From NCBI GenBank assembly GCA_021030905.1, contig JAGFMI010000012.1, positions 1,178,001 through 1,242,000 on the forward strand: DNA of 64,000 nucleotides, written 5' to 3'. Under the pieces are notes generated by a model. The model was not told where the DNA came from and ran no database searches. It saw only the letters and a program-made list of their open reading frames with translations. This DNA comes from Pyrenula massariospora (lineage: Eukaryota > Ascomycota > Eurotiomycetes > Pyrenulales > Pyrenulaceae). Position numbers and translations under genes: made by a program. This document shows, one piece after another, positions 1-64,000 of the stretch (the first letter of the stretch is position 1; each line of letters begins with the position of its first letter).

Positions 1-1156
1 CTAAGCTGACAAATGCGAGACGTAGGATCTCTAGCGATTCTCCTTGACGTTCGAGACAAGCAAACAGCTCTTCTGCGTTCGTGTCGATCGACATCAGAGA
101 TATGCTGCGTAGCTTGTCCCATTTGAAGTCTCCCATGATCTGGTTCAACGGGACAGCAGGATGCATGGGGCAGTCAAGGAACTTTATCTCCATAAATTGT
201 AGGCCCGGTGCACTGGTAAAAACATCCTTCAAGCAGCCTTCCCTGATGACTGAGTAGCAAACAGGCGGCTCGTGTTCTTCATCCTCCTCATCTTCCGACT
301 CTGCATCTAGCTTGAACACTAACTTGATCTCCTCTGCAAATCGAAACACCTCCGAGGCATTCCAGCGACTTCGCGCTTTCAATCGCTTGAACACATTTGG
401 GCTGATGGCGCCAATCTCAAAATTTTGCACCTTTGGACCAGCTTTAGAAAGCGCTTCGATGAAGTGGACAGCCTGTCGAATCCCTAGAATGCTATTGATC
501 CGATATGGGAGTGTGGCCGTGTCATTGACAAGCTCTGGGAAATCTTTGAGCGGCTCACGGAATCGCTCGGTGAGACGGTGAATACAGCGTCCCTGATTAT
601 CGAACTTGACATGCTTGAGAGAGTGGAAGCGCGGGATGGCTTTTAGAACGATTGCCCAGTGCTCACCGTTCTTTCCCAGCACCTGCTCTTGGGCTTTTTG
701 TAGAGCACTATACATCCGAAAGTGCTCATCAACCTTCTCATTGCTGATCCCTGGATCGGAAATGAATCTCTTGAAATCTCTAACCCTTGCTCGAGTTTCT
801 CTTGCGCTCATCCCACTCGAAGGTGGAGGTGGGGCATCTGGGTGGTAAGGGCGATTCGACAAGACAAAATTCTTGTAGCAATGAGTGCTATGAATGATTG
901 GAAGCACATTCGCTTCATATCGAAGAAATTTGACATGATGACTGAACGGAGACTGGGAGAGCTTGTTGAGTCGCTCCAGAGATTCGGAAGAGCAGTTGAA
1001 CGTGACATCGGAAACTAGATAATTAGCCCCTACTTCAGCGAGACCCTTGCAGACTAGCCGCAGGTTGGCGATATCTTTGGCTGGTAGCATCTCGCAGATG
1101 AGGTATAGTACGTCCAGGGGACATGTCAGGCAGGTCGGAGTATCAGTCTGGGCCAT
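1..1156 (-). CDS. F-box domain protein, 3' end beyond window
   Basis: Reverse-strand frame starting at ATG 1156-1154 stays open for 385 codons to the window edge, so the gene is intact but cut off. Residues about 11-50 form an F-box: CPLDVLYLICEMLPAKDI followed by ANLRLVCKGLAEVGANYLV, the usual fungal pattern in which the box is followed by a long leucine-rich or beta-rich substrate region. An acidic run (ESEDEEDEEHE) lies around residue 290. F-box proteins bind Skp1 and bring substrates to SCF ubiquitin ligases; the substrate cannot be guessed. It is easily missed because no stop codon lies inside the window. The next gene on the same strand is also an F-box gene. The family is clear from the box; confidence in the start is good because the F-box sits at the usual distance from the N-terminus. 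Confidence 0.85.
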   Translation of the reverse strand, partial: MAQTDTPTCLTCPLDVLYLICEMLPAKDIANLRLVCKGLAEVGANYLVSDVTFNCSSESLERLNKLSQSPFSHHVKFLRYEANVLPIIHSTHCYKNFVLSNRPYHPDAPPPPSSGMSARETRARVRDFKRFISDPGISNEKVDEHFRMYSALQKAQEQVLGKNGEHWAIVLKAIPRFHSLKHVKFDNQGRCIHRLTERFREPLKDFPELVNDTATLPYRINSILGIRQAVHFIEALSKAGPKVQNFEIGAISPNVFKRLKARSRWNASEVFRFAEEIKLVFKLDAESEDEEDEEHEPPVCYSVIREGCLKDVFTSAPGLQFMEIKFLDCPMHPAVPLNQIMGDFKWDKLRSISLMSIDTNAEELFACLERQGESLEILRLAFVSL

Positions 1157-2052
1157 GATCGTCGGTCAGAGGTGTGCAAAGTTGGACAGACGTCTCCCAC
1201 TTGTCGATAAAAGGAAAAGTTTCAAGATGAGCGTTTGGCTATGGCGATCGACAGAATGTTGGGAAATTCAGGCAAGTATAGTCAGCAGAGAATTTAAACC
1301 ATTCCCGTATCTTCCGAGCGCAAAGAAGTCAAGTGGATGCGGTACCGGTCAAGGCGACGGGATCACCTCATGGCCCAAGGCAGCACTGTTCACCGTATCC
1401 GAATATCGACACAGCACTTGGCAGTTCGACAAATGCGGGCTAGCTTTCGCAGAAGAGAAAGTCGATACAAAGGTAGTCTATGGCTGTGCAGAATTTAGCA
1501 GAGGCACCAAATGCATGGTGAATGCTTACACTCACCACAAAGTCAGTCCTTTCACCCCGTTCTTCACTAGTAGAATCTAGATGCGGTTTAGAACGGGTGG
1601 TTGCCTCTGAAATGCGCGACTCATGTCGCGCTAGTCCTGCGGGCACACGTGTGCACGTGACCGAACGCACATGGGGAAGGCACGTTTCTGAGAGCACGCC
1701 GGATAGCTGTCAGTCGCTAAGTGTCAAAATAACAAATTGAGGGAATATGGGTAAGAGAAATATAATTCTGCCATGCGAATTAAAATTTTTGTCGACTGAC
1801 GAACTGTAAATCGCATCTTCTGACTCCTAGCTTCGTCGGTGGAGTGACAAGGATTGGCGGGAGGTGTTGAAAAGCGTACTTATTTCATTCCTACCTAGAG
1901 GCTCGGCCACCATGGCCCATTTTGATTCCAAGAGCACTATCCCCTCCAGCACCGAGAAATGGTCCCAAATCGCTAGAACGCTGGAAGCATACAGGCTGTG
2001 TCTGTGTATCCCCAAGAAAAACTCTCAATACGCCGGCTGAAATCAGATCCTG
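1157..2052. other. Intergenic, upstream of F-box gene
   Basis: No supportable gene. It must hold the promoter of the left-edge F-box gene and the 3' region of the next one. An AT-rich patch lies near 1745-1800. The open frames here are short and resemble nothing known. Confidence 0.6.
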
Positions 2053-5045
2053 TCATATCCTCCCGTGTCGCGCCTTGAAAATAGACACCTTATCGTCGTA
2101 GAACAAGATCTCTCGTAACTTGAAATGTTTGACATTTTTCGTGCTGTCTCCGGGGTAAAGCTCGTCATCATCCGTGTCACCGTGTCCAGCAGACGAAATT
2201 TCAGACTCGGTGTCGTCGTGAACATCTTGTTGGAAGGAGGTATTTACGCCGTCCTCGTCATCTTCGTCACTATCAAAATCAGAGCTGCCGGGATTGTTGG
2301 TGGTAGTAGTGGCATCGTAGCTTTTCGAACCAACTGGTAACTCAAGTATTTCAAAACATTTCGACTGTATGCCGAGGTAGCAGACCTCTAACTCTGGACG
2401 TAACGCAACAATGTCGAGGATCTGCATGGCGAATTCCCGTGAATTTGCGTGGACATGCTCGGCAAGGTAAGGAATGTACAGGGACCTAAGGTGTGTGATA
2501 TTGGGGAGCCGTTGCAAGAACAAATGCTGCGCACAAATGTTAATATCGAATGTAGAGAAGTTTATGATCGGAAAGAAACGTACCCAATCTTTGTATTCAA
2601 GGGCCATGCCGAGCTCACGCAGATTTGTCATTCGCCCACTAGTCACGTACGTCAGGACTTCTCTATTAAACATCCATTTCCTCCAGTGGTTGTTCGGTCC
2701 TGGTTCCCCATTCTCAAGCCTGTCCTCGCTGTCAATAAGCAGCTTTCTTAAGCTTCCTTTGTGTCGCCTGATTGCTCCCTTGTAGATTGCATCAACGGTA
2801 ACATTTGACTTGTAAGGACGGCCCTCTTGCAGGAACAACCATTCCAGACTGTCCGGTGCTAAAGTATCCCGTACAAATGCAATGAACGAGGACGAAACAC
2901 AGTCCGTCTGAAGCTTTTTGATATTGAGCGGATACTCATGAGCTAGGTATCCTTTTGAAGTCGGCGTTGAAGATTGACCAGACGACCCACGGTGTGATTT
3001 TGGCGTTGATCTTAGAGAGACTGAGGAGCGAGAGAACCCTTGAGGAGTGTATTTTCTTCTGAGTGCTTTCCACAGCTGTTCATGATGCTGACACCCAAGA
3101 ATGGTCAGGCTAGTCAGGACTGTCCAGTCAATGGCCTTTGACAATACAGGGATAGATAGCGGTACCCGCTCTAATTTGAAAATGTCCAGCCTCAACTTGT
3201 GATCATCCTTCAAGGGATACCGAGAGTTGTCTAATTGTGGCTGCTTCCGTGCATTCGAGGTTGACGGCCGATCTGCTAACTTTTTACCTCTCCCAGAACT
3301 CGGCTGTAATTTCACCGTCGGTGTAGCATCTGGAAACAAGGACTTGTCCATCGAAGCGGTACTTGAGTCAATCGCAGCCGTGATACCTTCTGTAGGCTTT
3401 TCCTCCGGAAGAATATCCTCGAGGTGATGATGTGAAAGCGTCGCAGTCAAGTCCTCCAATTTGGCCTCAGAGTCAAAGTCTTGAGATTCAGCGACAGTAA
3501 AAGGCACCTCGATGTGAGGGGACGATAAAGTTGCTGACATTTCGGGCTCAGCCTCATTCTCCATATCACCAAAATCGGTTGAAATTCCTGGCAAGACGTC
3601 GGCAAGGGGCGCTGTAGAAGAACCAGCCAATGCAGAAGCAGCAGCGGAAGCAGGGAAGTCGAAGATGCGACCAAAGAGTATTCCAAGGACTCCTCCAGGC
3701 CGAGACAGAGATCTTCCAGTAGATGCTCCTGTAGGAGCAGGATTCTTATCTTCTGGTAACCGAACCCAAGCATCGTACTGCGCATGCTGCGCTATCCCGA
3801 CTCTTATCTCCCGTAACCTGTCTTTCGACTTTTCCAAAAGTATACTCATTTCTTCGACATACGGGAGCTCATCGATGTCTAGAGAGCTTATACTCTTAAG
3901 AGGTGGTAGAATTGAGAAGGTGGGAAATTCGACTCTTGGATAAGGAGGGATGTGAAAGAGCGAGCCACTGCCCATACCTGGATTTATTGTCGAGGAGAGC
4001 ATGGCCGGTGTCATCAGAGTTGGGTTTGTCGATTGACCTGCAGGTGGAGGCGGGTTTTCAGAGTTGTCGTGCCACCGTACCCATACGCTTTCTAAGCTGC
4101 ACTCTCCTTCTTCCCGGTCGCCCAAGGATGCCAGAGCTAGCCAAATGTCTCGCAGAATACCCGTCGGCATATCCCAAACGAAAGTTTCTAGGTTACGCAT
4201 TCGAGCTACTGCGAGAGCCACCAAAGTACCCAGCATCTTACCTCCCTCTTTTGTGATCAGATACTCTTGGACCCAGTCCGAGGGACCATTTCCTAGGGAG
4301 AATTTCCTTGTATACTGTGCGAAATGATTTCCCCTCCTGATCTTCTTTTTCTTAGGCAATGTTTCCGGTCGCGAATGTGAGCACTGCTCAAGGCGGCCGC
4401 AGTTGCTGCATTTGTGGACTTGGAATTTAGGAAGGGTTGTCTTCGGCTCTCCGAAGACATCTTGATCCATGACGAGGGTCGCTAAGCCATACGTAAGAGC
4501 ATCGACACCAGTCCTGTTCTCACTCGAGGCATGTCCGTCCGGCCAAACAATATCGAACCGTGAGTAAATGTGAGGGATTGCAAGGGAATGGAGAGCAGAA
4601 TGGGTCAAAGCTAAAGAGGTTAGATCGTTGGTATGGGTAACCTATGTCTTGTCAGATTTCTCGTCTTTTCTCATGAGAAGAGTGCACAGACTTCTCGGAC
4701 GATTTCTTTCAGGACATCCATGGGTAGGTCAAGTAGTTGTAAAGGTCCCTTCTCTTCCTTCTTCTGCGTGACAGCAGCCCATTCTTGCTCCTTATCCTGA
4801 AGGAGCTTGGAGAGCACCTCTGCCGGTGCAACCGCCGTATCATGACATTGAGCATCGTCAGATGTGAGTTGATCGTGTTCAGCCATGTCCTCCCTCCGAC
4901 CACCAATCGCATGCGTATGGAGTGACTCTTGAGAGGACACGCTTTTAGTGTCATCAGAAAGTAAATCTTGCAGCCGTTCTTTCATTCTCTCATAGATCCG
5001 AACGTGAAAGGTGCTTGATACGCCGCTCGCAGCGCGGTGGACCAA
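2053..5045 (-). CDS. F-box protein with acidic tail (two exons)
   Basis: Exons 5045-4692 and 4641-2053 with a 50-bp intron (donor GTCTGT, branch CTGAC, acceptor TAG) give 980 aa. The intron splits the F-box: exon 1 ends LLDLPMDVLKEIVRE and exon 2 continues VTHTNDLTSLALTHSALH, then IPHIYSRFDIVW, a very typical fungal F-box. This junction also explains why exon 2 alone seems to start with a non-ATG codon. A small Cys cluster (C196, C199, C205, H207) follows the box. The middle is Ser/Pro-rich and probably disordered; the C-terminal third carries LRR-like hydrophobic segments and an acidic stretch (DSDEDDEDG). Predicted role: substrate adaptor of an SCF ubiquitin ligase; substrate unknown. The start at 5045 is the first ATG; M21 is an alternative. 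Confidence 0.85.
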
Positions 5046-5537
5046 GTCGCCAGGTTAGCGCTCGCGCTCAGGGTTCGGAGACGGTTCAGCAGCTGCAGGT
5101 GAGGAGGCTAAGCCTTGGAGCTGCGAACGAGCCCAGCATAAATTGTTGCATATCTATGCATGTATTCGAACTACATGGATGCATATAGATTAGAGATCAA
5201 GGCCATAAGGAGCGTGTTCAAGAAAGCAGGCTGGTGGAGAGGCATGAATGTCAGGTCGAGTTGCTTGGGCTCCCGGCCAACAGAATAAGGTTGTAGCAGT
5301 ATGCGGCCTGTGATTGGTTGGTCTGCGGATTTCACCGCGTCCAAACAGCTCGCCTGCAATCGACACACGCATGCGACCAACCCTCGAGCCATCCATACAG
5401 AGGTATTTTCACCACCTTGTAGCACCTAAAAATTTGGTCGCTAATTAGCACCACATTTGCCCTTCTCAAGTGAACGTGCCTCTGTTTTCCTTGTCTGAGA
5501 AAGGGCATAGAGGGGCGATACTCTCACCGGTGGCACA
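5046..5537. other. Divergent promoter region, F-box gene / SmD1
   Basis: No gene seen. It separates the F-box gene (leftward) from SmD1 (rightward) and should hold both promoters. No convincing TATA box or repeat was found. Confidence 0.5.
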
Positions 5538-6097
5538 ATGAAGCTCGTTCGGTAAGCAGTTACCAAACCACCTGCACCCACAGAGCGCAAGCTGAAATAC
5601 TTTTCAAAGTCCCAGCTCTCTTTTCGGCGTCGCTCCATCATCAAAACGCTTACTGACAGGCACGTCTAGGTTTCTAATGAAATGTGCCAACGAGACCGTG
5701 ACGATAGAGCTCAAAAATGGTGCGCGAATCCGGCCAACAATTGTTCAAGCCTTGCAATACTGAATCTTGCTGACATTCTTCCCATGCAGGGACTCTTCTC
5801 TACGGCACAATAGCTTCAGTATCGCCACAAATGAACACAGCTCTTCGTGCGGTCAAGATGACTCCAAAAGGCCGTGACCCGATATCTCTAGACACGATCA
5901 ACATTCGCGGGTCAACCATCCGATATTACATTCTGCCAGACAGTCTCCCTTTGGATACGCTACTCATAGACGATCAGCCGAAGCCGAAGAACAAGGCTCG
6001 CAAGGAGGGAGACCGAGGGAGGGGAGGCGGGGGCCGCGGCGGTCCGAGAGGTAGAGGAGGAAGAGGGAGGGGAAGAGGACGAGGCAGAGGGTTCTGA
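5538..6097 (+). CDS. SMD1: Small nuclear ribonucleoprotein Sm D1
   Basis: Core Sm-ring protein of spliceosomal U1, U2, U4 and U5 snRNPs, acting in the nucleus. Three exons, 5538-5551, 5670-5719 and 5790-6097, give 123 aa. The first coding exon is only 14 nt (MKLVR). Introns are 118 and 70 bp with branch sites TACTGAC and GCTGAC; the second donor is GTGCGC, an unusual form. The protein reads [18 protein letters not shown] (Sm1), [17 protein letters not shown], then Sm2 with [20 protein letters not shown], and ends in a Gly-Arg tail of about 30 residues, the site of arginine methylation in the family. Length and order match Sm D1 throughout. Convergent with GUP1, with 197 bp between stop codons. 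Confidence 0.95.
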
Positions 6098-6294
6098 AGC
6101 GGAAAAGTCATTTTTGCGAAAGAGTGCCAGGAGAGTTAATCCAAGATACCAATCTTTCACGTGCAGAACGGAGACAGCAATGCTTGTGCTGAGATTAAAG
6201 ATGCGCACAAGATGCATCGACATTGTCGAATGCTTTGATGGTTGTTTCCCGAGGTTGACGGGATGGATTTGAGGACAGAATCAAATTGTTGATG

Positions 6295-8342
6295 CTAGCA
6301 TTTTAGCTGGATTCCCTTCCTAAGCTCGCTTGCTCTGATCTCAAACATGACCTGTACTCCCACAAAAAGTGCCGCACACGCTAATATGAAGAAACCCACT
6401 CCTTCCTTGGTTCCAACGATCCCCTTGATTAGCCCCTTCAAACCATCCAACCCAATAGCAAACCCTACCAAATTCGCAGTCATCATCATTAGAATATTGA
6501 AGACCGCGCCAATTCCGCAGAGAACCCGATACACGTCTGGTCGATCTTTCCACTTACGCTGAGGAAATGCGATAGTGGCCAGAACTTCTGGGAGGACGAA
6601 GAAGGTGATCATCCAGCCCCATATCAAAAGTCGGAGTTGGATATCGTGCCATATCGCCACAAAGCTAAACACCACAAGCATGTTGGTTGACGCCCTCGAT
6701 ATGCTAATGCCTCTGCCAAAGCCCCCGCCAAGTGGCACGAAAAGGTACCGCACTATCCAGCGATTATAGCTGCGATGCCAGTTACGCCAAAATCCGGATG
6801 TGGAATAATTGTTTGACATGCATCGAACCATGTTCTCGGGAGGATCGATGTCATCTAGAAGAGCCCAAAAGCGAAAAAATCGCCATGGAAGGAGCAGCTT
6901 CAGCCAGATAATTTGAAGATTGAAGTATGCTAGCATGCTGAGCTGGAAGGGTCCGTAGACGGACCAGTCCGGATTGGATTTTGCAATGGCGACCACGTAG
7001 ATGAAATGAAGAATTAATTCCATGCACAGTAGAGTTAGAAAGAATCTGACGCCATACAGTACGGTTCGGGATCGGCTAAGAGAAGGAGCGGGGTGGCGGT
7101 TCTGGGAGACGTAGTCATTGAATGTGACAATTGGACCAGCGAGATACAAGGGCGAGTAAAGAGTATAAGCAAGATAGTTGCGGAATGAGAAAGCTGACAG
7201 CGGTGCAGGGACAGAAACACGGTCGCGCTCAGAGAGTAATTCCGGATTTAGCTGCTTCTTCTTAGGGGAGTCAGCTTGCTCAAACCAAAAAATGGACTGA
7301 CTGACCTCGACGGGACTACCAGTTCGTTGGTCTAGAGCCCAATAAAAATCTAGGTTGAATGAAATAAGGCGCAGTATAGTGATTTTGAAGAGAACCTCCC
7401 ATCGCGGAATAATGCCGCCAATGTGATCCAGCTGCTCCGCAATGGAGATGACGCGAGGTGAGAACCAGAAGAATGGTTGAGCGAGACGTACAAATGGATA
7501 CCCATGGCCCAGCTCATTCGCAAATAAGATCGCAACGTTGAAAAGCCAAGTTACACTGGGAATGTGCGCCCTAGGCAGCTTTCTAGCAATACAAAAATTA
7601 ATGTACAGGATTAGAAGAATTTTCAGGGCCGATAAACCGTGAAGGGCTGTAATAAAGACTAACGCAAAGTACAGATCGAATGAAAGTCGTTGTTCGAAGC
7701 GTGAATCCCCAGATGACCGAGACTGCTGTGAGAGCAGGCCGCTATCGATTTTTTCTGATCCGTTTTGGTCTACAGCATCTCCATTGTTAACTGCGTATAG
7801 GTTGTAAAATTTTCTCATTAGAGGGTGCAGGACCAGGACTATTGCCATGTAAGGAATGTTGTCTCTGAAGCTGGCATATTGTGCATCTGAATTATCCTGA
7901 ACTTCTCTTAACTTAATGGACACAGCTCAGAGGTCGGTACACTCACGACTTTCCGGCTTGGAATCCAACCTTTCGACAGAAGGTCTTCGTAATTGCGAAA
8001 GTTGGGATGAGAAGCTGCGGAGAGTCAGATTTGTATTTCCAAAGCTCGGGGATTTGGTGACGAACACTGCGAAACTTCAACGACAGCCTTGAACATTAGG
8101 GGTACTGCCACAAGAAAGACCAGGGCGTAGAAGTAGAACTCCGGAGTCCTCCATCGAGATTGCGTAGCGCTTCCGAACGCTTCCCGGTCCCTGACGGATC
8201 TTGACGACTGAGAAGAACTTTGAACGCCGTTAAGGTTGGGCTGCTTGGAGGTCGCATGTAATGGAGTTGAAGATGAGGTGGTAAGCCGAGTGTCCAATGT
8301 GTCCAGGGAGTATAACCTCTGGAGAAGCTCGAGCGAGCCCAT
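6295..8342 (-). CDS. GUP1: MBOAT acyltransferase, glycerol uptake protein Gup1
   Basis: Multi-pass ER membrane O-acyltransferase of the Gup1/HHAT branch; in yeast Gup1 remodels GPI anchors by adding a long fatty acid, and its loss also affects glycerol uptake. Exons 8342-8066, 8014-7947 and 7896-6295 give 648 aa, the usual length. The introns are 51 and 50 bp; the first donor is GTTCGT. Exon 1 carries a cytosolic Ser-rich head, then RWRTPEFYFYALVFLVAVPL, the first membrane span. Exon 2 reads HPNFRNYEDLLSKGWIPSRK and exon 3 opens DNSDAQYASFRDNIPY, all strongly conserved. Catalytic MBOAT residues are visible: H489 in FWRNWHRSYNRWIVRY and H532 in VAIWHDIQLR. About ten hydrophobic spans follow one another in exon 3. 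An ATG inside intron 2 could mislead a start call. Confidence 0.95.
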
Positions 8343-9756
8343 TCTGGCGCTCTCGTATCAAGGTTCCATGAGCGTCATGTACAAGTGGCACTTGCAGGTC
8401 GACCTCTACTCAGACCTGACCAAGACTCCGAGAGCCAGGAGGCTGCTATCATGACCCAGTTCACCCTCAACGTGAGAGAATCATGGTCAGAGGATTTTAT
8501 GGCAATCAAGAATCGAGTCTGGCTTCCTAAGTTGGGCGAGCAAGTACAGTACAGACAAGATCCAGGAGAATGCGTTCAGCGTCAAGCCTCCGCAACCCGC
8601 TCGGGTCGGCCGGGCTTCCCTTGGCATCAATTGTCGCTAAGACCGGGGAGGTAAAGCCTAATCATGACCTCTCCTAGGTAAGGTGGTGATATCGAAGTCC
8701 AGGCAACTTCGCCTCAATAACATAGAAACAGATACCCCAAGGTTTAAGGAGTCTACTGTGAGGCGTTATGAGTCTGCATCAGAAGTCATTTTACATCTGA
8801 TTGACAGTATTGACATCCGTCCGGTGTGCTGAATACGCCACGAGTCCTAACACCAAAGGTATGGGCACGGGTAGCCCAGACCTTGATTTCAGCCCCTTGA
8901 CCTCAATAGTTTTCCGCACGCAATCTTCCTAGATTATGATCTGCACACTGCCAACTTGCTTCAATCCTCATTTTGACTTGAACCCAGACAGAGATCGCGT
9001 CAATGTGAAGGATGGTATGGGATCGGGACACCTTCAGGATCTCAACATCCAGTTAGTATGGCCCCCAAGTTTCAGCCGTCTGCAAGGCTGCGATTCTGCA
9101 AGGACCGTCACAATTCCCGCGTTCCCCAGACGCTGCCGCCAGTAATTGCGCGAAACTCCCAATCAAAGGCCTTCGCTTCCCTCCCCTCCTGCATTGTGAC
9201 CGGACTATTAGGTATTTTCCTTATCTTGATGCATGGTTAAGGAGGGTCTGAAAGCCGTTGTATGGGGGGACACTGCGGCGCAGTCTGCTAAACCAATGTC
9301 ACATTTGGTTCAACGGGGTTCGAGCAAGAGCGTCAATCCACAACAAGCATTACAGCTAAAGATTTGTGGCTCCCCCTTGATTGTCCTCTCAAACTAATTT
9401 TTGAGTGTCGCGAACCGCTCAAGGTATGTTTGGCAAGAACAGCCGCCCGTTGACCCGCTGACTGCCGCTTTGGTTTTCGCTATATATCTCCTTTATCACA
9501 CACTTTCCGTCCAATCTTGCTTTCTTTTCAAAGACCATACTTCCCTCACCGTCTATCGATTCGATGCTCCATCATTTCGCCCATTCATCTCAATTGTTAG
9601 GATACTTACGTCAACGACGTACGAACTGCCTGTGTTATATCTAGCATCCATTTGAAAAACGAAAAGCCTTAGCCTCGAAATAGACAGAGAAATTTACGCA
9701 CCGTACAAACTCAAATGATTCACTAGAAAAAGTAATAATCAGCTATTTCAGAAACT
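8343..9756. other. Divergent intergenic region, GUP1 / dynamin-like gene
   Basis: No gene recognised in 1.4 kb. The right end should hold the promoter and 5' leader of the dynamin-like gene, including a TATATAT at 9481-9487 and a pyrimidine-rich stretch after it. Short open frames resemble nothing known. Confidence 0.5.
9481..9487 (+). promoter_or_regulatory. Possible TATA box
   Basis: TATATAT about 270 bp upstream of the dynamin-like start codon, followed by a CT-rich stretch as often seen around fungal transcription starts. Inference from sequence only. Confidence 0.3.
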
Positions 9757-12700
9757 ATGGCACAAGAGCCGCAATTTGACCTACCTGCGATGCAAGAACT
9801 ACAAGGTGAGGAACACCGGAAGTTACTAGACGCTATCGACTCCCTCAGAGGGTACGGCCTGGGTGGCTTCGCAGATCTGCCCCAACTTATTGTATGTGGG
9901 GCAACAAGCTCTGGTAAGAGCTCGGTATTGGTTTGTGAACCCGATTGAAAGCAAAAATGGATCGGTGCGTGATGCTGACGAGAGACGCAGGAAGCATTAT
10001 CAGGGGTGCCATTCCCCAAAGATGGTCAGTACAAGCTATTTCGATGTCATTGCAGCTGCTAATTCATGTCGTAAAGCTCGAATTTGCACTCGTTTCGCCT
10101 CTGAGGTAGTCCTCCGCCGGGCACCACATCATACAATCTCTGTGTCCATCGTTCCGAGCCTTGAGAGGACAGAAACGGAAAGGCAGCAGTTGAAGAATTT
10201 TCAAAGGGGTCTCACCAGCTATGCAGACTTTCCGTCTGTAGTGGCGGACGCTCGGGTAGCCATGGGACTCTCCGATGAAGATGCTGACTTCGCACATGAT
10301 GTGCTTAAAGTAGAGGTGTTTGGGCCCGAGCAGCCTCAACTAACTCTAGTCGATCTCCCGGGGCTCATTCAAAGCAGCACCGATGCTCAAAAGCGTGACC
10401 AAGTTGAGACCGTAAGTAAAATTGTCACGAATTACATGCGAAATCCTCGAAGCATAATACTCGCAATTGTATCCGCAGCAGATCACTATCTCAACCAAGG
10501 TGTCTTAGCTGCTGCTCGTGACATCGATCGCAGAGGTGAAAGAACTCTGGGTATCATCACAAAACCTGATGTGTTGATCCCCCATTCTGATAGAGAGAGA
10601 CTCTTTTGGGAACTTGCGCGTAATAAACCGATTGAGCTCGAACTGGGTTGGCATATGGTGCGTAATACAGACATGGACAACCCTGATGAAGCTGGCCGTG
10701 CAAGCACCGATGAACGCCAACGGATAGAAGATGTCTTTTTCAAGGAAAGGATGTTTAAAGCTGATCCTAGCGTCGGATTAGGCGTCGGCATACCCAACTT
10801 GCGAAGTCGCTTAAGTAAATTACTATTTGCGCAGGTCCGAGATTCAATACATCCTTTGCTCAAGGAGATCGAGCGAGGTATTCGAAAATGCAAATTGGAG
10901 CTCGATAAGCTTGGCGAGGAAAGGTTAACGGCCGAATCACAGCGCAAGTATCTCAGCAATCTCAGCATCCGATTCCAACAACTATGTCGAGATGGCGTTC
11001 GTGGTGACTATGGGGACGAGTTTTTCCGCGCCTCTGAGAATCCATCAACGCGACTTTGTTCTGTGCTACGGAATAGTCACGACCGCTTCACTCAGGACCT
11101 AAAGGTCAAAGGTGGTAAATGGAATATTCCGCATGACTCAGAAGAAGACCAAGAGACTCACGGGATAGCCCTGCAAGCGGCTTTAGAGGTCTTAAAGGAG
11201 AACAGGGGCCGAGAGGTAAGATTCTGTGCTTCTTTTGAATTGACTAGTCTTCCGAGATGCTAACCGGAGAAGTTACCTGGTCTACCAAATCCAGATGTCG
11301 TTCAAAGGCTCTTCGAAAAGAACAGCGCCCCCTGGCGAGAAATGGCGAGAGACCACATTCGCGAATGTCGGCATGCTATACAATCGTTTGTCCAAGAGAT
11401 ATTAAATGCAATAGCAGACCATGACATCAGCGAAAAGCTACAGTCTCATTACTTGGACCCTATATTCAAAGCCCAACTTGATAACGCTCACTCCGAGCTT
11501 GAGAAATTGATTTCGGTACACAAGAGGCCCCCACTTACCACAAACTCAAGATTCTTAGCGAAGATTCGAGATTTTGAAGGGAGAAGGACTCGAAATGAAA
11601 TAGCAGATACGCTGCAAGCCCAATACGATGCTCGAAGCCAACGGCGACCCGACGAGGTCATCAACACTATAAGAAACTTTAACGCCCCTTCACATGCAGA
11701 GCCTGACATGGCCGCTGCAGAGGATGCGTTCGATACTATGTTAGCTTATTACGATGTGTGTTCATTCTTTGAAATCTTAATCAGATGCTAACAATTTGCA
11801 AGATTGCCTTGGATCTCTTCATAGACAATGTTCCAAATCTAGCAATATGGTCTCCGATGGCTTGTGAACTAGAGACCACACTTACTCCTGGAAAAGTTTT
11901 TGACATGAGCGAAGCATCGCTGGCTGCTATTGCCCGAGACTCACCGAACGTGACCGAACGTCGACAGAATTTAAGAAAGAAATTAGACATTTTGACGAAA
12001 GGTCGGGATGAGTGTGAGCAGCAGATATCAAAGTCGGGGCTGGCCCGTAGGTGTCCTGTTCAAGTCTACATTTTAGAGTTGAAAATACTGACAACCAACG
12101 GAAGGTCTGACCCGAGGGGACATTGTAGCGTCGACTCAACGCGATGATACCCACAATACCCAAAATAGAGAAACCGAAGTGGCATCTCGCCGCGTACGAC
12201 GGTCACCACAGGCAAATTCTCCAAAGGCAGACAATAAACTCTCGAAAAACGTATCAGCAACAGTATCTCCAAGCCCTGGTCGCTCAGAAACTCCTCCAAC
12301 GTTCACTTTGCTTCCGACCGCAAAGGCTCCCGGGGTTAGCCTTGCAGCGGGCAACTCAGATCTTACACAGACGTCGCAAGCGCCACACAAGCTGCAATCT
12401 GCGTCTGAACAATCACAATCTGGGCAAGGAGCAACTATAGGTGGCTTTGGACAGTCACTGTTTGGGTCTGGAGAAGGCGGATCGATCGGACAGCCTACAA
12501 GCAGGCTCGAAAATGCTACTGCTATGCTGTCTAGGCAGTCGGTAGATAATCTTCAAAGCTCCACGCGTGGATTGTCCGGAACGTCGACAGACAGACCTAA
12601 AGAGTCTGGAGGCGTATTGTTCGGAACGTTGACAGACAGACCTAAAGAGTCTACGGGAGGATTGTTTGGACGGTCTACTGGTGATCTCGGAAAGTCTACC

Positions 12701-13634
12701 GGCGTTTTTGGACAGTTTTCAGGTGGACTTGGAGCGTACTCAGGTGAACTTGGAGCGTCTTCAGGTGGACTTGGAGCATCTTCAGGTGGACTTGGAGCGT
12801 CTTCCAGCGTTTTCGGACAAAAGCAAGCAACTAGCTTGTTTGGCCAGCCTACAAAAGAGACTCAAAAACCTTTCGATCAGCCTAGACGCAGTGGATTTAG
12901 TTTTGGAGCGCCGGAAGCTAGCTCTGGAGAGTTGCAGCCGCAGCCTGCGCCATCTCCATCTGCCAAACAATCACAGCCACAGATTTCTCAACAGACCGGC
13001 TTTGGAACCGGCTCTGGAACCTCCTTGGAGCCCGCCTTTAGCTTCAATCCACCTCATGCCAAACAGTGAGTGGCTTCTTGGCAGAACCTCGCTCGCCGGG
13101 TTGTTGCTTCCAGAAATTAAAGAATCTAACACGCATCATTCTGGCAGCATATTGGCTAGCTCTAACAGCTTTGTTGGTCCGAAGAATGGTACATTTTCGC
13201 CTCCATTCTCTCCATACATCGAATACGATGACCGCTGTAAGGAAACAGCGCACTTCCACAGTATCTCCGCGCAACCTGCTTATCAAGCTTATTCGCATGA
13301 AGAGTTACGCTTCGCAGACTATGAAAAGTATCTGTTATTGGTGGAAGTTTTTCGAAAATTATCCGATAATCAAGGAAGTTGAGCATGATAATGGTCCCTC
13401 TCGATGATACTGGATACCAATACAGGTAGTGGACGCTCTTACGTCGAGAGACACGCAAGTACGGCAGCAGCGGCCAGCCGCAGGGTTGGGTCCATGTGTA
13501 ACTACTTCGATATTTCCTTTCTTCTCGAGTATTGCTTCCTAATGCGTGGATGCATGAGTTACTTTGCACTAGTCAATGACCAATATGATGGCCACGCCAT
13601 GACATATTCCATCACAAGACCGTCACCTACCTGA
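9757..13634 (+). CDS. Dynamin/Mx-like GTPase with FG-repeat C-terminal tail
   Basis: Eight exons: 9757-9930, 9991-10024, 10077-11215, 11273-11755, 11803-12046, 12105-13065, 13148-13327, 13430-13634, all phase-consistent, 1139 aa. Dynamin G domain: G1 GATSSGKSS (48-56), switch I CTRFASEV, G3 DLPG (162-165), G4 TKPD (231-234). The stalk follows, and a GED-type segment ends near residue 690. Intron 5 (donor GTAGGT, branch ACTGAC) then leads in frame into exon 6, a Ser/Gly-rich tail with nine FG dipeptides (GLFG, VFGQ, SLFGQ types). Exon 7 has FHSISAQPAYQAYSHEELRF, like the ITAMKEYESKSLEELRLEDY segment of Nup98/Nup116. Dynamins self-assemble and remodel membranes or bind large assemblies; the FG tail suggests nuclear-pore or condensate contact (inference). 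The last junction and the stop are less sure: the alternative without the final intron stops at 13382. Confidence 0.8.
12578..12667 (+). repeat. In-frame 45-bp tandem repeat, two copies
   Basis: Two 45-bp units (12578-12622 and 12623-12667) inside exon 6 of the dynamin-like gene encode 15-residue repeats of the form GTxTDRPKES-GG-LF. They are nearly identical, so the duplication is probably recent. Confidence 0.85.
12722..12805 (+). repeat. In-frame 21-bp tandem repeat, four copies
   Basis: Four 21-bp units encode GGLGAYS, GELGASS, GGLGASS, GGLGASS in the FG tail of the dynamin-like protein. Only a few base differences separate them, pointing to slippage or recombination and likely length variation between strains. 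Confidence 0.9.
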
Positions 13635-14532
13635 GAGTCTCAACGCCATATTGCACGGGTCAGATACCCTACGCGGCTGAACGAAATCCTAGAGCGACTT
13701 GAGGCCAGGCATCGGAAGTCGCGGCTTATTCAATATGCGCCGGGTGGGCGCCAGCTCTAGCCATGGCTGCTGATGCATGACCTCGACTTGAGTGAATCGT
13801 GGCTCCTTTACTTTAGGCAATGATCCTGCCTTGAAACATCTTCGAAAAGCGAGCTATGGTCCGAGCCTGTAAGCAGTGCGGCCTTGGTTACGAAGTTTTT
13901 GAGGATATATCAGCGCAGGAGACTCTTTCACTTGTTTGGGGACAGTAATTAGGAATCTTCTCGTCAGATACCGTCCTCATTAGATTCCCGAAGAAACATA
14001 GGATACGATAGTGATAGCTTTGAGCAATTGCTTTTCTATCTTCATGACAACATGGTCAAAGATCTTGAGACGTTATCCACTTCCTAGTGCTCCTAGATAT
14101 CACCGACATGGCTGCTACTACTACAACTTTTATCACTGCGGCCAAACTCCTGGTTCTTCAAGCTTCCTCTCTCAATGTTAGTATAGAAAGCACTTGGTGA
14201 GGTCTGTCACGGTTTGCAAGAACCCTATCTAGAGGCACATACACTCTCGGCAATGATGCGGTGATCAAAACAGGGCAACTGTGGTGAAGTTTATCTATCA
14301 AAGTCAGTCAGGGCAAAGTAAGTCAAGCCATAGCAGGCCATACAAGGAACAAATGTCGAGTACTGGGTCAGCCACTATAGAGCATGAGGTGAGACAGCTC
14401 ACAGGAGCAGGAGTCGGCAGAGATGTTCTAACACAGTGAATACTCGCTAATTCTAAACAAACCGTTGAAATTTAAAAAATGCTTTCAAAGTTGTCTCCCT
14501 CCATTCAGTACTTCACAGGAAGATCGCAAGAG
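13635..14532. other. Intergenic between converging dynamin-like and GTPase genes
   Basis: No gene supported. It holds the downstream flanks of two converging genes and one copy of the dispersed repeat at 13704-13764. Confidence 0.5.
13704..13764 (+). repeat. Dispersed GGGCGCC-core repeat, copy 1
   Basis: About 60 bp that align with 31011-31074 and 56689-56751. Shared landmarks are GGAAGTCG, a TTCAAT block and the GC-rich core GGGTGGGCGCCAG. Similarity seems to extend about 20 bp further upstream with copy 3. Element type unknown. Confidence 0.65.
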
Positions 14533-17292
14533 TCAAATCTCCCCACATATCTTCCCTACAAAACCAACCAATCCTCTCGCTGCTCCTCCATTTGGAGCTC
14601 CACCACCATCGTCGACACCGCTGCCAATAGACCTTGGTCTTGGACTTCCGTCTCCGGCTATGGCAGTAGTTGCTGCGGCGGCAGTAGCAGCCGAACCTCC
14701 AATAGCGGAAGACGTCGTCGAAGGCATGATCAAGACCGTCTCCCCAGCTGTACAGCATTCTACGGAGACAAGGAACTCGAAGGAGATCTTGACCCGTTTC
14801 TCGTCGTTCCGACCTTTAGTCGCTCTAGTGCCTGTTCGTCCTGATTCCCCGCCATCACGAGGGCGTAAGGGTGGTTCGTCCTCCTCCTGTGCATCGAATG
14901 CAAAGAGCGTGTCTTCATCGTCACGATGTTCCTCATGCATGTTGATCTGATCCTCACCCTCGTACATTTCCTCATTGTCCATGTCCCCTCTCAAGACGCT
15001 CACAGCACTCACTTTTACCGCCGCCCTCACACTACCAAGGTACGTCAGTGCGTGACCGCCAAGAATTAGTGGCGGCGAGTCTGGCGCCTCGAACGCTGAT
15101 GCAGGAAACAGGGCAGAAAAGGACGTGCATATTGGCAACGGCTCGGAAGTGAGTACCATGCCTTTGCGAGCTTTAGCTAGCAGAGACGATGGGATCGTGT
15201 CGGGCACTACGTCGATACCTATCGTACCAACTTGTCCTGACAGCAGTGAATGGACTGGTAGTCGGAGATTCCGTAGGGAAAGCACAATAACGGGCTGGAA
15301 AAATGGATCACGCGAAGGGCTTTGGCTACAATTCTCGGAATCGTGGTCAGAACGAAACGGGCCGAGGAGCAAGGTCTGTCCGATTGAGAGCGCACCCTTC
15401 GAGAGTTGACCGCAAAGGACGATACCTGAATGCGAAGAAGTCGAAATAGCAGAGCTAGAGATCGTGGTTGTGGTGGCAGGGACGGGCTCTCCAGAATAAA
15501 CTTTAGACGGTGGCATCGAGAAGACCTCATCGATGTTGAAGAGTGCTTTTGCTAACGGCACGTTGGCCGGCGCATTTCCTTGAAGAATTGGGGTTGGAAT
15601 GGGGATGGCATGGAGGAGAGCATGAAGCTCGCTGATGCCTGCACCTGTGGTGGCGCTAGAGAAGAGAATAGGGACGTGGGTCAAAGCTGAAAAGTCGGGA
15701 GCAGATAATAGGCGAGAAATCTCTGATATGTCGTCGGGCTTAATACGCTGCAATCCTTGTAGAGCTTCGTCCGACTTTTGGGGGGAATTAAGAGATAGGA
15801 CTATAGGCTTTCTGCCTTCGTCTTTGAGTGCAGAGAGCATCCTTCCTAGCGTCTGCTTGAGGCCGAGTTTTGTAGCTATGTCAATTTTGGTGATAACGAC
15901 GATAATTTGGAGCTTTAATTTGAGACAAAGGTCCAGATATCTCAAAGAAAGCGTGTCATGATCGTCAATGTCATCGGCAGATACACAGAGCGCGACCCAG
16001 TGAGGTTTCCAACTCATGAGAGTGCGAATAGTGGATTTGGAGAAGCGCGGCATACCCGGAGAGTCGCACATGAATACAAGGCGTCCCTTTCCGGTTGTGA
16101 GACTATGAATGTCGTTCCACGACGAGATGTCTCCTGTCGCGTAATTGACGATGGATGGATGGCTAGAGGAACGGCCATCTTCAAGCCTGCCATAGCCGAT
16201 GAGCTCTTGCGCCACTGAGCTAGTGATTCCAGAAGCAATTTCATGACGATGCCTCAGCAAGCCGAGCCGGGTTTTTCCACGGCCATTATCTAAAGTACCG
16301 GTGGTTAGTGTACCCAGTAACGATGATTTGCCTGAGCCTGATGCGCCTGTCAGCGAGACGCGCAGCTGTTCGGTGATAGATTGCGCTTCTTCCCCCATGG
16401 GATGCATATTTTTGTCTGGTGATTGTGAGGACGGTGAGAAGCCGAAGGAGTCGCCGGTTGACCGAGCCTCCTTTAACTCCAAGTCAGGGCGAACGATAGC
16501 TTCGGCGACCCAAAGCTTAGCAGAGTCGGAAGTGTGACTTTCAGAATCCGCACTTGAGCTCTTAGCGGCCTTAGTTAGCTTACATTCTCCAACCACAACC
16601 TTTCGCAAAACTTCAACAATACACCCGAGACTTGCGGCCATCGCTCTCAAATTCACAAGGCTTTCCTCCAATTCATCATAAGTAAGCCCTAGGAAGACAC
16701 CATCATCTGAGACTCCGATCTCATACAAGGCTCCTTGACTTTCCTCGAGTCCCGGTAATAGCCTGGCAGGCATGCTCGGTGACCCTAGCTTTGGCGTAGC
16801 TTCTGGCAACAAAGGGAGGACGAGGTCCCCGGGTGATGATGAATGAAACGGTGAAGACTGCTGCAACCTCCACAGAAGTTGCGTAGTGAGTTGTTCCAGC
16901 CGATGCTGACGTGTCTGATGTGAAGGGCCAGGTGTAGGTTTCAAGGCAGTAAGCTGAGCACTTTGCCGAGAATTTGCTCCACTAGATAGTCTTGTCTTCG
17001 AATGTTGTGAGCCAGACAGCAGGTGCCCAGTAGTCGATGTGGTGAACGAGCGTCTCGGTCTAAGTAACAGATGCAATTTGTACTCTACAGGACCCTCTTG
17101 CGGCTCTGGTTCTAGCCTCGAAATACCGAGGTCATTGATATGGAGAGCCATTAAATTGGTATCCGTACCACTGATAGCTCCACCAGGACCACGGGATTCA
17201 TGACGCCCGGACTGAGGAGTCACGCTTCCAGGAGTAGACCATGGTGATGAAACCCGAGGAGGGTTCGGATCGTAAGTGAAAACAGATGCCAT
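14533..17292 (-). CDS. GTPBP1/GTPBP2-family translational GTPase
   Basis: Single exon, 919 aa. The family is EF-Tu-like GTPases (GTPBP1/2) linked in animals to mRNA turnover and ribosome rescue in the cytosol. The N-terminal ~300 residues are low complexity. The G domain shows G1 TGASGSGKSSLLGTL, a switch region GITSSVAQELIGYG, G3 as CDSPG (other family members have a DLAG-type form here) and G4 VVITKID. EF-Tu domains 2 and 3 follow: GIVLCGQLSKGALSIGQTLL with LLGPF, then RLPVHSLLSGQVGTIGI and KARKGMVLTSE. A ~75-residue acidic insert (MYEGEDQINMHEEHRDDEDT) interrupts the last domain before VKISFEFLVSVECCTAGETV. The tail is Ala/Gly-rich. No intron is needed. The start at 17292 gives a plausible disordered head. 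Confidence 0.9.
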   Translation of the reverse strand: MASVFTYDPNPPRVSSPWSTPGSVTPQSGRHESRGPGGAISGTDTNLMALHINDLGISRLEPEPQEGPVEYKLHLLLRPRRSFTTSTTGHLLSGSQHSKTRLSSGANSRQSAQLTALKPTPGPSHQTRQHRLEQLTTQLLWRLQQSSPFHSSSPGDLVLPLLPEATPKLGSPSMPARLLPGLEESQGALYEIGVSDDGVFLGLTYDELEESLVNLRAMAASLGCIVEVLRKVVVGECKLTKAAKSSSADSESHTSDSAKLWVAEAIVRPDLELKEARSTGDSFGFSPSSQSPDKNMHPMGEEAQSITEQLRVSLTGASGSGKSSLLGTLTTGTLDNGRGKTRLGLLRHRHEIASGITSSVAQELIGYGRLEDGRSSSHPSIVNYATGDISSWNDIHSLTTGKGRLVFMCDSPGMPRFSKSTIRTLMSWKPHWVALCVSADDIDDHDTLSLRYLDLCLKLKLQIIVVITKIDIATKLGLKQTLGRMLSALKDEGRKPIVLSLNSPQKSDEALQGLQRIKPDDISEISRLLSAPDFSALTHVPILFSSATTGAGISELHALLHAIPIPTPILQGNAPANVPLAKALFNIDEVFSMPPSKVYSGEPVPATTTTISSSAISTSSHSGIVLCGQLSKGALSIGQTLLLGPFRSDHDSENCSQSPSRDPFFQPVIVLSLRNLRLPVHSLLSGQVGTIGIDVVPDTIPSSLLAKARKGMVLTSEPLPICTSFSALFPASAFEAPDSPPLILGGHALTYLGSVRAAVKVSAVSVLRGDMDNEEMYEGEDQINMHEEHRDDEDTLFAFDAQEEDEPPLRPRDGGESGRTGTRATKGRNDEKRVKISFEFLVSVECCTAGETVLIMPSTTSSAIGGSAATAAAATTAIAGDGSPRPRSIGSGVDDGGGAPNGGAARGLVGFVGKICGEI

Positions 17293-20200
17293 ATTTACCG
17301 AACTGTTCGTATATCAACACAGAGCTCATACATGCCACCTTCGAATTGATATTGATAACCTTGATAAAGAGCGTGTGTTGGTGTGAGAATGGTGGATGCG
17401 GAAAAGGTCAGTCAGTAGCTGAATCATGGCGTTGTGGGTGAAGGGGCGACGTCGGTGGCGGAGAGCGCTCCTGTCAGGGCCGCAACTGCAGGTAGACCAA
17501 AGCTTATTTCGACGTTGTAGAAAGAATAATTTCAGGCATAATGGAGAAAGCGATGAAAGTCTAGCAACACACAAATTTTGACCTACTTTGTCTCGATCAT
17601 CGTGGTGTTGAGTCAAGCGCAGAGCCCCATTGCCAAGATGCGGAACTGAGAAGATTTGGAGCTATGCCTACATCAGTTAGATCGCTATCTCAGGACCTTT
17701 TCTCTTCTTCAGAGCAGCCGCATTACACCTGTTGTGCACAGATAAATTGAGAGGAAACCTGCTTCGCAGATGCGCCTTGTAAATAAATTTCTCAGCTGTG
17801 TGTCTCGTCCAACTCTACGGCATGAGACTAGATGAGAAGTATGGGATAGTTCATTTTTCTTATTGGCAACGAGCATCACTTGGTATAGCAATGACTTTGA
17901 ATGGAAATCTTATGCGCAACCTTCTCCTACGAAGTCCAGCGTCGGGGAAATGTGTACTCACCGCTTCTCGAAAGCACTATGGGGTGAGCGTCGCTATGTT
18001 CCCGAGAGCACAGATATCAGTGTTACCTTAATCTCGGAATCGGCGACCTCGCGTATTTATCAAATCATGGCTTCGAAACACAAGACGGCGCTATTGCAGC
18101 AGGAGACCCTGAATGATGTGAGGCATCAGACTAACTTTCCTCGATCTGCGTCTTTCGAGGATGGTGGCGTGCGGAAGCGACGTTGGTTACCTCTATCCCG
18201 ACGACTGCGCGCTTGGAAAAGTACGTGCTAGGTAGCCAATTCTGTATTTAGCAATTGGTCATTTACGACGCCAACAAAATCCACAGAGAGCGGAATAAGC
18301 GTAAAAATTATGCTTTGCGATTGGCCATTTCGTTTTCTCTTGCGACAGGTCTAAGGGGTAAGCTAAACTCTACTTCCGCCTTGCGCACTGGCCATCAACG
18401 GGCGGAAAACTTTGGGCTGTACTTACACCATACCTTATTGAGAGGAAGCAAACGAATTGACAGGTATCTTCCCGCGCGGGCACCGGTATCGCCGCTCGAT
18501 CGTCATGCACATAGAAGACACGCTAAGAAATAGAAGTTGCTACTAGTCCTGTGCGGTCATGACTCGCCTCCCATAGGATTCACATTTCACGTAACTGATA
18601 GAACATCATGTTAGACCACGTCTCTAATTTCTCTCCCATCTGCACCTTGTCGGCGCGTTCATGGAGGAATGCTCGGGTCAAACGCGCAAAAATGAGGCCG
18701 GTCATGTCTATATGTGGCAGATCCCAAGGTGTAGAGGGTTGTTCGTTTGACTATGTGTTGTAGAACCATGCATACGTAACTTGCCTGTTCTTTTACCATT
18801 AAAGGACGGCCGGTATAGTGGAATTTGCTCGGCAACCGGACTCTGAATCGGGTTTCCTTAGTTCATGAGATTCGCAAAAGTCATGAAACCGGATGTCGAT
18901 TGAGAAAGAAATTGCGCAGAGCCTACATCATTTCGGTTAACAACATGATCATTTCAGCGATTGCAGCTTGCTAGATGGATAGATCTGTGGTGGTGTCTCC
19001 GGTCACATTGTAATTCACAAGGTAATGGCACAAACAGTAATTTATCAGAAAGACCCCGAGACGCCGTCGACGTTCATCGTTTCGACTCGGCCCATGCAAA
19101 CTGTGTCCCGACACCCCGAATCTCACATGGACTGGTCCTGGAGCATTGCCCATCTTCATCGGCGGCCAGCACTCAGGGGAGCCTATCGAATTTTGCCATT
19201 TCAGGAAGCGAGGCGCTATTTTCGCTTTCACAACCCTTGGGCAAGCTGACGGCCACTTCCGAATGACTCGAGAGACGTCTGAAAACGCTAACATGTATCG
19301 AGAGCCAAGATAGTGGCCGGCAAGTACCTACCGATTATTGTTTGTAGACTAGAGGCTCACGAGCTCACAAGCAGACCGAAAGGGATTGCTGCGCGAGATT
19401 GACGATTGGGGCTGAGAACGGCTTGGGGGCGAGCTTATAGTAACTGGCTGCACTGTTTAGACGCGCAGGTGAGCTGATTCAGGTCAGGCAGAATCAGATC
19501 TGGTGACTTCATGCTCGGCCGTAGAGGATGAGTGTCTCCGAAGCGTGGGACGGAAATAATTTTCTAGGCTAGAAACCAGCCGAATGCGTGACAATGTGAG
19601 GTCTAGTCGATGGTGATGCCATTTGGCTTAGGCACCGCAGACATGGCCAAGATTTCTCGAAATCGGGAACCACTATGACTGGTGGATTCTTCCAAGATCG
19701 GAGGATTAAGAAAGTCAATGCTCCATCAACGTCCGTTCACGTGTGATGGTATTGATAGAACTATCAGAGTCATGAAGAGGTAGTTAGCCCTGCTACGAAA
19801 GTACAGTCCAGAAGTTCCAGGGGCGTTTGGGGGGAAGAGGGGCAGCAGAGGGCTGTTGGCGGGCGGTGGGCTCGGTAGCAGCTGCCCCCATTCCCCCACT
19901 CCGGCCCCCAAAGCAACCCCTGAACAGTAGCTTTAACCTGGTCACCTTTGCCCAGGAGATCCCTAGACGAGTCATGATTGCGATGGGGCTGCCGGTAGCC
20001 ATTCGCCGACCCTCCGCCCAGAAAGAAAAGCCTGTTGCATATACAGTGGCTTAAGCAGTAGTGTACCCAACCCTCCCACAACCTCCCCTCCTGCCTCCAT
20101 CGTCATTCGTAGAAATCCACTGCTTTAACATGACCCCTCTTTCCAAAATCAACCACCCCGGTAACCGGATAACTCCCCCAGGCTCCACCCTCTTAGTCAC

Positions 20201-20656
20201 ACAATTGCTGCACGTTGTCGTCTAACCTAGTCACAACTGGTCCCCTTAGCATATCCACACAACGTGCCAGAGGTCCATCAGTTGGACTCCTCCACTGTTA
20301 CCGTCGACCCTCTAGGTCCAACCCCCAAAGCAATGATTTTGTCAAGCCTGTTATTCGCTAAAAACTATATCCCGTCGCGGTTAACGCCATGGTCGTCCGA
20401 CTCCAGATTCTTCCATCTCTTGCACCGCCCGGTCTAGTACTAGATAGCCGGAGGGTTGCCTGTCGACTAGTCAAACGGCCGATTACCCTATCTGGGATAC
20501 TAGAGACTTGCATATCTTTCAACCTGCTGCCATATCTGAGACACATGTTCGTTCACCACCGTTCGGTTCATTGACAATATAAGCCTGGTCCAAACTACAT
20601 ACCTTGTTGGGCACAACCAATTCTCACCTTTTGACTAGCAGTGCTCACCACCAAGA
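17293..20656. other. Gene-poor intergenic region, 3.4 kb
   Basis: No gene recognised. The left end is the promoter of the GTPase gene and the right end that of the zinc-cluster gene, with AATATAAG near 20575 as a possible TATA element. A tRNA-Gln-like remnant lies near 18806-18855, and an 8-bp inverted repeat GGGGCAGC / GCTGCCCC at 19839-19846 and 19881-19888 sits in a G/C-run-rich patch. Small open frames at 17863-18231 and 18255-18533 are unrecognised. Confidence 0.5.
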
Positions 20657-22582
20657 ATGGTTGGCATACCAGGAAAATCGGGCGGTTGCCACACTTGTCG
20701 ACAACGCAAAGTAAGGTGCGACCTTCAGAAGCCAGAATGCAACCGCTGTCTGGTACGTAAAGTCAAGTGTGGCGGATACAATGTCAGTCCAATATTCGTC
20801 AACCGAGATCCAGACAACATTACTACATCTTGCAGTCAATTACTGCATAAAGCTGTCACCGGATCATCTTTGAAAGCAGCCAAGAAGCAACAGCCGCGAG
20901 TTCGCGCGGACCACCGTGTCGTCAAGAGGAATCAAGATGTTAAACAGTCGCCGGACTCGCACACCGGACAGCAGATATCGTCATCAACATCTCCAGACAT
21001 CCAGGGACCTGCAGAACACAGACATGAAGGCAGAGACTTCTCACAGTCCTCGCTTTTGTATCCTGAGGAACCCATCAGAAGATCTACCTCTCAACCAATT
21101 CTAGCATCACACAGCTCTCAAAAGACATTCGGTGCGTGCGACGCATTGATGGCTCAGATCCTTCCGTATCCAATTCGGCTCAGCGTCGAGCAGAAGAATC
21201 TAGTCGAAGATTTCCTTTTCCATACGTTGCCCGTCCACCGTTTCTTCAACAGAGCGAATTCTAATTGGACCTACATCATGCCCTACGTGGAGAGTCCCAG
21301 CACTCCCAATGTCTACGGCGCCTTCATGGCATTAGCAGCCATCAAAGTTGGCCATGTCTGCCGCAATTTTTCACTACTGGAAATGGGCCATGCGTATTAC
21401 GCCGAGTCTCTGGCAAGTTTATCGGGGGCCCTGAGTCAATCACCTGGCTACAGTCTCGATATCTTCATTACCATGTACCTACTCTCCCAATACGAACTTT
21501 ACGAATGCCCAATGGATGCCGCACTCAAAGGACCATGGTTGACTCATTTCAACGGTCTTACGAAACTTGTGGAGATTGCTGGACCGGATCGCTTCACGGA
21601 AGGGGTTGAACACAACATTTTCATTGATGTAAGACTAGCTGCTGTAAGTAAGCATCTCTCCTCGCATCGGCGAGTTGCTGACCATTTTCCCTAGATTAAT
21701 CTTGCGTTGGCACAACGCAAGTCTACGTTCCTTGCAGACCCAAATTGGTCAACAAGGCCATTTTCATCAAAATACCGGGTCAAATCCGGCCTGCAACAGC
21801 TCCTTGACTACATGGCCACAATTTCCTGCAAGCTAGAAGAAGCTGATCGCCTTCACACCTTGACTTGTCAACAAGACTTCCAATACTATAAATTGAAATC
21901 GCTCCGACTAGAATGCATTTCCTTGATCGGCCTGTTAGACAACTGGAACGAAGAATATTTAGACCAGAGTCATGGCCCTCTTTACCAGCCAAGAACTTCA
22001 ACAATAGACCGGGACAGTGATGACGAGTCCCTCATGTTTCCAGTACAGTTCGTCTTTTCAGAGCCACTGACTGCACTAAACCTGTTGTTATTCTGGAGTG
22101 CACAATTAATATTGTATATTACCATCGAAGAGCTTGAATTTGACCTTCGATTATGTCAAACAAGCAGACAAAGCAGTATCGAGACGTCTCGAACAGGCTC
22201 ACCGCCAGTTTCTTATACCCGTCCGGTTGAAGAATTCAAGCCGAATACAATAGCTCATTGCCTTTATTTGGCTGATTGCATTGCTCAATCTACCGAATAC
22301 ATGACTCACGATGACCTGCGGACTGTTGGTCCGAGAGTGGCTATTTGGCCACTATGCTGGGCTCAGCAAATGTACGATAGGGTAGAAGGATGTGTACAAA
22401 AAAGTATATGGTGTCAAGGAATCATCTCGGCGGTCAATTTCCACGGTTATCCATTCCTCGACTACAAATCAAAATTATACGACGAAGTAGTCCCTCGACG
22501 ACTTCCAATCCGGTACCAGACCTCTATACCGCTGCAGACAAATTTCTGTCGGTTAGGTTTTCAGAGGAAACAAAGGATCTAA
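20657..22582 (+). CDS. Zn2Cys6 fungal transcription factor
   Basis: Exons 20657-21643 and 21695-22582 with a 51-bp intron (donor GTAAGT, branch GCTGAC, acceptor TAG) give 624 aa. The zinc cluster lies at residues 11-38: CHTC, then RQRKVRC, C in KPEC, NRC and LVRKVKC, i.e. C-x2-C-x6-C-x6-C-x2-C-x6-C, preceded by the usual SGGCHTC. A Ser-rich linker leads to a C-terminal regulatory region (from about residue 165) typical of the SPT21/PRO1-like fungal-specific domain, with EDFLFHTLPVHRFF and AFMALAAIKVGHV. Role: DNA-binding regulator; target genes unknown. It lies alone between two gene-poor gaps, so no cluster assignment is possible. The extreme C-terminus may contain another intron. Confidence 0.9.
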
Positions 22583-24906
22583 TTAGTCACTTCTCGTTGA
22601 CACCTACCGGCTGCAGGATTCACTCAAACATTCCAGCTGTCATCTCAAACGGTAGCTATTTCTCGTTTTAGGTGCTAATTGTAAAGTCAATGAGTAAAGC
22701 AATAAAAAACATGCTCGACGAATTGACTTCTACGATCAAACTTAATGCAAAGAAAGTACACATCCACGTTTGGAGTAAGCTTAGACATGGGACAGTGTCG
22801 CCAATTCGCAAAAAGAACCACCCGCGAGATTCGAAAACCTGTCAGCCCTCTCAGCTGTCGAAATTTTTCCAAGTTAGCCTAGAGTGCCTTGCTAAGCATC
22901 TCACAGATGCTTTGACCATTAAAGTCCATATTTAGATTAACAAAACAAGATATGAGACTGAAATAACGGCTCGAGCCGCGACCCAAAGCTGTCGACCCGT
23001 TCGTCCGCCGAACAAGTATCTAACCCTCATCTCTGGCCCCATATTCTGGCGACGGAACGAGCTTCTCACTTAGGCAGTTCAACTGAGATAACTTCATGCC
23101 AACAACCGGTCTATTACGGCTCACATTATATATAGAGACAGATGCTTGTACAAGCACCGTGAAAGTTGAAACTCGTCTACAACAGGCTTCGACTTCTTCA
23201 TTACCAACAGCATAAATGTTCAAGACTCTAAGGTGCCTTTGACTATACTGAAAACAATTTCTCATGCAGCAAGAGCCAGCGATCAATTTGCCAGCCAATG
23301 GTCGGGAAAACCCTTGTAATTAGTCATAAAGCTGGCTCAATGAAGTTTTACCTGCCCACCGGCTAGCGCTTCTTTGGTTTTCAAGGTTTCCAAAGGTCAA
23401 AGTACACCTTCATCGCAATGATTAAAGAAGCTTTAGATTTATAAATGACTATCCAAACAGAAAGACCGAGCCATTTGTGAAAATTGTGGCCGCAAGCGCT
23501 AGAAGAGGGCCATTGGCTCAAAGCCATTCAATCACCGATATCTCATCGGGGACTTGCTTCAACTCACTTCCGTAAAGAACAGTCCCTAATTTAGCCAATC
23601 ATTTTCTCAAATCAAGTCCCGAGACAGCACCATGCAATAGTCTTGCAACCGTCGATCTCGATAATCGTACACACATTCAAAGGACCCAAGTCATGACGTA
23701 CTTGTTCCTGTGATCATGACATGTTTTCCTACTGCGTCGGCCATCCTCTAAATGCTAGCACTCTTTAAGGCCGTTCACCTTCTGAGGCTATGGCCTGAGC
23801 CACTGAATGTTTGAGATTGCTATGCGTCACAGTTTGGATGTTTGTGGTCTGTTCGTGCTCGATTGCGCCAAAATGTTGCGGCTTTGAAATAATTAATGTT
23901 CATCCACAGTGAGGAAATGTTGACGAATGAACAGATACATAATTGCGTCCAAAGAGCGTCAGTGTGTACAGTGTGACCGTACTAAGATTGTCAAGGTTGA
24001 GGATCTTTAATCTACATGTTATTTAGGAGAGAGCTTCTTCTCAAGAATCGTCAAGGTCGTTAGACATTTCGATTTATAATATCATTGCGAGGCAAGCTAC
24101 TGTAATCAATCGACCAAATACCAGACTTAAAGTCAACGAGATTACAGATCAGGAGACCAATGGCCCACAAAAGAATAACTACACTGGCAAACTTTACATG
24201 CGCATCTTGTACTGAGTTTTCACTGCTAATTTAGAATTGAATTTCTCAAAGCCATGTCTAGGGGGCCAGGGGGCAAGCCGCATCGTAGAAAGGGGCATGT
24301 TCTACGAGCGAGCCAAGTTTCTGAATTTCAAGCCCCTCTTAGAGAGGCGCATATATTCGGCCGAGATGTAAAAATACATTTATTCCATCAAATGACAATC
24401 TTTAAAGTATAGAAAACCTCACACTTGACTCTGGAACCATCACTAGAAAATCCGTGGCATCTAAACCACTCCGAAATTGGACGAAGGCTTTTTAACCAAC
24501 CGGAATGCACGCTACTCTAAGCGATGTAAAATGTTAGACTAGTGACTTTGGTCGGGGCCGCGGGGTGCGGTCGGCACCGACGATGATGTGTGAGAAACGG
24601 CTGCGGCGACTATGGAGATCTTAGGAAACGAGGATCGTTCATCCATTTTCGCCATGCGTTGGTGGCGGTGTCAGACTTCGATCTACAAAAGCACGTGTGC
24701 ACGGTCCACATTCGTGGACTTCGCTGAATGCTTCTGAAAAGGGTATAGATGTATGATCGACGACTTAAATTGAGCTTGAATGCCCCTCCTTTTGGCCCCC
24801 TTGGACTTCGTCAGCCCCGGAATTAGGGGCCCGTCTCCATTTCCTCGATATGGCAAGCAGGAGAGACGGTCGCAGAGCATACCGTTGTTCATCCCTGTCC
24901 TAAACA

Positions 24907-24944
24907 AAAAGACCGTGCATGAGCGAAAAGACCGCGCATGAGCC
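24907..24944 (+). repeat. 19-bp tandem duplication
   Basis: Two adjacent 19-bp units, AAAAGACCGTGCATGAGCG and AAAAGACCGCGCATGAGCC, differ at two positions. No function seen. Confidence 0.8.
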
Positions 24945-26323
24945 ACTAAATAGGTGCCTTTCACCATGAGACCCAGAGCTATCATAGTCCAGGAAATTTA
25001 ACACAGTCCGCTATGCGGAGCTTGTAGTTCACTGGCCGATTGCATTTGGATCGTGGCTTAAGCATTATGCCACGTGAAATCGCCGAGATCTTGACAAATC
25101 GGCAAAAGCCCCTCCCCATATGGTGGAAATGCATCGCCAGTCTTGAGTGCCCTAAAAGACGTCACATCGGAAATAAGCAATTTATAGCACGTTGCTACCC
25201 AGAATAACGCCCTGCTAATCTTGAAACGCCTACCCTGTACGACGTGTCTGGGAATACATTTGATATTGACATGGCCATCTTAGATTGCCAGCACCCAGAA
25301 CTGGCTATTATATCGGACAAGAGCACTATCAATCCATCACAGCGATGAAGCATCCCGTCTTAAGTGGCTCCGACTTGCTTTACCTTGCGTTTTGGCAAAA
25401 CTCAAAATCGACCACTCACCTCCGCGCTACGGGTTCACCACCTTAACTTTCAGGCTACAGCCTCAGAGACTCTTGCTGCCGATCTCATGCGAGACTATTC
25501 AGCCCAGCGTGGAAACGCCCTGACGGCGGTGCACTCGGCACCAGCCGACTAATGGCTCGGCAATGTCATGCACAACCGGTCCCAATCCTGATCAGAGCCA
25601 CGTTTACTGATCCTTGATCTCAGCTCGACATTAGTAGGCGGGGAAAGACCCAGCTCACGGCAGCTTCCGAGGGATAATGACGAGGTGCGTTGAAGCTGAA
25701 TTAAGCGTGCAGGTTACACAACGATGATGCCTATGAGATTCGGCTGCATCGCGGTAGTGCCTCGGCTGTATCTAGTTAGCTAGAGCCCACCGGAGACGAC
25801 GATTCCGCGGATCTTTGCGCGTCTCGCTTACCCCTGACACTCTATTTCTTAAACGCGGCAGCAACGTTGCATAGACGTACCTATACGAGCGACGGTCATT
25901 CGCCGGGCCAGCAGCTGGCTCATTGACTTGTCTTAGTTAAATTTGGGCCCGTGGTTTGGTGGTTTCCTGTGCGGGAGCGCTGGCCTTAAGCCTGACCCCG
26001 TCCCCCTGATTTGGTTCGCTGTAACGCCAGTTAAGACTCAAGCGTTGGCACTGATAATCTTGGTGGCTGACAGCTTCGGCCCTGAAGCCGTGGCAAAGTA
26101 CAGTCTCCACGCCATTAACACACATGTAGAACCTTATCTTGACAGACCCCGAGTCACTCCAACTTCCAGCCAACAATAATGCTTGTTGACGATTATCTTG
26201 AAAAAGTCTAGTCCTAATGATAGCGTTCGCCAAATTGGTCAATGCCGCGTTTTCTGGATCACAAGTCGTGATCCCAATCTTAACAACGAAAGTAAGACCA
26301 CCGCTGCTAAGGCTGTCAGCTCG

Positions 26324-26451
26324 AGACATTGTTACGTCCGAGCCGTCTCAATAGCGATGATTGTTACGACCGAGCCTTCTCTTCGACGATGATTATTACG
26401 ACCGAGCCTTCTCTTCGACGATGATTATTACGACCGAGTCTTCTCTTCAGC
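26324..26451 (+). repeat. 32-bp minisatellite, three good copies plus one degenerate
   Basis: Units at 26356-26387, 26388-26419 and 26420-26451 share GATGATTRTTACGACCGAG followed by YCTTCTCTTC; a diverged fourth unit precedes them (26324-26355). It lies in non-coding DNA, so it is likely polymorphic. Confidence 0.9.
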
Positions 26452-28958
26452 AATGATGGTGGACTAAGTGCCTCCAGTCCCGTCTACCCCAGAGATTGCG
26501 TTTGGATCGTGACAAATATCTGCGGCCGCGATCGCCGCTTAGCAAGCAATGACCAACAGAGCGGTGACACCAAATGCCCACAGTCGACATGCAGCCAACC
26601 CTTATTGTGTGACTTTTGTGTACCATTGACTGTACTTGTGAGTGGGTGCTCAAGCATCGCCTGACTATCCCGCGCTCTCATTTCAGCTCCCGATCGGGAT
26701 CAGCGCGCATCTCACGTGCAATGTACGTCAAGTAAGTTGACAGTCTGCCTGATCATCGGATGAATTCAGCCTGAGCTGAAGCTCCTGCAGCTGCAAAGAC
26801 AGGAGAAGAGCAAAATCTTACGCAGTAAGCCATAAATGGCAATTTGTTTCTCCGGGTTGTTATTTGGTCCGTTTTCCGGCCGTATCGCCTCACCAAGTTC
26901 CGACATGCATCCCGACCGTCATCAAGCTGCAATTGATAATAATGTGTGTCTATCTTCTTCAAAAAAACCAACACGAAGGAGGATCTAGATTCACGGCCTG
27001 TCTCGAGGCACGCCGATCCTGCCCTACACTGCCTCGCTAGGCTGCAGTAGAGCACGGAAATTAATGCTTACCAGACTTTAAATCAGAGCAAGAAGCTCTA
27101 CATCCGTGATCAATATTGCATCCTACGAGCAGGTCGAAAAATCCTTTACGTGCTTTATTGCTCATCTAGCCCTTTCATGAATATTTCGAATTCTGCTGTC
27201 TTTACATCCGAAAACGGGTAATGCGCAGGTGGGCCTTCATTTGTTTCTTACAATGTTCTGTGCGAAAGCCCATTTGAGTATGATGCAGAATAGCATTTTA
27301 GAGGAGAAATCGGAGAACGATGTTCAGGTAATGTCTCTGTCGTCGATTGCCGGACGCGTCATGCTTTCAGACACGAGCAAGAAACAATCCCTTCGCCGGC
27401 AAAGTCCTTATTGTTATGTAGACAACACGGGACATCAACTGCTGGCTTCCGCTGACGGAAGAGCCTCACCAATTCCCTGCTGTCGTCGTTCGGATCCTCC
27501 AACCAACATTTCCTAATATTTAGCTCTTGGGCTGTTATGCTAGCATGCCAGAGTACCTCTAGCGAGGCTATAGTCGAACAAGTTCTCTGACCGGGTCCGA
27601 AAGAAAAGCTCCGCATCGCTTTCCATTCTACACCGGTCCAAGCTCTTCTAATCGGAAATACGCGCAAGGCAGATAGACTCGCTCCTACGAGCCTTGTACA
27701 TCTGCACAAGGCATGAAGCGAACTGTATCGGAGAAACGTCCGTTCCAAAAGGACCACAATATGGAGCTCAAGCAAGACCCCTGCTCCATTTTGCCACTGG
27801 TGGACGAGATGTGCCCAACGGCCTAGCTGGGTGAGCACCAGACAAGATCCATTTGCATTTCTGGAGTCCTCAGCCCAGAAACCCTCGTCGAAAATCAAAT
27901 TATCTCTAGATCTATGGAGGAGCTGCACTGAGCGCACATTTGATTCAAGAGCTCCTAGAACGATTGATTTTCTCAACAAGATTGTCAACGATCTCAGTGC
28001 AATATCTAAGTTCCATACTCAGAAGCGCTCTCCGAATAGGTAGGTTTAGAGGATGCTCGTGGTAAACGTGCAAGAATAAGACGAGTGATGGGTGTCGCAG
28101 GAGGCCGCCAGCTATCTCTCTTGGTTGGGTTACATGGTTGTTAACATTTATCAAATGAAGCGCGTGTGAGTGATTTATCATCCATCTGTCCATCCATCTC
28201 ATACCTATCTCCTGCCATCAATATCAGCGACCCTAGTTGCTCTTCTACTATCCTTCTGCTCCTTGTTCTCCTTAGTCTCGCTGTATCTCAACTTGGCTAT
28301 CATAGCTTGCCAGTTTCAAGCTCCTCGATTTTGCTCTGCATATACCATGAAAGCCCTCGGCAGCTGGTGCTCCACAGAACGACCTCCTTCACTCTCAACG
28401 ACATTAGGCAAGACAAGGGGGTAATCAAGCTTTGAGGGACCTGATCGAAGACCGGACAAAGCTTAGAAGCCCTTACAAGCCAAGCTGCTGCTTGGAGCGA
28501 TTTGCTATTTGAGAGCTCGAGCAGTCAGTAGCCACAGAACGCCGAGAGTTTGCTTTGTAGTTTCACCTTTCGAGCACCAACGCAGTCGCATCGATGCTTT
28601 TCAGAGCCATTTTACGGATCTATCAGCACTAGGGCGGGCTCATGTCTCCTTGAAAATGGATGAGGAGATCTCAAGAGCAAGTATATATGTCCGGGACCGA
28701 GGCTGTCTGGCAGGCAAGATATGGAGACCGCTGTAGCATGTAGGTTGGATCAACCTCTTTGGGTTTTCTCTCCGTTTATCGCTATCCTTAGTCCCTTCAC
28801 TGCATCTCATAGCGTGCCACCGCCTTCACGGAAGGTCTAAAGCCTGTCTATATCTAACGCAAGCCTTCCCCTTCACGCGAAAATAGCCCTCTACTCTACT
28901 TGCCTTCCAGTCCATGACCAAACCCTCCAAAGCTCAACTCATTCCTCTCCTCCCACCC

Positions 28959-30730
28959 CTACACCGGCACCCCCTCCTCCCTCACCCTCCACAACCCCGC
29001 CAACACCTCCTCCGCCCTCCCCCTCACCGCATCATGCAACAACCCATTCGTCACTACCACCCTACACCCCCCAATCCCCCCCGCCGTCTCCATCGCCAGC
29101 CCAAAATCCACAAACAAATCATCCACATAAACCGCCGCATACACCGGCACCCTGTTCCCCCTCAGCCGCTCCAAATCATACAGCCTCGGCCAATCCGCCT
29201 TCTCCGCCAGCACATCCGCCACCCCCGCCAACCCCCTCAGCCCATCCCCCGAGTCCCGGAAAAAGCTCCGAAAAACCTGCTCCGCGGTAAACATCGGCAC
29301 CCCCCCATCACCCTCCTCCCACAGAAACTCCCTGTACTCCCCATCCCTGACCCGCTCCGCAGCCCACCCACTCCCCCTCTGCTCCGCGCCGTCACAGTAG
29401 ATGCTCTCATGCAGCACCCCATACAGCACCCCCCCCTCGATCCCCAGCCCGCCCTCCAGCACCTTGCCCACCGTAACGTCCGTGGGGAAGCCGAAGGTGT
29501 CCAAATCCGCAATGAAGCGGGTGAGGAGGGCGTGCAGGCGCGAGAAGCCGGCGTGGAAGCCGAGGTTGGTGCCTAGGGAGAGGAAGCGGGGGGGTGTTAG
29601 GGTGCCGCCCGCGGCGGTGGGGAGGGGGGTGGGGTGGAGGGAGAGGTGGGTGAGGATGCGGTGGATGAGGGGGGCGTCGGTGGGGTGGTGGGTGTGGTAG
29701 AGGGTGTTGCGGGTTTTGAGGCGGGCTAAGGGGTTGAGAGGGGGGTGGGTTAGTGAGTTTCTTGGGGGAGGGGAAAAGAAGGGGGATGGGGTTTTGTAGG
29801 AGGGAAGGGTGGGTGTTGAGGTGGTGGGTGGCGGATTTATACTGCGGAATAGGGAACTCGTGAGAGATGGGCAGGGATAGCGTGATGGAGTTAGAGGTTG
29901 CGCCCAGTCAGGCGGACAGGTACTTGCAGGAAGACGAGCAACCGAGAACGTTTCTCAAGAAGGTTTCTCTGCCCACCAGAAAAGACGCCACGACCCACGC
30001 GACAAACCCATAAGAAAATGAGAAAAACTCACCATAAATCCTCCTATAAACCTCCTCCGCCCCATGCCCCAACGGCGGCAACCCTCCTAATATAAAACAC
30101 TCCCTCAACCCCTCCGGATAAAAACTCAAATACGTCGTCGCCACAAACCCCCCATAACTCTGCCCCATGATCGTCCACTTCCGCTGCTCCTCAGCCTTCA
30201 CCTCTGCCGTGAGACACTTCCTCACCGCCTCGCAGTCTCTCACGATACTATCCGCGCGAAAGTGCGCGAGATACTCGGCCTGCTCCGCCGGGTCCTCGCT
30301 GACCCGTCGGATGGTCTCAGGCGTCAGCGTGTTGGAGAGACCCGTCCCGCGGTAGTCGAGGAGGAGCATCTACGCCCCATCAGCTACCCGACACATCGAA
30401 TACCTCGCCCAAGTAAGGTAATACGTAGCAACATACCTGGTAGCCCTTGTCCAGCACAAACCCCGTCCAGGCCAAGTTCTCGGGCAGATCGCAGCCAAAG
30501 CCGGGCCCGCCCTGGAGGAACGCGAGCCATGGCTTCTGCTTCGGCGGGGTTTCTAGGGGGACGAGGGGGATGTCTGCTTTGTTGACGCTGCGGGCGAAGA
30601 GGCGGAGTTGGTCGCCGTTGGGGTTGGCGTGGTCGAGGGGCACGACAAAGTGGTGTTCTGTGACGAGGAGTTTTCCTACTTTAAAGGTATTCTGGGATAA
30701 GAGTCTCGCTGCCTGGATTGGGGTTGACAT
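28959..30730 (-). CDS. Proline iminopeptidase, alpha/beta hydrolase (S33)
   Basis: Removes N-terminal proline from peptides. Exons 30730-30437, 30369-30033 and 29725-28959 give 465 aa. Introns: 67 bp and an unusually long 307 bp (donor GTGAGT, acceptor CCTTAG). Oxyanion motif LQGGPGFG near residue 75, DYRGTGLS (103-110), nucleophile GQSYGG (S169), Asp region YVDDLFVDFGLAMET, and His in TNGLLHDAVR near the end: a full triad in the order expected for peptidase S33 prolyl aminopeptidases. Exon 3 joins RIY to ARLKTRNTLYH, matching the cap domain, then LTPPRFLSLGTNLGFHAGF. Exon 3 is extremely C-rich on the coding strand, unlike its neighbours, which also leaves antisense frames open. Probably cytosolic, since no signal peptide is seen. 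Confidence 0.9.
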
Positions 30731-31440
30731 GTCTTGGTGATCTCAATAGAGCCGGAATTAGAATTGCTTGAGTAGTGATGTTCTGGGAAGAGCTTAGATA
30801 ACGGGGTTTTGGTGAAGGATGGACTATCATCAGTCTATCTTGAACAAAGTAAGGGACTTAGACCGGAAGTCTGAGGGAGAATGAAGCTTGAATCTTCGGA
30901 GACCGCGCAATGAGGAAGTAACCTCTTTGTGGATATGTGAGGATCAAAGGTCTACGGTCATTGCCAGTGGTTTCCTGGTCGGGTACTGTTCTAGAACTGC
31001 GAACCCCGATGCTGGATGTCAGAAGTCGTGGTGCATTCAATGTAAGCCAGGCGGGCGCCACTGTTAATAGTTAGATTGGCTGTAACTTCTGTGGATTACA
31101 ATAGACTTTGAAATTCATATTCTGCCCTACATTCGCCATGATCTCGCAAGGCTGGATTGGCTTCTTTGGATACCATGATGCACCTAGGTAATATACGATT
31201 CATCGATCTCCTTTTACTACGCAAGCTTCTTGACTCGTTGGTAGACAATCAAAGGCCAGAAACTTTACAGTACACGATCATCTCAGGGGAAGCCGGGATC
31301 TTTCAGGCCTTTTCACGTCTAATGTTCTAACATGCAGTCACTCTTAAAGAGTCCGTCTATACAACTGCGAGGGGTTCTAGCTCTCGATCTCTTGCTCGTC
31401 TAATAAACAAACATCCCTCCTTTGCTCATTTTACCCTTGT
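30731..31440. other. Intergenic between two same-strand genes
   Basis: No gene seen in 0.7 kb. It holds the promoter of the iminopeptidase and the downstream flank of the large helical protein gene, plus dispersed-repeat copy 2 (31011-31074). Confidence 0.5.
31011..31074 (+). repeat. Dispersed GGGCGCC-core repeat, copy 2
   Basis: Aligns with copies at 13704-13764 and 56689-56751: CAGAAGTCGTGGTGCATTCA, then the core CAGGCGGGCGCCACT. Many of the differences between copies are C/T or G/A transitions, as repeat-induced point mutation would leave. Confidence 0.7.
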
Positions 31441-34400
31441 TTACCCGTATCGTTCTTGTTCTGGGCGCCAATCATCTCCCATTTTGCCTATCACTCTTCT
31501 TGCTAAAGGTGATTTCACGATCCACATCCGCGTTACATGGCCTCTGACCCTCCTTATCTGCAGCGGTCCGCTCGGGGGATAAAATGTAATTGAGTCATTC
31601 AATCGATGGACGTTGGCAAAAGGAGAATTGCTATAGCCTCGCCCCCTAAGCGCTTGGACTGGTGGAAGATTGGCGTAATCCTTGGATTTTATGGGGATGG
31701 GAAAGCCTTTAGGAATGGCAGATATTGGTCGATGGCGAGGGATGCTGTGGTCATGACGGTGGGAAGCTGAATGGTCGAGCTTTGGTGAGCAACTACTATT
31801 GTTGAGCGGTTGGAGCACCGGACAATTATCAGAAGCCGAGTGTGACAATACATTTTGTAGAGTCGACAAATTGTAAATCGCGTCGTGCTCGGGTAGCCCC
31901 TCGCTTGGACGCAAAACGGTTGGCGGTGTGCTAGCTTTGGCGACCGATATTTCAGGCGTGGGAATTGCGTCGTTTGGGGAGGTGCGGGTTTCCGTTCGAG
32001 CGCTAGATTCCAGCGCGAAATCGTCCATAAGTCCGCCCTTTAAAGGCTGGTTATGAGTCTTGCATGTATCTCGTACTTCAAGATCTGTCCCTTTGTTACC
32101 TACGACTTTCGCCACAGCCCCGTCGGCGACACATTTAGCGTGTTTTGATTCTGCATGCTGTACAAACGGGCAGGTTGACACCGTGTTAGGGACTTTCTTG
32201 AGAGTTACTTCCGAAAATGCGGTCGGTACTGTGCTTCGTGCTTTTTGACTTTGTACAGTCTCTGGAATACTTAACGGCACTTCTAAGCGTGATTCACCCT
32301 TGCCAGCCTTGCGATCCGACCCGTCTTGATGGTATATAGCTTCCTGATCTGAGTATTTCAAGATCCTTTTCAGTTTTGGTATCGCTCGATCGTAGCCCTC
32401 TCCTTTCAGCACCGCCTTCTGCTGATATTTTTCTCCTCCATAGAGCGTGTCTTTTCGCATCATTCCTTCCTTGATCATATCCTCCAAAGTTTCTTTAGAC
32501 TGCATCACATCAACTCGAGCTTCGGCTCCATGGACAATGTGCTTTGTAAGCCTGTTGCGCATCACGCTATCGCTCGGTAAAAGCGCCTCAGCCTCCTCAT
32601 CGAAGCTTTGGAAGAGACTGTCGACGACGAAATGGTCGTCCGTCATCGACTCGCCGTCCACTCTTTGAAAATCGAGCAAGAATTCAAGCTCGCCAAATCT
32701 ATCCACCCTCTGAACGATCCATGGAAATTTTTGAGATAGCTTCATCAGAAATATTTTGGCTCGCTCCTCGCCTTCTATATTCCTGATCTTGCCCGTGATC
32801 CATGCCAGCTGCTTAATAGAACATCCGGCTTCGCCGTAGCGCTCCAATGCGATATACCAAAGCCATCGTGTGATCGAAGGCCGGACAGGGGCCCCATAGT
32901 ATTCTAGCATCTTGATGCTTTGCTGAACTCGTTGGAAAGCTTGCCGCGGACTAAGCTGTGGCGTAATTGCGAAGGCAGCCACCATAGCTTCCATTGAGAG
33001 CAGAACGGTGAGAGGATTGAGAGATGATGCAAAGATTTTGTCGCGAATTAAGGATGGTGGAAGTGGTAACCCAGCACTGGCTAAACTATGCTGTGGTAGA
33101 CTCACCTTGGTCAAGGAAGCGTGAACAGTCTCCTCTGAGATGCTTCCCGTATGCCAATTGGAACCATGAACATAATATCGGCTCTTGCTCAGGGCTATCT
33201 TGAAATAAACATTATACTTCAACATTCGCAAAATCGCGATCGACGCATTTTCATCTTCGAGAATCATCGATAGAGCAAGACTGAGAAACTTCCCGTAGCG
33301 ATCATTTACGCTTTCGGACATTAATCGTAGGAGCAAAGGCATGTTCTCCTGCAAGAAATACCAGACCTCTATGTCAGCAAAAGCAAAGACCGGCCGCTGT
33401 GAGATAATATCTGTGACCTTGCCCCTAAAGAACCCGGCTGGGTCATGTAATGACGCAAAGCGAAAGGAGTCGCCAAACCGAGCAAGTTGCCTAGAACCTT
33501 TCATCGCCTGGCCTGTCGAACCTTCAATGCTCTCCTGGAAGAAGGAGAAGACAGAATGCGCATCCCCGGCAGGCAGTGACATGATGAGTAAGCTTTCGAG
33601 AGCTTTTTCACATGCTGTTTGATTTTGACCCAAGAGAGGTACAAGCATGGCGCACAAGGTCTTAGACACTGTTTGTAAGGCGCTTGGGTTCCTCTCCAGC
33701 AGAAGGTGTATGACCCAAAGCCGCAAAAGCACTGTTCGTGTATGAGTGACATTGAAAAGACGGCATCGGAGACCAAAAGTTTCCAACCAATTCTGCTCTC
33801 TGGCAAGGTCGCTGTCACTAATCGACATTTGCAAGATTCGCTCTCTCCATTCTTCTAGAAGCTCAGGTTGCTCCTGCATCAATGAAGCGCTAGAAGATAT
33901 CCACAATGTCATATCTAGAACAGCCCGAAGAACTGAGCCGTCATTCCAAGCAGTAAATAGCTCAAGGTTGTGATCGATGAAGGTGTCGTAACTGCCCTGC
34001 AGTTGAACCATATACTGGCTTCGAAGATGCTCTTTCAAGGCCGCGGTAAGATCCCCAGAAGACACGCTCTGAAAGACTGAATCCAGCAGAGCACGGTCAA
34101 AATATTGAAGGGGGGCGCGAAGCAGTCGGTACACAAGATATTTTCCGTGGGTAACTCCGAGATCCGTAAAGTTCATAATGGGGCATGCCTGTAACGCTCT
34201 CACAAAACGAAATGTCCAGTGATAAAACTCAGCTGTGTTACCCAGTTGGGAATTACCCATCCTGACGTACTGCAACAAACGCAGAATAGATGTGAATTCT
34301 GGTGGACTAACGATTCCTCGTTCAACCGCAAGCAGAATTGCTTCCAGGATAAAGGTACGCCTCTCACCCGCGTCATTATCTCTAAGATGATTCATGATAG

Positions 34401-35311
34401 CTTGCCATTTGACAAAGCGTCGAGGTGAGAGAGCTGGGTCAAAAGTTAATCGTAGTATATCATCTGTTGACCACTCATCAGAGAGCGCGTGCCTCCAAAT
34501 CGAGCGGGCGTAGGGAGTTTGTGTGAAAGAGACGTCCATTAATTTCAAAAGCTTGACTAATTGTTCCACATTGTGCACACAATTCAATCTCTCGGTGAAC
34601 AGAGTATACGTCTCGCTAGGCTCGGGATGAGGGCGGTCTTCTGCAGCATTTTCAAGAACGGCTCCAGACTTCTCTTCGAACAAAACATGCTGCTCGATGA
34701 GGTTGGTGGAGGCGGGACAGGGAGAGGGAGGTGGAGGTGGAGGCTGGTGGTATTGAAACCATCCTAAAACTGAAAGGACTACTACCGTGAGTAAGAAACG
34801 ATTCAACGAGGATAATAAACGAACATGATTTTGGATCCCCTTTCACCGACTCTGTTTGTATGCTAGTTTTCTCTTTTGGGCGCTGGGACACGTCCAATAT
34901 GCTTGCTACATCAGCCATCGTTGCTGGATTGTTCCACTGTGCCAAACTTGTATTTCTCCTTCTAGCCGCTCGCCGTCTCGATTCAAGAGGACCAGGAACA
35001 GCGCTGGCATAGCGACGTGGTACTGATTTATTGGAGGGAGCGAAGATAGTCTTGTTACGGAAAGTGACGGTGGAGCTGGTTGATCTGGGACTGATAACAT
35101 TGTTCCTCTTATTGGCGACAAAGAAGGGCACTGGGTTTTCATTTTCAGTGGGCAGCGCACCAATGTGACACTGCGACAATGGCCGAACAGTGTGCAAGAA
35201 GCGCATAAATGTTCTATCGAGAAGCTCGTCGGAAATCCAGATAGGGTGTTGTTGGCTCGCGGGAGCTGAGGTCGCAAAGGCACAGCCAAAAGGTCTGCGA
35301 CACGAAGGCAT
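31441..35311 (-). CDS. Large alpha-helical protein, unrecognised, possibly mitochondrial
   Basis: The main exon is open from the acceptor near 34692 to a stop at 31441 (its own first ATG is at 34806). A 155-codon upstream exon, 35311-34847, is in a different frame; joining at donor GTGAAA (34846) to an acceptor before 34692 or 34689 gives about 1238 aa. The upstream exon is rich in Arg, Ser and Ala with few acids near its start (MPSCRRPFGCAFATSAPASQ), as mitochondrial presequences are. The body (residues ~160-850) is rich in regularly spaced Leu/Trp/Arg helices (e.g. RSIWRHALSDEWSTDDILRL), suggesting an alpha-solenoid of PPR-like kind, though I see no clean 35-residue repeat. The C-terminal 250 residues are low complexity. 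No catalytic motif was recognised. The gene is certain, the 5' exon likely, the function unknown. Confidence 0.65.
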
Positions 35312-35724
35312 AAGCCTATTGGGCGAGTAAGAGTATGCTCAGAAGCAATCCCGCGTCGCAAGAGGAGCATCTCGAGGACGGTATTCAGCTCTCCCGCAGG
35401 CTTGGCAGGCACCGCTCAATTGGCCAATCAGAATCGGCCATGCAAGACGCACCCTCGACAACATCGCAGCAGGATGAAAGCAGGAATTTGAATAGTGAGT
35501 ATGAGTAACTACCTAGGTAGACACTATCACCAGAGCATTGTGTATGTGTTTAGCCAAATAAGTTACTCAATTCTTCATAGCTCATATCACTTAGACAGAC
35601 GTCACAAACTCATACATGGGTATCGTATCCATATCGCTAGTGCGTACAATGGTGATTTGAATGCAGGATTCCTCTAGCGTCTTGTGCAAAGCTTCCTAAT
35701 CTGACACAGCTTTTATCGTCATGA
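35312..35724. other. Intergenic, two same-strand genes
   Basis: Upstream flank of the large helical protein gene and downstream flank of the next. An open frame reaching back to 35412 in another phase (MLLLRRGIASEHTL) could be extra 5' coding sequence, but no splice junction linking it was found. Confidence 0.4.
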
Positions 35725-37344
35725 TCATATAGGTTGTCCCTCTTCTCCAAGAAAATCTCCCTGCCGTACCGTTGCAATACTGCTTTGGTTCCGAGTATGC
35801 CCTCCGCCCGTTCCCGGTACAGGGCTTGCTCCTCCAGCAGCTGTACCTTCTTTCCAATCTCTGGTCAACTCTCTTCTCACACCTTTGCACCATGCCATAA
35901 GAGCTTCCTCAAATTTCCTCCATCCTTCTTCTCCGGTGGCATATACAACGGCCATAACGTCCATATTGAGTTTGATCTCCCACCGAATTTCGGCAGCCTT
36001 GATCCAAAATCTCAGATTTTCCGCTCGGCGGTAAGGCTTCCCAACATCGTCATGATGGGACTTAATTTCCCCAAATCGACGTTTCGAACGGGCAACGGCC
36101 GCATTATGGAACTGGATGAGTCTCCGGCCATCGGCTAAAGCTTCGAGAAAGGGTGTAGGGAGGTTAGTACTATCCTCTGGCCAGACTGGTAATGACTCAG
36201 TTGTCGGATCGGGCTGCAGCGAGGTAAGGAACGTATATTCCCGTTCCTTGGCTTTACCCTCCCATCTCCTGTCCGAATTGCTCATCCAGCGCCAGCCTTC
36301 TCGTTCTCTTTTCTCCACCTCTTCAATTCGTGTCTCCTGGTCGAGCATCTGACCTACTTCCGAAAGCCACACAAGAATAGAGAGGCGCTCTTCTTCTGTT
36401 AAGCCACCTGCAAATTTACGCCCAGTCCAACCCTTCAACACATCCAGCACAGCTATGAGCTCGGCACGGATCTGTCTTTCAGACCGGATCTTAGCTAGTC
36501 GTTCAGGATTCGAATGTGATGTATAGTAGATTCGAGCTGCTCGGATGGCAAGGGTAACGGTGTCAAGAATATGCATGGCAAGCAGATCTTCGAACCCTTG
36601 CGATCGGGCTTCTTGCTCAGTCGCTTCACTCCTCGCACTTTTACGTCGATCAGGGCTTGGTGGTGAAGTAGCTTCGAGGGCGCGAAGAGCTTCTTCTAAG
36701 GCATTGACAAGATCTTTTTTAAGCGTTTTCATGTCCGGAGGTGGCGGAACGTAATGATTCCGGTGCGCATAGGTACTGACTGTGGGTGGAAGCATCATGG
36801 ATTCTGTGCTCTGCCAATTTGCATTCTCGATTCCATCAATAGGGCTTTCCACAACGTCTTCTGAGTCCTGATCGGATAGCATAAGTGAAGGTACTGTGCT
36901 GTCCCGATGTCCCTTCTTCCCCTCTCTTGCTACCTGGGCACCTTTGCCGTCTAGCAGTCCTGTTCGCGCAAAATAATATTGTAGATGTGCGATGCTCCCT
37001 AGAGACATGACGGACTCGCGATTCTTCGCTGAATCGGAGAAAGAGGCTCCTTGCGTTCGAACATAGCCACGGCGGCGTGACGAGGTTGAGAAAGAGGAAG
37101 AGCGACGATCGGCGGTACTAAAAGTTGAGCTGGCAGCACTTGCTCTACTCGCAGAGCGGTCTGAATATCCTGAAATAGACGAAATTGTGCTGAACGTTCG
37201 ATCCGGTGAGGGACAAGACGAAATGGCGGGTGTAGGGGATATTGACGGCGACGGTGAGCCTTCTCTATTGTCGGGCGAATTCATGGTAGTAGAGTCTGTC
37301 GAAGATTCTGCCATGGCTTGGTTCGAGCTTTGGAGAGGACTCAT
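35725..37344 (-). CDS. Conserved fungal protein of unknown function, Ser-rich head
   Basis: Single exon, 539 aa. Residues 1-110 are Ser/Pro/Arg-rich and probably disordered, with many potential phosphosites. A motif LQYYFARTGLLDGKGAQVAR follows near residue 125. Residues ~205-500 look folded and helical (KKDLVNALEEALRALEA; ILDTVTLAIRAARIYYTSHS; RQIRAELIAVLDVLKGWTGR; ENLRFWIKAAEIRWEIKL). No enzymatic motif, membrane span or signal peptide. I cannot name the family; the conserved-looking FARTGLLDGKG block and helical core suggest a scaffold or regulatory protein. The gene is well supported as a long frame with normal composition. Confidence 0.8.
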   Translation of the reverse strand: MSPLQSSNQAMAESSTDSTTMNSPDNREGSPSPSISPTPAISSCPSPDRTFSTISSISGYSDRSASRASAASSTFSTADRRSSSFSTSSRRRGYVRTQGASFSDSAKNRESVMSLGSIAHLQYYFARTGLLDGKGAQVAREGKKGHRDSTVPSLMLSDQDSEDVVESPIDGIENANWQSTESMMLPPTVSTYAHRNHYVPPPPDMKTLKKDLVNALEEALRALEATSPPSPDRRKSARSEATEQEARSQGFEDLLAMHILDTVTLAIRAARIYYTSHSNPERLAKIRSERQIRAELIAVLDVLKGWTGRKFAGGLTEEERLSILVWLSEVGQMLDQETRIEEVEKREREGWRWMSNSDRRWEGKAKEREYTFLTSLQPDPTTESLPVWPEDSTNLPTPFLEALADGRRLIQFHNAAVARSKRRFGEIKSHHDDVGKPYRRAENLRFWIKAAEIRWEIKLNMDVMAVVYATGEEGWRKFEEALMAWCKGVRRELTRDWKEGTAAGGASPVPGTGGGHTRNQSSIATVRQGDFLGEEGQPI

Positions 37345-38434
37345 AATGGATCTAGCAAATGATAGGAGGTGCCGTCTCAGGTGTGCCGGCTACGCCTTGG
37401 CGGGCAGTCTTCGGGGCGTTGGAACGGGACAAACCAACGGTCGGCGTTGCGAGGTAGCCAATTATTCAAAGAGTCGTTAGGAGATAGAATGGTCGAAGTT
37501 TTGTAATCGTAATGAGCATCCTAGATCGGAGCTTTGTTGAAGCGAAGAAGCTTGAGAAGCAGCCTGGACAGGGTACCATGGCCGAGAAACGAGACCCGCG
37601 AAAGGGGTGTTGATCGGCGCAGGGGTGACCCTTCTGCGACAAACTTCGTCAAGTCCAGCAGCTCCAAGATCCAACGGCTCAGACAGACTACGAAATTCTC
37701 TCTAGTCCGGAAAGATGTGACAAGTCAAACATTCAAGTTCGCGCAGCACTGAAGCGGAAGAATCAAAGACAAAGAAACCCGCGTCGCCCTGATTGCCACT
37801 GTTGACTGCCGCCCTATTGAGCACGCGTGCCGCGACGGATCCACCAATCGCCAAAGCTTATCGCTTTTGAATCACAGCCTTCTGATGTAGCCTTGCGAGG
37901 AGATCAAAAATGGAGCTACCATCTCAAGCTCCTTTTGCTTATGCCTTTTACTCATGGCAGTTCTTCTCCGAGACTCTTTGAGCAACAGTCAGTTGCCACG
38001 GAGACTTCGCGGTATGCTGCCTCTTCGCTCGTTGCTGCACGGGCAGGTTGGAGAAGTGTGGCGAAAGGCCATATGACATTACTTTGCTCAAGATTTCAGA
38101 TTGATATTAGAATGCTGCCGACCTGTGATGAAATTGCCAGCATAACAGCTGCAAGTATCTGGATGACCATGAAAAACACAATTCTGCCTTTAGGACCCCC
38201 TTTAGCCCCCTAATCCTAGCGACAATCGGCGTCTGTCTTGGTGTCGAAATGGTCCGTGCGTGCCCAGAAACTTTGACCTTGATGGCATATGAAGTCATTC
38301 ATACGCTTGATCGAAATGACCGTCCGGAGAAAATCGAGGATAAGCTTGACCTATTTCTCAAGATAGCGCTCTGCTAGTCGCCAACGTCCGCAGAAGCCAA
38401 AACCCCGATCGATCTTTCTCCTACTCTTGCCAGG
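37345..38434. other. Divergent intergenic region
   Basis: Lies between the Ser-rich unknown (leftward) and acylphosphatase (rightward). A 128-codon open frame at 37827-38213 (+) was examined and has no recognisable feature. No repeats seen. Confidence 0.45.
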
Positions 38435-38898
38435 ATGTCTAAACGGGTACATCCCCAGTGAACAATGATATGTCACCTACTTACTACTACCACTTAGATC
38501 GGCTTTACTGTAACGGGTCGTGTCCAAGGGGTTTTCTTCAGGTAAGGTCCAAGCCCCGATAATCATTCGCTCTAATCCTACATCCGACTTCATTATGCTT
38601 TTGTGTCTACTGAACAGGTACCCTAGAGATTACACTCAAAAATCAGCAAATGAAAAAGGACTTTGTGGATTTGTTACGAACGCGGCAGATGGGAGCGTAA
38701 GACCACCAGGACTGGAATTGAAGTGATAGAATGACTGACAGATGTTGGAAGGTCCAAGGTGAAGTTCAGGGTGAAGACTCGGCATTGCAGAAATTCATGA
38801 AAGACATCGGCGTGGGGCCGAGCGCCGCAAAGGTGGAGAAGCTGGAGAGGAAAGACTTGGCTGTTCAAAGTGGAGAGACGGGATTCAAGGTTGTTTAG
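38435..38898 (+). CDS. Acylphosphatase
   Basis: Small cytosolic hydrolase of acyl-phosphates such as 1,3-bisphosphoglycerate. Four exons: 38435-38446, 38498-38541, 38627-38696 and 38752-38898, 90 aa, the standard family length. The first coding exon is just 12 nt (MSKR). Signature: IGFTVTGRVQGVFFRDYTQK carries the phosphate-binding loop and catalytic Arg; GLCGFVTNAADGSVQGEVQG carries the catalytic Asn. The end is GFKVV. Introns of 51, 85 and 55 bp have branch sites ACTAC, ACTGAAC and GACTGAC. A rival acceptor 9 nt upstream for intron 2 would insert three residues after FFR and breaks the family pattern less neatly. Convergent with MTM1. Confidence 0.93.
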
Positions 38899-39224
38899 AT
38901 ATGGTCACGATGAAGTTGTTCGTGGGACTTCGGCGAATTTGGAGGTACTAGACACGAGCTGAGAACGAGGGTTTAGGAGCTCGCTTGATTTACATCAATT
39001 TCATGACTTTTGCACGCGAACACATGCACATAATTATACTACAAGCTGAATCAATCAGAGGGCTTTCGAGCCTCTAAGTTTGCTGGACGAAGATGAGACT
39101 GCATCAGGAGCACTGCGTCACGAAACAGGAAATCGACAAGCCCCGCCAGAACACCATAGTATGCATACCTCTCCCATGCAAGTGCACTTCGCCAAAGCCA
39201 TGCTCTAAGAAATGATCTCCCACC
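38899..39224. other. Intergenic between converging genes
   Basis: 326 bp between the stops of acylphosphatase and MTM1; should contain both 3' ends. Nothing else seen. Confidence 0.6.
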
Positions 39225-40717
39225 CTACAGCTTTTCTCCGTCATGCCTTTCATTCATTCCTCTGGCCCACTTTTTACCCACCTCGTAGCTGCTGATCATG
39301 ATCGCACATGCAGGGGCAACTTTAAGACAACGCGGTCCCCAACCTTTAAAGAGACCTTTAAATCCTTCCTCTCGGAAAATATGGAACAAGAATCGCGGCA
39401 TGGAGAGTTCTTCTGGGATGACTTTGGCTTGACTCATGGGGGGCCTCGTGGATGATTTGGTCACTGTGTCAGCAGCATTTTTGTAGGTCTGTTGTCGAGT
39501 TTTCCCAACGTCAAATGGTGTTGTCACAAGAGCAGCCAGACCTCCAGAAGCAAAACCGGCGGCAAAGCTATCAATGAAAGTCGTAGTGTGGTGTTCGTTG
39601 ACTTGAGACTCTCGAAGGGCGCGGGTTCGATCTCTATCTCTCCTGAAGCCTTCATGAGCTCGCTCCCGCATGTCGGTAAATGTGTTCCTGAATGCTTCGT
39701 AGCCCCACCAGTAGATGCCTGAGAAGGGAACATCGCGCCACATCGTCAACGTGAGGCCGCGCCATAATGATGTGTACCCACGATGTTGTGTCATTTGGTG
39801 CAAGCCAACTAAGGTATCTTTAAAGACGCCTGTGCCAGATCCACTAGTAGCTTGCATACGGGTACGAAACATCTCAATAGGAGACACGACAATTCCAGCA
39901 GCGACTCGCGCAACAGCCCCAGCAACGAAAGGGGAGTAGGTATCCGAAAACATGCGGTTGATTGGTGAAAGATGGTTGTATCGAAGCCAATCGTAACCAG
40001 TGAAGTATATAACATTACCTGGGATGGCCATTAGGAGCGTCGGACTGAGACCACGCCAGAGCGTCAGTGGACCTTCATTACGAGCGATTTTCCTGAGCCC
40101 ATCGAACGTTGATGTAAAGGTTTTGCGTTGACTTTCTTCGGCGGCACATTCGGCTGCAGCTGTTGTTGCCGGTATGGCACCCGCCGGCGCGTTGCTCGAT
40201 GCGACCATGCATGATTGCGCATTGTCACCGATCCAGAATACCTCTCGACAGCAAGAAGTCACACCAAGGCTGGGAGGAAGCTTGTTGAAGTTCGTTGTGT
40301 AGGCGGGAAATCTTGTTGTGTTGCTTGGAGGGGGAGGAGCTTGTGACTGTAGTCGGACACGAACAACGTCCAGAGGAGTGACTGGTCGATGAGATTAGCT
40401 TCAGATTTCTTTGGGATTGACTAGGGATAGTAGGTACCAAGAATTGAGGTCAAGACGCTGCCCCAGGTCGCCGATATCATCTTCTGTGTAGCTGATACAT
40501 CTGAATCCCGTCCTCCGACATCCTTTGCGCCGGCACTTGCAGCGTTTCCATCTTCGACGCGTATTCTATCATGACGCTGACCCTTTCCGGAGACTCCAAT
40601 CCCATTCCTGGCTTCCTCGGCAATATCGTCGGAGCGCGCTGGTTCAGCTATAAAAGCTGACATGCGCCCGACTGTAGAAGAAGGCCTTGATCGGCAGCAC
40701 TCAAAGATACGTATCAA
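39225..40717 (-). CDS. MTM1: Mitochondrial carrier Mtm1 (SLC25A39/40 family)
   Basis: Inner-membrane carrier; yeast Mtm1 affects manganese superoxide dismutase and iron-sulphur metabolism, and the human relatives SLC25A39/40 import glutathione. Exons 40717-40438 and 40381-39225 with a 56-bp intron (donor GTACCT, acceptor CAG) give 478 aa. Exon 1 ends MISATWGSVLTSILG-; exon 2 opens VTPLDVVRVRLQSQAPPP, so the intron falls inside the first carrier signature. The second and third signatures are SPIEMFRTRMQA and TPFDVGKTRQQTY, giving the three-repeat fold. The family-specific SLGVTSCCREVFW and QRKTFTSTFDGLRKIARNEG are present. M19 (40663) is an alternative start giving 460 aa. Diverges from the HRT3-like gene, with 317 bp between the starts. 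Confidence 0.92.
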
Positions 40718-41034
40718 TCTGTCGAGTTCGATAGCAGTTGCGAGATGATTGTAGGAATTTTGATGGTGATGTCAAAAAAAATCTCCCGGAGCTTCACTGA
40801 TACTGCACGTTTTGGGTTTAGCAAGATCCGATAAGCAATCCCATGTCGTCAGTGCGTTTGTCATGTCACCGAGCCAAACACAATTTTCGATGCCAGCGCC
40901 GGAGCCAGAGACAACCACTTTCGACACGGGTATGTACTACATCGGCAGTTCCTAGGGGTCTAGTCAAAATTTCCTTTCGAACAACGGCCTAACAGCGACT
41001 TCAATGTTCCCCTACAGCGTGCTCTGGCATCAGG
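40718..41034. promoter_or_regulatory. Bidirectional promoter, MTM1 / F-box gene
   Basis: 317 bp between two divergent starts must hold both promoters and 5' leaders. No clear TATA box. An A-run is at about 40775-40781. Confidence 0.5.
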
Positions 41035-42639
41035 ATGGATGACTCAGGCTCGGCCTTGGAACAGTTCCGAAAGCAATGGCGAGAGGAAGTCAACGCTCGC
41101 TCAAGGCGGAGCAATGGAGATTGGAAGAAAGAGGCTGTCGAGTTGGCTTCAAGCTCATCATCAGGAAGACCAAAGCCATCGATCCCAACTAAACGGCCAC
41201 CTAAAGCTCACTCGGCAATTGACCATAGGCATGATGAAGAGCTATCAGAGGATGATACTCCCGACTCCAAAGTCGAAAGCCGACTGGAGCATATGAGATT
41301 TAGTGACACGACTGTCGATGATGACGATTTTACAAGAACTGCTCCTTTGGAACCGCAATCTGCTCTCGAGCATTTCGAGAAAGCTGTTGAAAAGGAGGCT
41401 CAGGGAAAACTTGGAGACAGTTTGTCGCACTACAGGAAGGCTTACAGACTAGATTCGCGCGTGGATAAGACATACAAAGACAAGCACTTCCCGTCTTCCT
41501 CGAGACCGGCAAACCCCAATCCATCGAACGCTTCTCCAACAGTACCTTCAACAGCCCACCACTCATCAAAAGAACCCGATACTGCTGGCATGACCTTTCC
41601 GCAGCTCATTACAAGCTATGCCACTTTGGCTATACCGCGATTAGAGCTTGAATCTACCCAAGACAAGCCTCCACCTTGTCCCATAGCAATTCTACCAGCA
41701 GAAGTCCTCCTCGAGATCCTCTTGCAGTGTGCCATCGAGGATCCAGCTTCTTTCGCACGGCTTTCGCTTGTATGCAAACGTCTTGCTTACCATGTGAACA
41801 CCGAGAAAAATATCTGGAAACGCATAGCCCTGGGTGCAGAATTTGGTTTCGGTTCCCAACTATACGATTTTGTTTGTGATCTGACAGGCAGTGAGCTCAT
41901 CTACAAGACACTGATGCAACCGAGCCATCCGCTCGTCTTTCAACCGTTTTCAGCTGTTGAGGACCCCAACTGGAAAGACATCTTCCATACGCACCCTCGC
42001 ATCCGCTTCTCAGGCGTCTACATCTCCACCGTTAACTACACACGTGCTGGCGGAGCATCCGCTATGCAAGCGGCTTGGAACACACCTGTCCACATAGTTA
42101 CGTACTACAGATATCTTCGGTTCTTCCGAGATGGTACCGTAATCTCTCTGCTGTCGCTTCATGAGCCGATTGACGTGGTCCACATTCTCACACCAGAGAA
42201 CTTGGCAGTGGCTCGCAAAGACAACAAAGGCTTCACGCCTATCACTCCGAATGTGGATCAAACACTTAGTAGCCAGTCCACAGGAGCGGTTCCTCACATT
42301 ACTCAGAACATTATGAAACATGCTCTACGAGGCCGCTGGCGCCTATGTCACCCTCTATCCTCGAACGAGCATTCGACAAAAGACATTGCCATTGGTAGTG
42401 CAGGAGCAGAAGGTGATCTCCACATCGAAACCGAAGGACCTGGTCCGAGGTATATGTACACTATGCATTTATCATTGAAGTCTAGCACCCGGTCAAGGAC
42501 CGGTGTCAAAAATAATAAGCTTGTCTGGAAGGGGTTCTGGAGCTATAACCACCTGACGAGTGACTGGGGGGAGTTCTCCCTAAAGAACGATAAGCCATTC
42601 TTCTTTAGTCGGGTCAAGAGTTACGGATTAGGGCACTAA
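41035..42639 (+). CDS. F-box protein Hrt3/Pof7 (FBXO9-like)
   Basis: Single exon, 534 aa. Layout matches Hrt3/Pof7/FBXO9: an N-terminal charged region; a MIT/TPR-like helix pair at about 110-145 (SALEHFEKAVEKEAQGKLGD, then SLSHYRKAYRLDSRVDKTYK); an F-box near 217-257 (CPIAILPAEVLLEILLQCAI, then FARLSLVCKRLAYHV); and a C-terminal beta domain with WKDIFHTHPRIRFSGVYIST, VTYYRYLRFFRDGTVISLLS and FFFSRVKSYGLGH. Such proteins are SCF substrate adaptors; FBXO9 in animals targets Tel2/Tti1 and related mTOR factors. The fungal target is not known here. Complete, with no intron needed. Confidence 0.92.
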   Translation: MDDSGSALEQFRKQWREEVNARSRRSNGDWKKEAVELASSSSSGRPKPSIPTKRPPKAHSAIDHRHDEELSEDDTPDSKVESRLEHMRFSDTTVDDDDFTRTAPLEPQSALEHFEKAVEKEAQGKLGDSLSHYRKAYRLDSRVDKTYKDKHFPSSSRPANPNPSNASPTVPSTAHHSSKEPDTAGMTFPQLITSYATLAIPRLELESTQDKPPPCPIAILPAEVLLEILLQCAIEDPASFARLSLVCKRLAYHVNTEKNIWKRIALGAEFGFGSQLYDFVCDLTGSELIYKTLMQPSHPLVFQPFSAVEDPNWKDIFHTHPRIRFSGVYISTVNYTRAGGASAMQAAWNTPVHIVTYYRYLRFFRDGTVISLLSLHEPIDVVHILTPENLAVARKDNKGFTPITPNVDQTLSSQSTGAVPHITQNIMKHALRGRWRLCHPLSSNEHSTKDIAIGSAGAEGDLHIETEGPGPRYMYTMHLSLKSSTRSRTGVKNNKLVWKGFWSYNHLTSDWGEFSLKNDKPFFFSRVKSYGLGH

Positions 42640-43390
42640 AGGAAATCTGCGCAATTGTATTATAATGCATATGAATGATGTGTGATTTTGTCTGGCGCAA
42701 AACAAAGAGATACTGAGATAGAGCACTTTAAAAGGGGTGCTAGAGAGGCGTAGACGGTTGACATATGGTAGAATGTCATATGGACAATTCTTTCCTGCAT
42801 AAAACTTGACAGTAAACCCTTCATGTTGTGTATAGATAAGTGGAAGACTTTAACGAGTCCTTCTATTGACCTCTTTCTTCGGGAGCATCTTTCACTCCTG
42901 TGAGAAACCTTTCCACAGCAATTCACCATATTCACCTTTAAAAGTTGGGGAGAGGTGCCCGAAGAGAGTAGTCTCCGGCATTTTGCCCTAACCCCTAACT
43001 ACTTGATTTGGAAAGGAGAACTATTAAGGTTCCGTGATAGCAGCACTTTCTTCTCATGCTTTTGCTTTTACTCAGATAGCCCTTAGCATCTTTGCGTCTA
43101 CATACGGCTGATCAAAGACGACCAGACCTAGTAAGAGCTGTTCAATGCTGCTCAACTGGAGAAAGTGCGCAAAGTTATGAGCCCACATAACCAGTTTCAG
43201 AACTCAGGACCTTATTTACACCAACAACAGCGAGGATACTCACCCTACATTTATGCTCAACTATAGCGAGATGTTACGGCTTGGTATAGATGCAACTGGA
43301 AGCGCTGGTCCACGAGGTACTGAGCGTATCCATAATCATTTGACCCACAGTCCACCTCCCTAGGTTGTTTAACTTTACGAAGAAAATAAA
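42640..43390. other. Intergenic, 0.75 kb
   Basis: 3' flank of the F-box gene and promoter of MTQ2. No gene or repeat seen. Confidence 0.55.
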
Positions 43391-44098
43391 ATGCTACCCA
43401 CCCCTTCCACCTCGCATATCACCTCCGCTTCCGTCTACGAACCAGCAGAGGACAGCTATCTCCTCCTTGACACTCTTTCTTCGCTCAACGAAGTCTCATT
43501 TCTAAAGGAACGCTTTCCTGCATTCACTGCATCTCCTATCCTGCTTGAGGTTGGGACAGGATCTGGCGTTGTTCTTGCATTTCTCACCGCTCATACACCC
43601 TACATTCTCGGGCGTGGAGATGTTCTTTCATTGGGCGTTGACATCAACTTTCAAGCATGCCTTGGCACAGCAGAAACAGTCCAGAAGGCAGTATGTGCGG
43701 AAGTTGGAGAACAGGCGCGCTGGGTAGGAAACGTATGCGCGGATTTGGGAACCTGCGTGAAAGGCGGACTTGTGGATATACTAATCTTTAACCCGCCCTA
43801 CGTCCCTACAGAAGAGGTACTGCACATCGATGGAAATGGCTCCAACGGGGATTTCATTGAGCTTGCCTGGGCAGGTGGAAAGGATGGGATGGAGGTCACG
43901 AATAGGCTACTAGACGATTTAGGAAGACTGTTAAGCAAAAGAGGTGTGGCTTACGTCTTGCTTTGCGCGCAGAATCGGCCAGAAAATGTCAAGAAACGGC
44001 TTCAAGAAGATGGCTGGAAGGTGGAGACTGTCGGGAGGAGTGGGAAAGTTGCCGGATGGGAGAAGCTAGTGGTGATTCGAATCCAGGGGTGTCACTAA
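43391..44098 (+). CDS. MTQ2: eRF1 glutamine methyltransferase catalytic subunit Mtq2 (HemK2/N6AMT1)
   Basis: Methylates the GGQ glutamine of translation release factor eRF1 in complex with Trm112. Single exon, 235 aa, close to the family length. VYEPAEDSYLLLDTLS at the N-terminus is diagnostic for the HemK2 branch. SAM-binding motif LLEVGTGSGVVLAFL (about 50-64), acidic ribose-binding position in GVDINFQA, and catalytic DILIFNPPYVPTEE (NPPY motif) are all present. Following GLVDILIFNPPY, the segment FIELAWAGGKDGMEVTNRLL matches the family. No introns. Convergent with the acyl-CoA ligase, with 148 bp between stops. Confidence 0.94.
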   Translation: MLPTPSTSHITSASVYEPAEDSYLLLDTLSSLNEVSFLKERFPAFTASPILLEVGTGSGVVLAFLTAHTPYILGRGDVLSLGVDINFQACLGTAETVQKAVCAEVGEQARWVGNVCADLGTCVKGGLVDILIFNPPYVPTEEVLHIDGNGSNGDFIELAWAGGKDGMEVTNRLLDDLGRLLSKRGVAYVLLCAQNRPENVKKRLQEDGWKVETVGRSGKVAGWEKLVVIRIQGCH

Positions 44099-44246
44099 TG
44101 AATTTCAAGGCAGTGACAAAAACGACTTATCCTTGCGAGAAGGGCTTGTTCACGCCTGCACAACTCCTTCTCAACTTCCAGACAAAGAAAGTCAAGGCGC
44201 TAAGCAAGCTATGATTTCCACACATAGTAAGCGACCTGATACCTAC

Positions 44247-46250
44247 TTAACTTAACAACGTCCTCGCTCGTTCCCTTAAGAATCTTCTTACGAGCTTTCC
44301 TGACTAACGTCTCCGTTAGCACGCTTCACGACTTCACTCAAGCACGGTCATTTTACCTCGTTTCGAGGAAGCTCCGCTAGAAACTCTACTCCCGCAGTCA
44401 GATGTGCCGTATTGGCACTCTCTCGGGCCATCCAGTCGCAGATCTCCTTTTCAGAAACAGTAGCTCCGGTCCGTCTCACCAGAAACGCGCGAACCCTTTG
44501 CAGACCTTCTGCTGGAGAGTCGATTCCAATTACGCCTGCATCGGTAATATCTGGATGACTCGTAAGGACGCCTTCTATGTAGGCTGGCGGTATCGAATCT
44601 GGTGTTTTTAGGACGTCCTGCCTTCATGTTACTTTACACGACATATTTTAACGTAGTGCAGTTAGACAATTTTTGTGCGATGGATAGCTTTCGAAATCCT
44701 ACCTTTATTCTATCCACAATCCACAGGCGGTCGCCTTCAAAGAATCCGATATCTCCTGTCCGGAACCAACCATCTCCCACACCGAACGCTTCGTTCGTGG
44801 CTTCCTCATTACTCCAGTATTGATCCACTACACTCGGCCCTCGAATCCATAACTCCCCTGGTTTTCCAGTCTCTGTGACATCCAGCCCTTTCAAAGGTCC
44901 ACCGACTCCGCTTATACCCTCATGCTCAGCCTCTTCCATAATCTTCGCTTCGAAATTCGGTTCCAGTCTCCCCTGATACGCTCCTCTCCTCCCTTCCTCC
45001 TGTTCAACGTCCCAGAGCGGCGGATCTGATGTCCATGAATACGCCACTAGACTCCCTGCTTCCGTAATACCCAGTGCTCTATCAATCCTCATTTCCTCCC
45101 CCGACGCACCGTGTTGAGTCAGAAATTCTCTCACCTCTTTCAGCGTACTTAGCGCACTCGGTGCTCCAGTCACAGTCACCGACGTGATCGACGAAAGGTC
45201 ATTCTCCGTTTCTAGCTGCTCTCCAATGTTCTGAGAAGATGAGTGTGCATACCCAAACATCCTTGCCACCGTGAATGGTGCACAGCTCACTGCCGTGATT
45301 CCCACCTCATCTACCCTTTTCAGATGTTTCTTCATGTCCCCACCGCTCCACTCCAGGAACCAACACTCTATATCCAGACTCTGCCTCGTTCGAATCATTC
45401 CAAGCGGCAACGATGTTCCCATCGCCCGAGACACAGAGATGGTATGCAGCAACTTTCTCGTCCCGGTAGGCTTTCGTCTCTCGCTTTCTGGGAGTTTGCG
45501 AGCATAAGCCGTAGCATCCGCAACAGAACGATGAGCGAGACCGGTGTATGCAGCGACGAGATTGCGGTGGGAGAAGACGGCTGTTTTACGGAGGCCAGAG
45601 GTACCAGAGGTCGTGAAAAGGAGGCATGGTGTGGCCTTGCAATCTTCTTCAGTTGTCAGTCTGCGCCAGGAGAATCCTTCACCAGTATGTCCTTTGCCTC
45701 CTTCGCCTCGATGCAGCAGCTCCGTCCAAAATCTCTTTTGACCTCTTCCCCTATCGTCTACTCTCCCACCAAATCCCCATATTCCGTTAGTCGCTCCATT
45801 GACCTCCTTCCATGCCTGTTCAACAGCCTCTGATAGCCCCCTTCTCTCGTCATCTTCAGTCCAAACAAAGACCAGCTCTGGCCTCTCCCTCCGAAACTGG
45901 TCAACATATTCTCTGACCTTCAGATCCGGCTGTGCAGCACAAAAGACAGCGCCGGCGGCAACAACAGAAAGCGCGAGGAGGGTACATGTTGGGAGGTTGG
46001 GAGAGATGAGGCAAATATGTATGCCCGGGTGGAAAGTAGGAAGGCGGGTGAGAGAATGAGCAAGAGCGAGAGCATGGCGTTTTAGGGAGAGTAGGGAGAG
46101 TGAGGTTTGTGGAGGTGTGGTTGGGGTTAAGGGATTAAGGAAAGGATGGTTGAAGCGTGGAGATTCTGATTCGTCGGGAATCCCGTCAAGCAGATATGAG
46201 ACCAGGTCGACATTCGGGATGGGGACCTTGGGGCCTTGGACTGGCATCAC
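44247..46250 (-). CDS. AMP-dependent acyl-CoA synthetase/ligase (4CL-like)
   Basis: ANL-superfamily enzyme that activates a carboxylic acid with ATP; substrate unknown. Exons 46250-44703, 44617-44357 and 44303-44247 give 621 aa. P-loop-like A3 motif LLFTTSGTSGLRKTAVFSHR; A5 as LGITEAG; A7 WFRTGDIGFFEGDRLWIVDR. The last, 57-nt exon reads SGKLVRRFLRERARTLLS and supplies the A10 catalytic lysine (PRNE|SGK), so a model ending in exon 1 or 2 would wrongly look inactive. Introns are 85 and 53 bp; the last has branch GCTAAC. No peroxisomal C-terminal signal (ends LLS) and no signal peptide. The sequence between A5 and A7 is somewhat expanded. No biosynthetic partner lies nearby. Confidence 0.9.
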
Positions 46251-49200
46251 GATGCACGAGATTTGTATGGTCCAAGTCTTCTACGTGTGCTCTTCAAAGA
46301 CAGAGCAGCCTGACGAAACTTGCAAAATGCTGCGTAGGTAAAAAGACCGCGAACGAAAAAGTCATATGTCAGAAGTAGAGGGACCGCGCTTTCCACTATA
46401 TACATTTTAATGCTTTAAAGAGATCACTATGAACCTATCATTGAGTAGGATTCACCTCTAACCTATTCATATGGTTATCTTCGAAATCTCGTGCAATGCC
46501 TGCCCTTCACTGCATTTCTCTCTTCAAGCCTTCGAAAGCTTGTAATGTCTGCGTGTATACCTTGCTTGCTCGCTACAATGTCTCTCGCCTCGACCTCGCG
46601 GAAAGGAAATCCTCCAATTACGACCACTACCCACCATCATAATCCATGCATGGCCATCTTCCGATCATCGCAGCATTCCCGGCCCCTCCGTTTCTATAAC
46701 CATCTCCCGAGGTCCCCGTCAGATCAAGTGGCGTCGAACCGGGCAGCTCAGCCCCAGACGCCCGAATACCGTAAGCTGCTGAATTAATACAGTCCGTTAC
46801 GGTGCCTGGCGTGTATCGCCCTTCACTGGCTTTCATTGGGTCAGCCCAGCAGCCAACGGAGGAGGGAACGACGCGACCCGTGCATCTTGACGAGGTCAGC
46901 TTCCCGCACATCTGGTCCCACCCACGGACATAATGATTTGAGTTAGTAAACGAACGCGTACCTCCGGGTCATCGCATTTCGCGTCCGGTTGATATGTCAA
47001 GGCTTGTCACCGTCTCTGTTTGCTCCAGTTCGAGAAATATTCTGCACGGGTTCTTTGTTGGAACGGCATTGTTTCACGCCACTATCCCTATGAGTGTTAC
47101 TATAAGACACACAATTTTCAACTTTCTCCGGGGCCTGGCGGAAACGTCTACACATTCTTCTCGATGACATCGATCAGGGAAGCAACTGCTCCGCTGCCTA
47201 GTTAAGTGATGATGAATCCGGATGGATGGGAATCCTTCCGGAACCACCTTTCAAATAGGGGTTACGTGTCCACGCAAATTCCCATTTAAGTCGTTATCAG
47301 TTCACTGGTGTCGCCGTTGGCGGGAAGGATCAATTTTCCCCACAAGAAGGAATTCAATGCGCCCATCGAAAGCTTAACGATTGTTTCACAGGATTCGAGA
47401 TCTGGAAAAGGGAAGGATGGAGGTTATTTAGACCAGGTGCTCGATCCTTTGAAATTTTCAAGACCCCTGATTGATGCTGGACTCTGCTTCGAGAATCTAA
47501 CGTTCTAAAGCAAGTGGATATGTTGGTACATGTGATGAGTAGAGCATTGACTACAATATAATGCACCATTTACAACAAGGCGTAGCGCTAGCTGAGATGG
47601 TAGGAAGGCAACTCCTCCGTAGTGGAAGGCAGGCATAGCGCGGAAATATCGGAGGCTTCCTGTAAGCGACTCACACATGACCTTCAAGCAGGAATCGTGA
47701 CGCCAACGGCGCAGCAAGGTGGACGACATCTCAGTTTCAAGCTGACAAGTCACATACCGCATCGCCAAGCTGAACCGATGGTTCAGTCTGTTGCAAGACA
47801 CCGATGTGTGGACGACAGTGCCGATAGGAAACGCATTCAGCAATAGGTGTTCATATAAGTACCTGTGCAGCATCGAAGATGCTCTGATGGGATCCAAAAT
47901 TCTTTAAAGAAACACAACAAAATGCTTTGAAATCAAATTACGTAGAACAGAGTCAAAAAAGCCTAGCCTTCTTATCCCCATAATTATTGCTGCCTCACTA
48001 GAGTACAGTCACAGCCGCCTCTGCCGGCGGCGATAAGGGGCACAAACGTCCGCCCGTAGCTCGATTCTGCAAGTAGATGCTACTGACCCTAATCATTTAG
48101 AATTTCAATCGTTTCGCCTCAGATTGTCTACTACTCTATCGAAGTGTACAATCAACCAGGAAAAAATTCTTCACGCCTATGTATCAGTGAAATCTTGGCA
48201 CCCGGCACTACTTTCATTTTACAAGAGGATTGGCAGTGGTGTACCCCTCGATGGCTATGCAAGTGACCTGTTTGAGACATCCGCAGCCTTGTCCATCCTT
48301 GCCTTTGAGCCATACAGGGCACATAAGGTAACGATGGTAAAAGGGCGAGAGGATGCTCACAATAGGCCTTTGTTTCGCTTTGGGGCCATATGTTTACCAG
48401 CTCGGAACAGAATTCGTGATACTCTAGCCCATCATGTCGATCGCAATAGGGGATGAGGCGCAACGCAATGAATGTGGGGGTAAAGGTATTGCTGACGTGA
48501 AAGATTCGTCAGAATAACTATGGCTCTTAAGCGCTCGGTAAGCAATCAGACAGTTTATTTTTCATCACCGACTCGCAGCTTGCCGGCCGTATCCAACGAG
48601 AATCCGTGTCATCCTGGAGTTGAGCTTAAGATTTTTGGGGCAAAACTCGCATATCACGGTGGAAGAGAGGTACGAAGCATTTTCTACGTGTAACATGGCA
48701 ATCAATGACTTGCATTGCAGCCGCGAGGCGCATACCCTGCCCACTAACACAGCCTGCATAGCTTCCACCCCGTGCATGAGAGGGGCTTCCGACTGCCGCA
48801 ACCAGTGGCAAGTGAGTTGATGCTGCAGAGCTGCGGCGCAGCAGTTGTTCCCTAGACCTTACGATACCTCTGTGAGGAGTTAAAGAGAAGAGCTACCGCA
48901 GCAGCGCAATCACCTTTGATCTAGGACCGGCCGTCTCAAGCTTCCCAGATCGCTTCCATTAAAACCCATTATGATCTCGAATTTTGCTTCAGGGACACTG
49001 CTGGATCAAACTTCCCATGACTTGGAATGAAGTTCTGTCTCGATTGTTTTGTTAGCTTAGTAGAAATACATATTCAGACCCCAAAAACCTGGTTACAATG
49101 GGAATATCACCTCGCAGTCGTTCGCAAGTCAAATCACTCCGAGGGGCGACCCCGGACCTTATCCATTCTGCCTCAACTAGGTGAAACCGGGATCGTTCTT

Positions 49201-49524
49201 CGCCATGCGTCCAGTTGTACTGTCTCAATATTATCCGAAGGCTGTTCCTCGTTTGCTCTGGAAAGAATTGCGCAGTCAAGTGTGGCAGAGCGCAAGCATG
49301 CATGATCTTTTCTAATTTGCTCGGTAAGCACGTCGTGCGTCATTTCTCAATTGCAAATACCTGTCCAGAGCCTACGCATTAAGCATGTAGCTCTTAGAAT
49401 CTTGGTTAAAGATTTACAATACGCTTAAATTCACATTTTACGCATTCTCTTGTCTACTTCGCGCGTTTGAGATTAAGCGTTGTTGACCAGGTTCCATCTC
49501 AATATCTGGGCAGGTCTTATTTAA
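46251..49524. other. Gene-poor region, 3.3 kb
   Basis: No supportable gene. The left end is the promoter of the acyl-CoA ligase and the right end that of the Cys-rich membrane protein. The longest frames (47505-47897 reverse, 48124-48456 forward) have no recognisable feature. No tandem repeats or transposon proteins seen. Confidence 0.5.
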
Positions 49525-50378
49525 ATGGCCAAGGCCGCTCATGCGCACAAAGTTGCGCTTCTTTCTACTCTTGTCTCTTTGCCCCTCTTGGGATTTTCGA
49601 CATGCTTCTGGCCAAATGGCGCCAATGTGGAGTACCACTACGTAGCTTGTGGGCAAAATACGACTGCAACTCAATGCTGTGAGTACAGGGACACTTGCGT
49701 AAACGGCGGTCTATGTTTTTCAAAAACCTACGAAATACTATACCGGGGAGGATGCGCCGATCAGAACTGGGGTCCTTCTTGTTCAACGTTCTGCCTCAAT
49801 GCCGGTAAGGCACTCTGTAATTAGACATTGAAACAATGGCATCAGCTCTGACTTTTCCCGGTGGCAAAGACTTCAACAAGACCTGGGGCGGTCTGCAGAT
49901 TAACTCCGATGGTACATGGTGTTGCGGTCATCCTGGCGCTGGATGCAATAAATTACCGTTGGTCTCCATAACGACCCAAACCGTGACGCCAACCTCAACA
50001 CTGGACCCGTCAACGACGCCACCAGCTCTCAGCTCATCTCAATCTCATCGTGCGCCATCGAACACAAGCAACACGACCATCATCGCTGCCAGTGTAGCCG
50101 CGCCTCTCGGCTTCCTTCTATTAGCCGGCGCCGCTGGCTTATTCGTATGGAGACACCGCAGAAACAATCCTCGTACTGATAGCTCTCGCTGGCGAAGCGA
50201 AAAATTCAACGGGAAAAGACTTCGACGCGGCCCCTTTCCGGGTTCAAAGACTTCACCACTGCACTATCGGAGCGCGGAGCTATCTCCAGGTCTGAAGCGT
50301 CAGAACCTAGAGCTCGACGGGAAGACTGGTCGCCGGACCCCGGAACTTCCCACTTCTTCTAGCGACGCGGGGCCGTGA
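49525..50378 (+). CDS. Cysteine-rich secreted-type single-pass membrane protein
   Basis: Exons 49525-49804 and 49846-50378 around a 41-bp intron (donor GTAAGG, acceptor CAG) give 270 aa. A signal peptide covers about residues 1-27 (ALLSTLVSLPLLGFSTC). The ectodomain has a Cys pattern common in Pezizomycotina surface proteins: CGQNTTATQCC, CVNGGLC, then RGGCADQNWGPSCSTFC and later GTWCCGHPGAGC. A Ser/Thr/Pro-rich stalk follows, then one membrane span TIIAASVAAPLGFLLLAGAA ending in FVWRHRR, and a basic cytosolic tail of about 85 residues. The layout resembles fungal wall sensors, but no WSC domain is present; role unknown. The intron joins CLNA to ALTFPGGKDF in frame. Confidence 0.8.
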
Positions 50379-51377
50379 AGGGATCGACTCCTTGTCGAAA
50401 AGTATCCCAGGTGCGTAGTATACGGCGTTAGATGTTGCTTATTTCTGCGATTAGGATTGTTGGGCACTTTTCACTGTCGGAACCATCCACGGTGGTTGTG
50501 CTTGGAGTTAGCATGAGACTCACAATGTTGTAAGAAAACGTTTCACGTTGGAGCTGCTCCAAACACGATTGAAGTCCAATAGTGGCAAGCCACGAATTAT
50601 TTTTGGGCGACTCCAGCGACCGTCTCTTGTCGGAGGCTGCGCAGGGACCACTGGCAGCAGATCAGCACTGCCATTTCGGAGGCAAGAATGCACGTCGAGT
50701 GATAGAATGAAGCAGTTTCCTAAATTGAAAGTGATAGGCGGTCTCCTCGGAGTGCCTGTACAGGTGTACTAGAACAATATTGAGAGCCTCTCATTCAACA
50801 TGTAAAACCTGAGAATCTCTCCTTTTCGACCGCCTAAATACTTCAAGAGTCATCGTATGAGCAGAACGCGCTGAAGTGGCATCTTGGCGGCCCTGTGACT
50901 GCGCAAAATGTAATCGTCCCCACAACATCTTCATGACTCCACTACTTAGCCACATTTTCATTGTCACTGGCACCGCGGATGCCGCACCGTTTGCCGTAAT
51001 GTCTATGAAGTCTAACCAATCTCCAGGCATGATCTGCTGATGCCTAGATTTTACCCCAAAGGTAGGTGCTGAGAACCTGATGAGAGAATGTCAACGCGTT
51101 GGCTCTTCGGTTGAGTGCTATTCACCAAGGCAGTTGCATGATTCCAGCCACAATGAATGCTTAGTATTAAGACCAGTATCAATCCTCTTTCTCTTGTGAA
51201 CCCTATAGTGTCGAAGGATCTTTCTCACTTGAATATCTTGGAGAGTTAGAACTCTAGCGACTAATCCTAGAACACTTCGATCTAGACTAGACATTCGATC
51301 CTTCAGAAAAATACCGACTGCTCCGTTTCGCACCACACCATCACGAATAATCCGCGGCTGAATCATTCCTTCCAGCT
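50379..51377. other. Intergenic, 1.0 kb
   Basis: 3' flank of the Cys-rich gene and promoter of the arsenite methyltransferase. No gene or repeat seen. Confidence 0.5.
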
Positions 51378-52319
51378 ATGGCCTCTGCATCCTCCTCGGA
51401 GATCTACTCCGCAGTCAAATCCCACTACAGCGCCGCCTCCGCCTCGCGCACCTCAACCGGCACGTACGAGTCTACCGTCGCCCGCGCCTTCGGCTACACC
51501 CTCGAAGAACTCTCTTCCATCCCGCAGGATGCAAACCTGGGCCTCTCCTGCGGCAATCCCCTCGCCCTCGCCGCACTCCGCCCCGGAGAAACAGTCCTCG
51601 ACCTCGGCTGCGGTGCTGGGTTCGATGTATTTCTCGCTGCACCAAGGGTCGGTCCCACGGGAACAGCGATCGGAGTGGACATGAACAGAGACATGCTGGG
51701 CAAGGCAGAGAGGAACAAAGAGAAGTCTAGGGAAGGGGCGAAGAATGTGAGGTTCGTCGAGGCGCCGATTACGGACATTAGACCTGTGGAAGACGAGAGC
51801 GTGGATTGCATTATAAGCAACTGCGTGGTCAATCTGGTGCCCGAGGACGAGAAGCTGCTCGTTTTCAAAGAAATGTTCAGGCTCCTCCGCCCCGGTGGCC
51901 GGGTGGCTATTTCCGATATTCTGATCAAAGATGGCACAGAGCTGCCAGCGAGCCTGAAGAGCGATATGGCGTTGTTGGTGGGATGTATATCCGGCGCGAG
52001 CTCTATAAGCGGGTATGAGAAGTACCTCCGGGAGGCGGGCTTTGAGAATATCCTCGTCGCGGATAATCACAAAGACCTCAATGTTTACAATACGGATGCT
52101 ACAGATGGAGCGGAGGGTAAGTCTTGCGGTGGAACATCCGCTCCGGTCAAGTCATGTTGTGGAACATCGAACCCTGCACCCGCTGCCAAATCGTGCTGCG
52201 GTACGTCTTCAACGGTGCGGGCGCATACAAACGGAGCGGCGGTAGTCAAGGCTGATTTGAAAGACATTGACTTGAATGCCTATGCTGGGTCGTATAATAT
52301 CTACGCCGTCAAAGCCTGA
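51378..52319 (+). CDS. Arsenite S-adenosylmethionine methyltransferase (AS3MT/ArsM)
   Basis: Methylates trivalent arsenic using SAM and thiols, leading to volatile or less retained species. Single exon, 313 aa. Features: SIPQDANLGLSCGNPLALAA with C58, SAM motif VLDLGCGAGFD (73-83), FVEAPITDIRPVEDESVDCI, SNCVVNLVPEDEK with C149, and MALLVGCISGA with C203. C58, C149 and C203 correspond to the arsenic-binding cysteines of human AS3MT (61, 156, 206); the first family cysteine, nearer the N-terminus, has no counterpart. The tail holds repeated KSCGGTS / KSCCGTS / KSCCGTS pieces, a possible extra As-binding site. GC-rich 5' end and lack of introns differ from most neighbours. Confidence 0.93.
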   Translation: MASASSSEIYSAVKSHYSAASASRTSTGTYESTVARAFGYTLEELSSIPQDANLGLSCGNPLALAALRPGETVLDLGCGAGFDVFLAAPRVGPTGTAIGVDMNRDMLGKAERNKEKSREGAKNVRFVEAPITDIRPVEDESVDCIISNCVVNLVPEDEKLLVFKEMFRLLRPGGRVAISDILIKDGTELPASLKSDMALLVGCISGASSISGYEKYLREAGFENILVADNHKDLNVYNTDATDGAEGKSCGGTSAPVKSCCGTSNPAPAAKSCCGTSSTVRAHTNGAAVVKADLKDIDLNAYAGSYNIYAVKA

Positions 52320-53012
52320 ATGCTCAAGGCCTAAAAATTTCGGAAAAGCAGGGAACCACGCTATCAGCATCAGTTACTCTAGGACATGTTAAAATTTGAA
52401 ATTTAAGCCACAATGGACATAAGATCTAGAAAGAGATAAGATGCTATCGAAGAGGTAATGAGCGTAAAGTTTACAGAGCTTCGCGTCAAGGTGTTCGCAG
52501 GATCAACTACAGCCATGACTCAAAATAAGCAATTCTCTAGCAGACAGCAAAATCCGGTCAACTGAGACTGCAAGCCTTTGGCACTATCTTATCGTCCGCA
52601 GTCTACTGTAGCTATGACGACGAAGGCCGCGGCTTCAAAAAGAAGGAAGCCAGGTTGCCGTGAGAAGATTGCAATTGAATGAATATTAATTGCTTATATT
52701 GAGACTTGACTGTAATTATCTTTTTACGCACCCATGTATAAAAGAACCGACTCCTTGCTGGTTCACGACAAAAGTCTTGAGAACTGCGTTGACTTTAAAC
52801 ATCGCCGATGAGATTGACATGTCGCCCCTTTTCCGCACTCTTTAAGTGAAACCAAAAACTGGAGAAGACAGCACATAAAACAAGCATCTCCCAAACAAAA
52901 TACCCAACCCCTAGCCATCATAAACGCTGAAGATGTCTTCAAAAAATCAAGCCATATGAACGAGCCAAAAATCACTGTCCGGGCCACCACGCGCAATCGA
53001 CGTCCGGATAGC
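52320..53012. other. Intergenic between converging genes
   Basis: 0.7 kb between the arsenite methyltransferase and the secreted-protein gene. AT-rich in places (52660-52740). No gene seen. Confidence 0.55.
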
Positions 53013-55723
53013 CTAAACTATGGCGTCAGCCACCTATCATCCTTCAAGGCTGCCTCCGACGGCCACCTCGCCCACGCAACAGGGGGAAAGGGGGAATCTT
53101 ACCGATATTCTGCTTGATATGATCGCTCGCCCCCTCCCCAAACTTCTTATTCTTATCATTATGCCCAACCGCTAAATCACACCGTCAACCAAACACCCCA
53201 CTCACCAAATCCGGAATAGAAAAAAAGAAACTACTCACCCTTCCCACACCCACAAACCGTCAGCGCCAAAAACCCGCTCTTCCAATCCACCTCCTCGACG
53301 GGAAAACTAATCAAATCATACACCTCGCACACCCTCTGGTTGAACATGCCCGGCGCCTCCGGGTCGACTTTGAACCCAATCAGCCCCTTCATGTCGTCCG
53401 CGGTCAGCTTGCCGGACTGCATGTTCTTGAAGAGCGGGCTGTCTTCGAGCTTGTAGTCGAAGTCGCCTTTGAGGTAGGAGAGCACGGAGCCGCGGAGCAC
53501 GGCGGGCCCGGAGAAGGTCCAGTCGGGGGGGACCTTGTAGGTCGAGGTCCAGCCCTTTGGGCCGATTGTTACGCCGCCGCAGGGTCTGGGGTGGGGATGG
53601 TTAATGGGGAGGTGGTGGATTGAGAGGGAAGGGGGGGGGGGGGGGGCTTACTCGGGCTGCTTGTCGCTGCCGCAGCCTGCTTGGGCTTTGTAGATTCTAA
53701 GGCGGCCATGTTAGTTCTATGTGTTGGTAGGGAGGGCGTTACTGTACCTAGCCATGCCCGGATTGTCCTTGTCCCCAGCGTTGCATTCAATCTTCGCCTC
53801 ATCCTTACCTTTCTTAAAATCCTTCTCACAATCTTGCTGTTCGACATTGTGAGCAAACTCGCTTCAATCCTCCCCCACCAAAGCCAGACAAAAGCACAAC
53901 ATACCTTCGTAAACGGATCGTAAAAGCTCTTATCCGCCTTTCTCACCTTCTGCCCATACCTCACAAAAATAACAAACGTATCGCTCTGAGTCCACGCCAT
54001 ATTGATCGCCTTCAGCGTCAAAAACTTGAGCGTCTGGTCCCAGATCGACGCCTGCGTCGCCGTGTCCGGGAAGAAGCCCGCCCAGAAGCCGTTACCCATG
54101 GCGTCCGTCCAGACCTTGGCGCTCTCCAGAGACATCATGTTCAGGTAGCCTTTGACCAGGCCGTCTCGGGCGGGGATCGCGAATTTCTCCTTGATCCACT
54201 TGTCGACCGAATTTTGCCTGTCAGACAATTAGCGACATAAGCGGGAAAGGTGTGCAGAGGAGGTGGCGTACGCGTCGAGCTTGACCTCCATGGCTGAGCC
54301 TGCACCTGCGGCACCGATCGAGCCGGCTGTGCCGATGGCACCGCTGAGGGCGCCGACAAGACCGGAGACTTGCCCAAGCTGTGGAATGGATATGTTAATA
54401 AGCTGGATACCACCGCAAATATTGAGAATCGCCTACCCCGGGGATTGCACCGAGCAGTCCAGATATGAGCCCAACCATTGGCGCTGCCGAAGTCAGAATT
54501 GGTCATTTTTCAATCGAAATCAGGGCGTAGTTAGGTCAGTTTTACATACCAGCAGCACTAGTGATCTTAAACCATTCGACCTCCGAGTCTTTATCAAAAA
54601 ACTCATCAATCACCCCAGAGACTGAAGTCAGCGGAGGGACCTCGGTGGTGACCTTGTAAGCTATGTTCCACATGTTTGACAGTCCGACATAGCCATTGTA
54701 CGCCAGCGCCTTAATGGCATTCGTATCATCTTTGGGAAGCGTTCCACCAACGTCAGCGCACTGGATGTTGTCACAAGGATCCTGAATGGCGCAGATCGTG
54801 GGCAAAATGCTTGCATAGCTCGCCAGCGCAGATCCTATGTCCGCGGTCGGTCGTTGCGTTTTGGTGGGGTTATCGAATTGGTCACGGTACGAAGTAAGAG
54901 AAGCCGCGGTCACAACGCTACCTACATAGTTATTCACCTTATAGACATCAGATCAATATACTCTAAAACACAAAACAGCTAAGAGGTCACTTACCGACAT
55001 GGACGTCCACAATGGAGAGGGTATGTTGTTTCCGCTACAAGCAGAAGCAATGTCTGTATTTGTGGTTGTGGGATTCTTTGGATCATTCCCACCAACACAA
55101 GGCACTTTGCCAACAGCTTTGAAGTTGAAGCGCTTGGTGTCATCTCGTTTACTTCGGTCGTCGGCTAAGTGGCGGCGTGGATAGCGGAACGACTGGTCTT
55201 CCCAGGCCGGCAAGTCTACGGATCGTTCTTTGCTTGGCTTTTGGCAGCTAGACAAATCTTCTTTCTTTCCAGCAGAAAATGTAACATCCATGGTAGCTAT
55301 TCACGAAGCTCATTAGCAAATTGTGTCTTGTATCCTCTAATTATGCATACCATCATTGGTTGAGGAAATTGGTCCAATCTTGAAGGATTTCTTGTCTTCT
55401 GCAGTCTTGATATTTGGCAAGCCGTCGGCAATTTTCTTTTCTTCCCAGCCTGCTCCACAAAGAAGTGTATCTGCAGTATCCGTGCTGAACTCCCATTCCG
55501 CTCCCCCTTGGAAGAAGAATCCCGCTTCCAGATGCAGGACATTACCGCCAGTTGGCTGACTTATGACTGTGGAAAAAGTGGCAGATCCTGTTGTGGCAAC
55601 GCCATTTTTGGAACAGCTATCAGTGTTAATAGCGCCCATGGTAATAGGGCCATCGCCTGCAAAGACCCCTGTCGCACAAAGTAATATCAAAAAGAATGGC
55701 TGGCCCGCATGTCGGGAGAACAT
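53013..55723 (-). CDS. Secreted protein of unknown function, 11 exons
   Basis: Exons: 55723-55351, 55296-54995, 54937-54550, 54483-54437, 54378-54272, 54217-53905, 53836-53748, 53696-53652, 53585-53239, 53171-53103, 53017-53013; phases all agree, 694 aa. Introns are 51-85 bp. A signal peptide spans residues 1-22 (FFLILLCATGVFAG). The body has scattered Cys, a hydrophobic Gly-rich helix (PMVGLISGLLGAIPG, LGQVSGLVGALSGAIG) that could insert in membranes, then a conserved-looking C-terminal domain (CGGVTIGPKGWTSTYKVP; SVLSYLKGDFDYKLEDSP; SGFLALTVCGCGK) and KQNIV as the end. The last coding exon is 5 nt, including the stop. No enzyme motif recognised. The Gly-rich amphipathic segment invites comparison with pore-forming proteins, but that is speculation. 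Confidence 0.8.
53631..53646 (+). repeat. G16 homopolymer just inside a 5' splice site
   Basis: Sixteen G on the + strand read as C16 immediately after the donor GTAAG of intron 8 of the secreted-protein gene. Such tracts slip easily and could change splicing efficiency or assembly quality. Confidence 0.85.
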
Positions 55724-57219
55724 AGTAAGGAGGTCGACCGTGAAGATTGGTCAAAGGATAGATCTTCTGCACTAAAGTGAGGATAGACTTATGAAACACT
55801 CAGAAAAACAACGTAGAGGCCAAGAAAGCACTGGATAGAAAGAATGAAGCAGAGGGAAAGACATATACGGAAGAAAAGTAGATCAGGATGAAGAGATGGC
55901 GAGACAAATATGCACGGTATCGGCCAGCTTGGAACTGCCTGAGAGGGAATGCGATACAACTGTAGCGACGAACTTATCAACCTACCTAGGCAAGCCTGGG
56001 TTTACGCCTCATTAAACGGTCAGGAGCCAAGTTAATCGTCGCCATACTAGTAACACTCGAAAGACGATGCGCTATAATACTTAACAGCAACGATCTCGCG
56101 ACAACTCTGTGGTCGAAGGATTAAGTTGGATGGTGTCCAGTGGCGAAGCGGAACATGATCATGACGCTCTCTAGGTCCATTGCGGATACGAGGTTGGACC
56201 ACAATCGCGTCACGGCCATCGCCATACAAAAGTGCAATTCTTACTACCGATACCCATAAACGGGCATCCGGTCTTGATATTTGTGTAAGACAAGCCAACA
56301 TATAATGGCGCAGTGCTTGATCTCTGCGGAAGAATGCCAAGCACTGTTCTTCTGCAGCCAAGAAAGGCACATTCTCATCTAATGCAGGCAGAAACCTTTT
56401 CACTGATAGGCACGACAGAACGTGGAATTGATAAAGTTGGGTAAGGAGAGTAGCTCAGTCCTGCGAGGGTAAGCGTCTGTTGGCCGTCGTTTAGACCCAC
56501 ATCTCCATGATAGTCAAGCCTTTGCGGTCCTCTCGTCTCTGCAAACTCACTTTACATGGAGAAAAATTATCGTGACAAGAATCAAATGGAGCACTCCAGG
56601 GTGAGTTGAAGCCAAAAACATGATCTCAGACCCATCGAGCTCGATCGAAGTTAGCACGGAGAAGCAAATTTTAGCAAGAGCAGTCGAGGCTAGGTGCTAG
56701 AGATGGTGGTGCATCTAATGTACGCCGGGCGGGCGCCAGTGCTAACGATTACGACTTCTGACACCCGAGGCTCAGGTTCAGGCGCAACGTACCGAGCTTT
56801 TTGTGCCCCGGTGCCAAGTCTCTGCCAAGAATTTCCTCCGGCGTGAGAGTGGCGCATTTCTCGCGACACGCTGACATTTTAAGGTTGGATGCCCCAGTTA
56901 TCCAACAATGGTGGTGTTGGACATTTCAAGTCATGGCCAGAGATTTCCATGCCCCTCATGTGAAAAATTCGAAAGCAAGATGTCATTGGGGACAGGACCA
57001 ATTACTGCTGACCCTGTGCTTGGAACCCAACACCAAAAAAATTGGCCTGGCAAAGAACGAAAATTCCTACACTGGTGTATTTCCTTTTCTGGACCCCTGA
57101 GATCTTTCTGTGAGTAATTGCTGTACATATGTAGCACTAATCAATGCTATTGCTATCACATCATTCCCTACTCATTGTCCTTCAATCTCTCTTATCTTTA
57201 TGCTTTCTAAAGGGCAGCG
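55724..57219. other. Intergenic, 1.5 kb
   Basis: Promoter of the secreted-protein gene and 3' flank of phytoene desaturase. Dispersed-repeat copy 3 is at 56689-56751. A 118-codon reverse frame at 56047-56403 is unrecognised. Confidence 0.5.
56689..56751 (+). repeat. Dispersed GGGCGCC-core repeat, copy 3
   Basis: Matches copies at 13704-13764 and 31011-31074 through GGTGGTGCATCTAATGTACG and the core GCCGGGCGGGCGCCAG. Same orientation as the other two. Confidence 0.7.
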
Positions 57220-59054
57220 TCACCACCCCCTTGCCATTGCGGTAAAATATAACAGTATCCCAAAGACAATAAGCAAGGCCAACGTCGTACTCGAAACGGT
57301 AAGCGCTGACGCTAGCACTCGAGGGTCGAAAATCCGGGGGGTTCCACTCCCTTCATTGCCCTTTCCAGCGATAAGCGCCTGTTTGCGCCATGGGATCTGC
57401 ATCCCAAATGCGTCGATTATCTGCTCGCTAACAATCCTTGCCCCAGATAGACATAGTGGTACGCCGGACCCGGGTTGGGTGTTGCATCCTACAAAATAGA
57501 GATTCTTGATCTTTTGGTGACGAGGTTTGGGGCGGAAGCAGATGAGGTTGAAAAGGTCGTGGCTGATTCCGAAGGTTGCCCCGCGATGGAGGTTATAATC
57601 TTGTTCCCAAGTCACCGGCGTGTTTACGGTCTCCGAGACAATGGCTTCTCGGAGCCATTGGATCGAATGGCCAGTGTTGATGGCAAGTCGCTTCAGGACG
57701 TTTTCGCGAGAAACGGAGATTAATTTGACATATCTCTCGTTGCTACGAGCGGCTTCTTCGTCTTCGTCACATTCAGGTATCACGCTGATTGGCACGTGCA
57801 CAATGACGGCGTCCTTGCCAGGCGGTGCGGCCGAAGCATCTGCACGTGAAGGAACGTGCAAGTAGAACACGTCATGTGCAAATGCATCGTTGCTCTCCAT
57901 CTGCTTCATACTTTGACGAAGGTCGTCGCCCATGAACATATTGTGTGTCGTGAGTTCAGGTATCTGGCGATCAAGGCTCCAGAAGAAGGAAAGCATTGAG
58001 CAACCCATACGGCTTTTCTTGAGCGATCTAGCTGCGGATGAAGGTGGAAGAAGGTGGTTGTATGCGTAGATCAGATCTGCATTCATGACCACGACGTCCG
58101 CTACCACTTTCTCACCATTATCGAGCGTAACTCCAGTCGCTTTTCCGTTTGCGGATACGTCGACACTTCGAACATCGGCTCCGAAGCGATACTTTACGCC
58201 GTTAGATTCCCCCATCCTCACGATCGAAGCGACGAAACTTTGAAAGCCACCTTTGGGATAGTATAGTCCTTCTGTAAGCTCTAAGTACGGCAGCAATGAA
58301 TAACTGCCGACAATCTTGAATGGTGAGACGCCGACATAAAGACTTTCAAAGGAAAAAACTTGGCGAAGTCGATCCGTTTTGAAATAACGCGAGACGCGCG
58401 AATATAAGCTCGTAAAGGGATGAAGACTTGGAGTTGCCGCAATGAATGAAGGCGAGAAGACTGACAGGTATGACATGAAGCTCTTGCGGAGGATATGAAT
58501 GAGGCTTAACTCGTAAACTTTGCGCGCTTCAAGTAAAAAGCGTAGGTATCCCTCGAATCCTCTCCGACCTTCATATCGCTCTATCTCAGACTTCATGACT
58601 GTGCTGTCTGTGGACATTTTGAAGACATCGCCGTCTGGGAAATGGATAAGATAATTTGGATCACATTTTGTCAGGTCCACCCCTGCCGCTTCCAGTGATG
58701 TGCCGAGTTCGGTGAATATTTCGCGATATATGTCTAGAACTAGTAAAAGCGTTGGACCACGGTCAAAGCTCTGCAGTGTGGTTTAGCAGTTGCCGTGTGC
58801 TTCGACGGGAACACAGTCATACATATCCCTCCTTTCGGAGAGTTGAACAACGACCCCCAGGATATTCGTTCTTCTCGAGTACTGTCACTTGAAATCCAGC
58901 ATAAGCAAGTCTCGCAGCAGCAGCAACTCCACCAACGCCGGAACCTGTCGGATGAACGCGAGTAAGTAGATCGTATATTTGAGAGTCGTTAAGCTGCAGC
59001 CAACAAGAACTCACCGACAACGACAGCATGCTTCTTCAGCACTTTTTCCGACAT
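57220..59054 (-). CDS. Phytoene desaturase (CrtI type)
   Basis: FAD enzyme that desaturates phytoene to coloured carotenoids, membrane-associated; orthologue of Neurospora al-1 and Fusarium carB. Exons 59054-59015, 58944-58823 and 58770-57220 give 570 aa. Exon 1 is 40 nt (MSEKVLKKHAVVVG). FAD-binding GSGVGGVAAAARLAYAGFQV (14-33), then VLEKNEYPGGRCSTL, SFDRGPTLLLV, LPYLELTEGLYYPKGGFQSF, and the C-terminal signature NLYFVGCNTQPGSGVPLCLS. A membrane span ends the protein (LALLIVFGILLYFTAMARGW). Introns are 70 and 52 bp. It diverges from a carotenoid cleavage oxygenase 782 bp away, as in fungal car clusters; no synthase/cyclase (carRA) gene is in the window. Confidence 0.95.
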
Positions 59055-59836
59055 CGTAAGTGGTATGCGTGTCGGGGAAAACTTATGGTGTTAAGTGTCA
59101 AAGAGGCCATGGCAAGTTCGTATCCATCTGTGCAAGGCTCGAGTCATTGACATGACAGGGTATCGGCGACTTGGCGAAGGCTGATAAAGGGCTGGAGCAA
59201 TCGGCCTATGGGCTGGACAAGAGGAAGCCGCGTCCGCCATTGTTAGATGAGCTAACGCAGTATGCTAGGACCCAAAGGTGGACAACCAGCTTTTCAGGTT
59301 CCTGAGACAGAGGAATGAAGCACCGTCGGGCGATCCCCGACAGATACCCTACCTGATACACACGCCTATGAAGAGTGGTAAAATCTAGAGGCTAGTAATG
59401 CCTCCATTCTCTCTCGGGTTCCTTTCAGCCAATCAGATGAGTGATCGCCTGCGTTTTAACGCCATCAAGTCCAGTTATTTTCTCGCATCTCAGATCGGAC
59501 AACACGAGGTTCAAAGACCCCTGGTGCATCTGTCAAGTAGTCAATCCTTGGTCCCATGGCACTGGTTCAAGGATTCCTTAGTAACGATGAGACAACAAGC
59601 TAGTGTTACTAGCGCTTTTCAGCTTACTGAAAGGTACTGTACCTTGTAAATTACTAAATTCCGAGGCAAAGTCCAATGTTGGCCTGAACGCCCGCCCAAA
59701 GCCTGACCCACTCTGGTTTTCTTTGGGTAGTGGTAGGACAAAATTGATTGGCGCAGAGCACGATAAAGGAAAATAAACTGGCAATTGCAAACTCTTCATA
59801 GCCTAACACACACGCGGACTTGGAGATTTTTCACCA
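59055..59836. promoter_or_regulatory. Bidirectional promoter of carotenoid genes
   Basis: 782 bp between the divergent starts of phytoene desaturase and the carotenoid oxygenase. In other fungi both genes are light-induced through White Collar GATA-type factors; GATA cores occur here (for example TGATAA near 59182), but they are too short to be evidence by themselves. Confidence 0.6.
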
Positions 59837-61631
59837 ATGTCATCCACGCCGAATTTTGAGGAATGGCCAAATGATAGCGGCGTAAGTACAGCGCGACACA
59901 AATGGGCACAAATCCAAGAGAGCGTTCAACTTACATTGAGCCCAGTTCGATGCAAGTTTCGAATGCCGCAAGCCCATCGAGCTCGTTGTTCAGGGTAGAA
60001 TTCCACAGTATTGTTCCGGGACATTGTATCGGACAGGGCCAGGGAGGAGAACCGTCGAGACAAACAATGGCACTGTTTTCTCCATCAGTCACTGGTTTGA
60101 TGGTTTCAACCAAGTGCATCGATTCCAACTGGACTTTGATGCTGACAAGAAACGCATGAAAGTGCATTACAATTCTAGGCATTCAGTCGATGCATTGATT
60201 GAAAAAATTCGAGCAACTGGCCGAACGGATGGCTTCACCTTTGGTCAGAAGCGAGACCCATGTGACGGTCTGTTCAAGAAAGTCAAAACAATGTTCTCAC
60301 CAATGCCAAGCGTGACGCAAATGGCTCCGAGCGAAACTAATATTGGCGTAAGCCTTTCAGTAAATATGCCAGGAGTGAGGGCAAGCGTTGGTCTCCGAAG
60401 TGATGCTAACAATGTCTTCAAATCTCTTGTGACGAAAAACGACTCGAGCAATTACCAATTGCTCGATGCAGAGAGTCTCGAGCCACTAGGTTTGATGCCA
60501 CACGCAGAACTTCATCCAGAGTTGAAAGGACCGCTCTGTTCGTCGCATCCGAGGACAGATCCTCTCACGGGAGACGTCTTCAATTTCAACATGGATTTTG
60601 GAGCATGGGCAACGTATCGAGTATTTTGCGTCTCTGCATCTTCGGGGTCAACAAAGATCCTTGCCACCATCACCGATGCTCCTCCAGTCTATATGCATTC
60701 ATTCTTTTTAACAGAAAGATATGTCATCCTGTGCATGTGGGGCTCGAAGTTTGCATATCTGGGCCTCCAGAGTCTGTACACTCGCAACATTATCGATGCT
60801 CTCAGGCCCTTTGATCCGTCTGAGCCTTGCCGATGGTATGTGATCGATCGAACAGATGATGCCCAAGGCATAATAGCGATCTATACATCTCCGCCATTTT
60901 TTGCTTTTCATACTATCAACGCATTTGAGCAGGAATCCGAGAACAGTCCTGGACAAATAGATGTGGTTGCGGATGTTGTGGGATATGATGATCAGAGTAT
61001 CATGAGACGATTTTATTTCGAAAACCTGCTCTCGTCATCGAAAAATGCTCTGGAATTTGCGGCAGGAAAGGCAGAATCTACCCGTTCTTGGGTCGGGCGG
61101 TTCCTGCTCCCCAACGTTAGACCTTCGGCATCAAAGAACGGATTATTCAAGGAACAGTCCCCGAGAAATGCTATACAAGTGTGGAGGGCTGATCGAAACC
61201 AGAGCATCGAGCTTCCCACTATCAACCCAAGATATGTGACACGCAAGCATCGGTTTGTGTACGGAGTCACGGACTATGGAAGAGCAACTCTCTCAGATGG
61301 TCTGGCCAAGTTTGACTGTGAGAACCAAAGATCGATATTTTGGAGCGAAAAGGGTCAAAGCACAAGCGAGCCGATCTTCGTTCCGGATCCAGGCGCAAAA
61401 AGCGATGAAGAGGATAAGGGCACATTGCTAACCGTTGTACTCGACGGCCACAAAGACAAAAGCTATCTGCTAGCCCTTGATGCAGCATCGATGCGTGAAA
61501 TCGGACGTGCTGAGATCGACGGAGTGCTTGGATTTGGGTTCCACGGGATCCATATCTCAAGCCAAGAGTCCGCACAATGCAATAAGATGGCCATCACTGG
61601 AGGCCCTGATGTAGCGAGAGTGGCATCATGA
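59837..61631 (+). CDS. Carotenoid cleavage oxygenase (CarT/CAO-2 or CarX type)
   Basis: Non-haem iron dioxygenase that cuts carotenoids. Exons 59837-59881 and 59946-61631 with a 64-bp intron give 576 aa. Exon 1 encodes only MSSTPNFEEWPNDSG. Iron-binding histidines are visible in the family positions: SSHPRTDPLTGDVFNFN, YMHSFFLTERYVIL, FFAFHTINAFEQ and the C-terminal GFHGIHI. GTLYRTGPGRR and HWFDGFNQVHRFQ are conserved N-terminal blocks. The ~580-residue length fits torulene-cleaving CarT/CAO-2 better than CarX (~700), making neurosporaxanthin-type acid the likely product (inference). It pairs with phytoene desaturase across a shared promoter. Confidence 0.92.
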
Positions 61632-62734
61632 TTATCATTGACGAAAGCGATCGCCAATGTTTTCGAAGCTTGGGTCCTAATATTACAGCACAGCAGCTGT
61701 CGACCCGAGTATGACCGGAAGCGAGTCCTAGCACCCGGATATTAAAGAATTATCCAACAGCCACAATTTCTAAGATGGACATAGTTAAAGAGGTTGAACG
61801 TGTCGAAACCAGGACTTCGCCATGATACCGCAGGAGCCATTTTCACTTGTGTCCGGTTAGAGGATCTCAAGACCAAGAATGCCTATCGAATGATTCTCCC
61901 CTTTCTGATGTAGGAAGTCACTATTGGCTGCAAGAAGTTGTTCCTTTGCAGAGTCTTAGGTCGGCTTCAAGCGTGGGGAAATCAGCACTCGGAGCAACCT
62001 GGCGTTATGTCTGACTTGCCACAAATGAAACGAACTGTATTATGAAAATTTCCTGGCTTGTATGAAGTAATGCTGCGGTGTAACAGAGGGCACACGGGCG
62101 GTGTTGGGAACATAGAAATTCTTCGTCGAGTCAAGCACCCGAAGGCTCTTCCGAGTCTACCCGACATCGTGTTGACGAGGCTGGCGGTGCAGCCTGTCGA
62201 CTTGGGAAAGTATACCGAAGCATCGAAAAGCCACTCAATTCGCCCTCAAGCGAAAGGGCAATTGACGGGAGAGCTTTTCCCTACAAACGACAATGGACGT
62301 ATCATGTAGTCTCAATTGGAAGTGTGTGACAAAGAGCGCATGAAGAGACGCTTGTATTCCTTGTCGAAGCAAGCGACCCCCGCTCAGATCATGCTGAATC
62401 ATCGCAGATGGGCGCACGAAGATAGCCCGGGTTGGTGGACTCCGCAGAGCGCGTCTCGGCGTCCATCTTTAGATCAGGAGCTCATGCTGAAAAGGGCTTT
62501 TTGTCACACACCGATTTTGCGCCTCATTCCCGGGATGGCTTATGGTAAGATTTCCGAGGAGGGCAGGTAAATCTGCTCACAGGCTGAAGGTTAAGTTCAC
62601 TGTCTCTCCCTTTGTTCGACCTCACTTTCACACATACCCCAGCAACCCACCAATACCGACCCCAAACCTCTTGAGACATCTCTACACTCCTCCATTATCT
62701 GTTTCCTACTGTCATCCTCACAACATCATCAAAT
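61632..62734. other. Intergenic, 1.1 kb
   Basis: 3' flank of the oxygenase and promoter of alternative oxidase. The last 130 bp before the AOX start are CT-rich, a typical fungal leader. I looked for paired CGG elements known from Neurospora aod-1 and found no convincing pair. Confidence 0.5.
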
Positions 62735-63886
62735 ATGCTCTCAACCACAGCGCCTTCCATGAGAGCCTTACATTCTCAGGCATCAGCCGTCAGTATCTCA
62801 CGGGTTGTTTCCAAGGCTTTTGTCTCGTCAGCACCGCTGACAAACAATGGCCTAAGATGCACCTCCTACCTCCTCACACATCCCTCTAATACCCTCTCTA
62901 CACGCCGAAATTTCTCAACAACGCCAAGATCCCTCATTGAATATTTTCCACCACCTCGAGACTCGCCATCCATCAAAGTCACCCCTCCAGCATGGCATCA
63001 CCCGGTCTACAGCGAAAAAGAAATGAACGACATCTTTGTTGCCCACCGCGAAGCAAAGACCTGGTCAGATTGGGTCGCGCTGGGAATGGTGCGAATGCTG
63101 CGGTGGGGCACCGACCTAGCAACAGGCTATAAGCATCCTAAGGTCGGCGATAAGGGCATGACAGATCCAAAGAGAGAATTCGTCATGACTGAGCGAAAGT
63201 GGATGGTTCGCTTCATCTTTCTCGAGACTGTAGCCGGAGTCCCGGGGATGGTTGGTGGAATGCTTCGCCACTTACGGAGTTTGAGGCGCATGAGACGGGA
63301 TAATGGATGGTAAATCACCCAATCTATGCATTCAAGGTTCGCACTTCGTTAATGCATGATCGTCAGGATCGAAACCCTCCTCGAGGAAGCCTACAACGAG
63401 CGAATGCACCTCCTCACCTTCCTCAAAATGGCCGAACCAGGTTGGTTCATGAAAATCATGGTCCTCGGGGCGCAAGGCGTCTTCTTCAACGGCTTCTTCC
63501 TCTCATACCTAGTCTCTCCCCGCACGTGCCATCGCTTCGTCGGTTACCTCGAAGAAGAAGCCGTCCTCACCTACTCCCACGCGATCAAAGATATCGAGGA
63601 GGGCCGCCTGCCGCTTTGGAAGAAGCTCGAGGCACCAGAGATTGCGATCCGGTATTGGAACATGCCCGAGGGACACCGCTCGATGAGAGATCTTTTGCTT
63701 TACATCCGAGCCGATGAGGCGAAGCATCGGGAAGTCAACCACACTTTGGGTAATCTGGAGCAGAAGATCGATCCCAATCCTTTCGTCTCAGAGTATGTCC
63801 ATCCTGAGCAGCCACATCCTGGAAAGGGTATCGAGCATATCAAGCCCACGGGCTGGGAGAGGCAAGATTGCGTTGGAAGAGAGTGA
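62735..63886 (+). CDS. AOX1: Mitochondrial alternative oxidase
   Basis: Inner-membrane di-iron ubiquinol oxidase giving cyanide-resistant respiration. Exons 62735-63309 and 63367-63886 with a 57-bp intron (donor GTAAAT, acceptor CAG) give 364 aa, the usual fungal length. A Ser/Arg-rich presequence covers about the first 60 residues ([13 protein letters not shown]). Ligands of the di-iron centre: E164 in [16 protein letters not shown]203/H206 in [14 protein letters not shown], the EEE of [12 protein letters not shown], and E/H in [12 protein letters not shown]. Hydrophobic [17 protein letters not shown] forms part of the membrane-binding surface. The intron splits the W codon of NGW-IETLLEE. 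No fungal introns appear elsewhere in it. Often induced when the cytochrome path is blocked. Confidence 0.96.
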
Positions 63887-64000
63887 AAGTCCTTTTTTTC
63901 TGTCTCGGCGTTTTGACATGGATAGAGTATCTCTTGGAAAACATCTGGCGTTGCAGGAGAAAATCTCTCTTCTCTTTACAGGATAAAATCAGTTCGGTAT

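Follow-up and report, generated by a model that had tools for sequence, protein, structure and literature searches.

A probable fusion of an Mx-like GTPase with an FG-bearing tail and a Nup98-type GLEBS motif in the fungus Pyrenula massariospora

A single open frame, in which an Mx-like GTPase is followed by an FG-bearing tail and a Nup98-type GLEBS motif, lies in a stretch of 64,000 nucleotides from Pyrenula massariospora (assembly GCA_021030905.1, contig JAGFMI010000012.1, positions 1,178,001 to 1,242,000; hereafter, the window). Its features are listed in Table 1. Judged from the sequence, both the fusion of GTPase and tail and the GLEBS are likely to be real. On balance, we favor the reading that one gene encodes an Mx-like (MxF-type) GTPase together with a Nup98-like FG/GLEBS tail, and that nuclear pores or Gle2 complexes retain the product.

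Table 1. Features of the predicted gene, in positions of the window
Feature	Positions	Strand	Remarks
Whole gene model	9757..13634	+	8 exons, 7 introns, 1139 aa; one open frame; ATG at 9757
Dynamin-superfamily part, GTPase domain and stalk	9757..12046	+	Exons 1-5, aa 1-691; Pfam Dynamin_N 7e-30, Dynamin_M 9.6e-18
G1/P-loop GATSSGKSS, aa 48-56	9898..9924	+	Seen in sequence
G3 motif DLPGL, aa 162-166	10352..10366	+	Seen in sequence
G4 motif TKPD, aa 231-234	10559..10570	+	Seen in sequence
GED-like stalk end, exon 5	11803..12046	+	Pfam GED 13.0 bits, cut-off 21.4
Intron 5	12047..12104	+	Links GTPase and FG tail; GTAGGT donor, CTGAC 12 nt from intron end, AAG acceptor; following exon in phase 1
Exon 6, S/G/T/Q/A/P-rich tail, disordered by composition	12105..13065	+	320 residues, nine FG dipeptides
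Basic cluster RRVRR, possible nuclear-import signal	12188..12202	+	Seen in sequence
FG-bearing stretch from the first FG to the last, aa 806-992	12446..13006	+	4.8 FG per 100 residues
Intron 6	13066..13147	+	GTGAGT donor, CTAAC 17 nt from intron end, CAG; joins FG tail to GLEBS exon
GLEBS core FHSISAQPAYQAYSHEELRFADYE, aa 1048-1071	13254..13325	+	Wholly in exon 7; Pfam Nup98_GLEBS PF21240 14.0-17.4 bits, cut-off 27
Intron 7, uncertain	13328..13429	+	GTATCT donor, TAG acceptor, CTRAY branch point absent
Exon 8, uncertain	13430..13634	+	NGRSYV... to stop; open frame

The first five exons encode a member of the dynamin superfamily. This part consists of a GTPase domain, matched by Pfam Dynamin_N and carrying the motifs GATSSGKSS, DLPGL and TKPD, which we take to be G1, G3, and G4, and of a middle/stalk region matched by Dynamin_M. 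Among all PDB chains, the closest are two named Mx2 (E 1e-32 and 3e-32; 116.7 and 115.1 bits), presumably human, and the next are named Mx1. Lower matches include a "putative mitochondrial dynamin protein" (97.6 bits), which we take to be Mgm1, Vps1 (92.2 bits), Dynamin-1-like protein (79.6 bits), and dynamin-1 (62.1 bits). The Mx-like character originally predicted for the GTPase is supported by these matches, Mx2 first and Mx1 after it, as an assignment by best match and not by a tree. Membership of the Mx clade is putative on that footing, with the presumed Mgm1 chain and Vps1 not far below the first Mx2 chain. The end of the stalk had also been described as a GED region running straight into the tail. 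The joining, through the phase of intron 5, stands, and the GED assignment is doubtful: Pfam GED was the top-ranked of two families listed for a query covering residues ~545-692, at a score below its cut-off (Table 1), and was absent from the listings for exon 5 alone and for the full 692-residue query. A PDB search with residues 450-692 gave no match up to E 10, and the Pfam scan of the protein listed no PH family.

Relatives of the GTPase part were sought by protein scans of contig collections from viruses, bacteria, and archaea, which say nothing on its spread in fungi. Exon 3 and a 92-residue piece of the G domain had no relative in the viral contigs, and exon 3 had none in the genome contigs. 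A 70-residue query likewise had no relative in the viral contigs and matched at least 13 loci in the genome contigs. Three of these (L001, L008, and L010) were inspected and set aside as non-relatives; they are secretion-type ATPases, CpaF/TadA-like by our reading, that share the P-loop region. Other filamentous fungi may well have this architecture too, as yet undescribed.

The tail encoded by exon 6 is rich in FG dipeptides and low in complexity (58% S/T/G/Q/N/P). The original prediction of about 320 residues with nine FG holds, and nine is an excess, as only 1 of 20,000 shuffles of the same residues reached that number (shuffle mean 2.1). In the dynamin part, one FG occurs in 691 residues. 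A short internal duplication is also present within the tail. Against Pfam, exon 6 yields no family at E up to 1, FG-nucleoporin families included, and the listings for the whole protein contain no match to the Nup98 autoproteolytic/anchor domain. An NCBIfam search with two tail frames and exon 3 gave one chance-level match only. For a reported set of 666 Nup98 FG domains, the median density is 9 FG per 100 residues; the ten domains that are tabulated contain at most 0.5% acidic and at most 2.3% basic residues, or at most about 2.5% charged residues (PMC4283134). In contrast, the FG-bearing stretch of the present tail has about half of that density (Table 1) and far more charge (7.0% acidic and 8.0% basic residues, 15% in all), which weakens the earlier suggestion that the GTPase carries its own FG phase. 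Because of this low density and high charge, exon 6 is, by its composition, an FG-bearing low-complexity tail and not a typical cohesive Nup98 domain, and docking through the GLEBS is better supported than an FG phase of its own.

The GLEBS lies behind the FG repeats. The original prediction had pointed to a Nup98/Nup116-like segment here, which can now be sharpened to a Nup98-type GLEBS. Pfam Nup98_GLEBS (PF21240) matches the whole tail at 14.0 bits, the protein of exons 7-8 at 16.4 bits, and exon 7 read through to 13382 at 17.4 bits, the best of which is below the curated cut-off of 27; the Nup98 GLEBS of PDB entry 9hcj scores 30.6 bits with the same model. With E allowed up to 1, no other family appears for the spliced tail, and for the read-through form of exon 7 a second and unrelated family, UPF0122, is also listed (E 0.06). 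A profile was built from the Nup98 GLEBS sequences of 9hcj and 3mmy, which we take to be Dictyostelium and human, respectively. It gives the segment 22.2 bits when run on the stop-to-stop frame 12633-13382, and as a domain in the spliced protein the segment reaches 19.7 bits, scores to be read with the bias that the 9hcj GLEBS was located by a search with this tail and the 3mmy GLEBS through 9hcj; the Pfam model is independent. For the same profile, the next best of 1,677 pieces of the window scores 9.8 bits, 150 simulated windows reach 12.2 bits at most, and 20,000 shuffled tails 6.4 bits at most, so that the residue pattern of the solved Nup98 GLEBS is found here above chance. Over 24 residues, the tail is identical to Nup98 of 9hcj at 14 positions and to that of 3mmy at 10, and the two Nup98 sequences agree with each other at 11. 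By these identities, the GLEBS of the tail is as close to the two Nup98 GLEBS as those two are to each other. A PDB search with the tail found Nup98-Nup96 of 9hcj at E 0.49, and the 9hcj GLEBS piece itself recovered Nup98 of 3mmy at E 0.14 only, real GLEBS sequences being equally divergent. Matches of exon 8 to beta-glucosidases (E 0.24), which ranked above the 9hcj Nup98, were taken as chance. In Neurospora BuGZ, a Glu-Glu pair has been reported to be needed for the binding of Bub3 by the GLEBS (PMC9203020), and the pair is also present in the GLEBS described here. Since the core lies inside exon 7, upstream of intron 7, it is independent of that doubtful intron.

In Nup98, an FG domain has been described together with a GLEBS, to which Gle2/Rae1 binds (PMC4283134). 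The putative link to pores, proposed originally from the FG repeats and the parallel with MxB, is strengthened because a GLEBS has this binding role in Nup98, and an FG stretch and a GLEBS behind an Mx-like GTPase suggest, by analogy, docking at pores or on Gle2. Docking would most likely take place through the GLEBS, on Gle2/Rae1, and transport receptors or FG nucleoporins may in addition be contacted weakly by the FG repeats; the GTPase would thereby be kept at nuclear pores or in association with Gle2 complexes. Since the stalks of dynamin-family proteins build rings or filaments, an assembled oligomer could show many tails together and bind in an avid, GTP-controlled manner. At the pore, such an assembly might remodel the pore itself or, if MxB is a guide, gate or trap large particles such as the nucleoprotein of mycoviruses or transposons. 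Pore docking is the best reading of the protein, and an antiviral pore guard is possible. The fuller scenario, which we offer tentatively and consider unlikely as a whole, is that an Mx-lineage GTPase gained the FG-plus-GLEBS module of Nup98 by fusion and became a self-docking guard that screens mycoviral or transposon nucleoprotein, so that a partnership of Mx with the pore would have arisen separately in fungi, covalently and via Gle2/Rae1.

A pore-docked GTPase may also have a housekeeping task, the remodeling or assembly of nuclear pores or the nuclear envelope, and no role in defense. Dynamins commonly remodel membranes, and the neighboring open frames scanned give no pointer to defense. 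The gene is flanked by an MBOAT acyltransferase upstream and a GTPase with a GTP_EFTU domain downstream, both on the other strand, and its neighbors are ordinary fungal-looking genes. Of 32 open frames with 170 codons or more listed for the window, 20 were scanned with Pfam; they showed no sign of a defense cluster, and a fungal Zn2-Cys6 domain was found at 20639-21694. However, the nearest solved relatives are Mx proteins, and the turnover of fungal MxF genes described in PMC11789081 is read there as unlike housekeeping. We therefore regard a housekeeping role as quite possible, if somewhat doubtful.

The tail could instead be a fast-drifting disordered linker whose likeness to FG repeats and GLEBS carries no pore function. 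Such drift would agree with the low FG density, the 15% of charged residues, the short internal duplication, and GLEBS scores below the Pfam cut-off; it is made improbable by the excess of FG over shuffles, by a GLEBS profile score that no simulated window approached (22.2 against 12.2 bits), and by the occurrence of two Nup98 features together in one tail. A mitotic or checkpoint role of the GLEBS, through Bub3 or through Gle2 in mitosis, has only a slim chance in our estimate, since the matching model is of the Nup98 type and is accompanied by FG repeats, even though Bub1, BubR1, and BuGZ have been reported to bind Bub3 through GLEBS domains (PMC9203020) and an ancestral GLEBS to be retained in Bub1-like proteins (PMC5204127).

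The joining of tail and GTPase depends on the gene model. The spliced frame consists of 1139 codons and a stop, with seven short introns of 47-102 nt each. The junctions originally predicted at 12046/12105, 13065/13148, and 13327/13430 proved exact to the base and keep one open frame. All three introns concerned are phase-correct, and the signals of introns 5 and 6 are good; intron 7 is doubtful. Six introns, introns 5 and 6 among them, carry a CTRAY motif, with 8-17 nt from the motif to the intron end, and intron 7 is the one that does not. The gene has four matches to a strict donor-branch-acceptor pattern, in introns 4, 5, and 6 and in a 99-nt span over intron 1 that starts from a different donor, and the simulated density of the pattern is 0.14 per kb of strand; in the whole window it was found 13 times on the plus strand and 8 times on the minus strand against a simulated mean of 8.7. 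If intron 6 is left unspliced, the frame stops at once. The last ~65 residues hang on intron 7, whose alternatives would give a protein that terminates in ...ADYEK or ...KLSDNQGS. Codon usage gives no support either way, as even within the dynamin exons the coding frames could not be told from the others by this measure. From the open frame and the intron signals, the transcript would be spliced in this manner in vivo. That two adjacent genes have been misjoined, a plain Mx-like GTPase ending near 12147, where its frame does end if intron 5 is not removed, and a separate FG/GLEBS gene, is very unlikely, because the second gene is hard to build when only 58 nt, with intron signals and the correct phase, lie between exons 5 and 6 and the sole Met codon of exon 6 (12524) is preceded by two FG and by 419 nt of open frame; in addition, exon 6 is held in a stop-free run of 325 codons, and the longest run in any of 20 simulated 64-kb windows had 272.

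The protein would bear on the question why MxB works at nuclear pores and on that of the task of Mx-like GTPases in organisms other than animals. If the pore-docking reading is true, a fungal Mx-like protein with a pore-docking motif of its own would allow a direct test of the link to the pore in organisms with easy genetics, and association with the pore would look like a theme that recurs in the Mx lineage. The GTPase would also join the known carriers of GLEBS, namely Nup98, Bub1/BubR1, and BuGZ. Among the matches listed in the open-access PMC literature (titles and abstract openings), none describes FG repeats or a GLEBS on a dynamin or Mx of a fungus. Four GLEBS-like letter strings were absent from the same literature, and "GLEBS" and "dynamin" appear together in two papers, by title one review of brain ageing and one of rhabdoviruses. 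A role at septal pores was considered and set aside; the disordered regions of septal proteins have been reported to avoid lysine and glycine relative to FG nucleoporins, and dynamin is unmentioned in the sections of that report concerned (PMC10023807).

Several known systems share parts of this architecture. In Nup98 and yeast Nup116, a single chain bears both FG repeats and a GLEBS (PMC4283134). Unlike Nup98, the fungal protein has a GTPase in place of the autoproteolytic anchor domain, its GLEBS stands after the FG stretch and not within it, and its tail has fewer FG and more charge. BuGZ and Bub1/BubR1 show that a GLEBS can reside on proteins other than Nup98, with the key Glu-Glu pair in BuGZ; these proteins, however, bind Bub3, and the passages on them in PMC9203020 do not mention FG repeats. 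Langley and colleagues have reported MxF1 and MxF2 as fungal orthologues of animal Mx, present in zero to five copies per species (PMC11789081). These are fungal Mx-related dynamins, still uncharacterized, and differ in that the main text of the report is without words beginning "nucleopor" or "Nup" and, in the two passages shown on the nuclear pore, raises it for animal Mx only. Human MxB/MX2, whose GTPase is of the same Mx-like kind, acts at the nuclear envelope, where it is positioned with the help of nucleoporins and TNPO1 (PMC6264145), and it has been reported to be mislocalized on knockdown of several nucleoporins, including NUP98 (PMC6101944). Binding of MX2 to nucleoporins and TNPO1 occurs through an N-terminal triple-arginine motif (PMC6264145), whereas the fungal protein has FG repeats and a GLEBS at its C-terminus. 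Because MX2 takes this other route, the likeness between the two proteins would be one of destination and not of means.

Exon 6 of the Mx-like GTPase gene, which encodes the FG-bearing tail, contains a direct duplication of 45 nt (12571-12660) whose copies are 84% identical. The duplication preserves the reading frame, with TDRPKES occurring twice, which suggests from the sequence that the tail has grown via short tandem duplications. A basic cluster, RRVRR (12188-12202), also lies directly C-terminal of the GTPase part and is possibly a nuclear-import signal.

L001, L008 and L010 (near 9518-10747), loci matched in genome contigs by a query from the GTPase, have been rejected as relatives. They have the P-loop string CGATSSGK in common with the Mx-like GTPase, and their products, by our reading, are bacterial secretion-type ATPases.

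Two open frames on the reverse strand, 31441-34842 (1133 codons) and 2053-4641 (862 codons), had no Pfam match at E 0.001. Pfam matches elsewhere are listed below.

Flanking and distal genes in the window
Feature	Coordinates	Strand	Basis	Remark
MBOAT O-acyltransferase	6295-7926	-	Pfam	upstream of Mx-like GTPase gene
Large GTPase in one frame, GTP_EFTU domain	14533-17313	-	Pfam	
RPE65-family protein, then alternative oxidase	59940-63886	+	Pfam	oxidase divided between two open frames

The RPE65-family protein is presumably a carotenoid oxygenase, and we take the GTP_EFTU-domain protein to be GTPBP1/2-like.
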